Part shown: in pieces, positions 1 through 64,000 of the stretch
How positions within the stretch are numbered: the first letter of the stretch is position 1
Layout of the letters: each line of letters opens with the position of its first letter
Assembly (NCBI GenBank): GCA_958450365.1
Contig: CAUEEP010000922.1
Coordinates: 1,364,001-1,428,000, forward strand
DNA length: 64,000 nt
From: Mesorhabditis belari
Taxonomy: Eukaryota > Nematoda > Chromadorea > Rhabditida > Rhabditidae
Reading direction: 5' to 3'
The notes under the pieces: model-generated
What the model was told of the DNA's origin: nothing
The model's input: only the letters and a program-made list of their open reading frames with translations
Databases searched by the model: none
Program-made: the position numbers and the translations under genes

Positions 1-498
1 CGAATCCTTTTCGAAAAACTTGTAACTTTTCTTTTGAATCCATTGGCTCACTTTCGAAATCCTCTTGAGAATTAAAAAAGATTGGCATTTCAGAGGAAGC
101 AAAGCCGTTCCTTGAACTGAAAAAAGCTCGTGCTCGTCGAAAATTTGCATTTGCATTCGAGGTGCGATTTGCGGGAAAGGACAGAGAAAATCCAGAAAAA
201 GCTGATGAGGAACCTTTTGTTGGGGTCGAAGATTGATTGTTTGTACCATTTGAGAGTTGGGCAATGATTGGAGAGGGAGTGGACTCGGGTGGCTGAAAGA
301 GCTATTCGACATCGAGAAATCAAAGGTTACAAACGGGGTTTTATGGTAAACTAAATGAGACAATGGTGGACGAAAACACGAGCCAAATCTAGGTCAGACT
401 TTTTGGTATTGATCTTTTTAAAACTAGAAAACAGTAAAACCAGGAAAGTCAAGGGCAGATCATTAAAGATCATCAAAGATGCTCCAGGCTTTTGAATT
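1..498. other. no gene seen
   Basis: A/T-rich sequence. A 77-codon minus-strand frame at 90-323 has no recognisable content. Confidence 0.5.
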
Positions 499-522
499 GG
501 CTTAGGCTTAGGCTTAGGCTTA
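499..522. repeat. four telomere-type TTAGGC units
   Basis: Four perfect GGCTTA units in an A/T-rich spacer; a short interstitial telomere-like tract. Confidence 0.85.
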
Positions 523-699
523 ACCCTTTGCTTGGACTTGATAAAGATTCATTTGGACTTGATAAAGATAAAGATTTAAGAGACTACAAGAGCTGATTTA
601 ATAGGCTACAATTCTAGCGAACTTTTCGGAAAACTCGCTGAGAAATGTGGTTTATTTTAAAGGTACTAACACTTAGTTTATTTCAAAAGTATCAAGTAT

Positions 700-1096
700 T
701 ATATAGAGAATTGTAGCCCTGAATCTTGGCTACATTTATCTACCAAAAACTTCTCGATTCGACTTATACAACTCATTTAACAAGCGATTGAATGAGCGCT
801 AGTCGACATCTTTCCAAATCTGTCATTTAGTCACTTTTGGTTACGTCACTTTAGCTAAAATTGCTAAATGTTATTCTTAATGTTATTAAATGATGCTAAA
901 CTCTATTTTTCCAATATTCAAAAGCTTTTCTAAACAATTTTTTATAGAAAACAGCAGTTTCAGCAGCAAAAATCAGCAAAATGACGGTTGAAACTAGCGC
1001 TCATTCAATCGCTTGTGAAATGAGTTTTATAAATCAAATCGGGAAGTTTTTGGTAGATAAATGTAGCCAAGATTCAGAGCTACAATTCTCTATATA
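700..1096. mobile_element. foldback element, about 103-bp arms
   Basis: Left arm 700-802 and right arm 993-1096 are inverted copies; the ends are TATATAGAGAATTGTAGC and its complement. The arms meet at CTAGCGCTCATTCAATCGCT. The spacer is A/T-rich with no reading frame. Confidence 0.8.
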
Positions 1097-1746
1097 ACAC
1101 TTACCTCTGAAATCAATTACACATTTCCCAGCTACTTCTCCAAAAAGTCACCATGTACTTCTGAGCTCACCGTCGGTGCAACGATCACAAAGTGTTTTCT
1201 TTTTGATTGTAAACGATGAACGGCTGTTGTTGGTCGTAATGGGTTCTCGGTTGTCGTCTTTTCATTAACTCCTTCTTCGACTCGTCGTCCCTTTCTCGCG
1301 ATTTTTCTTACTTTTCTTCTCGGTTGCTCGGATCGGGTGATGTCCTCGAATTCACCCTAAAAAAGCTAACTTTAAGTCGCTTTTGGCTAACTGTAAGCTG
1401 CTTACAGTTAGCCAAAAGCTAAGCATACTTCCTGGAAACTTACATCATTCAAGAATTGTGCATGCTTTTCCGAGTGTCTAGCTAATCGAGAGCCTTCTAG
1501 AGTGATCTAAACCTTTTCCTTTCAAAGTTCGTTGTGAAAAAACTTACCAACTTTGGCATCACTCCAAGCGCCTTGGACTCTGATGCTTGAAGGTTTCTAA
1601 ATCGAATTGTTCGGATTTTGAATTGGATCGGAAAGATCGGAGCGAAATTTGCGTAAAGGTAGACTTGAAATTCTCAAATCTTATCTATCTAACTATCTAA
1701 TTTGAACTATTTAACTTGAACTATATAATTTGAACTATCTAATTTG

Positions 1747-1780
<34 letters not shown>

Positions 1781-2632
1781 TTAACTAACTAACTAACTAA
1801 CTAACTAATTAACTAACTAACTAACTAACTAACTATCAAGTCTAAAGCTTTGCTAACGTATTCCTATCTCAAACACTTCTTCGAATCAAATCAAACAAAT
1901 CAAACAAATCGAAATGCAGTTCAATAGCTGACCGAGCTCCTCTCGCCGCTGGTACAAGACGCCATTTCCTTGCTTGTGTCTAAAAAAGAAACATAGAGAA
2001 ATTCTAGAAAGTCTATTTTTCTATTTTTCTAAAAGAAAAGAAGTATAGGACAAAATCTTGATGAGAAAATTGTCCTTGGATTTGCAGAAAGTTTAAACAG
2101 CTGACTTTAGACACTGTTGAAGTCGGTATTTTGATTTTGATTATTATTTTGATTCTTTTTCTTTCTTAAAGCTACTCACAATCAGTTTATATAATAAATG
2201 AATTCCCTATTCACCTGATTTAGTGGATTGTTTTGCGCTTCAACCACTGCAATGATGACGAAGAATAAGAAGAATAAGAAAAGTCTCATAGGGAATATTT
2301 CAAAATCAGCCGTTCCTAAACAAAGCTCTCTAGGCGTTTCTAAACAAATCGATATACAAAATAAATGAATGCTTTCAATGTGACTGAGTATGTCGAATAA
2401 TCGAATAGTTCACTGTTGACAAGGTTGACTTCTTTAGCAAATCTTCGCCCTGTCACTTCTTTCAAAGCTTTCACTCTCACAATGCTCGCTTCTTTTTTTG
2501 TCCAAAAAAAAGTCCCCTTTTCTCACTTTTGTTCAAAAGAATCGCAGAAGGCAAATCACCAAATTACCCGCTTTTTTGAAGTTTTCTTGAGTTTTCTTGA
2601 GACACTTACTAATTAAATGAGATCAGTCATTG
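1097..2632. other. no gene seen apart from short repeats
   Basis: It contains a perfect hairpin (GCTTTTGGCTAACTGTAAGC and its complement, about 1379-1425), the AACT repeat and A/T-rich spacer. Confidence 0.5.
1747..1834. repeat. AACT tetranucleotide repeat
   Basis: About 20 AACT units with two AATT variants, preceded by looser TTTGAACTAT copies from 1700. Confidence 0.9.
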
Positions 2633-3112
2633 TTCTTCTTCTTCTTCTTCTTCTTCCTCTTCCTCTTCCTCTTCTTCCCCTTCTTCTCCTTCTTCTTCTT
2701 CTTCTTCTTCTCCTTCTTCTTCTCCCTCTTCTTCTCCCTCTTCTTCTCCCTCTTCTTCTCCCTCTTCTTCTTCTTCCCTCTTCTTCTTCTTCCTCTTCTT
2801 CCTCTTCTCCCTCTTCTCCCTCTTCTTCCTCTTCTCCCTCTTCTTCCTCTTCTCCCTCTTCTTCCTCTTCTCCATCTTCTCCCTCTTCTTCTTCTTCTCC
2901 CTCTTCTTCTTCTTCTCCCTCTTCTTCTTCTCCCTCTTCTTCTCCCTCTTCTTCTTCTTCTCTCCTCTTCTTCTTCCTCTTCTTCCTCTTCTCCCTCTTC
3001 TTCCTCTTCTCCCTCTTCTTCCTCTTCTCCCTCTTCTTCCTCTTCTCCATCTTCTCCCTCTTCTTCTTCTTCTCCCTCTTCTTCTTCTTCTCCCTGTTCT
3101 TCTTCTTTTTCT
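2633..3112. repeat. 480-base polypyrimidine tract (CTT/CTC)
   Basis: The plus strand is essentially all C and T. It reads open in several frames on both strands only because it lacks purines; no gene is implied. A segment of about 110 bases inside it is duplicated (around 2830-2890 and 3000-3060). Mirror symmetry allows triplex formation. Confidence 0.95.
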
Positions 3113-4016
3113 AGACTCTCGAAATGAACTCATCTATCAAATATACTATGTGAAATGAATGGGAAAATCGAATAAAAAAGATAAGCAGTTATTGGGAAAA
3201 AATCTAAAGTTTGACTTTAAAAAGGCTTGAAACTTAAAACTTGATGAATCTTGATGAATGTGAATTGAGGAATTTGACTTAAAACAAATCGTAAATCTAC
3301 TTCGATGTCTATTACAGTATTTCAGATTAAATTCATCATTCAGTCAGATTAAATTCATCATTAAAACCTTACAAACAGATGTTGACTATTAACCGAGAAG
3401 AAAATAAAAAGATTTCAAGAAAATAAAAAGTTTTGCGGAAAGCACTCTGATATGTCTATTTGGAGATTCTTATTGCAGAATTCGTATTTTTGAAGTCAGA
3501 GAAGCTTCGCCACAAAGTGAACACATTTCTTTTCACAATACGATCGGAGAAAAAGAACATGAACATTTCAATGTAAACAATGGGTAATAAATATCTACAA
3601 AATGGCATAATAATAGATACAGAGTGTAGATGGACAAAATGAAACTTTAGAGAGCAAGCTTTTCTTTTAAAATCTTTATTTGATAACAATGAACAACAAA
3701 TTAGCAATTAAACTCAAAGCGATCACAATTTTTAGCCGAGCACGGTGCCAAGTGTTTGGGAAACGATCAATTAAATCGAATCAATCGAATCAATCGATCG
3801 AATTCGATCAATTAAGCATCATCGAGTTCATTCCAAGCTTCTAGAAGGCTTTTCTTTAAACTTTTAACATAGGTTAATAGTTAATAGCTGGCCCTTACTA
3901 ACCACTGATCTGACCGGGAAAATTTCTGATTTAAAAACGAAATTGCTGTCATTTTTGTTTTGCTGTCATTGAATTTCTCATTTCAGTTGTTTCGTCTACT
4001 TTCAAAATTCGTGGCC
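3113..4016. other. spacer upstream of the DJ-1-like fragment
   Basis: No exon recognised. A short AATCAATCG repeat lies at about 3776-3806 and a TTTCAG acceptor-like site at 3981-3986. Confidence 0.5.
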
Positions 4017-4112
4017 ATGGCAGAAAAGACGGCATTAGTGATCCTCGCTGATGGAGCCGAAGAAATGGAAGCCACAATTGCCAATTTGACATGCTTCGTC
4101 GGGGTGGAATTA
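4017..4112 (+). pseudogene. DJ-1/PARK7-like first exon, frameshifted
   Basis: After a TTTCAG acceptor-like site (3981-3986), an ATG opens MAEKTALVILADGAEEMEA, closely matching the start of DJ-1 family proteins, including the Glu of the GAEEME turn. Shortly after, the reading frame must shift: DMLRRGGIK, which matches the next helix of DJ-1, is read in another frame from about 4086. A donor-like GTTTGT follows at 4113. I could not find the following DJ-1 exons (the nucleophile elbow or the VLPGG stretch) within the window; LINE and minisatellite sequence lies downstream. Most likely a dead fragment. A sequencing error plus a gene broken by later insertions is the alternative. Confidence 0.6.
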
Positions 4113-4610
4113 AGGTTTGTTTTTGCATAATAAGATGGCATACACCAAACCAAAGTTCGTCTCATGATTAGACTATTAAATGCCTTTCTGTTTCGGTGAG
4201 GTGGCTAATTGATGCTGTTTAGAGAAAGCTTTTGTCTCAAGGATGTACCAAAAAATCCATCGGAAGATCCGGCGAGCTGAGTGATTCAGAAAAAGAGATG
4301 AAATCGAGAAATTTCACTTGGAATTCTTCACTTTCTGAACCAAAGCCTTGTTGAAACGTTTGAATTTGATTTTTTAAATCCTTTTATGTGGAGAATACTT
4401 TATGCTTAGTGGAGAATACTTAGTGGAAAGTTTCAGCTTTAAAAAGTTTGTGATAGTTAATAATAATAGATGATAAGGATTATGATTATGGCCTATAACC
4501 ATGGCCTATAGACAAAACAAATCCAAACAGCCAACTTTTATCGATTCTTTTTCGATAAAACAGATTCAAACGATGAACTTTATCATATTCTTTTTATTGA
4601 GAGAATGGAC

Positions 4611-4923
4611 TGGGACTTTTATCTATCCTGTGAGACTTTTATCTATCCTCTGGGACCTTTATCTATCTTGTGGGACCTTTATCTATCTTGTGGGACCTTT
4701 ACCTATCCTGTGGGACCTTTATCTATCCTGTGAGACTTTTATCTATCCTCTGGGACTTTTATCTATCCTCTGGGACCTTTATCTATCTTGTGGGACCTTT
4801 ACCTATCCTGTGGGACCTTTATCTATCCTGTGAGACTTTTATCTATCCTCTGGGACTTTTATCTATCCTGTGGGACCTTTATCTATCCTGTGGGACCTTT
4901 ATCTATCCTCTGGGACTTTTACC
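4611..4923. repeat. 20-21-bp minisatellite GGGACCTTTATCTATCCTGT
   Basis: About 15 units with CTG/CTC and ACC/ACT variants, ending directly at the LINE fragment. Confidence 0.9.
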
Positions 4924-4924
4924 C

Positions 4925-5448
4925 GTCAGATATAAACATAGATTGAAACTTTTCTCAATTGAAACCTTAGAACAGCGCCGTCTTATCATAGATTTGGTTG
5001 AGTGGTTTAAAATTGTAAAAGGAAAACATCAAAACCCTTTTTTAAAAAAATTTTTTTCGGCTAAACTCGAGGCTTTTGGCGACTAGACGTGGCTCTTTTG
5101 CATCCCGATTGCTATCTTGCATCCCGAATCTGCTTTCTCTAAATCCTCTAGAGCTTTTTTTCTAAATCGTGTGATTAAAGTTTGGAATGCCCTTCCCGAC
5201 AAGTTGCGTTTGATCTCCACTCTCTTCTGATTCCCCACCCTCTTCTGATTCCCCACTCTCTTCTGAAAGGAACTAAATAGGAACTAGAAAGGAACTAGAA
5301 AGGAACTAAATAAGAACTATAATTTTAAAAGTCTGATTTTAAAAGGGCTACTTCGTTGCATTTTAAGTGACTTTGTGATCTTTGACCTGGTACATTTTTC
5401 ATGTCGTTTTCGCACTTTATTTCTTTCTAAATAAAGTATTTTTATAAT
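4925..5448 (+). mobile_element. non-LTR retrotransposon 3' end, decayed
   Basis: The reading LKLFSIETLEQRRLIIDLVE resembles the post-polymerase tail of non-LTR reverse transcriptases (RL-L-SLE-RR-DL pattern). Later, in another frame, FLNRVIKVWNALPDKL is the usual closing motif. The end AATAAAGTATTTTTATAATT resembles the 3' end of the copy at 26041. Confidence 0.55.
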
Positions 5449-5757
5449 TCATCTTCAAATTTGAAGTGAATGAACTTCTAAAAACGGATTTCCATCGATT
5501 TTTCTTCTTTTTCCAAGAGAAAGAAAAGAGAAAACGGATAAATTTCCGATTTTTGACCTTTATATGCAAATTTCTAAGCTAAATAAGTTTCTATTAAAAG
5601 AAAAATGAAAGAAAAGTTATAAATGATGGAAGATTCCATCAATTTTTCAACAATTTTTCCTTTTTTGAATGAATTCCCCTTGAAAATGTAGAGATTTCAA
5701 TTTCAAAGTAATTCCTTCACCGCTTCAAAAACCCCTCTCTTTCCCCAGCAAACATCT

Positions 5758-5777
5758 GCTTCTGTGGCGCAATCGGC

Positions 5778-5823
<46 letters not shown>

Positions 5824-5830
5824 AGGAGCG
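5758..5830 (+). tRNA. tRNA-Asn (GTT)
   Basis: A 73-base cloverleaf: acceptor GCTTCTG pairs with CAGGAGC (one G-T), D stem GCGC/GCGC, anticodon stem TTCGG/CCGAA around CTGTTAA (anticodon GTT), T stem GGTGG/CCACC around TTCAAGC, discriminator G. There is no intron. A T-run immediately after position 5833 can end pol III transcription. It is the only tRNA-like sequence in the window with all four stems intact. Confidence 0.97.
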
Positions 5831-5875
5831 AAATTTTTTTGAATTTTTGAAAATCTCGAAATTTTTCTTTGGCAA

Positions 5876-5996
5876 TCATCAAGAAGTCACTCTAGCTATA
5901 AGCAAGAAGCTACTCTAGCTATAGCATCAAGAAGGCACTCTAGCTATAAGCAAGAAGCTACTCTAGCTATAGCATCAAGAAGCTACTCTAGCTATT
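5876..5996. repeat. AGAAGCTACTCTAGCTAT repeat
   Basis: About six imperfect units alternating short (AGCAAGAAG) and longer (AGCATCAAGAAG) spacers, just downstream of tRNA-Asn. Confidence 0.85.
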
Positions 5997-6464
5997 GTAA
6001 TTATTGTCCACTCTGTACAAGAAGATGAACGTCTAAATGCACAATTTGATTTCAATTTGATTTCAATTTCAATTTCAATACTTCTCTTCTCTTTATTCAC
6101 TGTCTACAAGTTGAATTGAAATCGAAGACTCCATAGAAATTTGTTTAGCGTTTTGAGCCTCGTAAAAGGCTTAATTTGAAAGAATTTCAGAAGCTCACTT
6201 GTTTTTTTTCAATACTGTTCTCTGTTTCAAGTCAAAAATAACATTTTTACACAAAAATTGCTTTAATACTTGAAGTTTTTTTGATTTTAAACGAAAATCA
6301 ATATTATACTACACAAGCTTAAAAGCTCAACAATTGCTATTTTTCGCCGAAAACCACCGTTATCTCGTTTTAACTCCGTACCTTTAGCAAGTCACCGTTT
6401 TCGGTGATTTTCTAAAAGGCACTAGCGGCAATATTGCAAAATACACTAAAAACATAAGGGGAAA

Positions 6465-6836
6465 CCGTGGCCGAGTGGTCTAAGGCGCGCGACATGAATC
6501 CCGCGCAAAAGTATGGGGTTGTTGGTTCGGCTCTCCCGCGCACTTGAGCCATTATTTTGGTTCGGCTCTCCCGCGCACTTGAGCCATTATTTTGGTTCGG
6601 CTCTCCCCGCGCACTTGAGCCATTATTTTGGTTCGGCTCTCCCCGCGCACTTGAGCCATTATTTTGGTTCGGCTCTCCCGCCCACTTGAGCCATTATTTT
6701 GGTTCGGCTCTCCCGCGCACTTGAGCCATTATTTTGGTTCGGCTCTCCCGCGCACTTGAGCCATTATTTTGGTTCGGCTCTCCCGCGCACTTCAGTCATT
6801 ATTTTGGTTCGGCTCTCCCGCGCACTTCAGTCATTA
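6465..6836 (+). repeat. tRNA-Ser/Leu-like fragment running into a 35-bp B-box tandem repeat
   Basis: The segment begins with an A-box-like GTGGCCGAGTGGTCTAAGG and anticodon-arm-like sequence to about 6515. It then reaches GGTTCGGCTCTCCCGCGCAC, which resembles a T-arm. That T-arm plus TTGAGCCATTATTTT is repeated about nine times in tandem (about 6525-6836, unit 35 bp, small variants such as CCCCGCGC and TTCAGTC). A tRNA-derived pseudogene whose 3' end has expanded is the simplest reading. Confidence 0.7.
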
Positions 6837-7862
6837 TTTTGCATATTCCTTAATTGTTTTGAGTGCATACGATACATAGCTACATTGTTCTTTTGAACAA
6901 AACAATTGTGCAATCGAGAATTTATTAAATTTTCTCATTTCTTTTTTAAAAATGTTATAACTTTTTGTAGAGTTGAGCAAATTTGATGATTTTTGCATCA
7001 AAATGTTCGTAAGAGCCTTTAGAATAAAAATTATCCCTTCGTTTTTGGTTCTAGACCCTCGTTGTCGAGTTACGAGCCCCAAACTGCAGGGTACCACAAA
7101 ATTTCCCATACAAAATGACCAAAAAACCGCTAAAACTCAATTTAAAAAATTTCTGTCAAGGGGATTTGAAAAATTCCTTCAGATTCGGAATCAGCACAAT
7201 TTTCCACATCTAAAAAAGGTACTCCCAGAAAAATCCGATAGAAAACGCATTTTTGCCTTATTTCGCGCCGATGTGCGACGCCCTTTCTCATTACCTCACT
7301 TTTTTTTTTCGAGACAAGCCGTTTTCTCGCCGGTTTTGAATAGCATCGCGGCGCGAACTATTCTCAACCGTTCATCATGTTCTCTTAGAACATCTACTCG
7401 TCATTTAAACGCGTTGCTTTCCTCAGAGGGGTCGACGTTTATACCTTCATTTCGCTTTAGCAGAACAATAATACTTGAAGTTTTTTGATTTTAAACCAAA
7501 ATCAATATCTTCTTTGTTATTAAATAGTAAATTTCTCGTCTACCGTACGCAAACTTGTGATTAAATTTCACCTGTTCATTTCCTTTTCACATTTTCCTTT
7601 TCAAATAACAAATGTTTCAAGATCTCTTATTACAAAATATTTCTTTTACTTTTTTAAAATACTTTTTCAAAATACTTTTTCTTTTACTTTTTTTAAATAC
7701 TTTTTTAAAATCACAATTTTTCTGTTTTTTAAGAACATTTCTTTTTCATTTTTAAAACACGATGACAAATAGGGGAATGAGGAATTCCATCCTCGAATTG
7801 TTTTAAGAGAAAAGACACAGCACAGTCAATTCATCGATTGACGATTGGACATTCTTGTGTGA
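6837..7862. other. repeat-like spacer
   Basis: A 171-codon plus frame (6973-7488) has no recognisable domain. TACTTGAAGTTTTTTGATTT near 7470 repeats the sequence near 6268, so 6268-7506 may be one duplicated or inserted unit. Confidence 0.45.
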
Positions 7863-7962
7863 ATGCTGATTGCTGATTGCTGATTGTTGATTGCTAATTG
7901 CTAATTGCTAATTGCTAATTGCTGATTGCTGATTGCTGATTGTTGATTGCTGATTGCTAATC
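7863..7962. repeat. 7-bp GATTGCT repeat
   Basis: About 14 units GATTGCT or AATTGCT. Confidence 0.9.
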
Positions 7963-8118
7963 ATTGCTCAGCTTTTCATCAAACTAATCATTTTAAACAG
8001 ATCTACCTTGTTCTATCTAGCTATTCGTAACTCACTTTTTATGAGTTTCTATCTGACTTTACCAACTCATGTATTTTTATTGGTTTATTCCTTTTCAGTT
8101 GAATCACTAGTTTTTACC

Positions 8119-8317
8119 GCTTCCCAGGCGAACGCTTCCCAGGCGAACGCTTCCCAGGCGAACGCTTCCCAGGCGAACGCTTCCCAGGCGAACGCTTCCC
8201 AGGCGAACGCTTCCCAGGCGAACGCTTCCCAGGCGAACGCTTCCCAGGCGAACGCTTCCCAGGCGAACGCTTCCCAGGCGAACGCTTCCCAGGCGAATGC
8301 TTCCCAGGCGAACGCTT
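8119..8317. repeat. 15-bp minisatellite GCTTCCCAGGCGAAC
   Basis: Thirteen nearly identical units. Since 15 is a multiple of three it yields a long SQANA peptide frame on paper, but the unit is far more G+C-rich than any neighbour and there is no start or splice context. Confidence 0.92.
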
Positions 8318-8375
8318 TTCTTTTCTTTCGCTCACGCTCAGGCTCACGCTTCCCGGGCGGACGCTTTACCAATGG

Positions 8376-8476
8376 GCTATGGAGAGCTATGGAGAGCCAG
8401 CTATGGAGAGCCAGCTATGGAGAGCCAGCTATGGAGAGCCAGCTATGGAGAGCCAGCTATGGAGAGCCATCTATGG
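8376..8476. repeat. 14-bp minisatellite GCTATGGAGAGCCA
   Basis: About seven units on the plus strand. The complement of the same unit forms the array at 8896-9151. Confidence 0.9.
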
Positions 8477-8895
8477 AGCCTTATGCTTTACTTAGGCAAT
8501 GTCTTCTTGTTTAAGATTATTTCGTCTGATCCTCGGAGAGGAACTTTTAAGCTAGTTATTCTTGCTTCTGAAGAATTTATCGCCTACATTTATTATTGGT
8601 TTTTGTAAAGGATTAGCGAGCACAGCTATTACACAATTATGATACGAATCAATAAGAAATAAAGACTAAAGGAATAAAGAATTAGAGATTAGAAATTAGA
8701 GATTAGATTAGAGATTAGGAATAAAGATAAATAAAGAGTAAACTATAAAATAAGTCCTTGAGTATAGAAGGTGATTTCGAAGTTCCTTACAACTTTTTAA
8801 TAAAACCTTTAAAATAACTACGTCTGGTATAGGATAAGCCATTTAAGCTAACAAGAAATGCAAGTTTAGCTATTGGTTTATTGCTTTTAAGTTTA

Positions 8896-9151
8896 AGCTG
8901 GCTCTCCATAGCTGGCTCTCCATAGATGGCTCTCCATAGCTAGCTCTAATAGCTGGCTCCAATAGCTGGCTCTCCACAGCTGGCTCTCCACAGCTAGCTC
9001 CAATAGCTGGCTCCAATAGCTGGCTCTCCATAGCTGGCTCTCCATAGCTAGCTCTAATAGCTGGCTCCAATAGCTGGCTCTCCACAGCTGGCTCTCCACA
9101 GCTAGCTCCAATAGCTGGCTCCAATAGCTGGCTCTCCATAGCTGGCTCTCC
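8896..9151. repeat. inverted array of the same 14-bp unit with a higher-order pattern
   Basis: GCTGGCTCTCCATA and GCTGGCTCCAATA variants alternate in a higher-order repeat of about 107 bases present twice. It is the reverse complement of the 8376 array. Confidence 0.88.
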
Positions 9152-10007
9152 ATCCCAACCCTATTCTTCTGATTCTTGTAAAATTGCTCTCCTCCATCGA
9201 TTCCCATCTAATTACCACAAAAACGATCTCATACATTTTTCTGTTTTCTTTCGCCTTTTCAACGTCACAAACAATTCCCATGTGGAGAGAAAATCGAAGA
9301 AATATTTGAGGGGAAATTTTTCCACTCCAACGAGCACCTGTTCTCTTAGGTCTATGAGATAAAAAATGAGGCGAAAAACAGTTACCAAGCCAACGCCAAG
9401 CCGAGCAATTTTCTATCACTGTGGCCTAAATCAATCAAAATGCAAAGAAAAGTCAATTTTCAAAACCTTAAAAAGAAATCTCGGCCGTTTTGCCGTCAAT
9501 GCATTGAAGTTTTTTGCCACGTAATGGCCTTGTTTTCCTCGAGAATTAGATGAAGAGAGAAAAGGGAAAAGAGAAAAATGACGAGAATTCTTTTTTGATC
9601 TCATGCTTTCAGTACCAGAGATTAAATGGATAATTAAACGGTTCTTTTGCAGACATCTTTAACTTTTGTTTTAGGTGATTAAAGTGGAGTCTGTTTCTCT
9701 CATTGTCTAAGCGCCTATTTACCGATAAAATACCGTAATCAATCACCAATAGTTTCCATTCGATTACCCCAATTTTTGGATCGTTCGACAACGCCAAATC
9801 AACGATACAAAAATTGGGTTGATTCGATGAAAACTGGCTGTTTCATTACGGTAATTTGACAAAATAAGTGTCTTTTAGAAAATGTGCAATAGTCTAGATA
9901 ATCAATTACTTGCTTTTCAATGTTTTTTGACGACGATTTCGACGATTTTTTTTAGTGATAATCAATGATTTTCGATGCTTTTCCTTTCCAATATGTTCCT
10001 TCTAACA

Positions 10008-10160
10008 ATATGGTTTCAATATGGTTCCAATACGGTTCCAATACGGTTCCAATATGGTTCCAATATGGTTCCAATATGTTCTTTCCAAGAATATGGTTCC
10101 AATCTGGTTCCAATCTGGTTCCAATCTGGTTCCAATATGTTCTTTCCAAGAATATGGTTC
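10008..10160. repeat. 11-bp TTCCAATATGG minisatellite
   Basis: About 11 units interrupted twice by TGTTCTTTCCAAGAATA. Confidence 0.88.
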
Positions 10161-10290
10161 CAATCTTCCCCATCACTTTCGTCTAAACTCTTTTTCTATA
10201 TAACAAAATAGCACAATTCACAAGTAATAAATTTCAGTCTGTATTTTAGCAAATCTAATGCCATTTAAGTTTAAAAATTCAAAATGTAGT

Positions 10291-10370
10291 GGCGCGAGAG
10301 GGAGTCGAACCCGGAACGTGTGGGCGGTAGAAACGTACACTCCCGGTTGCGCCACGGTGACAGCCACGCA
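10291..10370 (-). pseudogene. tRNA-like sequence
   Basis: Read on the minus strand it has TGGCGCAACCGG (A-box-like) and GGGTTCGACTCCC (B-box-like) at tRNA spacing. The acceptor and anticodon stems do not pair well, so a functional tRNA is unlikely. Confidence 0.5.
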
Positions 10371-10437
10371 GCTGTCAGAAAAACGTGGTTTTATCGACGA
10401 ACGTGCATGATTGTAAGCATTTTTCGTCATCAAACCT

Positions 10438-10620
10438 CCGCTTAAATTCCTTGAAATCTAGAGGAGCGCTTATCAGAACCTATCGATGTGGGGTCAGAAA
10501 ATGTAGCTGACGGTGAGATCTTGTGGGGGATTTGAGTGTTGAGCTTCTACAAAAGCTTGGAAAACGTAAAATAGTCACCAACTCGGCTCGCCGGGGTGCA
10601 CTACTACTAATACAGTAAAT
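10438..10620. mobile_element. family B inverted-repeat element, diverged left end
   Basis: It has the core CTTATCAGAACCTATCGATG and AGCTTGGAAAACGTAAAATA and ends GGGGTGCACTACTACTAATA. The opposite terminal repeat is not recognisable. Confidence 0.7.
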
Positions 10621-10930
10621 AAGAATTCTATTTTGATGAAATCTCGAGCCTTATTCACTCGTTTTTCACCTCAATTCACCGTCAATTTGACGTGAATACG
10701 ATTCTATTTGGCACTGATCTTTCACCGGTAAATCTCCCGAAAGCAAATATTTTTCTCAAAAGAAAACAGAATTTTGCAGCAACTAAACGGTTATTTAAAA
10801 GGTTTTTGAAAACTTTTAGAGTTTTGGATAATCAGCTGCCTTTAAGTAAACTTTTTTAAAAGGAAAACTTTAATAAATTTTGGTGATGTGATACGCCAGA
10901 TAGCTTGCGATCAAGGTCTTCTCGGTGTAC

Positions 10931-11385
10931 TTTGTGCTCACGCACCCTTTCTAGCACATTGAATTCTCCATTTTTTTATCGCCAGATAGACCTCTTCCAT
11001 GTACTTTGTGCTCAACAGCAAACGCACCCTTTCTAGCGCATTGGACTCTCCATTTTTTATCGCCAGATAGACCTCTTCCATGTACTTTGTGCTCACCAGC
11101 AAACGCACCCTTTCTAGCACATTGAATTCTCCATTTTTTTATCGCCAGATAGACCTCTTCCATGTACTTTGTGCTCACCAGCAAACGCATCCTTTCTAGC
11201 ACATTGAATTCTCCATTTTTTTATCGCCAGATAGACCTCTTCCATGTACTTTGTGCTCAACAGCAAACGCACCCTTTCTAGCACATTGAATTCTCCATTT
11301 TTTTATCGCCAGATAGACCTCTTCCATGTACTTTGTGCTCAACAGCAAACGCACCCTTTCTAGCACATTGAATTCTCCATTTTTT
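10931..11385. repeat. 82-bp tandem repeat, about 5.5 copies
   Basis: Each unit contains ACTTTGTGCTCACCAGCAAA, CTAGCACATTGAATTCTCCA and GCCAGATAGACCTCTTCCAT. Variants (CACC/CAAC, T-run length) distinguish copies. There are no unique spacers, so it is not a CRISPR-like array. Confidence 0.93.
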
Positions 11386-11697
11386 TCGTCGCAACACTTC
11401 GATATCGCGAAAAAAGTGAAGAATTAAGTGCACCAAAAGGTTTACGTTTTCAAATTTTAGCTCAAAGTACAGCGCTGACTCATTAACTATTGTAGCAAAT
11501 GATTATTTTGGTTATTTTAAGTCTAACTATATAATTTTCTATAATTTGCCCCCAATGGGATTTACAAAAGAGCAAAGTTGTCAAGTTTGTTTTTTGAATT
11601 CTTATTCCTAGAAACATTTTCTATATATTTTTATATTTGAAGGAAATTTGATGACGAAAAATGCATACGATCAACATTTCTCAAAAAAATTTTGTAG

Positions 11698-11750
11698 TTT
11701 TCTTTTCTGCTTTTCTTTTCTTTTCTTTTTTTCTTTTCTTTTCTTCTCCT

Positions 11751-11785
<35 letters not shown>

Positions 11786-11874
11786 TTCTTCTTCCTCTTC
11801 TTCTTCTTCTTCTTCCCTCTTCTTCTTCTCCTTCTTCTTCTTCTTCTTCTTCTTCTTCTTCTTCCTCTTCCTCT

Positions 11875-11906
<32 letters not shown>

Positions 11907-11929
11907 TTCTTCCCTCTTCTTCTTCCTCC

Positions 11930-11964
<35 letters not shown>

Positions 11965-11990
11965 TTCTTCTTCTTCTCCTCCTCTCTTTT
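11698..11990. repeat. second polypyrimidine tract (CTT/CCT)
   Basis: About 290 bases of C and T only, similar to 2633-3112 but without its internal duplication. Confidence 0.93.
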
Positions 11991-12485
11991 CTTCAAAAAA
12001 TTTCTTCCGAAGATCAATTCCAGTCGATTTTTGGCACAAATTTACACAAATTCTCTCTCATTTCTCTTTTTTGCTTACAAAAGCTTATTTAAAAGTATTT
12101 AAAAGTTTTAAAGGCTAAATTTGAAAAGTTTTTTACAAAAAGTTCCTCTAAAAGTTGTTCACTTCATTTGTAAACGTTTTTTCTATGTATTTTCTTGAAT
12201 AATTTTTGGTTTAAAAGACAATTTTGTGAATTTCTGTTTTCAAAAATTGATCACTTTGATTGATTCATTGATCATTCGCTTTGATTCACTTTTGTTGTTT
12301 GAATTCCTGAATTTTTCGCTTTGGCTTTAGCTTGACTCGCGTTTCACTATCATTCATTGTTAATTCTGTAGCTTTTAACTTGATCTGTACATAGTATTGG
12401 TCGTTTCACAGAAATTGCCCTCACCGCAACTCACTGCGACTCACTTCTAAAGGTCTAGCTCATCGAGAACTCAATGAATCCGTGT

Positions 12486-12904
12486 GAAAATTTTGCAGAT
12501 GATTTTTAAGTATTTTCCCTATAGCTAAGCCAATTTTCTAACTCATTGGTGGTTCTAGAAACTTTATATAACTTTTCAAAGCTGAGAGCTTCGCTGTAAA
12601 GCTGACGAAAAACTCGATTTAAGATTTTTGAGAACCGTTTTTGAAGTTATTCAATGAATATGATCAGGTTTAAGACGCAAAAAAGATGAAATTCGATTTT
12701 GTGTCCTCGAATTTGATTAAACTGCGGCTTCTTAACAGAATAACTTCAAAAACGGTTCTCAAAAAACTTAAATCGAGTTTTTCGTCAGCTTTACAGCGAA
12801 GCTCTCAGCTTTGAAAAGTTATATAAAGTTTCTAGAAGCACCAATGAGTTAGAAAATTGGCTTAGCTATAGGGAAAATACTTAAAAATCATCTGCAAAAT
12901 TTTC
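12486..12904. mobile_element. foldback element, about 180-bp arms
   Basis: From GAAAATTTTGCAGATGATTT to its complement at the right end. The inner arm ends are ATAACTTCAAAAACGGTTCT and its complement, with about 70 bases between. No ORF. Confidence 0.8.
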
Positions 12905-13277
12905 TCTTTTGTTATCGATTTTTCCCTAATCATTGAATCGTCCTCAACTTCTTCATTCCTTTATTTCAAGAAAATTCAATTGTTTTTGCGCAAATGGTTG
13001 AACAAATCTCATAGGTTAAATTACCGTGAACTTGAGGAAGATTTATTCATTTTAAAAAGACAATTCAAGAAAATTACGAGCTCAAGTATGACAATTTACT
13101 TAAACTTTATGATTTTTTGATTGTCGAACTCGTTTTTCTTGTTCGTTTTTGATTTAGAATTAACTTTTGTAGCTTTCTAATCTAATTCTAATGAGTGTGG
13201 ATGATGTGGGTTTTATGGGTAAAGATTTGTGTAGATTGTACGCAAAAAAACAAGTAACCACTGGTGGATTTGCTACA

Positions 13278-13884
13278 GAGTCAATTGCCAGAGTCAATTG
13301 CCAGAGTCAATTGCCAGAGTCAATTGCCAGAGTCAATTGCCAGAGTCAATTGCCAGAGTCAATTGCCAGAGTCAATTGCCAGAGTCAATTGCCAGAGTCA
13401 ATTGCCAGAGTCAATTGCCAGAGTCAATTGCCAGAGTCAATTGCCAGAGTCAATTGCCAGAGTCAATTGCCAGAGTCAATTGCCAGAGTCAATTGCCAGA
13501 GTCAATTGCCAGAGTCAATTGCCAGAGTCAATTGCCAGAGTCAATTGCCAGAGTCAATTGCCAGAGTCAATTGCCAGAGTCAATTGCCAGAGTCAATTGC
13601 CAGAGTCAATTGCCAGAGTCAATTGCCAGAGTCAATTGCCAGAGTCAATTGCCAGAGTCAATTGCCAGAGTCAATTGCCAGAGTCAATTGCCAGAGTCAA
13701 TTGCCAGAGTCAATTGCCAGAGTCAATTGCCAGAGTCAATTGCCAGAGTCAATTGCCAGAGTCAATTGCCAGAGTCAATTGCCAGAGTCAATTGCCAGAG
13801 TCAATTGCCAGAGTCAATTGCCAGAGTCAATTGCCAGAGTCAATTGCCAGAGTCAATTGCCAGAGTCAATTGCCAGAGTCAACT
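13278..13884. repeat. 13-bp minisatellite GAGTCAATTGCCA, 46 perfect units
   Basis: Forty-six consecutive units with no difference that I can see. A last partial unit is mutated (CAACTGC). Because 13 is not divisible by three and the unit lacks stops, all three plus frames are open across it; that is an artefact of period, not evidence of a gene. Confidence 0.95.
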
Positions 13885-14435
13885 GCGTTCCCAAGTGCAA
13901 AGTCCACTCCAGCAAAGTCCCAAAGTTGGTTCTTTCTTCGATTTTCTCGCATTTTCTCGCATTTCTATCTTATTTCATTCAATTTCTCACAAATTTTTCA
14001 AATCAAATCTTTCAAATTACCTTGAGAACTTTTCTGTATCGATGTGAGTCTTCTAATTGATCATTATAAAGTCATTTTTTTTTGATGCTTTAAAGCTCTA
14101 CCTTTGAGAAAATCAATCAACTTTTTGTAGATAGTAACACGGTTTTTTTTTTGAGGAATTCTTTATTAATTTGTATTTGAGAGAGATTTCTGATTAGAAA
14201 TTCGTTTAATTGCTCAATTGCTTAATTAAAAATATCAATTAGAAGATAAAAAAAAGTAAAATTTAAAGAAATTCACACATTTTCTAAGTTAAAATCATCG
14301 GAAAATCATTGAAAAATCGTTGAAAAAAAGGCGAATTTAAAATGAAGACTACGAATAAGAAGTAAATTAAAAGAAGTAAAGAAGTAAAAGTAAAATTTAT
14401 TGAAAAGTAATAATGTGATATAAACAAATGATACA

Positions 14436-15640
14436 TAATAAGATATAAAGGTCTAAAGAAACACTTGCGGTCGTTTATAGCACTGCGGTCGTTACCTTGA
14501 TTCCCCTTATTACCTGATTGTTGTGAAAGAAAAAACGCACTTGGTGGGAAAAAGAAACATTTTGATCTTGCCAACGTGATTGAACCCTTCCAACGATCAA
14601 AACATAAAGACAACATAAAGATAATAAAACATAAAGATCTAAATATTCCAGCGTGATTGAATCCTCCAAATTGAATCCTTCCAATTCAGCCCTTCCAATT
14701 GAACCTTTCCAATTGAACCCTTCCAATTCAGCCCTTCCAATTCAGCCCTTCCAATTGAACCCTTCCAATTCAGCCCTTCCAATTGAACCTTTCCAATTGA
14801 ACCCTTCCAATTGAACCTTTCCAATTGAACCCTTCCAATTGAACCTTTCCAATTGAACCCTTCCAATTGAACCTTTCCAATTGAACCCTTCCAACAACCG
14901 AACTCCTACTTCATCATACATTATAAGACATAAAGATCTAAACAAACAATTTTATACCACTGCGGACGTTACCCTGATTACCCTTATTGCCTGATTGTTG
15001 TGAAAGAAAAAACGCACTTGGTGGGAAAAAGAAACATTTTGATCTTGCCAGCGATCCAGCACTTGAACCCTTCCAACGATCAAAACATAAAGACAACATA
15101 AAGATACTAAGACATAAAGATCTAAATGATTGAACCCTTCCAATTGAACCGTTCCAATTCAGCCCTTCCAATTGAACCCTTCCAATTGAACCCTTCCAAT
15201 TGAACCGTTCCAATTCAGCCCTTCCAATTGAACCCTTCCAATTGAACCGTTCCAATTCAGCCCTTCCAATTGAACCCTTCCAATTGAACCGTTCCAATTC
15301 AGCCCTTCCAATTGAACCCTTCCAATTGAACCGTTCCAATTCAGCCCTTCCAATTGAACCCTTCCAATTGAACCGTTCCAATTCAGCCCTTCCAATTGAA
15401 CCCTTCCAATTGAACCGTTCCAATTCAGCCCTTCCAATTGAATCCTTCCAACAATCGAACTCCTACTTTAAACATAATACATAATAAGATAGAAAGATCT
15501 AAACAAACAATTTTATGGCACTGTGACCGTTACCCTTATTCCCCTTATTACCTAACGTTGCGCAAGAAAAAACTCACTTGGTGGGAAAAGAAACACTTTG
15601 ATCTTGCCAACGTGATTGAATCGTCAATCCTCCGTTAAGG
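14436..15640. repeat. composite repeat: three 200-bp modules separated by a 14-bp minisatellite
   Basis: Modules at about 14440-14640, 14932-15128 and 15485-15625 share GCACTGCGGTCGTTACC-like sequence, CACTTGGTGGGAAAAAGAAA and TTTTGATCTTGCCAACGTGA. Between them are arrays of CCTTCCAATTGAAC (14655-14897 and 15129-15452). The second array has a 56-base higher-order period. Confidence 0.88.
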
Positions 15641-17395
15641 GACAAGACTCCTGACTGGCTATCTAACCCTAGTTTAAACTTTAAATCTTTGATGAGAATC
15701 CTGTCTAGTTTATCAATTTAAAATTTAACTAACAATTATATCCTTTTTCTTTGGGTTTAAGAGAATTTTTGTTCAACTTTGAAACATAATCGAAAAGTTT
15801 ATCGACTAAAGAGATAAATGGTAGTTGGTTATCCTATTTTAGCGTTAGATACGAGCACTGAAGATGATCTATCACACTAAAAACGCTTGTAAATTGCTTT
15901 AAATCTACCGGATTGACATGATGATCATTGTGGTCATTTTTTTAAAGCTATCAAGCTATTTAAAGCTATCATGTCAATCCGTTAGTAAAGAAGCGAGTTA
16001 GAAGCGTTTAAAGTGCTCATGTCTTTCTATTTAGCGTCAAAGCAATCCACAACTACTGTCTATAAGATCGTCAAAATGTTTATAATAGTTGATAATTTGC
16101 AGAAAATGGCGGGGAATGGTTGTATGATCGCAGTCAAACGGCTCTGCAAGCTCCCGAGTTGTTTGGCATGGATCCGACTCGATAGCGTTCTTCAACTCAT
16201 CGTTGTCGACAATTTGAGGCGGATTCCCCACGTTTTTCGTCTTCCAAACTTTCATCACCGTCTCGGAAGCGCTGAAACCAAGTCCGGGATTGAGGTTCGG
16301 AGACCGATGACCTCTTTTTTGAGGTCATCGCCGAATGCTTTGCACAGAGCGCGATGAGATTCCGCAGCCGTTCTGCCTTGTTTAAAATCATACAACAAGC
16401 AAACCCGAAGTTTCTGCAGATTTCAAATATTCTTTTATGCGAATTCATGAATTCAGTGAATGATTAACCCCCTGATTAACCCATACAGTCAATTTTTTTT
16501 CGCTTATTTTCGCTTTCCCCAAAGAATGAGAAAAATTGTAAAGAGAAAGGAGAAAGGAGAAAGCTGAGGTTGCCTGAGTAACTGACTGACTCTTCGTGAA
16601 ATGTCAAGGGAAAAAGAAAAGAGAAAAGAGGGAAATGGGCACTGATGTTAGAGCTGAAAGGGGGAAATATTCTGAAAACAGTTTTATTTGTGAAAAGAGA
16701 ATGAAAAGAATGGGAAAAGAGACATTCAACCTGAAGGGGAACACGCCTCATTACCAAACGGGCGAAATTTCAAAGAGTATTTCGAAGAATCACGAGTTTT
16801 TCCTTTTTCCACTTCAACGATTAGGGAAATTTATTCAAGATTTCTGTACCGATTGCTTTATATCCTTTTTTTTTAGCCATTTTATCGGTTATAGCCAGTT
16901 TAGAATCCAGATCCAGAAAACGTTGATGTTTTTTTCAAAACGATGTCATTTCTGAAAAACCCCAAATTTTCCCACAACTTTTTCGCCTCGTGACTTAAGC
17001 AAATTTCTTGTCAAGACCCAAAAAAAAAAATCATCTAAAAGTTTCGCCTTTTTCCCCCAAAAAAACATAAAATTTTCGCTTTCAGCTAGGAAAATAACGA
17101 TTAATTTCTTTTTTTTTTCAATTTGGATGAATGAAAGGTTAAAGCTAAATTGAATTTAATATTGTTTTTTTTTGATTTTGACTTTACAATTTTGACTTTG
17201 AAAGTTCGAAAATCGAAATTTTCTCATTTCTCTCGTATGAATTACTCTTTCCGGGAAAGAAAATTCAATTTCTCGGGTTTTTGATCGTTTCGAACCTTCG
17301 AACTTCGATTCGATTTCGATTTCTGTGAGATTTTCTCATTTTTAAAATTTAAAAACCGCTTTCAAACTGATTTTACGTTAGAAATTTGAGAAATT
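15641..17395. other. spacer with a mariner relic
   Basis: Apart from the relic at 16037-16448 I see only A/T-rich sequence and small frames. An imperfect inverted repeat around ATGTCAATCCG lies at about 15905-15985. Confidence 0.5.
16037..16448 (-). pseudogene. mariner transposase N-terminal relic
   Basis: Minus-strand pieces in two frames give WFQRFRDGDESLEDEKRG and IVDNDELKNAIESDPCQTTR followed by ELAE and DHTTI, the two helix-turn-helix regions of mariner transposases. They are broken by a frameshift near 16240. No terminal repeats were found. Confidence 0.7.
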
Positions 17396-18052
17396 ACTAC
17401 CGTAAATAGTGTAATAGTATAATAATGATCGTTTGAGCCATATTTAGCTACCGTAACTACTGTAATAGTACCCCACCCTCCTCGAACAGTCGCGTAGTCG
17501 CAAAAGTTTTTTCGTATTTCATTTTTTTTCAAAGCGCCCGTACTTTCAAAAAATGCGTCTTTGGTATGAAAAATAGCTGAAATTCAGGGCTATTCTTTGA
17601 TACCAAAGATAATGACGGTGCGGAGTGTTGCGTAGTCTAGCTTTGAACGAGTTTTTCTCGACACTGGTTTATGCTACAATACGCGCTTAGGTATCAAAAA
17701 ATACCTGAAATTCTTTGTGCTCTTTGTGCGGCCACGTAATCGCTCGTCGTCTGGCGCAAGGCTTCATTTTCGTGTACTTACATACCGTAAATACTGTAAT
17801 ATTACCCACCCCCTTCGTACAGTCGCGTAGTCGCAAAAGTTTTTTAGTATTTCATTTTTTTTCAAAGCGCCCGTACTTTCAAAAAATGCGTCTTTGGTAT
17901 CAAAAAATAGCCCTGAATTTCAGCTATTTTTTGATATTTAAACGAGCATTGTAGCATAAACCAGTGTCGAGAAAAACTCGTTCAAAGCTAGACTACACAA
18001 CACTCCGCACCGTCATTATGGGGCTGGGGTACTATTACAGTATTTACGGCAT
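17396..18052. mobile_element. family A inverted-repeat elements, composite of two units
   Basis: Unit two (about 17783-18052) runs from TACCGTAAATACTGTAATAT to GTACTATTACAGTATTTACG with internal GTCGCGTAGTCGCAAAAG and ATGCGTCTTTGGTATCAAAA. Unit one (about 17449-17770) is related, with parts of the interior inverted. The composite recurs in reverse order at 27480-28062. Confidence 0.8.
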
Positions 18053-18686
18053 GTTATTAACATTTTGCTTTAAAGCCCATCATCGGGTCGATTTTTTGGC
18101 TCAAATTAAACCTGTCAATCTGTGTATTGCTTGGGAAATTCCCTTGTTTTGTACGAATGTTTAGAAAACGTTTCAATTTGCTGAATTTGAATTACTTTTT
18201 CTTTTTCCAATTCTGTTAGAACAATTTTCTCAAAATTTAGCTGAAGATTGGCTGAGAATTTCAGCTTTTTTTCTAATAATCAAAAATCTTCTTTCCTGGC
18301 TTAGCTTGCACAAAGCTAAAGCTAGTTCTTAGCCTAAGATTGACTTTCTATACTTTCTATACTTTCTAGACCTTTCTTTACTGCTTTACTGCTTGCTTTC
18401 TAGACCTTTCTTTACCTTAGATAGTCCTACTTTTGATTTTGTTTAGCTTTTGACCAAGTCCTGGTGTTAATAGTGTTCAATTCTTTCATGAACTTCAAAA
18501 GCTTGGCTTTAAATTCAAAAAAATTGAGCCTAGGATCCAAGCCTGATCGTGGACACGGGAAACTCACGGTTTAAGAACAACTTAGTATACATTTACATTT
18601 ATAGAAATTGATCTATCTCTGGTGGTCGAGGATTTCCGATTTTCGTAAAAGTCCTAGTTCGGTGTAGTCAATCGGTGTAGAGTGCA

Positions 18687-18805
18687 TCAAATTTGCTTTT
18701 GCTTGAATGACTGATTCCAAAAGACGTCTGGCGGCTGAATGAATTTTGTACAGCCTCCAGGCACCACGGCGGTATCCAACTTCAATTTTTCAAAGCATTC
18801 CTTGT
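18687..18805 (-). pseudogene. pogo/Tigger-like (DDE_1) transposase fragment
   Basis: Minus-strand reading gives LKLDTAVVPGGCTKFIQPPD followed by VFWNQSFKQKQI, matching the PGGCT-QPxDV-NxxFK block around the last catalytic Asp of pogo-type transposases. Only this block survives. A perfect 16-bp-arm hairpin (CATTCCTTGTCGA core) adjoins it at 18797-18837. Confidence 0.6.
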
Positions 18806-19179
18806 CGACTCATTGAGTCAATCGACAAGGAATGTTTTGAAAAACTGGGCTCGCAAAGAGTCCTAAACCAAAAGACTTTTCGAGAAAACAAAATATGAAA
18901 ACGTCCTTTTCAAATAGTCCTTATTAATAAAAGATGTAGAGAAATACCAAAAAAAAAAGTGCTATTGAATGAAAATATAATATTTTCACCCTAAGGAAAG
19001 ACTTCAGACGCATTCTCAATGCTACAAATAAGCTTCTATCTTTTTGGCTAACTTTAGACAGATCTATAGAAGAAGTTTACTTTTAAAAACGAATGAAAAT
19101 ATAATATTTTCACCCTATTGGGTAAATTGCTTTATTCTTTTCCCGTATTTGAGTTACACTTTCGCGCAGAATAGAAAAC

Positions 19180-19486
19180 AGGGTACCTCGAATATAAGAA
19201 CGGTTTTATATTCGAGACGGCCTTCGATTTTTTCGATCATCCCCTAGATCCCGTCTTCTTTAAATCGACGCCGTAAAAGAACATAGGGCTTAGCTTTTGT
19301 AGTCTGCTTGAGGTTTTTGGCATCTCGTCGTAAGTCTCCTTGTTGTCATTGCCAGGATACCTTGAATCTAAGACCAGTCTTATATTCGAGGCAATCTTCG
19401 ATTTTTTCGATCATTCCCTAGATCCCCTCTTCTATTCGAGACGTTCTTATAATCGAGGCCGGTCTTCTATTCGAGTAAATACGGTA
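19180..19486. repeat. duplicated TTCGAG-rich element
   Basis: Two related stretches (about 19184-19255 and 19357-19486) share CTTCGATTTTTTCGATCATC and CTAGATCCC. The second ends TCTATTCGAGTAAATACGGT, resembling the termini of the short inverted-repeat families. Confidence 0.6.
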
Positions 19487-19631
19487 TTCAACTTCAAGTA
19501 TACATTTATTCAATATGATAAAAACAAATACACAACCTAACACACAATCCTAACACCCAAATCTTACAGAGAAAAACCGGGAACTCTCTAGGAAAAGGAG
19601 ACAAAGAGTATTAAAGAAACAAATTTTCCCA

Positions 19632-19703
19632 TCGCTGGGAACCCGTGATTTGCCGACTAGAATACAAGACTCCTAACCACTCAGCCATGAGGGCAGCTTG
19701 GTC
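19632..19703 (-). pseudogene. tRNA-like sequence
   Basis: The minus strand shows ATGGCTGAGTGGTTAGGAGTC and, about 35 bases later, CACGGGTTCCCAGCG. The arrangement is tRNA-like with a degenerate B box and an oversized anticodon loop. Confidence 0.4.
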
Positions 19704-19757
19704 TTGAGCTTGGTCTTGAGCTTGGTCTTGAGCTTGGTCTTGAGCTTGGTCTTGAGG
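19697..19757. repeat. 12-bp GAGCTTGGTCTT repeat
   Basis: Five units, next to a tRNA-like sequence. Confidence 0.88.
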
Positions 19758-20717
19758 CTTTTGTCAGTTTTCATTGTCATTGCACAACTCTAGCTAACGA
19801 GTTGAGTTAAAGGAAGATTCTCGGAGAGTCAACTTTACTCATTCTTCTGGCCTTTCTTATGGCCTTCTCTCAAACTAAAACCTACTTAAACTTTTAAGAA
19901 ACTATTTTAAATCTAGTTTTTCTTCAAATGGCCCACACTTTTCTAACATCTAATCAAATTTTTGCACTTTTCCCATTGGTAATTACCGAGGGAGTTGCCG
20001 GGGCGGCGATCGTTTGCCGAAATTTTTCAACCAGAAGTTTCATTGATTTTTAATGACTAAATTTATAGGCTAGATTCTGAATTTCTTTTCAAAATGTCAA
20101 AATTAGGATTTGAAAAGGCTTTTGACGATCAAGATCTTAATTTCTAGAAAATTTTTACGTTTTTAAAGGAAATCCAATTCCTGGATGAATGCGATAAAAT
20201 CAGCCAGTTTTCAAAACGAAAAAAAATCGATTTCTTTTCAAAAAAAACTAAATCTTTATCTTGTTTAGATAATTTAAAATCTTAATCTCATTCTAGAAAT
20301 CAATTTTATAGTCTTTTTCTTTCTTCTTTTCCTTTAAAAGCCTTCAATTCAAGCTGCATTCAAGCGGGAAATCGAAAAAAATGAGAAAAAATGAGAAAAA
20401 AACAATGAATTTCTAAATTTTGATGAAAGAATTGCTTTGTCTTTCTTTTAAAACACGAATTTTATCTCTATTTTATCTGGATTTTATTTCTCAAAATCAC
20501 TAATGAATTATAAAAAGAGTAAAAAGATTGAAGTGATCTATGAAACGGCTATATCACCAACCTTTTGATATCCCTATTCATACCTTTTTTCATTCAGTAT
20601 TCACTGAAAATCCTTCTTTCATCCATTCTTTTTTTGATAATTTAGTTTTCGATAACAAAATCACTAATAAAATTTTCAATTTTACAAAAATCCACAAATT
20701 TTTGAGCTAAATAATCT

Positions 20718-20932
20718 AATTCTCTCTAATACTAGTGCACTCTAAGCGTTGCCTAAATTCCTCGAAATCTCGAGAAGCGCTTATCAGAACCTATCGATGT
20801 GGGGTCGGAAAATGTAGCTGACGATGAGATCTAGTTGGTTTTTAAAGTGTTGAGCTTCTGCAAAAGCTTGGAAACCGTAAAATAGTCACCAACTCGGCAC
20901 CACTATCAGAGAGAATACGGTATTATTTGCCT
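20718..20932. mobile_element. family B inverted-repeat element
   Basis: Ends ATTCTCTCTAATACTAGTGC and (complement) ATACCGTATTCTCTCTGATA are inverted repeats around the shared core. There is no coding capacity, so it is a MITE-type element. Confidence 0.8.
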
Positions 20933-21006
20933 TATTACTAGCTTGGCTGGGATAAAGTCCCTGCTAGAACCTGGCTCACAGGTCTGATTGTAATATCTTT
21001 GGCTAG

Positions 21007-21229
21007 ATACCGTATTCTTTCTAATACTAGTTCACCCTGAGCGTTGCCTAAATTCCTCGAAATCTCGAGAACCGCTTATCAGAACCTATCGATGTGGGGT
21101 CGGAAAATGGAGCTGACGATGAGATCTAGTGGGGGATTTGAGTGCTGAGCTTCTCTGAAAGCTTGGGAACCGTAAAATCGTCCCCAACTCGGCTCAGCCG
21201 AGGTGCACTACTATTAGAGAGAATACGGT
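21007..21229. mobile_element. family B inverted-repeat element
   Basis: The most complete copy: TACCGTATTCTTTCTAATAC at the left, CACTACTATTAGAGAGAATA then CGGT at the right, and the shared core between them. It lies only 75 bases from the 20718 copy in the same orientation. Confidence 0.85.
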
Positions 21230-22585
21230 CACCTCTGATTTTTTGATCTTTTGATCTTTTTATCTTTTTATCTTTTTATCTTTTTATCTTTTTGGTGTAA
21301 TTCCTTTTAGATACAGATTCTACTTTAACCAGGATTGAACATTGCCCTGATTTAGATCTTTTATTGTTCTTTTTTACCTAATATTTCTTAATAGTGTGCC
21401 AGATTACGTGCGTTTAATGGCTAAACTCCTCAGCATTCAGTGATGGTCAGTAAAAGCTAGTAAAGCCCAGTAAGCCAATGTTTGTGCTCATTTTGTGCTC
21501 AAAAAAACCCAAAACATCTCTTCTAGTGGATGCGAATTTGCAATTCTCGAAAGAAATGAAGAATTGAGTGTAGAAATGGGTGTGTTTATCAGTTCGGCTA
21601 ATTTCGGCACTTCGCAAAGTCTACCGCAAAGCGTGAGCTCTTAAAAAAAGGGAAAATTCAAATGTTAAGCCAAAAATTCTTCTTAAAACACGAGATTCTT
21701 TTGGTGTTTTTTTCAACTTTATCACTTAAACTTTTCAAATAATACTTAGATTTTGTGATTAGTCTTTTTAGCATAATAGTAATTAGTCTTTTTTTTATTT
21801 AAAAAAGACTTTTTTATTTAAAAAAGACTAATTACTATTATGCAATTAGTTGACTGAAATTTCGCTTTTCAAAAAAATAATTTCAAGAGATTTCAAGTAA
21901 TTTCAAGTAATTTCAAGAAATTTCAAATGAAAACTGTTTTCAAATATTTTAAAGAAGAAAAGGCTTTTCTGTTTTTTTAAATTATTAATACTATAGAAAG
22001 CACAGTGTTCTTACAAAAAAGATCACAAAAAATGAGTAATTTTCGAAAATTTCGAAGAATTCTTGAAGAAAATGGAAATGAAAACTCTCTTGGGAAAAGA
22101 AAATTTTGATTTGTATGAATTTTTTTAAAAAATTTTATAATTTTTCAATAGTTTTTTGTACTTTTAGTAATTTCAATTCAATTCTCACGTCATAATTTCT
22201 CTTTTCTTCCAGAGATCAAAGCTTTCGAGTTTTGCTCTCAATAAAAGAAAAAGATAACTTTTTCTCAATCTTTAAGAAAAGAGTTTTAACATTATTTAGG
22301 GTTCTATTATTATACTAGACAATGTTATTATTACACTGGAAAATGCTTTAAAATGTTTATATTCCATTCATTAAAATGTCTCCTTAAAAATTAAAGCCCA
22401 AGCCTAATCCAAAATCTCCAAGCTACAAGATTAAAGCTTTTCCATTCAATACCTAACGTTCTCCCGTTTAGAGCCCGTTTTAAGCTAATAAAGCTAATAA
22501 AGCTAATAAAGCTAATAAAGCTTAACCGAAATCTCTCTCCAATTTTGTGTCCTAAATTCCTACACTATTCGGTTAGAGAGATCTA

Positions 22586-23010
22586 TTGGGTTGATGGAAA
22601 AGTCCTTTGCGACTTTTTGGGAGAGTACCTTAAATTTGTCGAATTTTGACGTTTTATAGCTCATCCTAAAGCTGAATTCAAGACGGATCGATTGGTAAAA
22701 ACCGTTTTGAGATATCTCTTTTCTAAAAGTTTTTACAGCTATTTTAGTAAAGGGCGGCAGAGCCAAAAAATGGCTGTTTTCACGTTTCCTTAGTTTTCCG
22801 CGCGGAAACCTAGGCTAAAAACATGTGTTTTGTGATCAGCGTCAAAAATAACCCCTAGACACGCATTTTCACAATCTTAGCAAAAAAGTTTTGAAAGATA
22901 TTGTCACCGGTGGAAGTCGAACCAGCGACCCTCAGATCAATAGCCTTTCCGCCGCTTTTCGCGATTTTCCTTCGTTTTTCTCGTTTTTTTTTGTCGTACC
23001 CTAAAATTTA
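22586..23010. mobile_element. partial copy of the 53.2-kb mariner-like element, reversed
   Basis: From TTGGGTTGATGGAAAAGTCC, after a TA, the sequence follows the complement of 53922 down to about 53510, including the tRNA-like 3' piece (22905-22960). The transposase half and the second terminal repeat are missing. Confidence 0.8.
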
Positions 23011-23393
23011 CCATAATAAAAAAAAAGAGAAAACACATCACAAACAAAAATTTCAGAAAACAAGAAAAAAAATAACGGTCCCCATTGAAAAAAGAAGCCC
23101 CTTATGCTAAGGGCGTTTGCCAGATGAAGAGCGATTACGCGCGCGCACCTAGAACTCCTCGCCAATCACTTTAAAGTGATTGACAGCTCTTTTGCTTTGT
23201 TGGTGATAGAAAAAGAAGATATTCAGCTGTAAATTTGTACTGGGTTTTGGTCAGGGAATCGTTTGGAAATATTCATTTTATTGAGTCATTCAATTAGATC
23301 AAATCAATCAATCAATCAATCAATCAGTCATACTCAGACTAGAAACCCTTAATCCAGAGCTCAATTTCAATAAGTGTGTGCTCTAAGTGTCTG

Positions 23394-23788
23394 CTCATCC
23401 AACCAAAGCTTCATCGGATCACAGCTTCATCGGATCACAGCTTCATCGGATCACAGCTTCATCCGACCAAAGCTTCATCCAACCCAACTTCATCCAACCA
23501 AAGCTTCATCCGACCAAAGCTTCATCCGATCAAAGCTTCATCCAACCAAAGCTTCATCCAATCAAAGCTTCATCCGATCAAAGCCTCATCGGATCACAGC
23601 TTCATCCGATCAAAGCTTCATCCGACCAAAGCTTCATCCAACCCAACTTCATCCAACCAAAGCTTCATCCAACCAAAGCTTCATCCAACCAAAGCTTCAT
23701 CCAATCAAAGCTTCATCCGATCAAAGCCTCATCCAATCAAAGCTTCATCCGATCAAAGCCTCATCCGATCAAAGCCTCATCCGATCGA
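23394..23788. repeat. 16-bp minisatellite GCTTCATCCGATCAAA
   Basis: About 25 units with CCGAT/CCAAC/CGGAT variants and a higher-order duplication of about 180 bases. Confidence 0.92.
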
Positions 23789-26040
23789 CAAGTATCAGAT
23801 TTTCAAGTAGAAAAATTTCGAATTACCTCCCGGATTCTCTATTGATTTCTCTCCACGCCTCATTAGTGATGTACCTTGTGAAATGGATTGGAAAAGGAAA
23901 ACGGCAAATTAGACAAAATACTTAAGAACTTATAAAAATTAGCAAATGAAGGGTAATCCGATGGAAATGGATGGATAAAAGAGTATTCATGGATCTTTTC
24001 CACCTTCCCCCTTTTCCTATTCATCTTTCTTCTCTTCGAAACAATCGCCTACGTTTCCCCTTTTTCTTTTCTTTCTTTTTTCCTTTCTTCCTTTCTTCCT
24101 TTTTCCTTGAAGACGGATTTTCTCATTTACTTAAAATGTGAAAACGGGTTGAAATACTTTTTTTTTTCTTCTGCTTCGGCTTTTTCATCAATATCTTCAT
24201 TGAAGTCTAGACGAAAGGCTTGGCTTTTTTGAGATCAACAGCAAATCAACACCAAATCTCGTTTTGAACCATTCTTTCAATTCAAGCCTTTCAAATCAAC
24301 TTCAAACTATTTTCTTCAAACTTTAAGCTTTTAAATTTTCTATTTTGTTGATTCATTTTGCAACTACGATTCCAAGAAGGATGATTTTCACTGAACGAGA
24401 ATCTCATTGTCATTATCATTTTCAAATTTATTTCTTTATATTTCTGCAGTGAGAGGGAAACCAATGGGGCAATGATTATTTAGAAATTTTATTCCGAATC
24501 TAGCACAATCAATAATCTAGCGAGAAAATACAATAATAGAATATAATAATAGAATACAATAAATAGAATCAGTGATACAATAAATACAATAAATAGAGTC
24601 GTTCGTTCAGTGTTTCAAAGCGAAATGAAAGAAATACAAAGTAAGATCCGCCTCTCGGCTCCTTTATCACACAAACCAACGATTGATATTAGATAGAAGA
24701 GAATACAAGAGATACATACATACATGATACAAGAGAATGAGAGATATTCAAAATCAAAGCATCAAATAAGCTTTCACAGAGCTACTTTTCTGCACAAAGT
24801 TTAGCGTGAAAGCTATTTGAAATCTAAAACAAAATCCAAAACAAAATCTAAAGAAAATCTAAAATAAAATCTCTTATTCTTAAGCTATTTATTTAGAATA
24901 TTAAAGTTGCTATACAATTCTAGAATATTATTAATTTAGTATATAATATTATCTAGTTATCTAGTTAAAAGTTATCTAGGATATTAAAATTGCTTATATC
25001 CTAGATAACTTTTGATAGATTTAGATAAGTTGATATGAGTTTTTATGTTACCTTTACTTGCATTAAAGTTAGGTCAAATAGAAATCTGATAGATCAAAAG
25101 TTTGCCTAATTCTTTTAGTTTGTTTTTTTTTTCGTTTTCTTTTACAATTATCAATCTAAAGCTTAGCCTCATCTCTAAATCTACAACAAACAATAAACCA
25201 TAGATCTTTTCTCTTTTCTAAGCAATAAATCCTGGAAACCCAAAGAACCAAACCCAAGCTGATCAAATAGCTTCATGAATAAAATTAGCCATTCTTTTTT
25301 TACATATGCTTAGAAATGACTGAGTCATCAATTGACCTAAAGTCTGCTAAATAGAAGATGTTCATCATTCATTTTTCTATAATTTAAAGCCGATTTTCAT
25401 CTGTTTTCAAGTAAATTTAACGACAAAGACTCAATAAAAACCGAAACCGAATCAAACCGGAACCAAACCAGAACCGGAACCGAACCGGAACCAAACCAGA
25501 ACCGAATCAGACCGGAACCGAACCAAATCGGAACCGAATCTAAGCTAAAGCCTATAAAGAAACTAGCTGAACAGATTGTTCTGAAAATTTGGCTATATTC
25601 CTAACTTTTTATGCTCAATCTGTATCAATTTTCCTAAAGATAGGTTTCCTTTTCTTTTCAATTTCTTTTCAATCGAATTTGCGAGTCGGTTTTTTGAGCA
25701 CTCAATGATAAAAAAAGCCAAAGAAAGAAGTTTTTCATAATATTTTAACAATCTTTTATAGAAAAAGAATTGATTTTATAATAAAGCAAAACCGTAGATC
25801 AATTGTAACTATTGTAGAATAACTATTGTACAAAGAAACCTATTGAATACCAATTTAAACTGTTGTAGTCTTGAAAGATATGTTTTAAAAACTATTGTTT
25901 TAGTTATTTATCAAACCACGAAACGAGAGCCATAAAAAAATGAATCGCGAAGTGAATTATCGAAAAAAAGAACGACTACACTACGCTACGATTGACGTTA
26001 GCTTAAACACAAGATATTAAGGCAAAAGAAAAGAACTAGG
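23789..26040. other. A/T-rich spacer, no gene seen
   Basis: Short ATAATAGAATACAATAAATA repeats at about 24525-24600 and the ACCGGAACC repeat. No coding pattern on either strand. Confidence 0.5.
25430..25550. repeat. ACCGGAACCGAACC-rich repeat
   Basis: Irregular hexamer-based repeat of GAACCG, ACCGGA and AACCAA; about 120 bases. Confidence 0.75.
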
Positions 26041-26412
26041 GGAACTAGTGCTATTTAGAAAAGAACTAGAGAATATTCCTTTTTACAATCTAACTTTTTC
26101 AAATTTAAACCGCGGTCAGGGCCCAGAAGTGGCTCATTCCTTTTGCAAATTCCCTTTGCTTCCAATGCCTCTTTATCAAATTCATTTCCCGTTAGAGCCG
26201 CTAGATTATGGAACTTGCTCCCAAACGACATACGAGAAATTCAGTCGCTTTTCATATTCAAGAAACGTATCGATGCTTTAGATCTAGTGGCTCTTTGCCG
26301 TAAGTAATTGGCTTATTGATTTCAGTATGTATTGTATGATTAAGTATCACTGCGCATTTCTCTATGATTTCTTTCACTTTATCGTTTGAATAAAGTATTA
26401 TTATTATTATTA
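26041..26412 (+). mobile_element. non-LTR retrotransposon 3' end with ATT-repeat tail
   Basis: The reading FPVRAARLWNLLPNDIREI followed by IFKKRIDALDLVALCRK is the characteristic C-terminus of nematode non-LTR reverse transcriptases. The element closes with GAATAAAGTATTATTATTAT, a microsatellite-like tail common in such elements. Everything 5' of it is missing. Confidence 0.65.
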
Positions 26413-26879
26413 TAACTATTCAAACGAACTAGCAAACAATAACTATTCCCAAAACAAAAGTACAAAAAAATAGAGCAATTCAAAAGAAAATAAGGCTAAA
26501 ATTAGATAATGAGAAGACAATGAAAAGCTAAACATTCTACCGTGATCCATTTCCCATTCCACGATCATTTTCGACTATTCTCGAATCAGTAGAACTTCAA
26601 AATTCATCTCAAATTTCATCCTTTACCCATTCTGAATTCACATTTCCTCGTTTTTTTTCTCAAAGAAACGCTGATTGGCGGCTGGAAAAGGCAAAACTCT
26701 CACAAAAATTGAGTTTTCTTTTCTCTCTTTTTTTTCTTTTCTTTCTTTTTTTTCTTTTTCCAACTTTTCACCTGTTTTCTCACTTTCACGTAATCAAATA
26801 ATTTTCCCATTTTTTCTTTCTTAACAAACTAAAGCTTCGATTATTTTTAGAAAACTCTTAAAGTTATAGGCAAAATTTT

Positions 26880-27052
26880 GAAACTGTTTCTGAATCTGAA
26901 ACTCTTTTTGAATCTCTTTATGAATCTCTTTTTAAATCTCTTTCTGAATCTCTTTCTGAATCTCTTTTTGAATCTCTTTCTGAATCTCTTGAATCTCTTT
27001 TTAAATCTCTTTCTGAATCTCTTTCTGAATCTCTTTCTGAATCTCTTTCTAT
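26880..27052. repeat. 12-bp TCTTTCTGAATC repeat
   Basis: About 14 units with TTTTTGAATC and TTTTTAAATC variants. Confidence 0.88.
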
Positions 27053-27479
27053 TCTAATTTTCACTTTCTATTGCTCTTTCTATTTGAATCTCCAGAGATT
27101 TTAAAAAATTCTTTCAATTTCTTAGAATAATTTATGAAAAATTTTGTCTTGTAAAGAGGAAATAAGTTTTTTTTTGATCAAATTGTAACAAAAATTTTGC
27201 GAATTTTTGATGAATCTAGAATTTTCGGAATAATTACCCGGTTAAACCTGGTTTTTTCGTTTTTCTCTTGGCAGCAAAGTTTTCTATTGATTTGGAATGT
27301 TCAGTTTTGTCTTCTCAGTAGATTATTAGTTAGAAATTGAGTTTTCAACCAATAGAACAGTAATAGATAAGGTTTAGTTACCAAAGTCGAGCTCTAGTTG
27401 AACCTTTGATCCCTTTGGTAGTTCCTATTGAACGAAAAACTTTAAGCGGTTCCAATCTATTCATTTTCGTGTACTTACA

Positions 27480-28062
27480 TACCGTAAATACTGTAATATT
27501 ACCCACCCCCTTCGTACAGTCGCGTAGTCGCAAAAGTTTTTTAGTATTTCATTTTTTTCAAAGCGCCCGTACTTTCAAAAAATGCGTCTTTGGTATCAAA
27601 AAATAGCCCTGAATTTCAGCTATTTTTTGACACCTAAGCGCGCATTGTAGCATAAACCAGTGTCGAGAAACACTCGTTCAAAGCTAGACTACGCAACGCT
27701 CCGCAACGTCATTATGGGGATGGGGTACTATTACAGTATTTACGGCATATACGTCGCAGCCGATTATGAATGAGTGGATCTAGGAGCGTCCAATCATCAA
27801 TGTCCAATTTGAGGATTCGGAGGCGGACAGATTAGTTTTGGTGAAGGGAGAGGGAAGGGGGTTTTGTAAAAGCCTTGCGCCAGACGACGAGCGATTACGC
27901 GGCCGCACAAAGAGCACAAAGAATTTCAGGTATTTTTTGATACCTAAGCGCGCATTGTAGCATAAACCAGTGTCGAGAAAAACTCGTTCAAAGCTAGACT
28001 ACACAACACTCCGCACCGTCATTATGGGGCTGGGGTACTATTACAGTATTTACGGTAGCTAA
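27480..28062. mobile_element. family A composite, reverse of the 17.4-kb copy
   Basis: 27480-27746 is a full family A unit. About 27755-28062 matches the complement of unit one at 17.4 kb, including GCGGCCGCACAAAGAGCACA and, beyond its end, GCTAAATATGGCTCAAACGA. About 100 bases between the two units are unique to this copy. Confidence 0.8.
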
Positions 28063-28719
28063 ATATGGCTCAAACGATCATTAGATAAAGCCAAAAGCCA
28101 TCGTTTTTCATAATTTCAAATTCCGATTTCCTTTTTTGACTCAAAATTTTCCCTTTCACTTTTCGTCGATTTCTCTTCTCATCAACTTTTTCTTGCTTTC
28201 GAATTGCTCGCCGAATTCTCGAGATATCAAAAATGTGTCCCGAAAAACGAAAGAAATTAATTGAAAATGAATTTTTTAGGGTGGGTTTTGTCTTCGTCAA
28301 GCTATCCATTGATTATTTTATTTTTGAATGTTCTTTTGAAGTCTATTCATTGAAATTCGATTCTATTTTTTTCTTCAAATATTCATTTCCACTAAAACTC
28401 TACTGGGAATTGCATAAAAGAAGAAAAGAAAAAGGATTCTTTTCTAAAAATCTCTAATTATTTGATTTTTGTAAAAGGTGAGCTTTTGGAGTTTCTGAAA
28501 AATTTCTCTCTAATCATTTTCTGAATCGATTTTGAGACTGATGAGGCAATTACAGTAAACGAAGTTGATTGAAGATTTATAGAATTAAATCTAAACATAA
28601 TAGCCTATCTTTCAATTCCTGTATAAGTTAATACACTGGTTTATTTACTTATTGTTTTAAAAAATTGCTCTTTTCCGTTATCCGGGCTTTTGACGGGCAT
28701 TGAAAGGGGTCATAGATAA

Positions 28720-28935
28720 TACCGAATTTTCTCTAATAGTAGTGAGCGTCTGAGCTGAGTTTGAGCGTCGCCTAGATTCCTCGAAATCTCGAGAACCGCT
28801 TATCAGAACCTATCGATGTGGGGTCGGAAAATGTAGCTGACGACGAGATCTAGGGGGGATTTGAGTGTTGAGCTTCTGCAAAAGCTTGGAAACCGTAAAA
28901 TAGTCACCAACTCGGCTCGCCGGGGTGCACTACTA
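28720..28935. mobile_element. family B inverted-repeat element, left part (split by the Tc3-like insertion)
   Basis: It starts TACCGAATTTTCTCTAATAG and carries the shared core CTTATCAGAACCTATCGATG found in the copies at 10438, 20718 and 21007. Its last 17 bases (TTGGAGAAAATACGGTA) are on the far side of the transposon at 30566-30582. Confidence 0.85.
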
Positions 28936-30563
28936 AGGTGCGTTGCAAAATGATAGGACCATCCCAAAGTTTTACATATTTTTGGCTATGAAATTTAATA
29001 ACGCTTTTAGATCCTAGAAATCTATACAAAAATAGGCATTTTTAACGTTATCTGAACAAATTGCAACAAAATTATAATAATTTCTTTGTTTAACACCTGT
29101 TGCAAAATGATAGGACCACATAAAAAATAAACAAAAGAAAAACGAATGAAAAGTTCATTAATAATCAATAGATGCTCGCTTTTTCTCGCTTCCTCGCTCG
29201 ATGATGTCTAGTAGTCGACTTTTCATCGAGTTCACTATGTTTTGAAGCGTTTGTGATGGAATTGACGTCCAAGCTTGCAAAATTGCTTTTTTTGAGTTGC
29301 GAAATCGTGTCATAAGTCTCTCCATTAGCATAAATATTCCTCACGAGGATGCCCCATAAGTTTTCCATTGGGTTTAAGTTCGGTGAACAGGCAGGCTATT
29401 CGAGAAAATCGATGTTGTGACGTTCCAGAAAAGCTTTAGTGTATTGGCTGACATGAATTGAAGCATTATCCGGTTGAAAAATATAGTTTCCCTCGATTTT
29501 GTGCTAGGAAAGGAAGCAGTCGATCCGTAAGGACGTTCTGGTAATCGTTCGAGTTCATGCGGCAATTCACAAATTCTAAATCAAGAACGTCATCCACCTT
29601 GAAAGCGCCCCATATTATCAGTGATCCTCCTCCGAAGTTTCGACGCCCACAAAGCATTGGATCTTTCTCAAATCGTGCCAATAGTACTTGTTGCCGTCGA
29701 GACCATCCAAATTAAATTTTTTCTCATCGCTGAAGATGAACTACAAAAAAAAAATAGTTAACAACTCAAGGCAAAAAGTTTACTTTTTTCCAATCGATGG
29801 TGATGTGATCCCCAGCCCAAGACATCCTTTTTTCTTTGTGTGCCGGCTTCAGTTTTGGTGCTTTCTTCATGATTGCTCTTTTGATGTAACGGATGTAACA
29901 CTTGATGGCTCGAGAAAGAGTGCTTTTGTGGACGGGAGCTCCAATTTGTACCTTGACGTCCTGTAGCGACATCACCGAATTCGACGTCCCATATGCCGTT
30001 CAGCGTGGACCGTGAGCTTTCGATGGCGTCCCGTAGACTTTCTTGGCATACTTGAAAGGATCCATCAAGGAATTTGAGACAACTTGGTGCGAGCGCTTCA
30101 GTTTTTTGCGATCTTCCGATTCGACAACTTTCTTCTTTTCAAAATCAAGATTTTCATCTGTTCGATCCGCGAAAGCGATTTTCCACGCCCCATCTTCCTA
30201 AAAAATAAAAATTAGCCAAAAAAAATAAGCAAAAAAACATGGTTATTACAGGTAGAAAATCAAAAAGAAACGGTCCTATCATTTTGCAACAGGTGTAAAA
30301 TAAAGAAATGCGTAAAAAATTTGACCTTTTAAAGTAAATTATTTGGCAAACGGTATTTGTGCGTATTTTTGTATATAAAATTCGAATTTAAACATCGTTT
30401 GGCATTTTTGTTTATTTAAAATCAAAAATCGCAAAAATCGAGGGTGGCCATTTTGCAAAAATCGAGGGTGGCCATTTTGCAAAAATCGAGGATGGCCATT
30501 TTGCAAAAATCGAGGGTGGCCATTTTGCAATCGAGGGTGGCGCTATCATTTTGCAACGCACTG
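28936..30563. mobile_element. Tc1/Tc3-like DNA transposon, 1.63 kb, inserted in another inverted-repeat element
   Basis: The ends are inverted repeats: left AGGTGCGTTGCAAAATGATA, right (complement) CAGTGCGTTGCAAAATGATA. TA dinucleotides at 28934-28935 and 30564-30565 flank the element as the target duplication. Inside is a decayed minus-strand transposase. Close to the right end a 23-base unit (AAAATCGAGGGTGGCCATTT core) is repeated about four times. The sequence outside the two TAs reads as one interrupted short inverted-repeat element (28720-28935 plus 30566-30582). Confidence 0.85.
29158..30193 (-). pseudogene. Tc3-like transposase, several frameshifts and a nonsense codon
   Basis: It begins MGRGKSLSRIEQMKILIL (helix-turn-helix region). 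It continues in pieces through SLQDVKVQIGAPVHKSTLS, WAGDHITIDWKK, then after a 50-base intron-like gap FIFSDEKKFNLDG (first catalytic Asp), FQPDNASIHVSQYTKAFLER (second Asp) and NPMENLWGILV (third acidic residue, Glu), consistent with DD34E. The frame shifts at least three times, one at a run of seven A near 29287. A TAG replaces the expected Trp before PACSPNLNP. It could not make a working enzyme as read. Confidence 0.8.
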
Positions 30564-30884
30564 TATTGGAGAAAATACGGTATTACATAGAAAAAGATCA
30601 TTTCCATATAAGAAAAAAAAGTCAAATTTCCCATGTTCTCCTTTTATTCGTCTTTTGAAAAATTGTCTTTCGTGAGATCGCCGAGAAAATCCCGGAAACA
30701 TTTTGATCGTTGTCAAGAATAGCCGAAATTTTGAAGTCTAGTTGAAATTTGAATTTATGCTTCTTTAATCTAATCAAAATTTTTTGAATTTGAGATGAAA
30801 TTTGGTGTGAATTTGCCAAACAAAAAAAATACAGTTAATTCAGAATTTCGTCTTTTCTCTCACCTCTTCATTCACATTTTCGGA

Positions 30885-33800
30885 ATGGGCGCATGTCAGA
30901 GCGCCGAAGAGAAACAATTGACGCTGCACAGCAAAGCGATCGACAAAGAAATGATGCAATCACATCTATCACAACAGAAAGTCGTCAAATTGTTGTTGTT
31001 AGGTAAGAAATGAAATTTTGGATTAGAAAAAGTCTAGTTTTAACTAAGATTTTTGATTAGAACTTGAAATTTCAGTCTAGACAGTCTAGACAATCTAGAC
31101 AGTCTAGACTAGACAGTCTAGACAGTCTAGACAATCTAGACAGTCTAGACAGTCTAGCCTAGACAATCTAGACAGTCTAGACAAGTCAAATCAGGTTAAA
31201 GTCAAGTTAAAGTCAAGTTTTTCCACTTAGCTTAACCTAAAGATCATTTTTTTTCGTTTTTTGAGTTGTAATAGTTTTAGAATAGGTTTTTGACTATAGA
31301 AAATCGTTTGGAACAAATTTAGAATCGGTTTCTAGAGCAAAAAAAATTAACTAGATTCTAGGTCTGACTTCACCTGGTTAACTAGGGTTTTTGGTTTTGG
31401 AAAAAACCCTAATTATTCACATCAATTGAGCTCAATTAGGCTAGACCTTTAACTGAATATCTACAATAGAAAATTCCTTATTCCCTTCTCTTTCTTCCTT
31501 TATCTTTCCCCTTGGATTTCCTTTTACTTCTCTCGAAGATCCCGAATAGCTCAGTGGGTTAGAGCAATTGCTCGAAAACCAAAAAGTTCTGCTTCAATCT
31601 CCTCTCTAGGAATCTTTCTTCTTTTCTTTACTTTATTTGATTACTTCTCAATTCAATTCAATAACTTTTAGGCGCTGGTGAATGTGGCAAGAGTACAGTG
31701 CTCAAGCAGATGAGGTGAGAAATTTGAAAAACAAAAACAATAACAGAACAGATAACAGAGCTCTATAAGCTTTGGGGAAAGCTCTATAGGCTTTGAGATG
31801 CTCTATAAGCTTTGAGAAGCTCTATAACCTTTGGGGAAAGCTTTATAAGCTTTGGGAAAGCTCTAGAAGCTGCTCTAGAAGCTCTAGAAGCTTTGAGAAG
31901 CTCTAGAAGCTGCTCTAGAAGCTGCTCTAGAAGCTGCTCTAGAAGCTGCTCTAGAAGCTGCTCTAGAAGCTCTAGAAGCTGCTCTAGAAGCTTTGAGAAG
32001 CTCTATAAGCTTTATATGGCTTATAGAGTTTAAAGCTTGGCTTTTAAAAAGTGACATTCTAATCTCTTTCTTTTCAGAATCCTTCACGATCACGGTTTCA
32101 CAGAGGAGGAAGCACTTCAACAGAAAGGAGTCGTCTACAACAACACCGTTCAAGCGATGGCCACCGTTTTGCGCGCTCTCCCACATCTCAATCTTCAGTT
32201 CACCGATCCAGCCAGAGAAGTGGGGAATTGGGAATTGAATTTTTTTTTTGAGCTGGTATTGTAAACTGCTTAAAAACTGCTTAAAATGCACGAAAATCAA
32301 GGAAAAAAAATTATTGGCTTTGAAAGTTTTTTAACAATTTGATGACTAATCTTCATTACTATTTCAAAATTTTAAAATTTCAAAATTCTCATTTCCAGGC
32401 AGACGCGCGAACTGTGTTAGATGTGCTGAAAGCCGGTCAAGAGTCTGAGCCATTCTCTCCTGAATTGGCGAAAGCTTTAAAAGCACTTTGGGGCGACAAA
32501 ACGGTTCGCGATGCGTGCCATCGAGGAAACGAGTTTCAGCTCACGGAAAGCGCTCCATAGTAAGCAATCTATAAGCGCAAATCTATTTTCAACGCTAACT
32601 CCACCGATTTCAGTTTCCTCGATCAATTGGAGCGAATTTCGTTGCCCGATTACAAGCCCACCGAGCAGGATATCTTGTTGAGTCGGATAAAGACCACTGG
32701 GATTGTGGAAGTGAAATTTCAAATGAAAAATGTCGACTTCAGGTGAGACAATGGCAATTTTAGTGTCTATTTTCAAAAGAAAATGTCTATAAATTAAGCA
32801 ATAAGCAAAAGAATAAGCAGAAAGCTTGAGTAGGTCGAATAGAGAATCGACTTCACTTCACAGCTTCCTAAAGCTTCCTAAAGCCTCCTAAAGCCTCCTA
32901 AAGCCTCCTAAAGCCTCTTAAAGCCTCCTAAAGCCTCCTAAAGCCTCCTAAAGCCTCTTAAAGCCTCCTAAAGCCTCCTAAAGCCTCCTAAAGCCTCCTA
33001 AAGCCTCTTAAAGCCTCCTAAAGCCTCTTAAAGCCTCCTAAAGCCTCTTAAAGCCTCCTAAAGCTTCCTAAATCTTCCTAAAGCTTCCTAAAGCCTCTTA
33101 AATCCTCCTAAAGCCTCCTAAAGCCTCCTAAAGCCTCCTAAAGCCTCTTAAAGCCTCCTAAAGCCTCCTAAAGCCTCCTAAAGCTTCCTAAAGCCTCCTA
33201 AAGCCTCCTAAAGCCTCTTAAAGCCTCCTAAAGCCTCCTAAAGCCTCCTAAAGCCTCTTAAATCCTCCTAAAGCTTCCTAAAGCTTCCTAAATCTTCCTA
33301 AAGCATCACTTTAGAGTCTTCGACGTGGGTGGTCAAAGATCGGAGCGTAAAAAATGGATTCATTGCTTTGAAGATGTGAATGCAATCATTTTCATTGCGG
33401 CCATTTCTGAATACGATCAAGTTTTATTTGAAGATGAGACAACGGTGAGTGAGACAAATATAAAAAGAGATCCATCGGTGACGCCGGATTTGGTTTATTC
33501 GGCATCACAATTCGACACAAAATACTAGTCTATTAACTTAATCCACTCCTACACTCTTAGCTCTCTAATCCTTACTCTTATCGAACGATAGTTTGTTCTG
33601 GCGGCGAAGAGAAAGCGAAGAAGGCCTTTGGGGTAATGCGAGAAGCCTATCCAGCCTTCGCCTTCTCCTGGACCATAAACCAGTTCACCGGGAAACGGGA
33701 TCGAACCCAGATCTTTTCTTCTAGAGACAGCCACACTGACTGAAGCAGACGCCACCATCTGCTTATAACTTGTTATAAGTATTTTGTACTTATAGAATAT

Positions 33801-35370
33801 CTTGTACTCACAGCTGAAAACGCACCTTTCCTGGTGCACTCAATCCTTCATCTTTTGCATCAATTACTACAAGAAAGTTGTGCTTTTAGTGCACTAGGAA
33901 AGTGTGTTTACATTTTTAAGTACAAAGTACGCAAAAAGGCAAGTCACGAATGCTTTCCTTTCCAGAACCGAATGATCGAATCAATGCGTTTATTTGAGTC
34001 AATTTGCAATTCACGATGGTTCATCAACACCTCAATGATTCTCTTTTTAAATAAAAAAGATCTCTTTGCCGAAAAGATCCCACGGTCGTCCATCAATGTC
34101 GCTTTTCCCGAATATAAAGGTACGAACTTTTTAAAATAAATAGTTCTAGAATGGATTAGTCTTATGCTAATCTAGAAATTAGCATATGCTAATTTCTAGA
34201 TATCATTGTGTAAATCACATTGCATAAAACACTTCAAAAAGTTCTACCAATAAAGATAACAAACAAAAAAAAACCCGCTTCAGGCGCTCAAAATTACGAC
34301 GAAGCTGTCGCTTACATTGAGGAGAAATTCGAGGCGTTGAACGCGAATCCAGAGAAGACGATCTACATGCATCAGGTAGATTCAAGTTTAACTGAAAAGT
34401 AGGGATTTGTTTTTAAAGAATTAGATAAACTGGAGACAAAATGACGGTCTACAAACAAGATTACGGTAGACAAGACAGATTACGGTACACGAAAGGCTTC
34501 TATTAGAAAACAGTTTAATTTGATCTTTCTTCTTCGAGAGACAGCTTATGGTCTTTCGCTTTTTCTCTTCTTGTGTCCTTTTTCTTGCCTGAGAAATAGG
34601 GTGCCTGTAGCTCAGTGGGTAGAGCGTCTGGCTGTAGGGTCGACCGGGCTGTAAGCGAGGTCCTGGTTCGATTCCCGGGGTTTTCGCAGTTTCTTTCTTT
34701 GTAAAATCAATGTAAAATTTTTAGAATGAAAAACCAAGAACTAAAGTGGGGAAAGGGAAAGGAGAGGATAAACTAAGAGAGATAAAGAGATAAAGACAGA
34801 GAAAACCAACCCGGGAACTTTCCCAAGTTACAATATGAGGTATGTGCAAAAAGAAAGGCCTGAAATGGAATCATGAAGAAGGCTACGAGCTGGGATGGCG
34901 TAAAAAAGGCTTTTCCGCCGGCAAAAATCAGTGTGCCAGAAATTCGAGAAAAGCCTTGATTTTTTACGAAATTCAAATGGCTGTAACTTTGTGCATTTTG
35001 CGGTTTTTGAAAACAGTTTCTGAACGTACATTTTCAGGCCTTTCTTTTTGCACCTACCTCATATTGTAACTCGCGGGTAACTTGGGAAGGTTCCCTGGTA
35101 AGAGATGAAAGAGTTCAAACTTTGAACCAAAGAGTCGAAAGGGAAAAAAAAGAATAGTGATGAATCGTGAGTAAAAATTTGATTAATCTTTGAGCTAGAT
35201 TGCTTTTTTATGAAAGAAAAACAAAAGCTAAAATATATAAAATACAGATCCAGCTTTAAAATACTCTCTTCCAGACTTGTGCCACCGACACAAATCAAGT
35301 GCAAATGATTCTGGATTCCGTTATCGACATGATCATTCAAGCGAATCTACAAGGTTGTGGCTTGTATTGA
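30885..35370 (+). CDS. G-protein alpha subunit, Gi/o-like, 9 exons, 354 aa
   Basis: Exons are 30885-31002, 31672-31714, 32078-32219, 32399-32559, 32614-32742, 33315-33444, 33966-34119, 34284-34375 and 35275-35370; all junctions are GT-AG and all phases close. The product is the guanine-nucleotide-binding subunit of a heterotrimeric G protein, on the inner face of the plasma membrane. Visible motifs are N-terminal MGACQS (Gly2 for myristoylation, Cys4 for palmitoylation), the P-loop GAGECGKST at residues 40-48, switch I around Arg179, switch II DVGGQR at 201-206, NKKD at 270-273 and TCAT at 324-327. The C-terminus GCGLY places Cys four residues from the end, as in pertussis-toxin-sensitive Gi/Go. 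The P-loop has Cys where most alpha subunits have Ser. Length matches the family (about 354). It is clearly closer to Gi/o than to Gs, Gq or G12, but I do not assign a particular gpa/goa orthologue. Introns 1, 2 and 5 hold minisatellites. Confidence 0.96.
31077..31182. repeat. 10-bp CTAGACAGTC repeat in G-alpha intron 1
   Basis: About ten units with CAAT/CAGT variation. Confidence 0.88.
31540..31612 (+). pseudogene. tRNA-like sequence in G-alpha intron 1
   Basis: It begins CCCGAATAGCTCAGTGGGTT with a clear A box and D arm, but the T arm (TGCTTCAATCTCC) is degenerate and the anticodon stem does not pair. It shares GAGCAATTGCTCG with the piece at 57455-57548, so both may descend from one tRNA. 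Confidence 0.45.
31740..32025. repeat. CTCTAGAAGCTG repeat in G-alpha intron 2
   Basis: AGCTCTATAAGCTTTGGGAA-type units pass into a 12-bp CTGCTCTAGAAG array. Confidence 0.88.
32868..33303. repeat. 10-bp AAAGCCTCCT minisatellite in G-alpha intron 5
   Basis: About 43 units kept in strict 10-base register with C/T variants. The array ends 11 bases before the start of exon 6 and so forms the polypyrimidine side of its acceptor. Confidence 0.93.
33683..33755 (-). pseudogene. tRNA-like sequence in G-alpha intron 6
   Basis: The minus strand reads TGGCGTCTGCTTCAGTCAG, and about 35 bases on GGGTTCGATCCCG, a perfect B-box core. The anticodon and acceptor stems are broken. Confidence 0.45.
34603..34690 (+). 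pseudogene. tRNA-like sequence in G-alpha intron 8
   Basis: GTAGCTCAGTGGGTAGAGCG (A box and D arm) and CCTGGTTCGATTCCCGGGG (T arm) are both excellent and 36 bases apart, as in an intron-bearing tRNA. The acceptor ends GTGCCTG and GGTTTTC do not pair, so I call it a pseudogene. Confidence 0.55.
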
Positions 35371-36388
35371 TCGTTTTCTTTTTTATTGATCATTTTTTGA
35401 TTTTTCCCTTCATTCTTACCTTTTTTACATTCATTTTATCGTTTTTATTCTCAAATCGTTTTATCTCTTTTGTCTTTGCTTTTCTTTGGTCACTCCATTT
35501 GAACGAGTTATTCCCGTGTTTTTGATCTCATTTGAATTATTTGAATTGTAAAAGGTTAGGCTTCTGTTTATTGCTCAAATCCTAGTCTCTCTCTCTCTCT
35601 ATTCATTTTTGACATTCTAGTCTATCTTCATATCCCTTTTCAAGACTCGGCAAAGAAAAACGGCTGAATTTTCATATGTTGCAAGGAAATTTTCTGTGAT
35701 TGATTCATTGATACTATTGGAATAAACTAACTTATCAAATTATTTTAAAACCAGCAATTTTCAGCTGAAAACTGCAGCTCAGGCTATGCAGTTTTCAGCT
35801 TCTAGTGCAGCTGAAAACTGCAGCTCGGAGAACGGGAAGTTTAACTACGCGACTTTACGCCCGTCATTATGAGGATAACGTTCTATTAGAGTATTTACGA
35901 TACTTTAAATGGCATTGGAATGCTGATTGCACGGATTCTAAGGGCGGAAAACCCAAATTCAGTAGACGAAAGACAGAAAAGACTTTGAGATTCAATGGAT
36001 TTCAGGCGAGAAATTGATTCAACAAGAAAGCACTTCAAATAAAACAAAAAAGCTTCTTCTAAAATGAAAGTGACGTCGATGAAATGAAAATTTGGGTCAA
36101 GTTGAACTCGAAATTGACCGTCGTTTTGATGAATGGCTGTGGCCAATCACTTTGCTTTCATAAATAGACAAAACTTTTCAAATGCAACCTTTTTTCAGCT
36201 GTGAGATCAATGATAGATCATTGAAATTCTACGGAAAGCCAAAAGACCAAAATTGAGATAAACATTGAAAAATGATTGCATTTCATTCTAAACTCCATAT
36301 TATTTTTTGAATTATCCAAGTCACTAGCACAAAATTTATAAGTAAAGCACTCCAATTGTTCGTTTAAGTATGCTAAACCCCAAAAATA

Positions 36389-36394
36389 TTTATT
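36389..36394 (-). terminator. poly(A) signal AATAAA for the basic protein gene
   Basis: AATAAA on the minus strand, 75 bases past the stop codon at 36469; spacing is typical of a compact nematode 3' UTR. Confidence 0.6.
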
Positions 36395-36468
36395 CAGCTC
36401 CCGGTAAAAAAATTTTGGCATGTGGAGAAGCTTTACGAGGCGCAGAAGTTGGCAATCCTTGTTGGCAA

Positions 36469-37419
36469 TCATTGCTTGGAAGCGGCCGAGCGACCCTTCT
36501 TCTAAAAAGCTTGATAACATAACAAAGATACAAACAAATGTGAAACAAACCTCGGACTTTGCGGATTTCGATGACTTGGCTTTGTCGTCCTTGCGCGAAC
36601 GAGTGCTCTTCACAACACCAGCGGCACGGCGAGTTGATGCCTAAAACAAAAAAGTGAAGTTGGCTTTTAAAAAGAATCAGTTGAAAGTGTCAACGCACCG
36701 ATTTGGAGCGTCCACGACCGGAACCAGCGCTCTTCAAGACACGACCAGCTCGTTTACCCGAGGCCTTAGCAAAAAAGTTATGCGAATGAAAATTAAGTAA
36801 CTCACCGAGCGTCCGCTCTTTGCCGCACGCTTCTTGTTGGAACGAGGGGTGCCCGATGCGGAGCGACGGCGAGTTGAACGAGAACGAGAACGTGATGCGG
36901 AGCGACGACGGGTTGAACGAGAACGAGAACGTGAACGTGATGCAGAACCGGCACGCTTGGCAGTGGAACGTTTACGCTTGACGGGAGCCGCCATCACCGA
37001 AGCCGAACGAGAGCTTTGACCACCGGCAGAAGATGGAGAGGATGCAGAAGATCCCGAGAAACTTCCAGAATTCTAAATTACAAGATTAAATAAAGAAAAA
37101 GCGCAACGCGTACCTGGGGTCCCGAAGGGCTCGAGTGCATTTGTTTGATCGTACTAGATGGAAGGGGTTTCTAAAGAAACAATTTATAAACCAAAAAAAC
37201 GGCAAACCAAAAGCTCTTGATCAAGACGGCGAGCTCGAAAGGCTTCGCGAAGGGCTTGATGATGAGATTTGCCAAGGTAGTTGAAGATCGAGGCTCGAGT
37301 GCGCGAACGACCCGCACGAGAACGAATAGAGCCAGCACTTGAAGAAGGCCTTGAGCGAGCAATACGACCAGAGCCTGAGCGAGCAATACGACCAGAGCCT
37401 GAGCGAACACGAGCCACCT
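36469..37419 (-). CDS. Ser/Arg/Lys-rich basic protein, chromatin-type (possibly sperm nuclear basic protein); N-terminus uncertain
   Basis: Exons in gene order are 37419-37208, 37170-37114, 37072-36806, 36764-36699, 36640-36551 and 36501-36469 (stop). Introns are 37-58 bp and phase 0, and the frame stays open throughout, giving about 240 residues. The sequence is dominated by Arg, Ser and Lys: GSGRIARS occurs twice, an SRSRSRS-TRRRSAS block occurs twice, and a lysine-rich tail ends KKGRSAASKQ. Two consecutive exons encode related modules (ASGKRAGRVLKS and ASTRRAAGVVKS), which looks like exon duplication. There is no RRM, so a classical SR splicing factor is unlikely. The composition fits protamine-like or linker-histone-tail-like DNA-binding proteins; that role is inference. 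The 37-bp intron was chosen because reading through it gives a stop, while splicing joins two open frames exactly. It converges with the G-alpha gene. The start codon must lie upstream; see the candidate at 38179-38194. Confidence 0.75.
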
Positions 37420-38178
37420 CTGAAAAATGAAAGATTGAATAAAGTAAAAGCTTATAGGTAGATTAGATTCATAGACTATATTCGATACTTAAAAAAGTAA
37501 TTTAGAGACCTTAGGAAAAGTAACTTCGAAGCTAGAAGTATAACAACATAACAGCGAAGGTACTAGAAGCATAACAACTCGAATTAAAATATTCGTTTGA
37601 GTACTACTATGTGTCGGTATGCTATTTTCATTAACTGTTTTTAGAAGCGGTGAATCGACTAAAACACAAACGGTTTGTTTTATTAAAAAGCCCTATCTTT
37701 TTTTCTACAAAATGCTTCTAAAGTCTTTGACAAAAAGCGCTTGTTTTGAGAAATTTCAAGAGGTGAGAAGGCGAGTTGTAAAAATTATTCGATTTGACCC
37801 CTTTCTTCTACAGAAACCTCTTTAACCTGTACAGTTACAGGTTAAAGAGTTACAGTTACAGAAACCTGTAAATAGAAAAAAGCTAGAACACAAAACGCTA
37901 GAAGTAGCAGAAAAAAAAATCGTCGCATCGTTTTGCTCTATCTTTCTCTTTTAAGAATTTACTTGCGAATTTGCATATCAGATCAAAATTTGTTTTAAAA
38001 TACCAACAATTAAAACAATTAAAACACTTAACACTTTTTATTTTTAGCGATGCAAAGTTTCTTTGGAGGAAACTCGCTAATAAAAGAAAATGAGCAAGGG
38101 ATATCAACACATAGTACTCAAGCTAATAAAGAGTAATAATAAAGTAAACGAAGAAAGAAAGAACAAAAAAAAACCCAC

Positions 38179-38194
38179 TCTTGGTTGAAGCCAT
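38179..38194 (-). CDS. candidate first exon (MASTK) of the basic protein gene
   Basis: The minus strand has an ATG followed by GCT TCA ACC AAG A and then a GTGGGT donor. The leftover single base joins in phase to the AG that begins the exon ending at 37419, giving MASTKKVARVRS. It would imply a 759-bp intron, much longer than the others in this gene, and the donor is not strong. A trans-spliced start nearer the gene is an alternative. Confidence 0.3.
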
Positions 38195-38369
38195 TCCAGA
38201 AGTCGAATTGAGTTGATCGGGCGAGAAGATCAAGATGATTTTTCCCCAACTTTGCGCTTCCTTTTATTTGATCGTTAAATTCAAATTTGAGAGTATGCAA
38301 AATCACCGTACCCCACGTTCTGCGCTTGCTAAAGTGCGCCCTTTTGCTTATTGCATTCTTTTCATTCGC

Positions 38370-38881
38370 GGGAGTGGGACAAATGCAGCCTTTTGTTTTG
38401 CGCACCCGGACATTTGCGCACCTTTTTTTCCGCACCTTGCCCATTAGCGCACCTTTTTTCGGGTTTTAAAAAGCTAATACATATTAACCTAAAGCTCTAA
38501 AAAGCTAATATTAACCAATTTCTATGCCAAAAGTTGTTTTTCTAGGTAATTTTAGGGCGTAGAATCGAAATTTTGACATATCAGAGCTTGTGGAAACAAA
38601 CGGACGGAGTTATACAAAGAGAAAAATCGACAATTTTCTGTAATTTGATCTAGCCGTTTTGTTTTGATCTAGCGTCTTTCAAATTGGTTCCACACGCTCT
38701 GATATGTCAAAATTTCGATTCTACGCCCTAAAATTACCTAGAAAAACAACTTTTGGCATAGAAATTGGTTAATATTAGCTTTTTTAAAACGCAAAAAAAG
38801 GTGCGCTAATGGGCAAGGTGCGGAAAAAAGGTGCGCAAATGTCCGGGTGCGCAAAAAAAAGGTCGCATTTGTCCCACTCCC
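38370..38881. mobile_element. hAT-type foldback element, copy 1
   Basis: Terminal inverted repeats start GGGAGTGGGAC and continue as long arms containing GCGCACCCGGACATTTGCGC. The element is flanked on both sides by TCATTCGC (38362-38369 and 38882-38889), an 8-bp target duplication as made by hAT transposases. There is no coding capacity. It lies upstream of the basic protein gene. Confidence 0.88.
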
Positions 38882-40027
38882 TCATTCGCACAATTTCTTC
38901 CCTGTTCAAGCCTCGTTTTTTTAGCCATTACATCAGTTCCCATCCATTTGTATTTCTTATTTGTTTATGGATCAAAGCTGACGCTGAATGCTCCATAATT
39001 GTGTGGTACCGGATGATCCTGATGTCAAAAAGCCGGCGTTCATCTAACTGAATTTTGGAATTCTAGAAGATGACGAATATCCGAAATTTTTCGAAAAATG
39101 GAGGATTCTTTGGATGATATGGTTTTAAAGTTGATAGAAAACACGAATACATTGAAAATTAGTGCATCAAATGCATCAGGTGCATTTAGCTGGAGGAAAC
39201 AATTCATTTCACTGATTTGCCTGGGCAAATCAGTTTGTCTCATCAGAGATTTTTCTGTTGTGAAGCTTTCTTTACAACAGACAAATGAACTAGTGATTGC
39301 AGTCGAAATGGGAAATAGTTACAGGGAATTTTTGTAAAAAGAGCTTTCTCTGTTCCTCTAAAATCATTCGTTTTTCGAAAACTTGCCAACTTTCTCGACT
39401 ACCGTAATCCTGTCTCTAGCTTTCATCCAATCTTTCTACATTTAGTCTGATTCCGTGAGGGTTAACAAAGGATATCGAAGATCCAAAAAGGAAATTGATT
39501 TGATGAAAACTAGAGACAAGATGATCACGGTAGCTCTTGAAGGTTGAAACGTTTTAGAAAAAGTGTTACACAAGCGAATCATTCTGGTGAAAAGCGTGGA
39601 TTTGATTAAATGTGTTGCTGATATAATATGCAAACCCCTTTTCTATTTAGATGTTCTTGACGTTGAGCGTCACATTCTTCAAGAAAGTATAATGAAAAGA
39701 GATCTGCATAAAAGAAACTTTGGATGCGAAAAGCGGTAAGATTTGCGTAAAGGGGAATAGTTTAGGCCGCAACAAATTTGATAAAGAATACTTTTCTATG
39801 AATATAAAATTTTGAAAATATTGTAGACTTATTTACCAACCTAATATTACTGTACTAGGTATGCGCTTTACTGGCTCTGTACTACGTGGTTCTGGGTAAA
39901 GTAATCGACCTGCTACTGTAGTGGAGTAGTCACTATTAGAGTCTAATTTCAACCTAACGCTTTTTTTGTATTTCACGACAATTTTTTAAGTGTACTCCCA
40001 TTTTTAGTCAAGTTCTTTATCAATCAC
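38882..40027. other. spacer between hAT foldback and eIF5
   Basis: A 79-codon plus frame at 39098-39337 (MEDSLDDMVLKLIENTNTLK start) has a plausible start but no recognised domain or splice context; treated as unproven. Confidence 0.45.
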
Positions 40028-40033
40028 TTTATT
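40028..40033 (-). terminator. poly(A) signal AATAAA for eIF5
   Basis: AATAAA on the minus strand about 115 bases downstream of the eIF5 stop; the best-placed signal for this transcript. Confidence 0.55.
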
Positions 40034-40147
40034 TAAAAAAGGTGACAACACATGAAAGCTAGATAAAAATATAGGTAGATAGGTGAAAATAAAAAAGAAC
40101 AATAAATTATTGAGCCCAACAAAATTTGGGCAGCGGCACAAAAACTA

Positions 40148-41991
40148 TTAGATGTTCTCGATGTCGATTTCTTCTCCATTCTCGTCGTTGACAGCCGTGA
40201 TTTGCTTGTTGAGGCGCTCCGCGTTTTGCTGTGCCATCTGAGAGGTCTTTGCTCCATCAAACTAAAAAAATGATAAATTGTCTAGCAAGTTCTGAAAGTA
40301 AGCAACGCAACTAGTTAGAAGCACAAACCTTGATCTCATCGTCGTCGTCGTCATCGTCGTCGTCATCTTCAGTCTCTTCTTCGGCCTCCTTCAACCAATT
40401 GATCACTTTCTCACAAGCGGCAATGATCGCCTTTGACTCGGTTTTCGAGACAAACTTTGAAGTTGGCTAAATCAGGCTTTTATTTAAGAATAGAAAAAAG
40501 CCGACTTGTACCTTTTCAGCCCATTTCAGGATTGAGTCCTCATCACAAATGTCAGTATCGTAGAGTCCCTTGATGATGTGCGGTGCACGGACAAGAAGAA
40601 CGTCCTTGAACTTGGTGACCACCTGTTCGATTCCTCCGAGCAAGTAACGCTGAGCCTAAAGAAAATAGATTTTTTAGACAATTTAAATCAATCCATACCT
40701 TCTCATCATTGGCCGTAAATTGCAAGAGACATTTCTTGTACTTCTCGATTTGCTTTTCGGCAACAATTTGTTCATTGAATAGCACGTTAGCCAAGAGTAG
40801 AGTCGCCTTCTGCTTCAGCTCGAGTCTCTCGGCTTCATTGCGAAGTGCCTAAATATAAAAGTTTAAAATGCACATTTACCAATTTTAAATTAATAGCTAA
40901 GTAATTGGGTACCTTTCCATCGCCGATCTCGTTTTTCTTCTTCATGTCCTGGAAGTAGGTGTACAGCATCTCGAGACGTTCCTCAATCGATTTGTCCAGA
41001 TCGGCCGAAATGACAAGTTTGTTGATGCCGGATGTAAGTTTCTCCGACTCGACCTCTGGAGCCCAATCTTCGTCCTCCTCATCAGCGATTTGAACCTCAT
41101 CTCCAGACGAAGAGTCTTGCTAAAACTTTGCATTAGTAGGACATAAAAATTTGAGCGTTTGCGATTTAAAGTTTAAAGCTATTTCTCTCGGTAACTAAAT
41201 AAAGTGTTACCTTATTTTCATTGTTCTCGTCCTGAGCATCTGTTCCATTGGTGCCGTTTGTCTTGCTTGGCTTCTTCTCCTTGACCACTGAAAAGTCCAC
41301 CTCAATCTTTGGCGGATTCTTGACAATGAACGTAGCGAGACGATGACGTTGATCAATGATGTACATGTGACCACAAGCCTTGCATTTCGAGTTGATTTGC
41401 TGCTTGCGTACAGTCTAAATTTAAAAATATTTCAGAATATAAAACACAAACTTACAAGTAAAGTCTCAGGATTTTCGCAAGCCGGACAAAGCACGAATTT
41501 CTTGATAAAGCCGTCTAAGATGTCTTGAAGCTTGGCCGCATCGTGTTCTCCGTTGACGATGTAGCGTTCATTCTTCTGGTCGACTTGCGTCTGCGCTCCG
41601 AGCTCACAACCGAAGTATTTTGTTGGATCTAAAATCAAATAATGATATCTTTTAACTAATGAAATAATATCCTTTTAACCGGGTCTTGTTTAACCAAGGT
41701 TTAAACAAAAAAGTTAAACTCACAAGTAGGAGGACGCTCGAGAGCCTTGGCGATCTCGACCATATTAGAAATGACGGTTTTAATGCCATTTCCCTTCCCC
41801 TCGACCTTGGCTGAAATTTATTCTATTAGAAAGAGAACAAAAAACAAAACATAGGTAAGTAGTCAAATTTTGGGAACAAACCAAAACAAATTTTAATACG
41901 AAATACAGACACAAAATTTGAAACCTTGGATACGCGGCATCTTGTAGCGGTAGAATGGATCGGTGACGGAGCGGTTCACGTTGAGAGCCAT
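40148..41991 (-). CDS. eif-5: translation initiation factor eIF5, 9 exons, 427 aa
   Basis: Exons in gene order are 41991-41925, 41810-41724, 41628-41456, 41414-41211, 41119-40913, 40848-40699, 40655-40512, 40466-40329 and 40261-40148; all phases close on 1284 coding bases. eIF5 is the GTPase-activating protein for eIF2 in the 43S/48S pre-initiation complex. The N-terminal domain begins [20 protein letters not shown] and keeps Arg15, the arginine finger of the family. A zinc ribbon uses Cys99, Cys102, Cys120 and Cys123. An acidic linker around residue 180-200 leads to the C-terminal HEAT-like W2 domain, which has its aromatic/acidic region ([12 protein letters not shown]) and an acidic run of ten Asp. 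The protein ends EEIDIENI. Length agrees with animal eIF5 (about 430). Introns are mostly 40-110 bp. Nothing is truncated and I see no frameshift. Confidence 0.97.
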
Positions 41992-42453
41992 CTTTTAGGA
42001 TAGGTATAAATTCTTCTAAAGGCAAATGATTAAAAGTGAGCATAAGAGACCGCCAACCTTTGTCAAAAAAATTGTAGGTTTTTGTAGAATTCACAGTGCA
42101 TGCGCAACTGGAATTGTTGATGCAGGGAAATAAAAAGCTTGTAGCCTTCAGTTTCTTCCTTTTTCTCGACAACCGCCCTGAAGAGAGAAAAAAATTTATA
42201 CAGAATGTAAAATCTTAAAGGTTTAACGTCAGTTATAATGAAACGAACCCTGATCAGAAAAGCGACTATGCATGCAACGAAACGTTGAAAATGAAAGGTC
42301 CAACTTTTTCTCAGTCAAAGGCTGTCAAAATAAAATGATAATTGTTGTATTCTAATCTTTTTAACTTTACTTTTCAACGTTTTTAGATTTAAAAAATCTT
42401 ACCCTAAAAATCCTAAACTTACAAACTGCCCAATTTAAATCAAAAAGCATAAA

Positions 42454-42570
42454 ATGACCTTCTTGAGGGTTGTCAATCATAAAATTCCTGAGGACGGTGA
42501 TCCTTTCTTTTGGGCTGATGAACATGCACAGTCGGTGCACTCCGGTTTTCTCAATGTAGAGTTAACCTGA
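42454..42570 (+). CDS. small ORF of 38 aa, unrecognised, opposite strand also open
   Basis: The plus strand reads MTFLRVVNHKIPEDGDPFFW and ends HSGFLNVELT before a TGA. The minus strand over the same bases is also open (MFISPKERITVLRNFM, then NPQEGHFMLFDLNWAV up to a GTAAGT donor). The stretch is more G+C-rich than its surroundings and lies 460 bases upstream of eIF5. One of the strands may be an exon of a short gene; I cannot decide which, and both could be chance. Confidence 0.25.
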   Translation: MTFLRVVNHKIPEDGDPFFWADEHAQSVHSGFLNVELT

Positions 42571-44175
42571 AAATGAAATCTTAATCAAATCCAGAGAATT
42601 TGAAACGAAAAATGGGGAAAGCTATTGCCACGCGAAAAATCGAAGGAAACGTGTGGAAATTGTTGGCCAGAAGCAACGTCATTTCGTTAAGTGGGGAAAA
42701 GTGAAAGAAATAGGGGTCGGGATGGACGACCAATCGGAAATGAGCCGCCCGTTGCAATCGATCGCCACCATAGCACAGCAATTCCACGCGGGACCACGCA
42801 AAACTAGAAAGCCACAAAGCAAAACCAGAAAGAAATGAAAGAAATTGAGTGAAGGGTGGCAAAATATGGCGTGAAATTGTCAGAAGAAAAACGATAACGA
42901 TAGCCGTTGGCATTTCTGGGTCCGATTTGTGCAAGAGCATCAAAAATTTCAAAAAACGGGCAAAAGGGGCAAAAGGGGATTCAAAAAGAAACCTATAAAA
43001 TGCGAAGAAAGACAAATTGATTTTTGTGAACTGAAAATTTCCCTCGCGGCGCTTCTATTTATGCAATTTTTTTCTCATTTAAAGATGTTCTGCTAAACAA
43101 TTGAATGAAAGATTTTACAAAAATTTTTAGTAAATAAAAAACTTAAATAAGAGTTTTTGAACTGAACTGAAAACTTTTTTCTCATTTTATAGATTTACTA
43201 ACAATATCAATGGATAATAAAAACAAAAACGGCAGTCTCTAAAGTATATCAGCCATCAGCCTTTTAGAAAGCCAATCAGACCACAAAGCAGCGAACAAGG
43301 ATGAGAAATTTCTAGTTTCACAAAAAGCTACATATAAGGATTTAGCAAAAGAGAGTTTCTATAAAAGTTTCACACCGTATTTCAATATTGATTCACGAAA
43401 AGGGAAACGGGGGTTGGGTGGAGAAAACTATCGTCGTGGGAAGAGGGGAGCCGGTTTTCCGTTCAGAGCAGTGAGTGGGATGAAAAAAAGGAGAAAAAGG
43501 AGAAAAAGGGATCGGTGCGGGGAATGAAAAAGGACGGAAAAACGACGACGATGACAAGAAGGGAGAAGAAAATGAGAATAGACGAGAATGGAGAATGGTG
43601 TCGAGTGGATTGAAAGAGCCGTTTTTGAAGGGGAAAGGGGGCGGTGAGAAGAAGTGGACTGCTAAAGGGGAAAACATTGGGGAAGTTTGGTGTCATAATC
43701 TTCGTTTTGATACTTGAAAGGGTTGAAAGTCAATTAATAGAGATATCAGTATAGTACTCAATACAGTACAGTTTCTTCTTCCTTTAGAAGAAAGGAAGAA
43801 GGAACTTTACTTTACCTTCTTCCTCAATAAGGTCCAGTTTCTTCTTTCAACACTATTTCTAAAAGTTCTAACATTTACTGTAATGAAATGATGTCAATTT
43901 AATGATTGTAAATTCTGAGGTAATCTTTAAAAGTCTGAACGGATCTGTACCGTATTCCTCGTTTAAATCCTTATCTCATTTTGATTCACCAACAAAAAAA
44001 CAGCGACGAAATTGGCACCAATGACCAGCCTAGGTACATAACGGTTAGCCTAGCCGTAAACATAACAACTTGCTCATCAAATTGAATGTCTTAGCAAAGT
44101 TTTTTGGAGAAGCTCTCACCCTAAAGCATAAGATGGTTCAGTACAAGAAGCAACACTTCTGTAACGTAAACAACA
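42571..44175. other. 5' flank of eIF5 and purine-rich spacer
   Basis: A 144-codon minus frame (42581-43015) is hydrophobic and unrecognised. 43390-43680 is strongly purine-rich on the plus strand. No exon supported. Confidence 0.45.
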
Positions 44176-44446
44176 TACCGTAAATACTGTAATAGTACCC
44201 CACCCCCTTCGTACAGTCGCGTAGTCGCAAAAGTTTTTTAGTATTTCATTGTTTTTCAAAGCACCCGTACTTTCAAAAAATACGTCTTTGGTATCAAAAA
44301 ATAGCCCAGAGTTTCAGCTATTTTTTGATGCCTAAGCACGCATTGTAGCATAAACCAGTGTCGAGAAAAATGCGTCCAAAGCTAGACTACGCAACGCTCC
44401 GCACCGTCATTATGGGGGCGGCGGTACTATTACAGTATTTACGGTA
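44176..44446. mobile_element. family A inverted-repeat element, single unit
   Basis: TACCGTAAATACTGTAATAG to TACTATTACAGTATTTACGG, 271 bases, with the same interior as the 17.8- and 27.5-kb units and no reading frame. Confidence 0.85.
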
Positions 44447-45484
44447 AATAAAGCAACACTTCTGCTAGATCAAAAAGAACTTCGGATCTAAAAATGCCAA
44501 GATCTAGAGCTCTTAGATTGAATATCAAAACTTTATCGAAAAAGGATTCCCCAGAATGAATGTGGGTGACTGAGCACATCCCTTTACCCCAATGAAAGAA
44601 CCCTTCCATCTCTTCCATCCCATCACATCCCTACCCCTCCCTCCATTTCTCCTCTCACACCCATCAGCTTCTCCCATAATTGGATGCACACCGGACACAG
44701 CTCTTCTCTGTCTTTTTCCTATCGTCTTAAAAAAGTGAGGCACTCGTCAACCCCCGCATCCAAGCCATTCATATTTCTCCATCGAGCGATGAAGCGATGT
44801 CAGGAATAGGAATGATAGATAGATTGAGTTCTGGAAGGGTTTTAATTGTTTGGGGATAAAGAATGGACTATTGATCACCAAAATATAAAGTATAAAGCTG
44901 TATACTGAGCTCGTTTAGATCAAAGAAGAAACTTTAGTGTTTTTTTTGTTTATAATTGCAGTTTCTGTTTGGTTTGGTTTGGTTTTTTAACGGTTTGGAT
45001 TCATAATAAGTCTAACTAATGTTTTCAAATTGAATAACAGAATTTGCGCAGCTTGCTCGTTAATATACAAATTGATCTTTGATTTCTTACTTTATCATTG
45101 AATTTCAGTAGATTTTATCCCAAATTTGATATAGTTTTTAATAGTTTTGAGCTAGAATGAATAAATATAAACCTAATAAAGCCATCTATACTATTTTCCT
45201 TTTTGTTTATATCTAACTAAAGATACGCTGAGGGAATTTCCATTTATCATATTTTAGTTGAAAGGGCAATGATGCAAAGTACCTAAATAACAAAAACTAT
45301 TCCACTAGTCTATTTTTGAATTCAACACTAGAATTCAAAGTCCAAAAATGCAAATAGTGACTATTTTAAGCTTTCCCAGCTCAATGATCCAATAAAGACA
45401 ATAAAAGAATAAAAACAAAAAACAAAACGAAGCTCTTCTCTTTAACCAAGCTCAACTTCACAACAGCTCAATAACTCGTTTCGA

Positions 45485-45710
45485 AGAGTTCATTCGTTCA
45501 GTTCATTCGTTCTGTTCATTCGTTCAATCCATTCGTTCAATCCATTCGTTCAATCCATTCGTTCAATCCATTCGTTCAATCCATTCGTTCAATCCATTCG
45601 TTCAATCCATTCGTTCAATCCATTCGTTCAATCCATTCGTTCAATCCATTCGTTCAATCCATTTGTTCAATCCATTTGTTCAGTTCATTTGTTCAGTTCA
45701 TTCGTTTCCT
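45485..45710. repeat. 13-bp CATTCGTTCAATC minisatellite
   Basis: About 17 units; the flanking ones have TTCAGTT or TTTGTTC variants. Confidence 0.9.
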
Positions 45711-45922
45711 TTCAGAGAATTTCTCACCCCATTTTTTTCAGATAATTATGGGAATTCCCATCGCCTAATTGGAAGTCACACAAATTGAAAGGTAATTTGA
45801 TTTGAGAAGAAAAGAGAAGAATCATGAAGCAAAAAATTCTTTCAAAGATTCAGGAATCTAAAGTCCAAAGCGCGAAAAAAGAGCTATCCTAAAATTGGGT
45901 AAGTTTTGAAGTCTTGAAGTTG

Positions 45923-46590
45923 ATCGCGGCCGGGTGACGATAAAAATTTTTTTACGGCAACCACCTGTTTTTTTGTTTTAATATCGCTGATTTTATTATA
46001 AAAAGAATAAAAATCACCCGGTTAGAGTGATTTGATGGGTTTACAAATTTTTGGAGACACTGCAAGGCTTGGAGAAAAACAAGATCGTCACTCATCAGAC
46101 ACCTCAGCTAAAAGGCACCTATTTGAGAAAACTAAAAGCATAAGCGACCACAAATGAAAAAAGATCTAATTGTGTCAATCAAAGCGCTGAAGACGTCCTA
46201 CGATGGAGGAGATCCAGTCACTTTTGGTGAAGATGCGCTGGAAATTGATAAGATAGGAAGCCGATTTGTACTGCTGTACTTGAGCGAAGATGAAAGTGAG
46301 CAAGAGGAAGAATTATAGATTAACAATTTATTTTTATTACTTTTTGTGCTTTTTATTTAGTTTTTAAATTTATCTGCAACTAAAACTCAATCGATCTAGA
46401 CTGTGCTGAGGTGTCTGATGAGTGACGATCTTGTTTTCCTCCAAGCCTTGCAGTGTCTCCAAAAATTTGTAAACCCATCAAATCACTCTAACCGGGTGAT
46501 TTTTATTCTTTTTATAATAAAATCAGCGATATTAAAACAAAAAAACAGGTGGTTGCCGTAAAAAAATTTTTATCGTCACCCGGCCGCGAT
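45923..46590. mobile_element. foldback element D: 186-bp arms around a 296-bp centre with a small ORF
   Basis: Left arm 45923-46108 and right arm 46405-46590 are near-perfect inverted copies starting ATCGCGGCCGGGTGACGATA. The centre contains the 54-codon frame at 46154-46318. I see no clear target duplication. Such long arms suggest a MULE-like or foldback transposon. Confidence 0.85.
46154..46318 (+). CDS. 54-aa unrecognised ORF inside foldback element D
   Basis: It begins MKKDLIVSIKALKTSYDGGD and ends with an acidic tail (LSEDESEQEEEL). An in-frame stop lies 18 bases upstream of the ATG, so the frame is closed on both sides. Base composition is richer in G+C than the surroundings, as an exon would be. 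It may be a captured host exon or a remnant of the element's own gene; I recognise no domain and give it modest weight as a real protein. Confidence 0.35.
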   Translation: MKKDLIVSIKALKTSYDGGDPVTFGEDALEIDKIGSRFVLLYLSEDESEQEEEL

Positions 46591-47623
46591 TAATACCCCC
46601 CCCCCCCTTTAATTATAACAGAAACAAAACTGAAATATCTAGATTAAATCTAGCGATATCTAGATTAGATCTAGCAATATCTAGCAATGCAAATAGTGAC
46701 TATTTTAAGCTTTCCCAGCTCAATAATCCAAAATCTAGCAATATCCAGCTGTAACTTTAAAAAAAAACTTACCAAATCGATCAGTCAAACGTATTTCGAA
46801 ACACCCAAAGAGCTTAAACAGCCACAAAATGAACGGGAGAGTTCAGCCAGCGTTTTCTTCTTATCACAAAGAGAAAAATCAAAGAGAGATTGGGAAAATT
46901 TTGTGAAAAACGAGAAAAAGAGTGCTACATCTCGTTCTTAAAAGAAAAGCCTTTTTTTTGCTTTTTTCGTTTCCTCGGGAAAAATGGCGGAGTCTATCTG
47001 GGTCGACCGCTTTTCATTTGGTGTGTTTAGATTGGGTTTGGGGGAAAATATTGATAGAAATTGATTTAGGAAGTTCTTGAAGTTGTTAAGCTATTAAAAC
47101 GCTTCAATTCTCAAGCAGATCTTTGAAAACAATGAAAACAAGTATCAGACTTTTATTTGAGCACATCACTTTGTGATTTTAGCTGAAAATTTGAGGTATT
47201 GATTTGAAAATTGTTTGAAAGGTAGTGTTTTTTTTTTGAAATCATGAAATCACTGCCAGAAATCATGATCAGCTTTTTGATTTCTTACAAACCAACCCTC
47301 AATAACTTTTAAACCTCAATAAAAAAGTTTTCAAGGTAAAAATCATCGTTGACATCACCAAAGACTTTGAAAAGCTTAAAATAAATAAAATAATTCAAAA
47401 TAAGTAAAGAGAAAGCTCAAATTCCATTCTAAAGCTTTAAAAAAAAGCAAACGATTTTTTTTCAGGCTATTTCGAAAGATTTGTGACTCAAAAAGCATCT
47501 TTTTTTTCTCAAATTTGTGACTAATTTGTTTGCAAAAGGGACTTTTTACAAACATTGATCATCAAAATATTTGTGTCTCTTTAAATTTTCACAAAATTGA
47601 ATTGAATTGAACAACAACAAAAC

Positions 47624-47752
47624 AACAAACAATGCAACTGCTTAGTTACTGCTTAGTTAAGCCCTCAAACAATGCAACTGCTTAGTTACTGCCTAGTTAA
47701 GCCCTCAAACAGTGCAACTGCTTAGTTACTGCTTAGTTAAGCCCTCAAACAT
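47624..47752. repeat. 43-bp tandem repeat, three copies
   Basis: Unit AACAATGCAACTGCTTAGTT followed by ACTGCTTAGTTAAGCCCTCA, three copies with two substitutions. Confidence 0.9.
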
Positions 47753-47828
47753 CAGAGCTTTCAATAGGGGAAAGGGCAAAGTAGCATTTTTTAATGAAAT
47801 GAGAAACTTTATACTTAAAGTTTGAGTA

Positions 47829-47901
47829 CTGTAGAAGTATTGTAGGAGTACTGGAGGAGTACTGTAAGAGTACTGTAGGAGTACTGTAAGAGTACAGTAA
47901 T
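47829..47901. repeat. GTACTGTAGGA short repeat
   Basis: Six to seven 11-bp units with AGGA/AAGA variants. Confidence 0.82.
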
Positions 47902-48156
47902 CGTTCCTGAATTCTAAAGAAGCTAACAATAAGTCAGAGACTTGGTCACTTGATTATAAAAGAGAACGATTTCATCATTCAAAAATTCGATTGCACAACA
48001 CAACGTTTGGAAAGAGTTTCTCTTGCTCTTGTTGGGAAATACAAATCACTAAAAAACTTGACTTTCTAAACAATCAAACTGAACTCAGAACTCATGCTAA
48101 ACAATATGCAAAGCCAAAGCCAAAGCGTACCGACGCTTAGTTAAAGCAAACGCTAG

Positions 48157-48736
48157 GGGAGTGGGATAAATGCGATTTTTTGCGCACTTTTTTCGCTTTT
48201 TAGAAAAGCGCTAAAAAGCTAATATTAACCAATTTCTATTCCAAAGAGTTGTTTTTTTTCCTGGGTAATTTTAGGGCATAGAAAACTAAACTTGATTACT
48301 GTTGACAAACACTAATGTTGACATATCAGAGCTATCATACCTAAGCGATATCAGAGCCATATCAGACATATCAGAGCTATCATACCTATCATACCTATCA
48401 TACCTATCATACCTATCATACCTAAGCCCTAAGCAAACGAACAGAGTTATCCATCGGGAAAAATCGACAATTTTCTGCAATTTGACCTATCCGTTTTTTA
48501 TCTTTCCAATTGTTTTCACAAGCTTTAATATGTTAAAATTTAAATTCTATGCTCTAAAATTACCCAGAAAAAGCAACTTTTAAAAGAAAAATTGGTTAAT
48601 ATTAGCTTTTTAGAGGTTTTTTAAAATGTGAAAAAAAGTGCGCTAATGGGACGGAAAAAAAACGCCAAAAAGTGCCAAAAAAACGTGGGCAAATGTCTGG
48701 GTGCGCAAAGAAAAAGGTCGCATTTATCCCACTCCC
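48157..48736. mobile_element. hAT-type foldback element, copy 2
   Basis: The same ends (GGGAGTGGGA...TCCCACTCCC), flanked by AACGCTAG and AACGTTAG (8 bases, one mismatch). The left arm has acquired a TATCATACC short repeat at 48318-48428. Confidence 0.8.
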
Positions 48737-48812
48737 AACGTTAGATATGAGCTTAAATAAGTATTAAGATTAGTTGTTAAGCTCTCAATGCTGTCATTTT
48801 TTAGAGATGTTG

Positions 48813-49607
48813 CATTGGTGATAGTCTTAACCCCTTTCATTTACCATTTTCCATTTACCATTTACCATTTACCATTTACTCACCGGATAATTTATGGCAT
48901 CCGCGTAGAGACGATTTGAACGATGGCTGAATTTGCAAAGAAATTTGCAAAAAACGACGCGAATTTAACCGGGAATTCGATGGGAATTCCAGGGAAAATG
49001 AATGAAACGATGAAAAATGAATTTCCGCACAAAATATGCAAAACCTCCCGGAACGCCTCTTTTAGTCTCTCGAAAATCGGGGTGATCAAAAAAGTATTGA
49101 TCGAGGGAATAGAGATTGACCAAATTAGGCTGTCTTCTAAAAGATGTAAAGTACACTGTGAGAAGGACACTGTAACAAAGAAAGTTGGAGATCACTTACA
49201 CTTGCTGACTACACTGCTGACTACACTACTGACTACACTGCTGACTACACTACTGACTACACTACTGACTACACTACTGACTACACTACTGACTACACTG
49301 CTGACTACACTTGCTGATTACACTGCTGACTTACACTTGTTGATCGAGCTTTTCATAGTAGTTTATCTGATTCGAATAGATTCAAACTATACTTTTGAGT
49401 TGATATCTTGAAAATCTAAGAACAGTGGTGAGACTGTCATTTTGTTATTGATGTCATTGATCATTGATATCATTGATCATTGATATCATTGATCATTGAC
49501 TATTTGAATGTACGATTCTTAACATTGGTGATAGTCTTAACCCCTTTCATTTACCATTTACCATTTACTTACCGGATAATTTATGGTATCAGCGTAGAGA
49601 CGATTTG
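48813..49607. repeat. 85-105-bp direct repeats flanking a 600-bp segment
   Basis: Left copy 48813-48918 and right copy 49523-49607 share GGTGATAGTCTTAACCCCTT, ACCGGATAATTTATGG and CGTAGAGACGATTTG. The left copy has extra CATTTAC units. The segment between opens with a 162-codon frame whose second half is the minisatellite below; the first 90 codons resemble nothing I know. Confidence 0.7.
49200..49335. repeat. 12-bp GACTACACTGCT minisatellite
   Basis: About ten units with CTA/CTG variants. Confidence 0.9.
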
Positions 49608-49924
49608 TCGACATTGATAAAATACTGCCGAGCGAGGCGAGTCGAATTGATTGACAATATTTGGAAATCCTTCGATTTGCAGATTTGAATCCGGCATTTT
49701 AAAAATTGGTCTAAAAAATTTAAAAGTTATTCAGCTAGATAGCTAGATAAGCTAAAAGATATTCAGCTATCTAAACAATTTCCTGAGTCTCAAAAATGAT
49801 AGCGCTCACTTCAGATATTGAAATTCATTTGTAAACTTTCAACGAGACGAATTTTAAAGTTTAAAGTCATCAAAGATTAAAGTTGTTCTCCAAAGAGCCT
49901 AGTTTAAAGTTGTTCTCCAAACAT

Positions 49925-50462
49925 CTTGGAGTTTGTTCCTATCTTGGTTCTTCCTGGTTCGAAGTCTTCGACTTACTTGTGCTGGTTGCACTCTAGCCTC
50001 TAGCACTCCTTTCTCTGACCGTCTCTGCCACTCTTTTGCTCCACCTTGTTGTTGGTCTTCCGATGGGCCTCTTCTGGTCTCGTGGTTGCCACTCTGTGAT
50101 CCATATTGTCCATGCGAGGACTGTCGTCTGTTCTGTCGTCCATTCTTCTGGCTACGTGGCCAGCCGAGTCTTTTTCTCTCGATCACTTCCACTGGATCTC
50201 TGAGTTCCGAGAGCCGACGCATATCCACACTTCTTAGGTCTTGGTCGAGCTGCGTCTTCCTATTGTGCCCGAGGAGGTTCCTTTCAAGGACTCAATTCGT
50301 CGTTCTCAGGGCTCGTTCGGTGGTCTGTGTCGTGGCCCAGGTCTCTGCCCCGTAGCAGAGTGCCGGGAGGACAGTGCTGTCGAAGAGGTGTGCCCGAGTC
50401 CTCTGGTGATTCTTGAGTATCTTTGTGACTTCTTTGATTCTTCCTAGTGTTTTCTTTGAGAC
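49925..50462 (-). mobile_element. 5'-truncated non-LTR retrotransposon (RTE-like) with a 65-bp target duplication
   Basis: Minus-strand reading gives remnants of a reverse-transcriptase C-terminus: CYGAETWATTQTTERALR, then SVDMRRLSELRDPVEVIERK and RLGWPRSQKNGRQNRRQ, with frame breaks. The segment is bracketed by identical 65-base direct repeats at 49860-49924 and 50463-50527, as a target-site duplication would be. Only the last approximately 540 bases of the element are present, typical of abortive target-primed reverse transcription. Confidence 0.75.
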
Positions 50463-50939
50463 TTTAAAGTCATCAAAGATTAAAGTTGTTCTCCAAAGAG
50501 CCTAGTTTAAAGTTGTTCTCCAAACATGTGATCTTGTTAACAAATCTTTCCCCATTCTTCTTTTTCTCAATCAGTTTGCCGATGGGCGAATCTCGTGATT
50601 TCTCTCAATCTTTCCCTGTTTTCATTTCCCAATTTGGCAAAAAGAAAAAAAGAAATACTCTCACAATGATCATTTTGAGAGGAAAAGTGATAGAATTAAT
50701 GATATCAGAGATTTCTTTAGTGGTGAAACATTTTCATCGTGATTGGGTTTGTTTATTTGTGACTTCTCATCGATATTTTCGTTTACTCGTTTAGTTGGCT
50801 TTGATTTGAGCTTTGATTTTGTTTTAAAAGTCCATTAAACACTTACTCGTTTGGTTTTTTCATCAAAATTACTTCAAATTTTGTATTTCTCAAGTCAAAA
50901 GCAATTCCCAATGAATTGGAAAGATAATTTGAAGTGTTG

Positions 50940-51146
50940 AAACGACTTCAAAGCACTTTAAAACACTTCAAAGCACTTTAAAACACTTCAAAGCACTTCA
51001 AGCCACTTCAAAGCACTTTAAAGCACTTCAAAGCACTTCAAAGCGCTTCAAAGCGCTTCAAGCCACTTCAAGCCACTTCAAAGCGCTTCAAGCCACTTCA
51101 AAGCGCTTCAAAGCACTTCAAAGCGCTTCAAGCCACTTCAAACCAC
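50940..51146. repeat. 10-bp AAAGCACTTC minisatellite
   Basis: About 20 units with GCG, GCC and TTTA variants. Confidence 0.9.
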
Positions 51147-51673
51147 AAGCATAAACTCTAGTGTCAGTATTGTTTTCTTTTTCTCTCAATCAAACTAGTT
51201 ACTTTCTTTTTTTACTGAGTTTTCCTTTTCTTTTTCTTTTCAAGAATGGCCGGTTACCACAAAATGATGTCGACCTTGATGTAAAAGAGAAAAGAGAAAA
51301 GAGAATCTCTTCAAAATCTCTTCAAAATTTTCTCTTTTTAAATGCTCACTTCATTTTCTCAGTAATTCTCAATTCTTTTTCCACAAATTTCACAATCACT
51401 CTCACTCAAAGAAGAAATTTTTCTAAATTTTCTTCTTTCTAGCTCAACAATGGGGTTTCCATTTCTTTTTTAGGAAATTTTAGGAAATTTAGGAGATTTT
51501 TTCCTCAATCTCTTTGTCTCTTAGTTTTTAAAAGTCATTTTTCTATTTGAATTTCAATTATCGCTCAATTATCGATAAAATTAGCTTTCTAAAAGGTATC
51601 TAAAACTACCGTAATCTTTCGTAATCATAATCTTTCGTAGTCGTAATCTTTCGTAACCTTTCGTAATCGTATA

Positions 51674-51853
51674 GAGCTTTCAGTTAAGCCAGTTAACTTT
51701 CAGTTAAGCCAGACTTTCAGTTAAGCCAGTTACCTTTCAGTTAAGCCAGTTACCTTTCAGTTAAGCCAGTTAACTTTCAGTTAAGCCAGTTAACTTTCAG
51801 TTAAGCCAGACTTTCAGTTAAGCCAGTTAACTTTCAGTTAAGCCAGTCAATCA
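51674..51853. repeat. 20-bp TTTCAGTTAAGCCAGTTAAC repeat
   Basis: About nine units, two of them shortened to 15 bases. Confidence 0.88.
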
Positions 51854-52111
51854 AATTCGATAAAAGATCACAAGACTCAGTAAATGATACAAAAATTGAG
51901 CTGATCCAAGAGAAACTGACAGGATTACAGTAGCTAGATACGGCTGGATTACGGTAGAATTACGGTATAGAAACTGACAGGATTACGGTAGTAAATACCT
52001 TTTAGAAATTTTACCTTAGCGTCTTTTAGTCTACAGAACTTACCCTACAGTCGACAAAGCATAAGAAATTCCTTTCCTAGGCCTACTGTAACTATTGTTT
52101 ACAAAATTATC

Positions 52112-52391
52112 TACCGTAATACCTCTAATAGTAGCGCCACCCTCCTCCCCGTATCGTCGCGCAGTCGCAAAAAATTTTTTACTAAATCATTTTTTTCTAA
52201 ACGCCCATAATTTCTAAAAGTACATCTTTAGTATCAAAAAATAGCCCTGAATTTCAGCTTTCATTTGATACTTAAGCGCATACTGTAGCATAAACGGATG
52301 GCGAGAAAAATGCGTTTAAAGTTAGAGTACGCGAGGCTCCACCGTCATTATGGGGGGGGGGGGGGGCGCTACTATTAGGAGTATTACGGTA
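52112..52391. mobile_element. family A inverted-repeat element, diverged copy with a 16-G run
   Basis: Ends TACCGTAATACCTCTAATAG and CTACTATTAGGAGTATTACG are recognisably family A but changed. The interior keeps GTCGCAAAA and CATTATGGGG. A run of about 16 G lies next to the right end. Confidence 0.75.
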
Positions 52392-52869
52392 TCGTGATTT
52401 CTTTGTAACTCATTTTTCTTTGCTTTTGATTCATTTTCACTAATTTTCTCTTTATTTGATGAGTCAAAAGCTCAAAAACCAAGAAAAAAGAGTGTTTCTT
52501 TTGCTCTTTTCTCATCAAGGGTCAGTCTTTCACTGAAAACATTGAAGGTTATTGCTCTCTAGAGCTTTTCAATGAATAAAACATTGATTAAAAGGTAGTA
52601 TTAGTTTCATTTTAGGATTAGTATTAGTTTCATTTTACTAGATTTTACAATTTCTATCTTCATTTTGTTATAATCTTGTTCTAATTTTGAAGTTTTTCTG
52701 TAAATGGTCAGTAAACAACTGCTTCGAGAGGCGTTTCTATGGTTTTTCCCTACAATTTTCCTATTTCTTTTTGTTTTTTTGCTTGAAATGCTTGAATTTC
52801 AATAATATTTCAATAATAACTTGACATTTTAAACTTTTCCTTTAAAATTCAGGATTTTTCTACTGAAAA

Positions 52870-55800
52870 ATGCCTGAAGAGCCGAGCACCGCGGCCGACA
52901 TTGAGGTGGCACAGGTAATTGACAATTGACAGATTGACAATCTATTGACAATGGCAAAAATCTATTAACAAGCTTTTAAAAACGCTTTTAAAATTATTCA
53001 CTAATATTTTGGATAAAATTTTTACTAGTTACTGGTATTTCTTGCAAAAAAAAAACTCGATTATCTATCATTTTTAGGTCCGTGAAGCCGTGAAAGATTT
53101 GATTCACCCAAAGTATGACACATATTTCAACATTCTTCGGTGGATTCAAGTTTGTCATTAATATTGTCATAATATTGGGTTGGTGGAAAAGTCCTTTCCG
53201 ATTTTTTGGGAGAGTACCTTAAATTTGTCGAATTTTGACGTTTTATAGCTCATCCTAAAGCTGAATTCAAGACGGATCGATTGGTAAAAACCGTTTTTTC
53301 AGGAATGTCGTGTCAAGTTGAATCGGAGGAGCACCAGCGGCACCTGTTTTTGTATGCATTCAACCGAAAACTCAATGCCGCACAGGCTCATCGAGAGATT
53401 ACTGACGTTTATGGACCCGATTTCGTGACCGAACGAACTATCCGGAATTGGTTTCAACGATTTCGTGAAAAATTCCTGAAAAAAGCCTTCTAACAACATC
53501 AAAAAAATGATAAAACAAAAAAAACGAGAAAAACGAAGGAAAATCGCGAAAAGCGGCGGAAAGGCTATTGATCTGAGGGTCGCTGGTTCGACTTCCACCG
53601 GTGACAATATTTTTCAAAACTTTTTTGCTAAGATTGTGAAAATGCGTGTCTAGGGGTTATTTTTGACGCTGATCACGAAACACATGTTTTTAGCCTAGGT
53701 TTCTGCACGGAAAACTAACGAAACGTGAAAACAGCCGTTTTTTGGCTCTCCCGCCCTTTACTAAAATAGCTGTAAAGGCTTTTAGAAAAGAGATATCTCA
53801 AAACGGTTTTTACCAATCGATCCGTCTTGAATTCAGCTTTAGGATGAGCTATAAAACGTCAAAATTCGACAAGTTTAAGGTACTCTCCCAAAAAATCGCA
53901 AAGGACTTTCCCATCAACCCAATATCAAAAAATTTCGCGAAACGTGCAATATTCCATGATTCAGGGTACCAATCACAATGTACCAAAAGCGATTCACATG
54001 TTGAGAAAGCATTTGAAATGGAGAAAAGAGAAGCGATTGGACACTGACTCGTCAACGCTGCAATCGTGCAAGGTTTGGCTTGGGGAAAAGAGCAAAATCT
54101 TCAGTTCAAGCTTGCCTCATTGAGGTTTCTACCTCAATGATTCATCTTGATTCAATGACTCAATGATTCATCTTGATTTTTGAAATTCCAGATCGCTTCC
54201 GATCACGCTCCATTGTGTATCATTAAGCCAACGAATCCCGACGCGGATCACATTTTAGTCGTTGATCAAGCCGGAAAAATCGGTACTAACCAATAAAGTT
54301 CTTATTAGTGTTAATTCAATAATTACTAGAGTTCATTGGTATAAAATTTTACCCCCCGGATATTGAAAGACCCCCCCCGGATACTCCACAAGTACCAGTT
54401 CATTTACTAAAGACATCAGCCTAAGCCTAAGCCTTAGACAAACTATCCTACTCAAAGCGCTATTCATTTTTGGGAAAGTTTCCATTTAATTAGCCTAATT
54501 TTGGGCACAGAAATTACAAGCCTAAATCAAAATGATAGCAAATTTAGCTGATTTGATGAAAACTGATTGATAAAGATGAAAATCTTCACCAAAAATGAGC
54601 AAAGATATGTGAAAGAAAGATTCCTTTAGTTGCCAGAAAATTTTCAGAAGTTAATTTATTTTTAAAAGAAGCAAACAAGCGAACATAAAGCTCTCTCAAG
54701 AAAAATTGCTCTCCGGAAGCTCTCTGAAACTAATTGAGTTAAAAATTTTGTTCAATAAGTCAAAAAATGAGTTTAAAAGTAAAAGTTCGATAGTAAAAAT
54801 AAGATAGGAAAATTTAAAAGTTGAGTATAAATTGTATAAATTGCGAAAAGGGGAGTGGGACAGATGCGACCTTTTTTTTGCGCACCCGGACATTTGCGCA
54901 CCTTGCCCATTAGCGCACCTTTTTTCGCGTTTTCAAAAAGCTAATATTAACCAATTTCTATTCCAAATGTTGTTTTTCTAAGTAAGAGAAAAACTTCTAG
55001 GTTTTTGAGGGTGTCGAATTCAAGTTTTGACATAACAGAGCGTGTGGAATCAATTTGAAAGACGCTAGATCAAAACAAAACGGCTAGATCAAATTACAGA
55101 AAATTGTCGATTTTTCTCTTTGTATAACTCCGTCCGTTTGTTTCCACAAGCTCTGATATGCCAAAATTTCGATTCTACGCCTTAAAATTACCTAGAAAAA
55201 CAACTTTTGGAATAGAAATTGGTTAATACTAGCTTTTTAGAGCTTTAGGTTAATATTAGCTTTTTAAAACGCGAAAAAAGGTGCGCTAATGGGCAAGGTG
55301 AAGAAAAAAAGGTGCGCAAATGTCCGTGTGCGCAAAAAAAAGGTCGCATTTGTCCCACTCCCGCGAAAAGCGTAATTCAATTTCGTTTCTAGATGTTGGC
55401 GGTGTGTTGAAAAGTGTCCAACCGACCGACTATATTCATCAAAAATATCGAAATATCGAGAAGATTTTATCGATTTTGATGGAGGTATGATTGTTGAGCG
55501 TACCATGAATCAATTTCCTAGATGGAAGCCCGATTGGGACGTCAGTGCTACGCGTATTACATCTTTGACCTCGATGGGTTGAGCTTCGATCCGACAATGG
55601 TTGGAACTGTGACAGGTTTGTCTTTTAGAAGTACAGGTGAATTTTGATACAAGGAATTGCAAGCGATTGGTCGAAGCGTTCGTTGTATCGGAAAGAATAC
55701 GTATATCCTATAGAATATCGAAATTCGTTGTATAGAAATAAATCACCATTGGCTTTTTGACTTCGCGATAGTTTTTATAACGAATTTACTTTGAAAAGAA

Positions 55801-58800
55801 GTTAGGAACAAGAAGTTGGACGCTTCTTGGACGCTTATTGGACACTTCTTGAAGCCTTCTTGAAGTCTCCGTGACGGCCAACCGCCTCCAACCTTCAATT
55901 TATCCAGCCAACCGCCACTCGCTAATTCCTTCCAAGCTTGCCAACTCCATCGCTTTCTCTCGCTTCTCTCGAAGCACATTTCTGTCAACACATTCGTTTT
56001 GGCTTCGTTTTGGCTTCGGATTTGCTTCAAAGAAATAAGCACAAATTCTTCAATTGCTTCGTATTTACTCGTCTTCAATCGTGCGCTTTTTGTAGCTCCT
56101 TCTTCGCTTCTAAAATGACCGACCTATTCCTTTGTTGATATTCTTCATCGCGTCAATTCGAAATCCTTCGCCAATTCAGTCGTTCCTTTCGAAGTTGATT
56201 GATCAAGTATTCGCTTCTTCAAAGCCAAATTGATCGATTGATCGTCTCGCTCCATCACCTAAAATATAAAAATGTTCTCAAAAATTCAAGAATAAAAAAG
56301 AAAACTTTACATTAAGCACACTTAAGATAAAAAAAAGATTGCGTAAAGCAGTAAGGAAGCTGATTGTAAGCAAGCAAGCAAGCTAATTGTAAGCAAGGAA
56401 GCAAGCTAATTGTAAGCAAGCAAGCAAGCTAGTTGTAAACAAGCAAGCTAATTGTAAGCAAGCAAGAAGCAAACTAGCTGTAAGCAAGCAAGCTAATTGT
56501 AAGTAAGCAAGCTAATTGTAAGCAAGCAAGCTAATTGTAAACAAGCTTGAAGCAAGAAGTAAGCAAGCTCATTTTTAAAACATTTCAAATTCAGTAGAAA
56601 AAAAATGAGATATTCAGTCAAAAGCAGAAATCGCAGAAATGTTTTGCCCTAATCTTAGTAAATAATTCGTTGTAAGGAAATGAAATAGGCGTTAACGTAT
56701 TCAAAAAGTGTTCTTTTGATCGAAGTATTCGTTGTATCGAAGTTTTTTATATCGAACATTGTTTCTTAACATTTTATTAAGCGTTTAGGGACCAAATTTA
56801 GGGTTCTTTAGATCGAATTTCGACTTTATAGACTTTTTTAATGACTTGAATGCGATTAGTAGTTAAGAATGCGATTTAAGTACTTAAAATTTAAGTATTT
56901 AGTTGTTTAACTAACTATTGCTATTGTATTTAATAATTTTAAGCTTTCAAACTAATGCTGATTTGTGAGTTACCATACTTTTGTGCTTTAGGCCCTTTCC
57001 GAATCTCATGGGAACTCATGGCGATGCACTATCGAGAATGGATTGATAAGGTGAAATAGTTATTCGCTAATAGAAATCTCAATCAGTATCAAATTTTGAA
57101 TCTTTTAACTCAACTTTATCCTTCAATTTTCAAGTTCATTGTGATCAATGCTCCTGGTTTCATGAACATTCTCTGGTCAGCCATTTCACCTTTTATCCCA
57201 GAGGATGGTAGAGGGAAAATCGTTTTCCCAGGTAAAGAGATTCTGAGCTGAGCAAAAACAAAAACTTTCCAGGGAAAAGTTGGCGTGATGACTTGCAAGA
57301 GCTACTCGGAAAGGAGTCTCTACCCGAAAAGTCAGTTTACTTTTCGATTCATTCAAGTTAAGATCTAATCTAATCTAATCTAATTCATTCAAGTAATGTT
57401 CTTGTTCACTTCATGTAGTAAAGAAGTGAAGGGTTTAGCAAGAAAAAGTCGATTTCCAGAGAAAGGATTGAACCCTCGACCTGGGCTTTTGCTTATCCGC
57501 CTTTTGCCTTTTGCTTTCCGAGCAATTGCTCTAACCAATTCATTACCATTACCTTAAGCTATCCATTACCTTAAGCTATCCATTACCTTAACTACCAAGA
57601 GAAAGAAGGAAAACCAAGGGGAAAGAAAGAAAGAATAGGTCAGAAAAGCAAGATAATTTCCAGAAGCCAGGTCCTAGCCTAGCAAGCCAGGAGAACTAAG
57701 ACAAAGATCCGACTTTTCCTGACTCTGTACAATACTCGATTTAGATACGGTGGTACTCTAAAAGACTCCGAGGTATTAACAGCGCCCGAACCAGTTCCAA
57801 AGGAAAAGTATTGGTCTCCAAAAGTCGGAGAGCCAAATCACACGAATTTGCATAAAATCAGCATACCAGCCTGTGAGTTTCTAACTAAAATCGAATTTTT
57901 TTATCAAATTGATTCAGCAAAAGAACGTCAATTGCTTTATCCAGTGAAAGCCGGTGAGAAATTGATCTTCTACACACAAAATGATTCCGAATTGATGTAC
58001 GGGATCGCTTTCACCACGAATAAGGTTTGAAATGAATAGGAATTAACTTGTAATGAATAGGAATAGGAATAGGAATGAATAGGAAAAAGTTTCACTTGTA
58101 AAAGGAATCTATAAGCATCTCTTATAGCATCTCTTATAAGCAATATTTCAGCATTTAAATATTATCTACTATTTTACAAATTCATAATTCAGGATTTGTT
58201 TCAGGATTTACCCGAAGAAGATTGGGATATCCTTGTCCCACCGTGTCCCCGTGCCGGCCTACCCGCCATTGATGCCGGTCATTTTGAGCCAATGGACAAT
58301 GGGTAAAGTTTTTCGAGATAGAATGGATTAATGAATAATGGTTTTTGGAAGATTCAAGGATTCTTGAAGATTCAAGGATTCTTGAAGATTCAAGGATTCT
58401 TGAAGATTCATGGATTCTAAATACTCTATTCTATATATTCTAAATAAATCAATGTTTTATTGTTGATTTTCTAGCTACTACCAGCTTCGAATCCAGAACC
58501 AAGCGGCTTGGCTCTTCCCGTCAACCTTCAAAATTTTAGCATTAAGTGAATCAGGAAAAGAGGTAAAGACTTCAATCACTCCAAAAAAAAGACTCCAATT
58601 ACAAGTTTTATATAAATTTTAAAATTAGATTTACATTAGATGTCATTCAATCAAATCAAATCAAATTCAATCAAATTCAACCAAATTCAACCAAATCAAA
58701 TCAAATTCAACCAAATTCAACCAAATTCAATCAAATTCAATCAAATCAAATCAAATTCAATCAAATCAAATCAAATTCAATAAAACTCAACCAAATTCAA

Positions 58801-59215
58801 TCAAATTCAATCAAATTCAACCAAATCAAATCAAATTCAATCAAATTCAATAAAACTCAACCAAATTCAATCAAATTCAACCAAATCAAATCAAATTCAA
58901 CCAAATTCAATCAAATTCAATAAAACTCAACCAAATTCAATCAAATTCAATAAAATTCAATCAAATTCAATCAAATTCAATAAAACTCAACCAAATTCAA
59001 TCAAATTCAATCAAATTCAATCAAATTCAACCAAATCAAAAAAAAAAAACCCAAATTCAATCAAATTCAATCAAATTCAATCAAATTCAATCAAATTCAA
59101 TAAAACTCAACCAAATTCAACCAAATTCAATCAAATTCAATCAAATTTCTAGATTTTCGCTGAAAATCAAGGAGCCGAGAAGTGGTTTAAAGCTGGGCAA
59201 AAGTTCAAGAAATAG
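52870..59215 (+). CDS. Sec14-like CRAL-TRIO and GOLD domain lipid-transfer protein, 13 exons, 414 aa
   Basis: Exons are 52870-52914, 53078-53149, 53965-54072, 54192-54282, 55393-55484, 55522-55615, 56992-57050, 57135-57231, 57273-57330, 57745-58024, 58205-58302, 58475-58562 and 59153-59215; all phases close. Residues 1-75 form the CRAL-TRIO N-terminal helix bundle (NILRWIQGTNHN, then a basic LRKHLKWRK helix). Residues about 85-250 are the lipid-binding fold, with YIFDLDGLSFD and FIVINAPGFMNILWSAISP, closing with LPEKYGGTL. Residues about 265-405 are a GOLD domain (YQLRIQNQAAW near its end). This is the arrangement of animal Sec14-like proteins that move hydrophobic lipids between membranes in the cytosol; ligand and symbol are not assigned. 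Exon 3 was recovered just after a mariner insertion. Introns carry a mariner element, a hAT-type foldback, a pogo relic, a tRNA-like piece and minisatellites, yet the frame is intact. Confidence 0.93.
53305..53493 (+). pseudogene. mariner transposase N-terminus (helix-turn-helix), truncated
   Basis: MSCQVESEEHQRHLFLYAFN, then KLNAAQAHREITDVYG and TERTIRNWFQRFREKF, matches the first helix-turn-helix region of mariner transposases. The frame stops after 62 residues; the catalytic domain is absent. Confidence 0.75.
53555..53606 (+). pseudogene. tRNA-like 3' half inside the mariner-like element
   Basis: GGCTATTGATCTGAGGGTCG followed by CTGGTTCGACTTCCACCGG has the B-box core GGTTCGA. No matching 5' half is seen. 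The same piece is in the partial copy at 22905-22960. Confidence 0.35.
54851..55372. mobile_element. hAT-type foldback element, copy 3, in CRAL-TRIO/GOLD intron 4
   Basis: GGGAGTGGGAC ends with long arms, flanked by GCGAAAAG at 54843-54850 and 55373-55380, a perfect 8-bp target duplication. It lies wholly inside an intron; exon 5 begins 20 bases after the duplication. Confidence 0.88.
55870..56255 (-). pseudogene. pogo/Tigger-like transposase N-terminus relic in CRAL-TRIO/GOLD intron 6
   Basis: On the minus strand MERDDQSINLALKKRILDQ and TTELAKDFELTR, two stops, then KTSKYEAIEEFVLISLKQIR and SGGWLDKLK follow the order of the CENP-B-like DNA-binding region (HTH, SKYPELEE helix, GWLxRFK). The stop codons make it a relic. 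Confidence 0.55.
56355..56565. repeat. AAGCTAATTGTAAGCAAGCA repeat in CRAL-TRIO/GOLD intron 6
   Basis: About ten imperfect units of 16-20 bases. Confidence 0.85.
57455..57548 (-). pseudogene. tRNA-like sequence in CRAL-TRIO/GOLD intron 9
   Basis: The minus strand has TTGGTTAGAGCAATTGCTCGG and, after an AAAAGGC-rich insert, GTCGAGGGTTCAATCCTTTC (B box). The region between the arms is enlarged by a short duplication, so it cannot fold as a normal tRNA. Confidence 0.45.
58636..59147. repeat. 10-bp AAATTCAATC minisatellite in CRAL-TRIO/GOLD intron 12
   Basis: About 51 units with CCA/TCA/TAA variants and an 11-A run at about 59040. The array reaches to within about five bases of the exon 13 acceptor. 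Confidence 0.93.
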
Positions 59216-59314
59216 AAATTGCTTTCTTTTTTTTTCATTTTTCATTTTGATATTCTAAATCCCGATGGTATGTACATATTGCTACAAAAGGTATTCTTAC
59301 AAATTTTGATTTTA

Positions 59315-59320
59315 AATAAA
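59315..59320 (+). terminator. poly(A) signal AATAAA for the CRAL-TRIO/GOLD gene
   Basis: AATAAA 100 bases after the stop codon, in an otherwise featureless A/T-rich 3' UTR. Confidence 0.6.
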
Positions 59321-59371
59321 TAGTTTACACGAGAAAAGTTACCGTAACCGTATGTAGCCTCTCGCCAAAAG

Positions 59372-59652
59372 ATATCACAGAGATAACTTGATCAATCATC
59401 AATAGCATTTCAAAGAAACGATGATCTTTATGCGTTCGATGTGCGCGGAAAATGAGAACATTCAGCATTTGGCATCATTGAGAAAGACAATTGAGAAAGA
59501 CAACAAAATTCAAAGAGAATCAAACTGAAAACCCAAATGATAACATTCAGCCAAATGCTGAATGTTATCATTTTCCGCGCACATCGAACGCATAAAGATC
59601 ATCGTTTCTTTGAAATGCTATTGATAATTGATCAAGTTATCTCTGTGATATG
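59372..59652. mobile_element. foldback element, about 113-bp arms
   Basis: Left end ATATCACAGAGATAACTTGA and the complement at the right. The arms share GTTCGATGTGCGCGGAAAAT. The right arm carries an extra small hairpin around GATAACATTCAGC. Confidence 0.8.
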
Positions 59653-59800
59653 GGAAAGGTGGGGCGGCTTTTGGCCCATCGAAAACCATTGAAAGTATGA
59701 CGTCACCAATAGACACACCAGACACACCAGCACATCAGTTAGCGTTAAATACACGTGTTTACCATTGGAGGGATTCTCCAAAAGTGATTTACTATCGAGC

Positions 59801-60015
59801 GTGACTTACAATTGAGCATGACTTTCAATTGAGCATGACTTACAATTGCGCATGGCTTAGAATTGAGCATGGCTTACTATCGAGCGTCATTCAATATCGA
59901 GCGTCATTCACTATCGAGCGTCATTCACTATCGTCATTCACTATCGTCATTCACTATCGTCATTCACTATCGTCATTCACTATCGTCATTTACTATCGTC
60001 ATTTACTATCGTCAA
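59801..60015. repeat. ATTCACTATCGTC and AATTGAGCATGACTTAC repeats
   Basis: A 17-bp array passes into a 13-bp array, sharing the ACTATCGAGCGTC motif. Confidence 0.85.
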
Positions 60016-60070
60016 CTGTATATTGATCTCATTTATCGTTTTTCACAAGAAAAGAACAAAATACACGTGA

Positions 60071-60143
60071 GCACGTGTGGCTGACTGGTTAAGTGTCTTT
60101 TATCTTAATCGGAAGGTCGAGGGTTCGAACCCCACATGCGACA
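60071..60143 (+). pseudogene. tRNA-like sequence
   Basis: TGTGGCTGACTGGTTAAGTG (A box) is followed by GGTCGAGGGTTCGAACCCCA (B box) at normal spacing. The acceptor arms do not pair and the anticodon loop lacks T at position 33. Confidence 0.5.
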
Positions 60144-60453
60144 TGGTCACCCCCTTCGGATTTCCTTTCCCTTCGGGTTGAGAGGTTTTCTGGAGGGCAG
60201 TCTGGTGGTTGTGGCCCCAGTTCTTTAAAGTGACAAGCCACTCCTTCATCGTCATCTTCCCTTCACCACCAAAAAAGCTATTTAGTTCCCCATTGAGCTT
60301 AGGGTTAGGGAGCCGTCTGTCATGACGTGGGTTAAGTTAAGATATAGCCTAGTATTGTGTGTGTCGTTGTATTGTGATTGATATATTTCGTGTATGCGAT
60401 AAATTCACCCCAGTCGGTATTTTTTTTTTTAAAAAAAAAAATACAAACGCAGT

Positions 60454-62475
60454 TTACTGTCCAGAAAGTTGCTTGTGCAAAATGGGCACATAATCATCGT
60501 ATTGAGCCTGAAAAATTGAAAGTTTTCTTGATTTATATCTTTGATTACTTGATAGAAATTCCCGGCCACTAAGCTTAAATGATGTTTTTCAGCAAAAGCG
60601 GCAGCACTCCAATTTTTTCGGCCTTCAGCGGAGTTTTTTCGAATCTAAAAAAGTTTACTTAGAAACAACGCTATTTCGTTTCAACAAATTGTAAGAATGG
60701 CATGAATAAGTAAAGTTAAAAAATAAATTTTCTACACTCTAACTTTCAGTTCTACAGGGTGACCAGAAATAACATTGCGGGATTTTCGGCAGATCTACCA
60801 TGGGCTAAACAGCATTTTGGTAACGGATTTTGGAACTTCCAACAAGACTCCGCTCCTTCCATCGAGCCAAATCCACACAGGACTGGTGTAGGACAAACTT
60901 TCCGGATTTCATCTCGACCTGGAATGGCCTCCGTATTCGTGCGATCTCAATCCGTTGGACTACAGCCTTTGGTTAATTTTGAAGGCAAGGGCTTGTGCAA
61001 AACCCCACAAAAGTTTGGAGGCTCTTAAGCGATCGTTGACCAGGGAATGGGATCGAATCACTCCGGCCGAGCAGCGGCCCATCGCCGAAAATTTCATCAA
61101 GCGTTTGAGGCTCTGCATCGGAGCCAAAGGTGGCCACTTTGAAGAAAAGTCGATTTTATGCTCTCTTTATATCATGTTGTTAATAAAAAATTGTTTCTGT
61201 CACAAAATCTTTTTGGATTTTTAAAAAAATAGGCTAAATTAGGCCGCAACGTTATTTCTGGTCACCCTGTATATTCTCAAATAAATGTTTTCAAAAATTT
61301 CACCTTAAAACCAGCATCGACTTTTCCGTTTTGTTTGTATAGAAGGAAAACGTAACGGTGAAGGCCTAAAGCTCTTCCCAATTTGCATATTCGGATTTCC
61401 GATTTTCCAAACCGGTGCCCTCTGGAGCTCCAGATCCAATATATTCGGCCGCCTCGTCACCTTGATCTACGTGACTGCCGGGAATGTTTACAACAACCCA
61501 ATGCATGCACTCACGAATAGCTGGATTCGCTCGAGATGGCGCATCCGGATCTGAAATCGGGCCTTTCTAGGGCTTTGGTTTTCTTTATTTTTATTCGACA
61601 TACAGTCGATACAACGATTTTTAAATTCTAAACCACGCCCTTGCTTTTGCGTAGCTGCCCTGAATGGCCAAGCTTGCGTCTCGGCGTAGCTGCCCTAAAC
61701 GGCCAACGGGTGTTCCTGCGTGCCCTGAATAGCGAAGATTGCCTCTCTGCGTAGCTGCCCTGAACGACCAACAATTCGGTTTTGTGTAGCTGTTCTGAAC
61801 GGCCAACGAGCGCTTCTGCGTAGCTGCCCTAAACGACCAACGGGTGTTCCTGCGTGCCCTGAATAGCGAAGATTGCCTCTCTGCGTAGCTGCCCTGAACA
61901 ACCAACGGGTGTTTCTGCGTGCCCTGAATAGCGAAGATTGTGTCTCTACGTAGCTGCCCTGATCGACCAACAATTCGGTTTTGTGTAGCTGTCCTGAACG
62001 GCCAACGAACGCTTCTGCGTAGCTGCCCTGAACAACCAACGGGCGGTTCTGCGTGCCCTGAATAGCGAAGATTGCGTCTCTGCGTAGGTGCTCAGCGCTG
62101 GCCGTTCAGGGCACGTTTTAGAATCGTTAAATCTAAATTTTTGCTCCCGAGCAAATCGTTAAATCGAGAGTCGACTGTATATAAGAATCGTTAAATCCAA
62201 AGTCGATTACCCGTCAAAATCAAGGTGTACAAAGCGTTGGCCTCGCTTTCCCAGGTGACTGTTGGCTTGTCCTTGACTTGGGTCGGCGTCAATTCATTTC
62301 CAAAATCGGTCTATAATTTAAGAAAACAAAACTTGAGCAAAGGAAACAATTATAAGAATATTTCGCAAACCTTTGCCCCACTATTGTAGGAGACATCAAG
62401 GACACATTTTGGTGGAACGGGGATCACATCGGCAACCACTCCCTCACTTGTAAAAGCTTTTAAACCAGCCGGCAT
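60454..62475 (-). CDS. phosphatidylethanolamine-binding protein (PEBP/RKIP family), 6 exons, 184 aa
   Basis: Exons in gene order are 62475-62371, 62310-62211, 61550-61413, 61365-61304, 60644-60549 and 60507-60454; 555 coding bases with all phases closing. The family is small cytosolic proteins that bind phospholipid head groups and often tune kinase signalling. The two signature regions are present: DPDAPSR at residues 69-75 followed by His85, and [20 protein letters not shown] from residue 107 with His117 and Arg118. The C-terminus [20 protein letters not shown] is typical. A 47-bp intron (61366-61412) had to be inferred inside the GTG-LHRY motif; without it the frame runs into a stop. The start ATG lies four bases after a TTTTAG acceptor, which fits a trans-spliced leader site, but an upstream exon cannot be excluded. 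Two introns hold a maT-like transposon and a repeat-filled inverted-repeat element. Confidence 0.94.
60755..61269. mobile_element. maT/mariner-type element, internally deleted, in a PEBP intron
   Basis: Terminal repeats CAGGGTGACCAGAAATAACA and (complement) CAGGGTGACCAGAAATAACG with TA on both sides (60753-60754, 61270-61271). Its 515 bases carry only the C-terminal half of a transposase. It sits in the PEBP intron 60645-61303, opposite to the gene. Confidence 0.88.
60763..61137 (+). pseudogene. maT-like transposase C-terminal fragment, frameshifted
   Basis: [15 protein letters not shown] holds the second catalytic Asp. After a frameshift, [13 protein letters not shown] holds the third catalytic Asp, about 37 residues on, which is the DD37D spacing of the maT clade. 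It ends [14 protein letters not shown], the family's usual C-terminus. The N-terminal half is absent. Confidence 0.75.
61603..62177. mobile_element. pogo-type inverted-repeat element enclosing a minisatellite, in PEBP intron 2
   Basis: Ends CAGTCGATACAACGATTTTT and (complement) CAGTCGACTCTCGATTTAAC lie next to TA at 61601-61602 and 62178-62179. The interior (about 61622-62098) is a higher-order repeat of GCGTAGCTGCCCTGAACG-like units mixed with GCGTGCCCTGAATAGCGAAG. There is no credible gene. Confidence 0.65.
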
Positions 62476-62479
62476 TGGA

Positions 62480-63216
62480 CTAAAATTCTTTTAAGAAATG
62501 ATTGAAGATATTTGAAGTGAAAATCTTAGAGCTAAAAGGGAAAATTTCAGAGAAATAAGTTAATAAGAGAAGGAAGGAGATGGAAGGTGAAAAAAGGCTG
62601 TCCTCAGCTGTTCCCAGAAATCTAAGAAAGCTAATAGTTGTTCAAAACAATTCAAGAAACTTTACAGTTCTTTTGGTAATATAAAAAAGATAAGACAAGG
62701 CATAAAATCCAAAAATTTCCTCTGAGAGAGTATTGATCGAATTCTCTTGAATTCTCTTGAAGTATTCTCTTGAATTCGCAAAAGAAAGAGCGCTTGTTAT
62801 CAGCATTTTTTCGAGTGTTTCTTTTAGAAAAGTAATTTCATGATTTTCCTGTGTCATTCACTTGTCAATGATATTTATTTTCTCAGAAAAAAAAATCATA
62901 AATAAGTACAAGCATTAAAAGTTTAATGGACATATACCGTATTCTCACTAATAGTAGTACACTCTCTAATAGTATTGCGGTCCAGGAGGGGGTTCAAAAA
63001 ATAGTAGTGCGCACGACTATTAGAGAGAATACGGTAAGCAAAGGCCGAGCAAAGTAGCAGAAACAATCATCATGAAATTCGATAAAGAAACACCTAACAA
63101 TACTGAATATCGAAACGTGAAGATTGAATTTTAAATCTTCTTGAGTGAAGATTGAAAGAGCCACTAATGAATAAAAAGTTTATTTTATGTAAAGTATAAA
63201 TTCAATTACAATTTGC
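62480..63216. other. spacer between PEBP and the right-edge gene
   Basis: The two minus-strand genes are about 760 bases apart. Between them is only the 100-bp inverted-repeat element, so an operon would need an unusually long gap. Confidence 0.5.
62935..63036. mobile_element. short (about 100 bp) inverted-repeat element related to family B ends
   Basis: It runs from TACCGTATTCTCACTAATAG to CTATTAGAGAGAATACGGTA with only about 50 unrelated bases between. It looks like a minimal deletion derivative of family B. Confidence 0.75.
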
Positions 63217-63222
63217 TTTATT
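63217..63222 (-). terminator. poly(A) signal AATAAA for the right-edge gene
   Basis: AATAAA on the minus strand 11 bases past the inferred stop at 63234; this supports that position as the gene's end. Confidence 0.5.
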
Positions 63223-63233
63223 TTCCCTAACAA

Positions 63234-64000
63234 TTAAAGCTCTTTTTTCTCATTTCCTGTGACTCCATCTTGTAAGTTTTTAAAGAGTTTTTGTGGTAGA
63301 TTGTCAAAAGCAAAAGATCTAAATGATGATTGATGAAAATAAGTTAAAAAATGAGCTAAAGCTAAAAGCTAAAGCTAAAGCTAAGAGCTAAAGCTAAAGC
63401 TGAAAGCTAAAGCTAAGAGCTAAAAGCTAAAGCTGAAAGCTGAAAGCTAAAGCTAAAGCTAAAACTAAAGCTAAAATCTAAAGGCTAAAGCTAAAGCTAA
63501 AAGCTAAAGCTAAAGGCTAAAGGCTAAAGCTAAGAGCTGAAAGCTAAAGCTAAAGGCTAAAGCTAAAGCCGAAAGCTAAAAGCTAAAGCTGAAAGCTAAA
63601 GCTAAAGCTAAGAGCTAAAGCTAAAAGCTAAAGCTAAGCTGAACTTGAGCCTGAGCCTGGGCCTGAGCCTGCGCCTAAGCCTGAGCCTGCACCTAAGCCT
63701 AAGCCTAAGCCTAAGCCTAAGCCTAAGCCTAAGCCTAAGCCTAAGCCTAAGCCTAAGCCTAAGCTAAAGCTGATTTCTCAGTTTACTCACGTGAAAGCAA
63801 TGAAAATCACTCTTTCAGTCACATTGTTGTTGATTGATTTCAGGAAATGATCAATAATTTCCTCAACTGATGAATAGATCTAAAAGATAAACACAAATTA
63901 AACTAAGCAGCTTAAACTATTCTTGACTGACGATTCTCGACTGACCTCAAATCGACAATCTTCTTCACATTGTCTCCTAATTCTCTCAATATCCCAATGA
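63234..64000 (-). CDS. 3' part of an unrecognised gene entering from the right edge
   Basis: Three exons: beyond 64000 to 63946, 63879-63791 and 63318-63234 (stop). Each is bounded by clean GT and AG sites (TTTTAG, TTTAG acceptors) and the phases (0, then 2) join without a stop. The visible C-terminus has about 75 residues, beginning HWDIERIRRQCEEDCRFE, continuing through EEIIDHFLKSINNNVTERV and ending with a Lys/Glu-rich tail (GNEKKEL). I do not recognise the family; the two Cys and the amphipathic EEIIDHFLKS stretch are all that stands out. The intron 63319-63790 is filled by GCTAAA-type and perfect telomere-type repeats. A poly(A) signal follows at 63217-63222. Confidence 0.65.
63345..63640. 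repeat. AAAGCT-type hexamer repeat in an intron of the right-edge gene
   Basis: Units AAAGCT with AAGAGC, GAAAGC and AAGGCT variants over about 300 bases, continuing into the telomere-type tract. Confidence 0.9.
63692..63763. repeat. interstitial telomere repeat, 12 perfect CCTAAG (TTAGGC) units
   Basis: Seventy-two bases of perfect repeat, preceded from about 63645 by degenerate GCCTGA units. TTAGGC is the established nematode telomere unit. Coding exons lie on both sides, so this is not a chromosome end. Confidence 0.93.

What the first reader, a model, noticed from the sequence alone, without database searches (positions are those of the whole stretch)
38370..55372. Three-copy hAT-type foldback family, each with an 8-bp target duplication
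Copies at 38370-38881, 48157-48736 and 54851-55372 share GGGAGTGGGAC ends and long arms. The flanks are TCATTCGC/TCATTCGC, AACGCTAG/AACGTTAG and GCGAAAAG/GCGAAAAG. Eight-base duplications are the hAT signature, and two of three are still perfect, so the insertions are recent. The whole internal sequence is foldback, with no coding capacity, so an autonomous partner must exist elsewhere.
Basis: partly seen in the sequence, partly recalled or inferred. Interest (0 to 1): 0.75.

Follow-up and report, generated by a model that had tools for sequence, protein, structure and literature searches.

The report
MULE-type foldback transposons, not hAT

Summary
Three foldback elements (38370-38881, 48157-48736, 54851-55362) share GGGAGTGGGAC-type ends and sit in 8-bp duplications, two of them perfect.

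The genome (207.6 Mb, probably Mesorhabditis belari) holds 2741 + 2730 such ends; the reversed-pattern control gives 0. Where found, perfect target duplications are 8 or 9 bp: 9 and 5 of 18 pairs taken in contig order. One locus has a near-identical inverted copy that lacks the element and keeps one copy of the 8 bp.

hAT fails: 15 partial domain hits, none with these ends in its fetched locus. One 3256-bp element (C136) with the same ends and a perfect 8-bp duplication contains a spliced MULE transposase gene, with one frame break. Two more same-ended elements (C691, C709) keep pieces of that gene, and one (C318) is just its two tails joined.

Best reading: non-autonomous foldback elements moved in trans by a Phantom/Muta/Tm1-like MULE. 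Mosquito Muta1 also makes 8- or 9-bp duplications. The origin of the palindromic interior is open.

The parts
38370..38881 (+). Foldback non-autonomous element, copy 1 (512 bp), inverted GGGAGTGGGAC ends
   Evidence: also present on homologous contig C669 (L002), 99.7% over 3.5 kb
38362..38369 (.). Target duplication TCATTCGC, left
38882..38889 (.). Target duplication TCATTCGC, right
48157..48736 (+). Foldback element, copy 2 (580 bp), more diverged, ends GGGAGTGGGAT
   Evidence: its position is covered by the C669 alignment
48149..48156 (.). Target duplication AACGCTAG, left
48737..48744 (.). Target duplication AACGTTAG, right (7 of 8)
54851..55362 (-). Foldback element, copy 3 (512 bp), reverse orientation relative to copy 1, 88.7% identical to it
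   Evidence: also present on C669
54843..54850 (.). Target duplication GCGAAAAG, left
55363..55370 (.). Target duplication GCGAAAAG, right

Best explanation
The three elements are non-autonomous, MITE-like foldback members of a Mutator-like (MULE) DNA transposon family, close in type to Phantom/Muta/Tm1, in a nematode genome that is most probably Mesorhabditis belari. A longer element with the same ends contains a spliced MULE transposase gene. The transposase most likely binds the shared 54-92 bp ends, cuts the element out and re-inserts it at a staggered cut of 8 or 9 bp, which leaves the duplications. Shown: shared ends, 8/9-bp duplications on short elements and on gene-bearing ones, a MULE domain in one same-ended element and gene remains in two more, an internally deleted derivative, and one empty site. 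Inferred: trans-mobilisation, the cut-and-paste chemistry, and whether any copy is still active.
For: (1) The 21-base end occurs 2741 + 2730 times with up to 2 mismatches; reversed control 0 + 0. (2) Of 40 element pairs, 26 have a perfect 8-bp and 4 a perfect 9-bp duplication, none a perfect match at 4-7 or 10-12 bp. Of 18 further pairs from the exact-end listing, 9 are perfect 8 bp, 5 perfect 9 bp, 1 is 8 of 9, 3 have none. (3) L024: an inverted copy of the flank 0.7 kb away, 206/209 identical, lacks the 495-bp element and has one GGATTCAG where the filled site has two. (4) L076 (C136): 3256-bp element, same ends, perfect CTAAACTC duplication, with ten exon-like blocks between splice-like signals; the C-terminal piece scores 33.5 bits to PF10551 MULE, cut-off 27.6. 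(5) C691: same two ends, perfect 9-bp TGTTTTATG; C709: same two ends, GTAAAAAT/GTAAAAAC; both keep parts of the same gene. C59 and C713 keep the gene or its 3' part and one such end. (6) C318:195895-196367 is the two tails of the MULE element joined (88% and 97%), perfect GTTCAGGT. (7) Window copies 1 and 3 match the MULE ends over 54-92 bp at 84.6-96.3%; copy 2 matches with one end, 60-64 bp at 87.5-90%.
Against: Only one element (C136) has both ends and the MULE domain, and its gene has a frame break in exon 6. C691, 2416 bp, lacks the middle exons with the MULE domain, C709 keeps only pieces, and the other gene copies examined (C59, C713, C706, C650) have lost or altered one or both ends. 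The palindromic interior of the window elements is not in the MULE element, so internal deletion alone does not explain it. No transcript or activity data exist. PF10551 gave 0 hits genome-wide (11 candidates), probably because introns split the domain. The FLYWCH-like finger is by eye only (0 Pfam families). P0001, a protein predicted from the C59 copy, scores 25.2 bits, below the cut-off, though its record lists PF10551.
Confidence: 0.88

Rival explanations
1. hAT non-autonomous elements, moved by a hAT transposase.
For: The larger share of perfect duplications is 8 bp (26 against 4 of 40; 9 against 5 of 18), and PMC2874221 gives 8 bp for hAT (passages).
Against: A clear minority of 9-bp duplications. 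The 15 hits to the hAT dimerisation domain are all partial, and none of their 15 loci, with about 1.5 kb on each side, holds a matching end. hAT terminal repeats are given as 5-27 bp; these are far longer. The same-ended element with a transposase domain is a MULE. Caveat: genes are matched exon by exon, so partial hits may also reflect introns.
Confidence: 0.02
2. Merlin non-autonomous elements. Merlin is described with terminal 5'-GG and 8- or 9-bp duplications, and the genome has Merlin genes with open frames.
For: PMC8101967 passages give 5'-GG ends and 8- or 9-bp duplications. 58 Merlin-domain matches here, many with open frames of about 300 aa.
Against: None of the 30 Merlin loci fetched (of 58 matches) is enclosed by these ends. 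The end-like matches that recur beside Merlin genes lie inside the coding zinc ribbon. In 5 of 6 Merlin loci looked at, a different G-rich repeat flanks the gene. The Merlin matches beyond those 30 were not read.
Confidence: 0.04
3. A second, unseen autonomous element with the same ends but with the palindromic interior of the window copies; it, not the C136 type, is the true source. (If it were another MULE this overlaps with the best explanation.)
For: The interior of the window elements does not match L076; more distant MULE relatives are present in many copies.
Against: No such element was found. In one distant MULE relative that was read, no such end was found within 5.5 kb (L099). But the list of ends shows 100 of 5471 places, so most long elements were never inspected.
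Confidence: 0.15

Closest known systems
Tm1, Mutator/Foldback family of Meloidogyne root-knot nematodes (PMC3169594; parts 1-3 of 8 and passages read)
   Same: Composite foldback terminal repeats; a transposase-coding class (2.6 kb, 7 exons, FLYWCH + MULE) and a MITE-like class of about 430 bp; 8-10 bp duplications in 45 of 53.
   Different: Terminal motifs differ (CGGTTAA/CCTACCC against symmetric GGGAGTGGGAC); Tm1 is mostly 9 bp, this family mostly 8; Tm1 has 39 and 22 copies in two genomes, here there are thousands of ends; a histone-hairpin class was not looked for.
Muta1 and other Aedes aegypti MULEs (PMC5225508; abstract and passages read)
   Same: Reinsertion in yeast gives either 8 or 9 bp duplications; long terminal repeats with subterminal tandem repeats; non-autonomous derivatives.
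   Different: Insect host; its sequence was not compared; activity is shown there and not here.
Phantom clade of MULEs (PMC6446971; passages read)
   Same: Animal MULEs, 8-10 bp duplications, FLYWCH or SWIM finger or none.
   Different: Clade membership was not tested by phylogeny here.
Merlin superfamily (PMC8101967; passages read)
   Same: Terminal GG and 8- or 9-bp duplications.
   Different: Transposase of another family; the Merlin genes looked at in this genome are flanked by other repeats.
hAT superfamily (PMC2874221; passages read)
   Same: 8-bp duplications of no fixed sequence.
   Different: A 9-bp class here, much longer terminal repeats, no hAT domain found with these ends.

Membership tests
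MULE (Mutator-like) | MULE transposase domain (PF10551) in an element with these ends | tested here: met
   Met in one element, C136: 33.5 bits, cut-off 27.6, C-terminal piece. C691 and C709 have the same ends but only parts of the gene
MULE (Mutator-like) | Target duplication of 8-11 bp | tested here: met
   Perfect matches at 8 or 9 bp only; a minority of pairs show none
MULE (Mutator-like) | Long terminal inverted repeats | tested here: met
   L076 arms of 94 nt at 82% plus a 39-nt end at 97%; long foldback in window copies
MULE (Mutator-like) | Catalytic DDE residues | tested here: inconclusive
   DGTF, TDFE and NATHEAFN motifs seen by eye; not tested by alignment or structure
Phantom/Muta clade | Phylogenetic position within the clade | not tested
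   No tree was built; placement is by structure and duplication length only
Phantom/Tm1 | FLYWCH zinc finger | tested here: inconclusive
   C-x4-C ... H-x-H seen by eye; 0 Pfam families on that piece at E up to 10
Tm1 | Terminal motifs CGGTTAA and CCTACCC | tested here: not met
   Ends are GGGAGTGGGAC-type at both sides
hAT | hAT transposase (PF05699 domain) in a same-ended element | tested here: not met
   15 partial hits, 0 of 15 loci with these ends
hAT | 8-bp target duplications only | tested here: not met
   Perfect 9-bp in 4 of 40 and 5 of 18
Merlin | DDE_Tnp_IS1595 gene enclosed by these ends | tested here: not met
   0 of 30 fetched loci, of 58 matches
P element | P transposase in a same-ended element | not tested

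The most novel reading that the evidence does not exclude
A nematode MULE whose transposase makes both 8- and 9-bp staggers has driven a very large family of passengers, many of them long palindromes whose interior is not its own, and it also carries foreign DNA: one 1506-bp element with a perfect 8-bp duplication holds a 28S rRNA piece and a mariner-like piece, a Pack-MULE-like capture in an animal.
Probability: 0.3. Interest if true: 0.4.

Novelty: new member of a known kind. Interest (0 to 1): 0.22.

Why it matters
It corrects a superfamily call that rested on duplication length alone: 8 bp does not mean hAT, since a Phantom-type MULE such as Muta1 makes 8 or 9 bp. It would extend the Tm1/Phantom type from plant-parasitic Meloidogyne to a rhabditid nematode (Mesorhabditis belari by the contig-length match; lineage), with far more copies. 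Thousands of inverted-ended elements, many of them near-palindromes, are also a likely source of rearrangement and assembly error in that genome (inference).

Tried and rejected
hAT: searched and rejected. Merlin: first looked supported because one search found end-like matches beside Merlin genes; one search showed that these lie inside the coding zinc ribbon, so they were discarded. PF10551 profile on the genome: 0 hits; replaced by protein and DNA searches. L099, a distant MULE relative, was read to see whether it shares the ends: none found in 5.5 kb. L078 (C88) has both ends but no duplication (0 of 8). Empty site: 37 joined flanks were compared with the loci then held; one (L024) gave an empty site at 99%; the only other junction-spanning match was L024 to the window at 78%. 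On contig C669 copies 2 and 3 are present, so it gave no empty site. A Pfam match for the mariner-like piece in L077: none; support is a weak match to Sleeping Beauty transposase (E 0.01) and 73-81% DNA matches at other places. The 28S piece is firm (RF02543, 134 bits). Among the 40 of 116 candidates scored, no other place carries both pieces together. No paper on such elements in Mesorhabditis showed in the listings (open-licence PMC papers only; 8 of 51 shown; none of the Mesorhabditis papers was opened).

Counts. One search scored 40 of 1602 candidates for copy 1; all 40 places matched. One search was given 41 pairs; L016 had no end pair and was dropped, leaving 40, which include repeats (L001 is the window's copy 1; L002, L004, one of L005/L006, L017 and L019 share flanks with other rows). 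Counted by hand without these, 34 remain: 22 perfect 8 bp and 3 perfect 9 bp. One search took the facing pairs of ends less than 1 kb apart among the 100 listed places, except C88, which is with no duplication; with it the set would be 9, 5, 1 and 4 of 19. In one search C30/C49 and C121/C122 share flanks; without these, 16 remain: 9 perfect 8 bp, 4 perfect 9 bp, 1 with 8 of 9, 2 none. The 22 copies are 20 of the 30 loci L001-L030 plus window copies 1 and 3; shared-flank copies and truncated ones were left out, and all are close matches to copy 1, so the divergence is a low estimate. The duplications of C691, C709 and C318 were read by eye.

Full report
What was checked. The flanking 8-mers are as stated, two perfect and one 7 of 8. 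Copy 1 is a foldback along nearly its whole length: -234 kcal/mol as single-stranded DNA against a mean of -58.7 for 100 shuffles. Copies 1 and 3 are 88.7% identical in opposite orientation; copy 2 is a more distant relative.

The genome. G000 has 207,617,015 bases in 714 contigs. A protein search with the transposase piece found one protein, named as from Mesorhabditis belari, on a contig of 515,694 bases; contig C59 of G000 has that same length and carries a copy of the gene. The name is thus an inference from one protein and one contig length, though a strong one; (GCCTAA)n near the window's right end fits the nematode telomere unit, which I recall rather than found in a call.

Family size. 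The 21-base end occurs 2741 times forward and 2730 times reverse with up to 2 mismatches; the reversed-pattern control gives 0 and 0. With copy 1 as query, 40 of 1602 candidates were scored and all 40 places matched at 85-100%. The assembly seems to hold both haplotypes at least in part: C669 matches C698 at 99.7% over 3.5 kb around copy 1, so the count per haploid genome is lower.

Target duplications. In 40 pairs, 26 are perfect at 8 bp and 4 at 9 bp; no length from 4 to 7 or 10 to 12 gives a perfect match. Most of those pairs were chosen by similarity to copy 1. A second set of 18 pairs, taken in contig order from the exact-end list, gives 9 perfect 8 bp, 5 perfect 9 bp, 1 with 8 of 9, and 3 with none. 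Both lengths are real. At L024 an inverted copy of the flank, 206 of 209 identical, lacks the element and keeps a single GGATTCAG. That is an empty site and direct evidence for insertion; it was the only one among 37 joined flanks compared with the loci held.

The partner. hAT was tested first: 15 partial hits to the dimerisation domain, none with these ends within its locus. Merlin gave 58 matches and for a moment seemed to carry the ends, but the recurring matches are coding sequence of the zinc ribbon, and in 5 of 6 loci looked at another G-rich repeat flanks the gene. Two long elements from the list of ends were then read. One, on C136, is 3256 bp with the same ends and a perfect 8-bp duplication, and contains ten exon-like blocks between splice-like signals. 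Its C-terminal piece scores above the curated cut-off for the MULE transposase domain (33.5 against 27.6 bits). This copy has a break of frame in exon 6. Searches with its two tails and with its protein found relatives. C691 (2416 bp) has both ends and a perfect 9-bp duplication but lacks the middle exons with the MULE domain. C709 has both ends, 7 of 8 duplicated bases, and pieces of the gene. C59 keeps the gene in good part and its 5' end; C713 keeps its 5' end and the 3' part of the gene; C706 and C650 keep the gene in good part, with ends lost or altered. C318:195895-196367 consists of the two tails alone, with a perfect 8-bp duplication: an internal-deletion derivative, the usual origin of MITEs. 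So the gene and these ends go together at several places, but only C136 has everything.

Link to the window. Copies 1 and 3 share 54-92 bp of their ends with the MULE element at 84.6-96.3% identity, copy 2 shares 60-64 bp of one end at 87.5-90%. Their palindromic interior is not in it. So the ends, which a transposase would recognise, are common, and the interior is of unknown origin. This is the main gap. A second autonomous relative remains possible, since only 100 of 5471 end positions were listed.

Mechanism. The best-supported reading is movement in trans by the MULE transposase, by cut-and-paste with an 8- or 9-bp stagger. In the mosquito MULE Muta1, reinsertion in yeast gave either 8 or 9 bp (PMC5225508, abstract and passages). 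MULEs as a whole are given 8-11 bp, and the Phantom group, with which Muta is placed, 8-10 bp (PMC6446971, passages). Tm1 of root-knot nematodes has coding, MITE-like and other elements with composite foldback ends (PMC3169594, parts 1-3 and passages). Membership in MULE is supported; membership in Phantom was not tested by a tree; membership in Tm1 itself fails on the terminal motifs.

Age. The three window insertions are also on C669, so they probably predate the split of the two contigs. Twenty-two related copies lie 1.0-5.3% from their majority sequence, a moderately recent burst, with the bias that they were close matches. Perfect duplications alone do not show that the family is active now.

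Verdict. This is a new member of a known kind.

Noticed in passing
L077:1001-2506 (G000:C152:135293-136798): A 1506-bp element with the same ends and a perfect 8-bp duplication carries a 28S rRNA piece (RF02543, 134 bits) and a mariner-like piece. Among the 40 of 116 candidates scored no other place has both together.
   Followed up: partly
window 53172-53925 and 22584-22991: Another high-copy repeat with an end of the type TATTGGGTTGRTGGAAAAGTC; of 4751 candidates for the wider stretch 40 were scored, most matching here at about 85-97%. The end recalls mariner elements (from memory).
   Followed up: no
window 17609-18049, 27501-28055, 44199-44443, 52139-52383: A further dispersed repeat family in direct and inverted copies, 63-98% alike.
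   Followed up: no
window 45920-46593: A foldback with 189-nt arms 99% complementary, other ends.
   Followed up: no
window 13133-14060: Near-perfect 13-bp tandem array of several hundred bases that creates long repetitive ORFs in three frames.
   Followed up: no
window about 63690-63776: Interstitial (GCCTAA)n array, the nematode telomere unit as I recall it.
   Followed up: no
L032, L034, L035, L037, L054: Merlin genes, several with long open frames, flanked by G-rich composite repeats of GGATCTTAAAATTTTACCCCCCC type.
   Followed up: partly
L099:897-1796 (G000:C709:815900-821400): Part of a distant MULE relative with inverted repeats of similar TTGCGCAA-rich make-up but none of the present ends; equal-scoring last-exon matches occur at many places.
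   Followed up: partly
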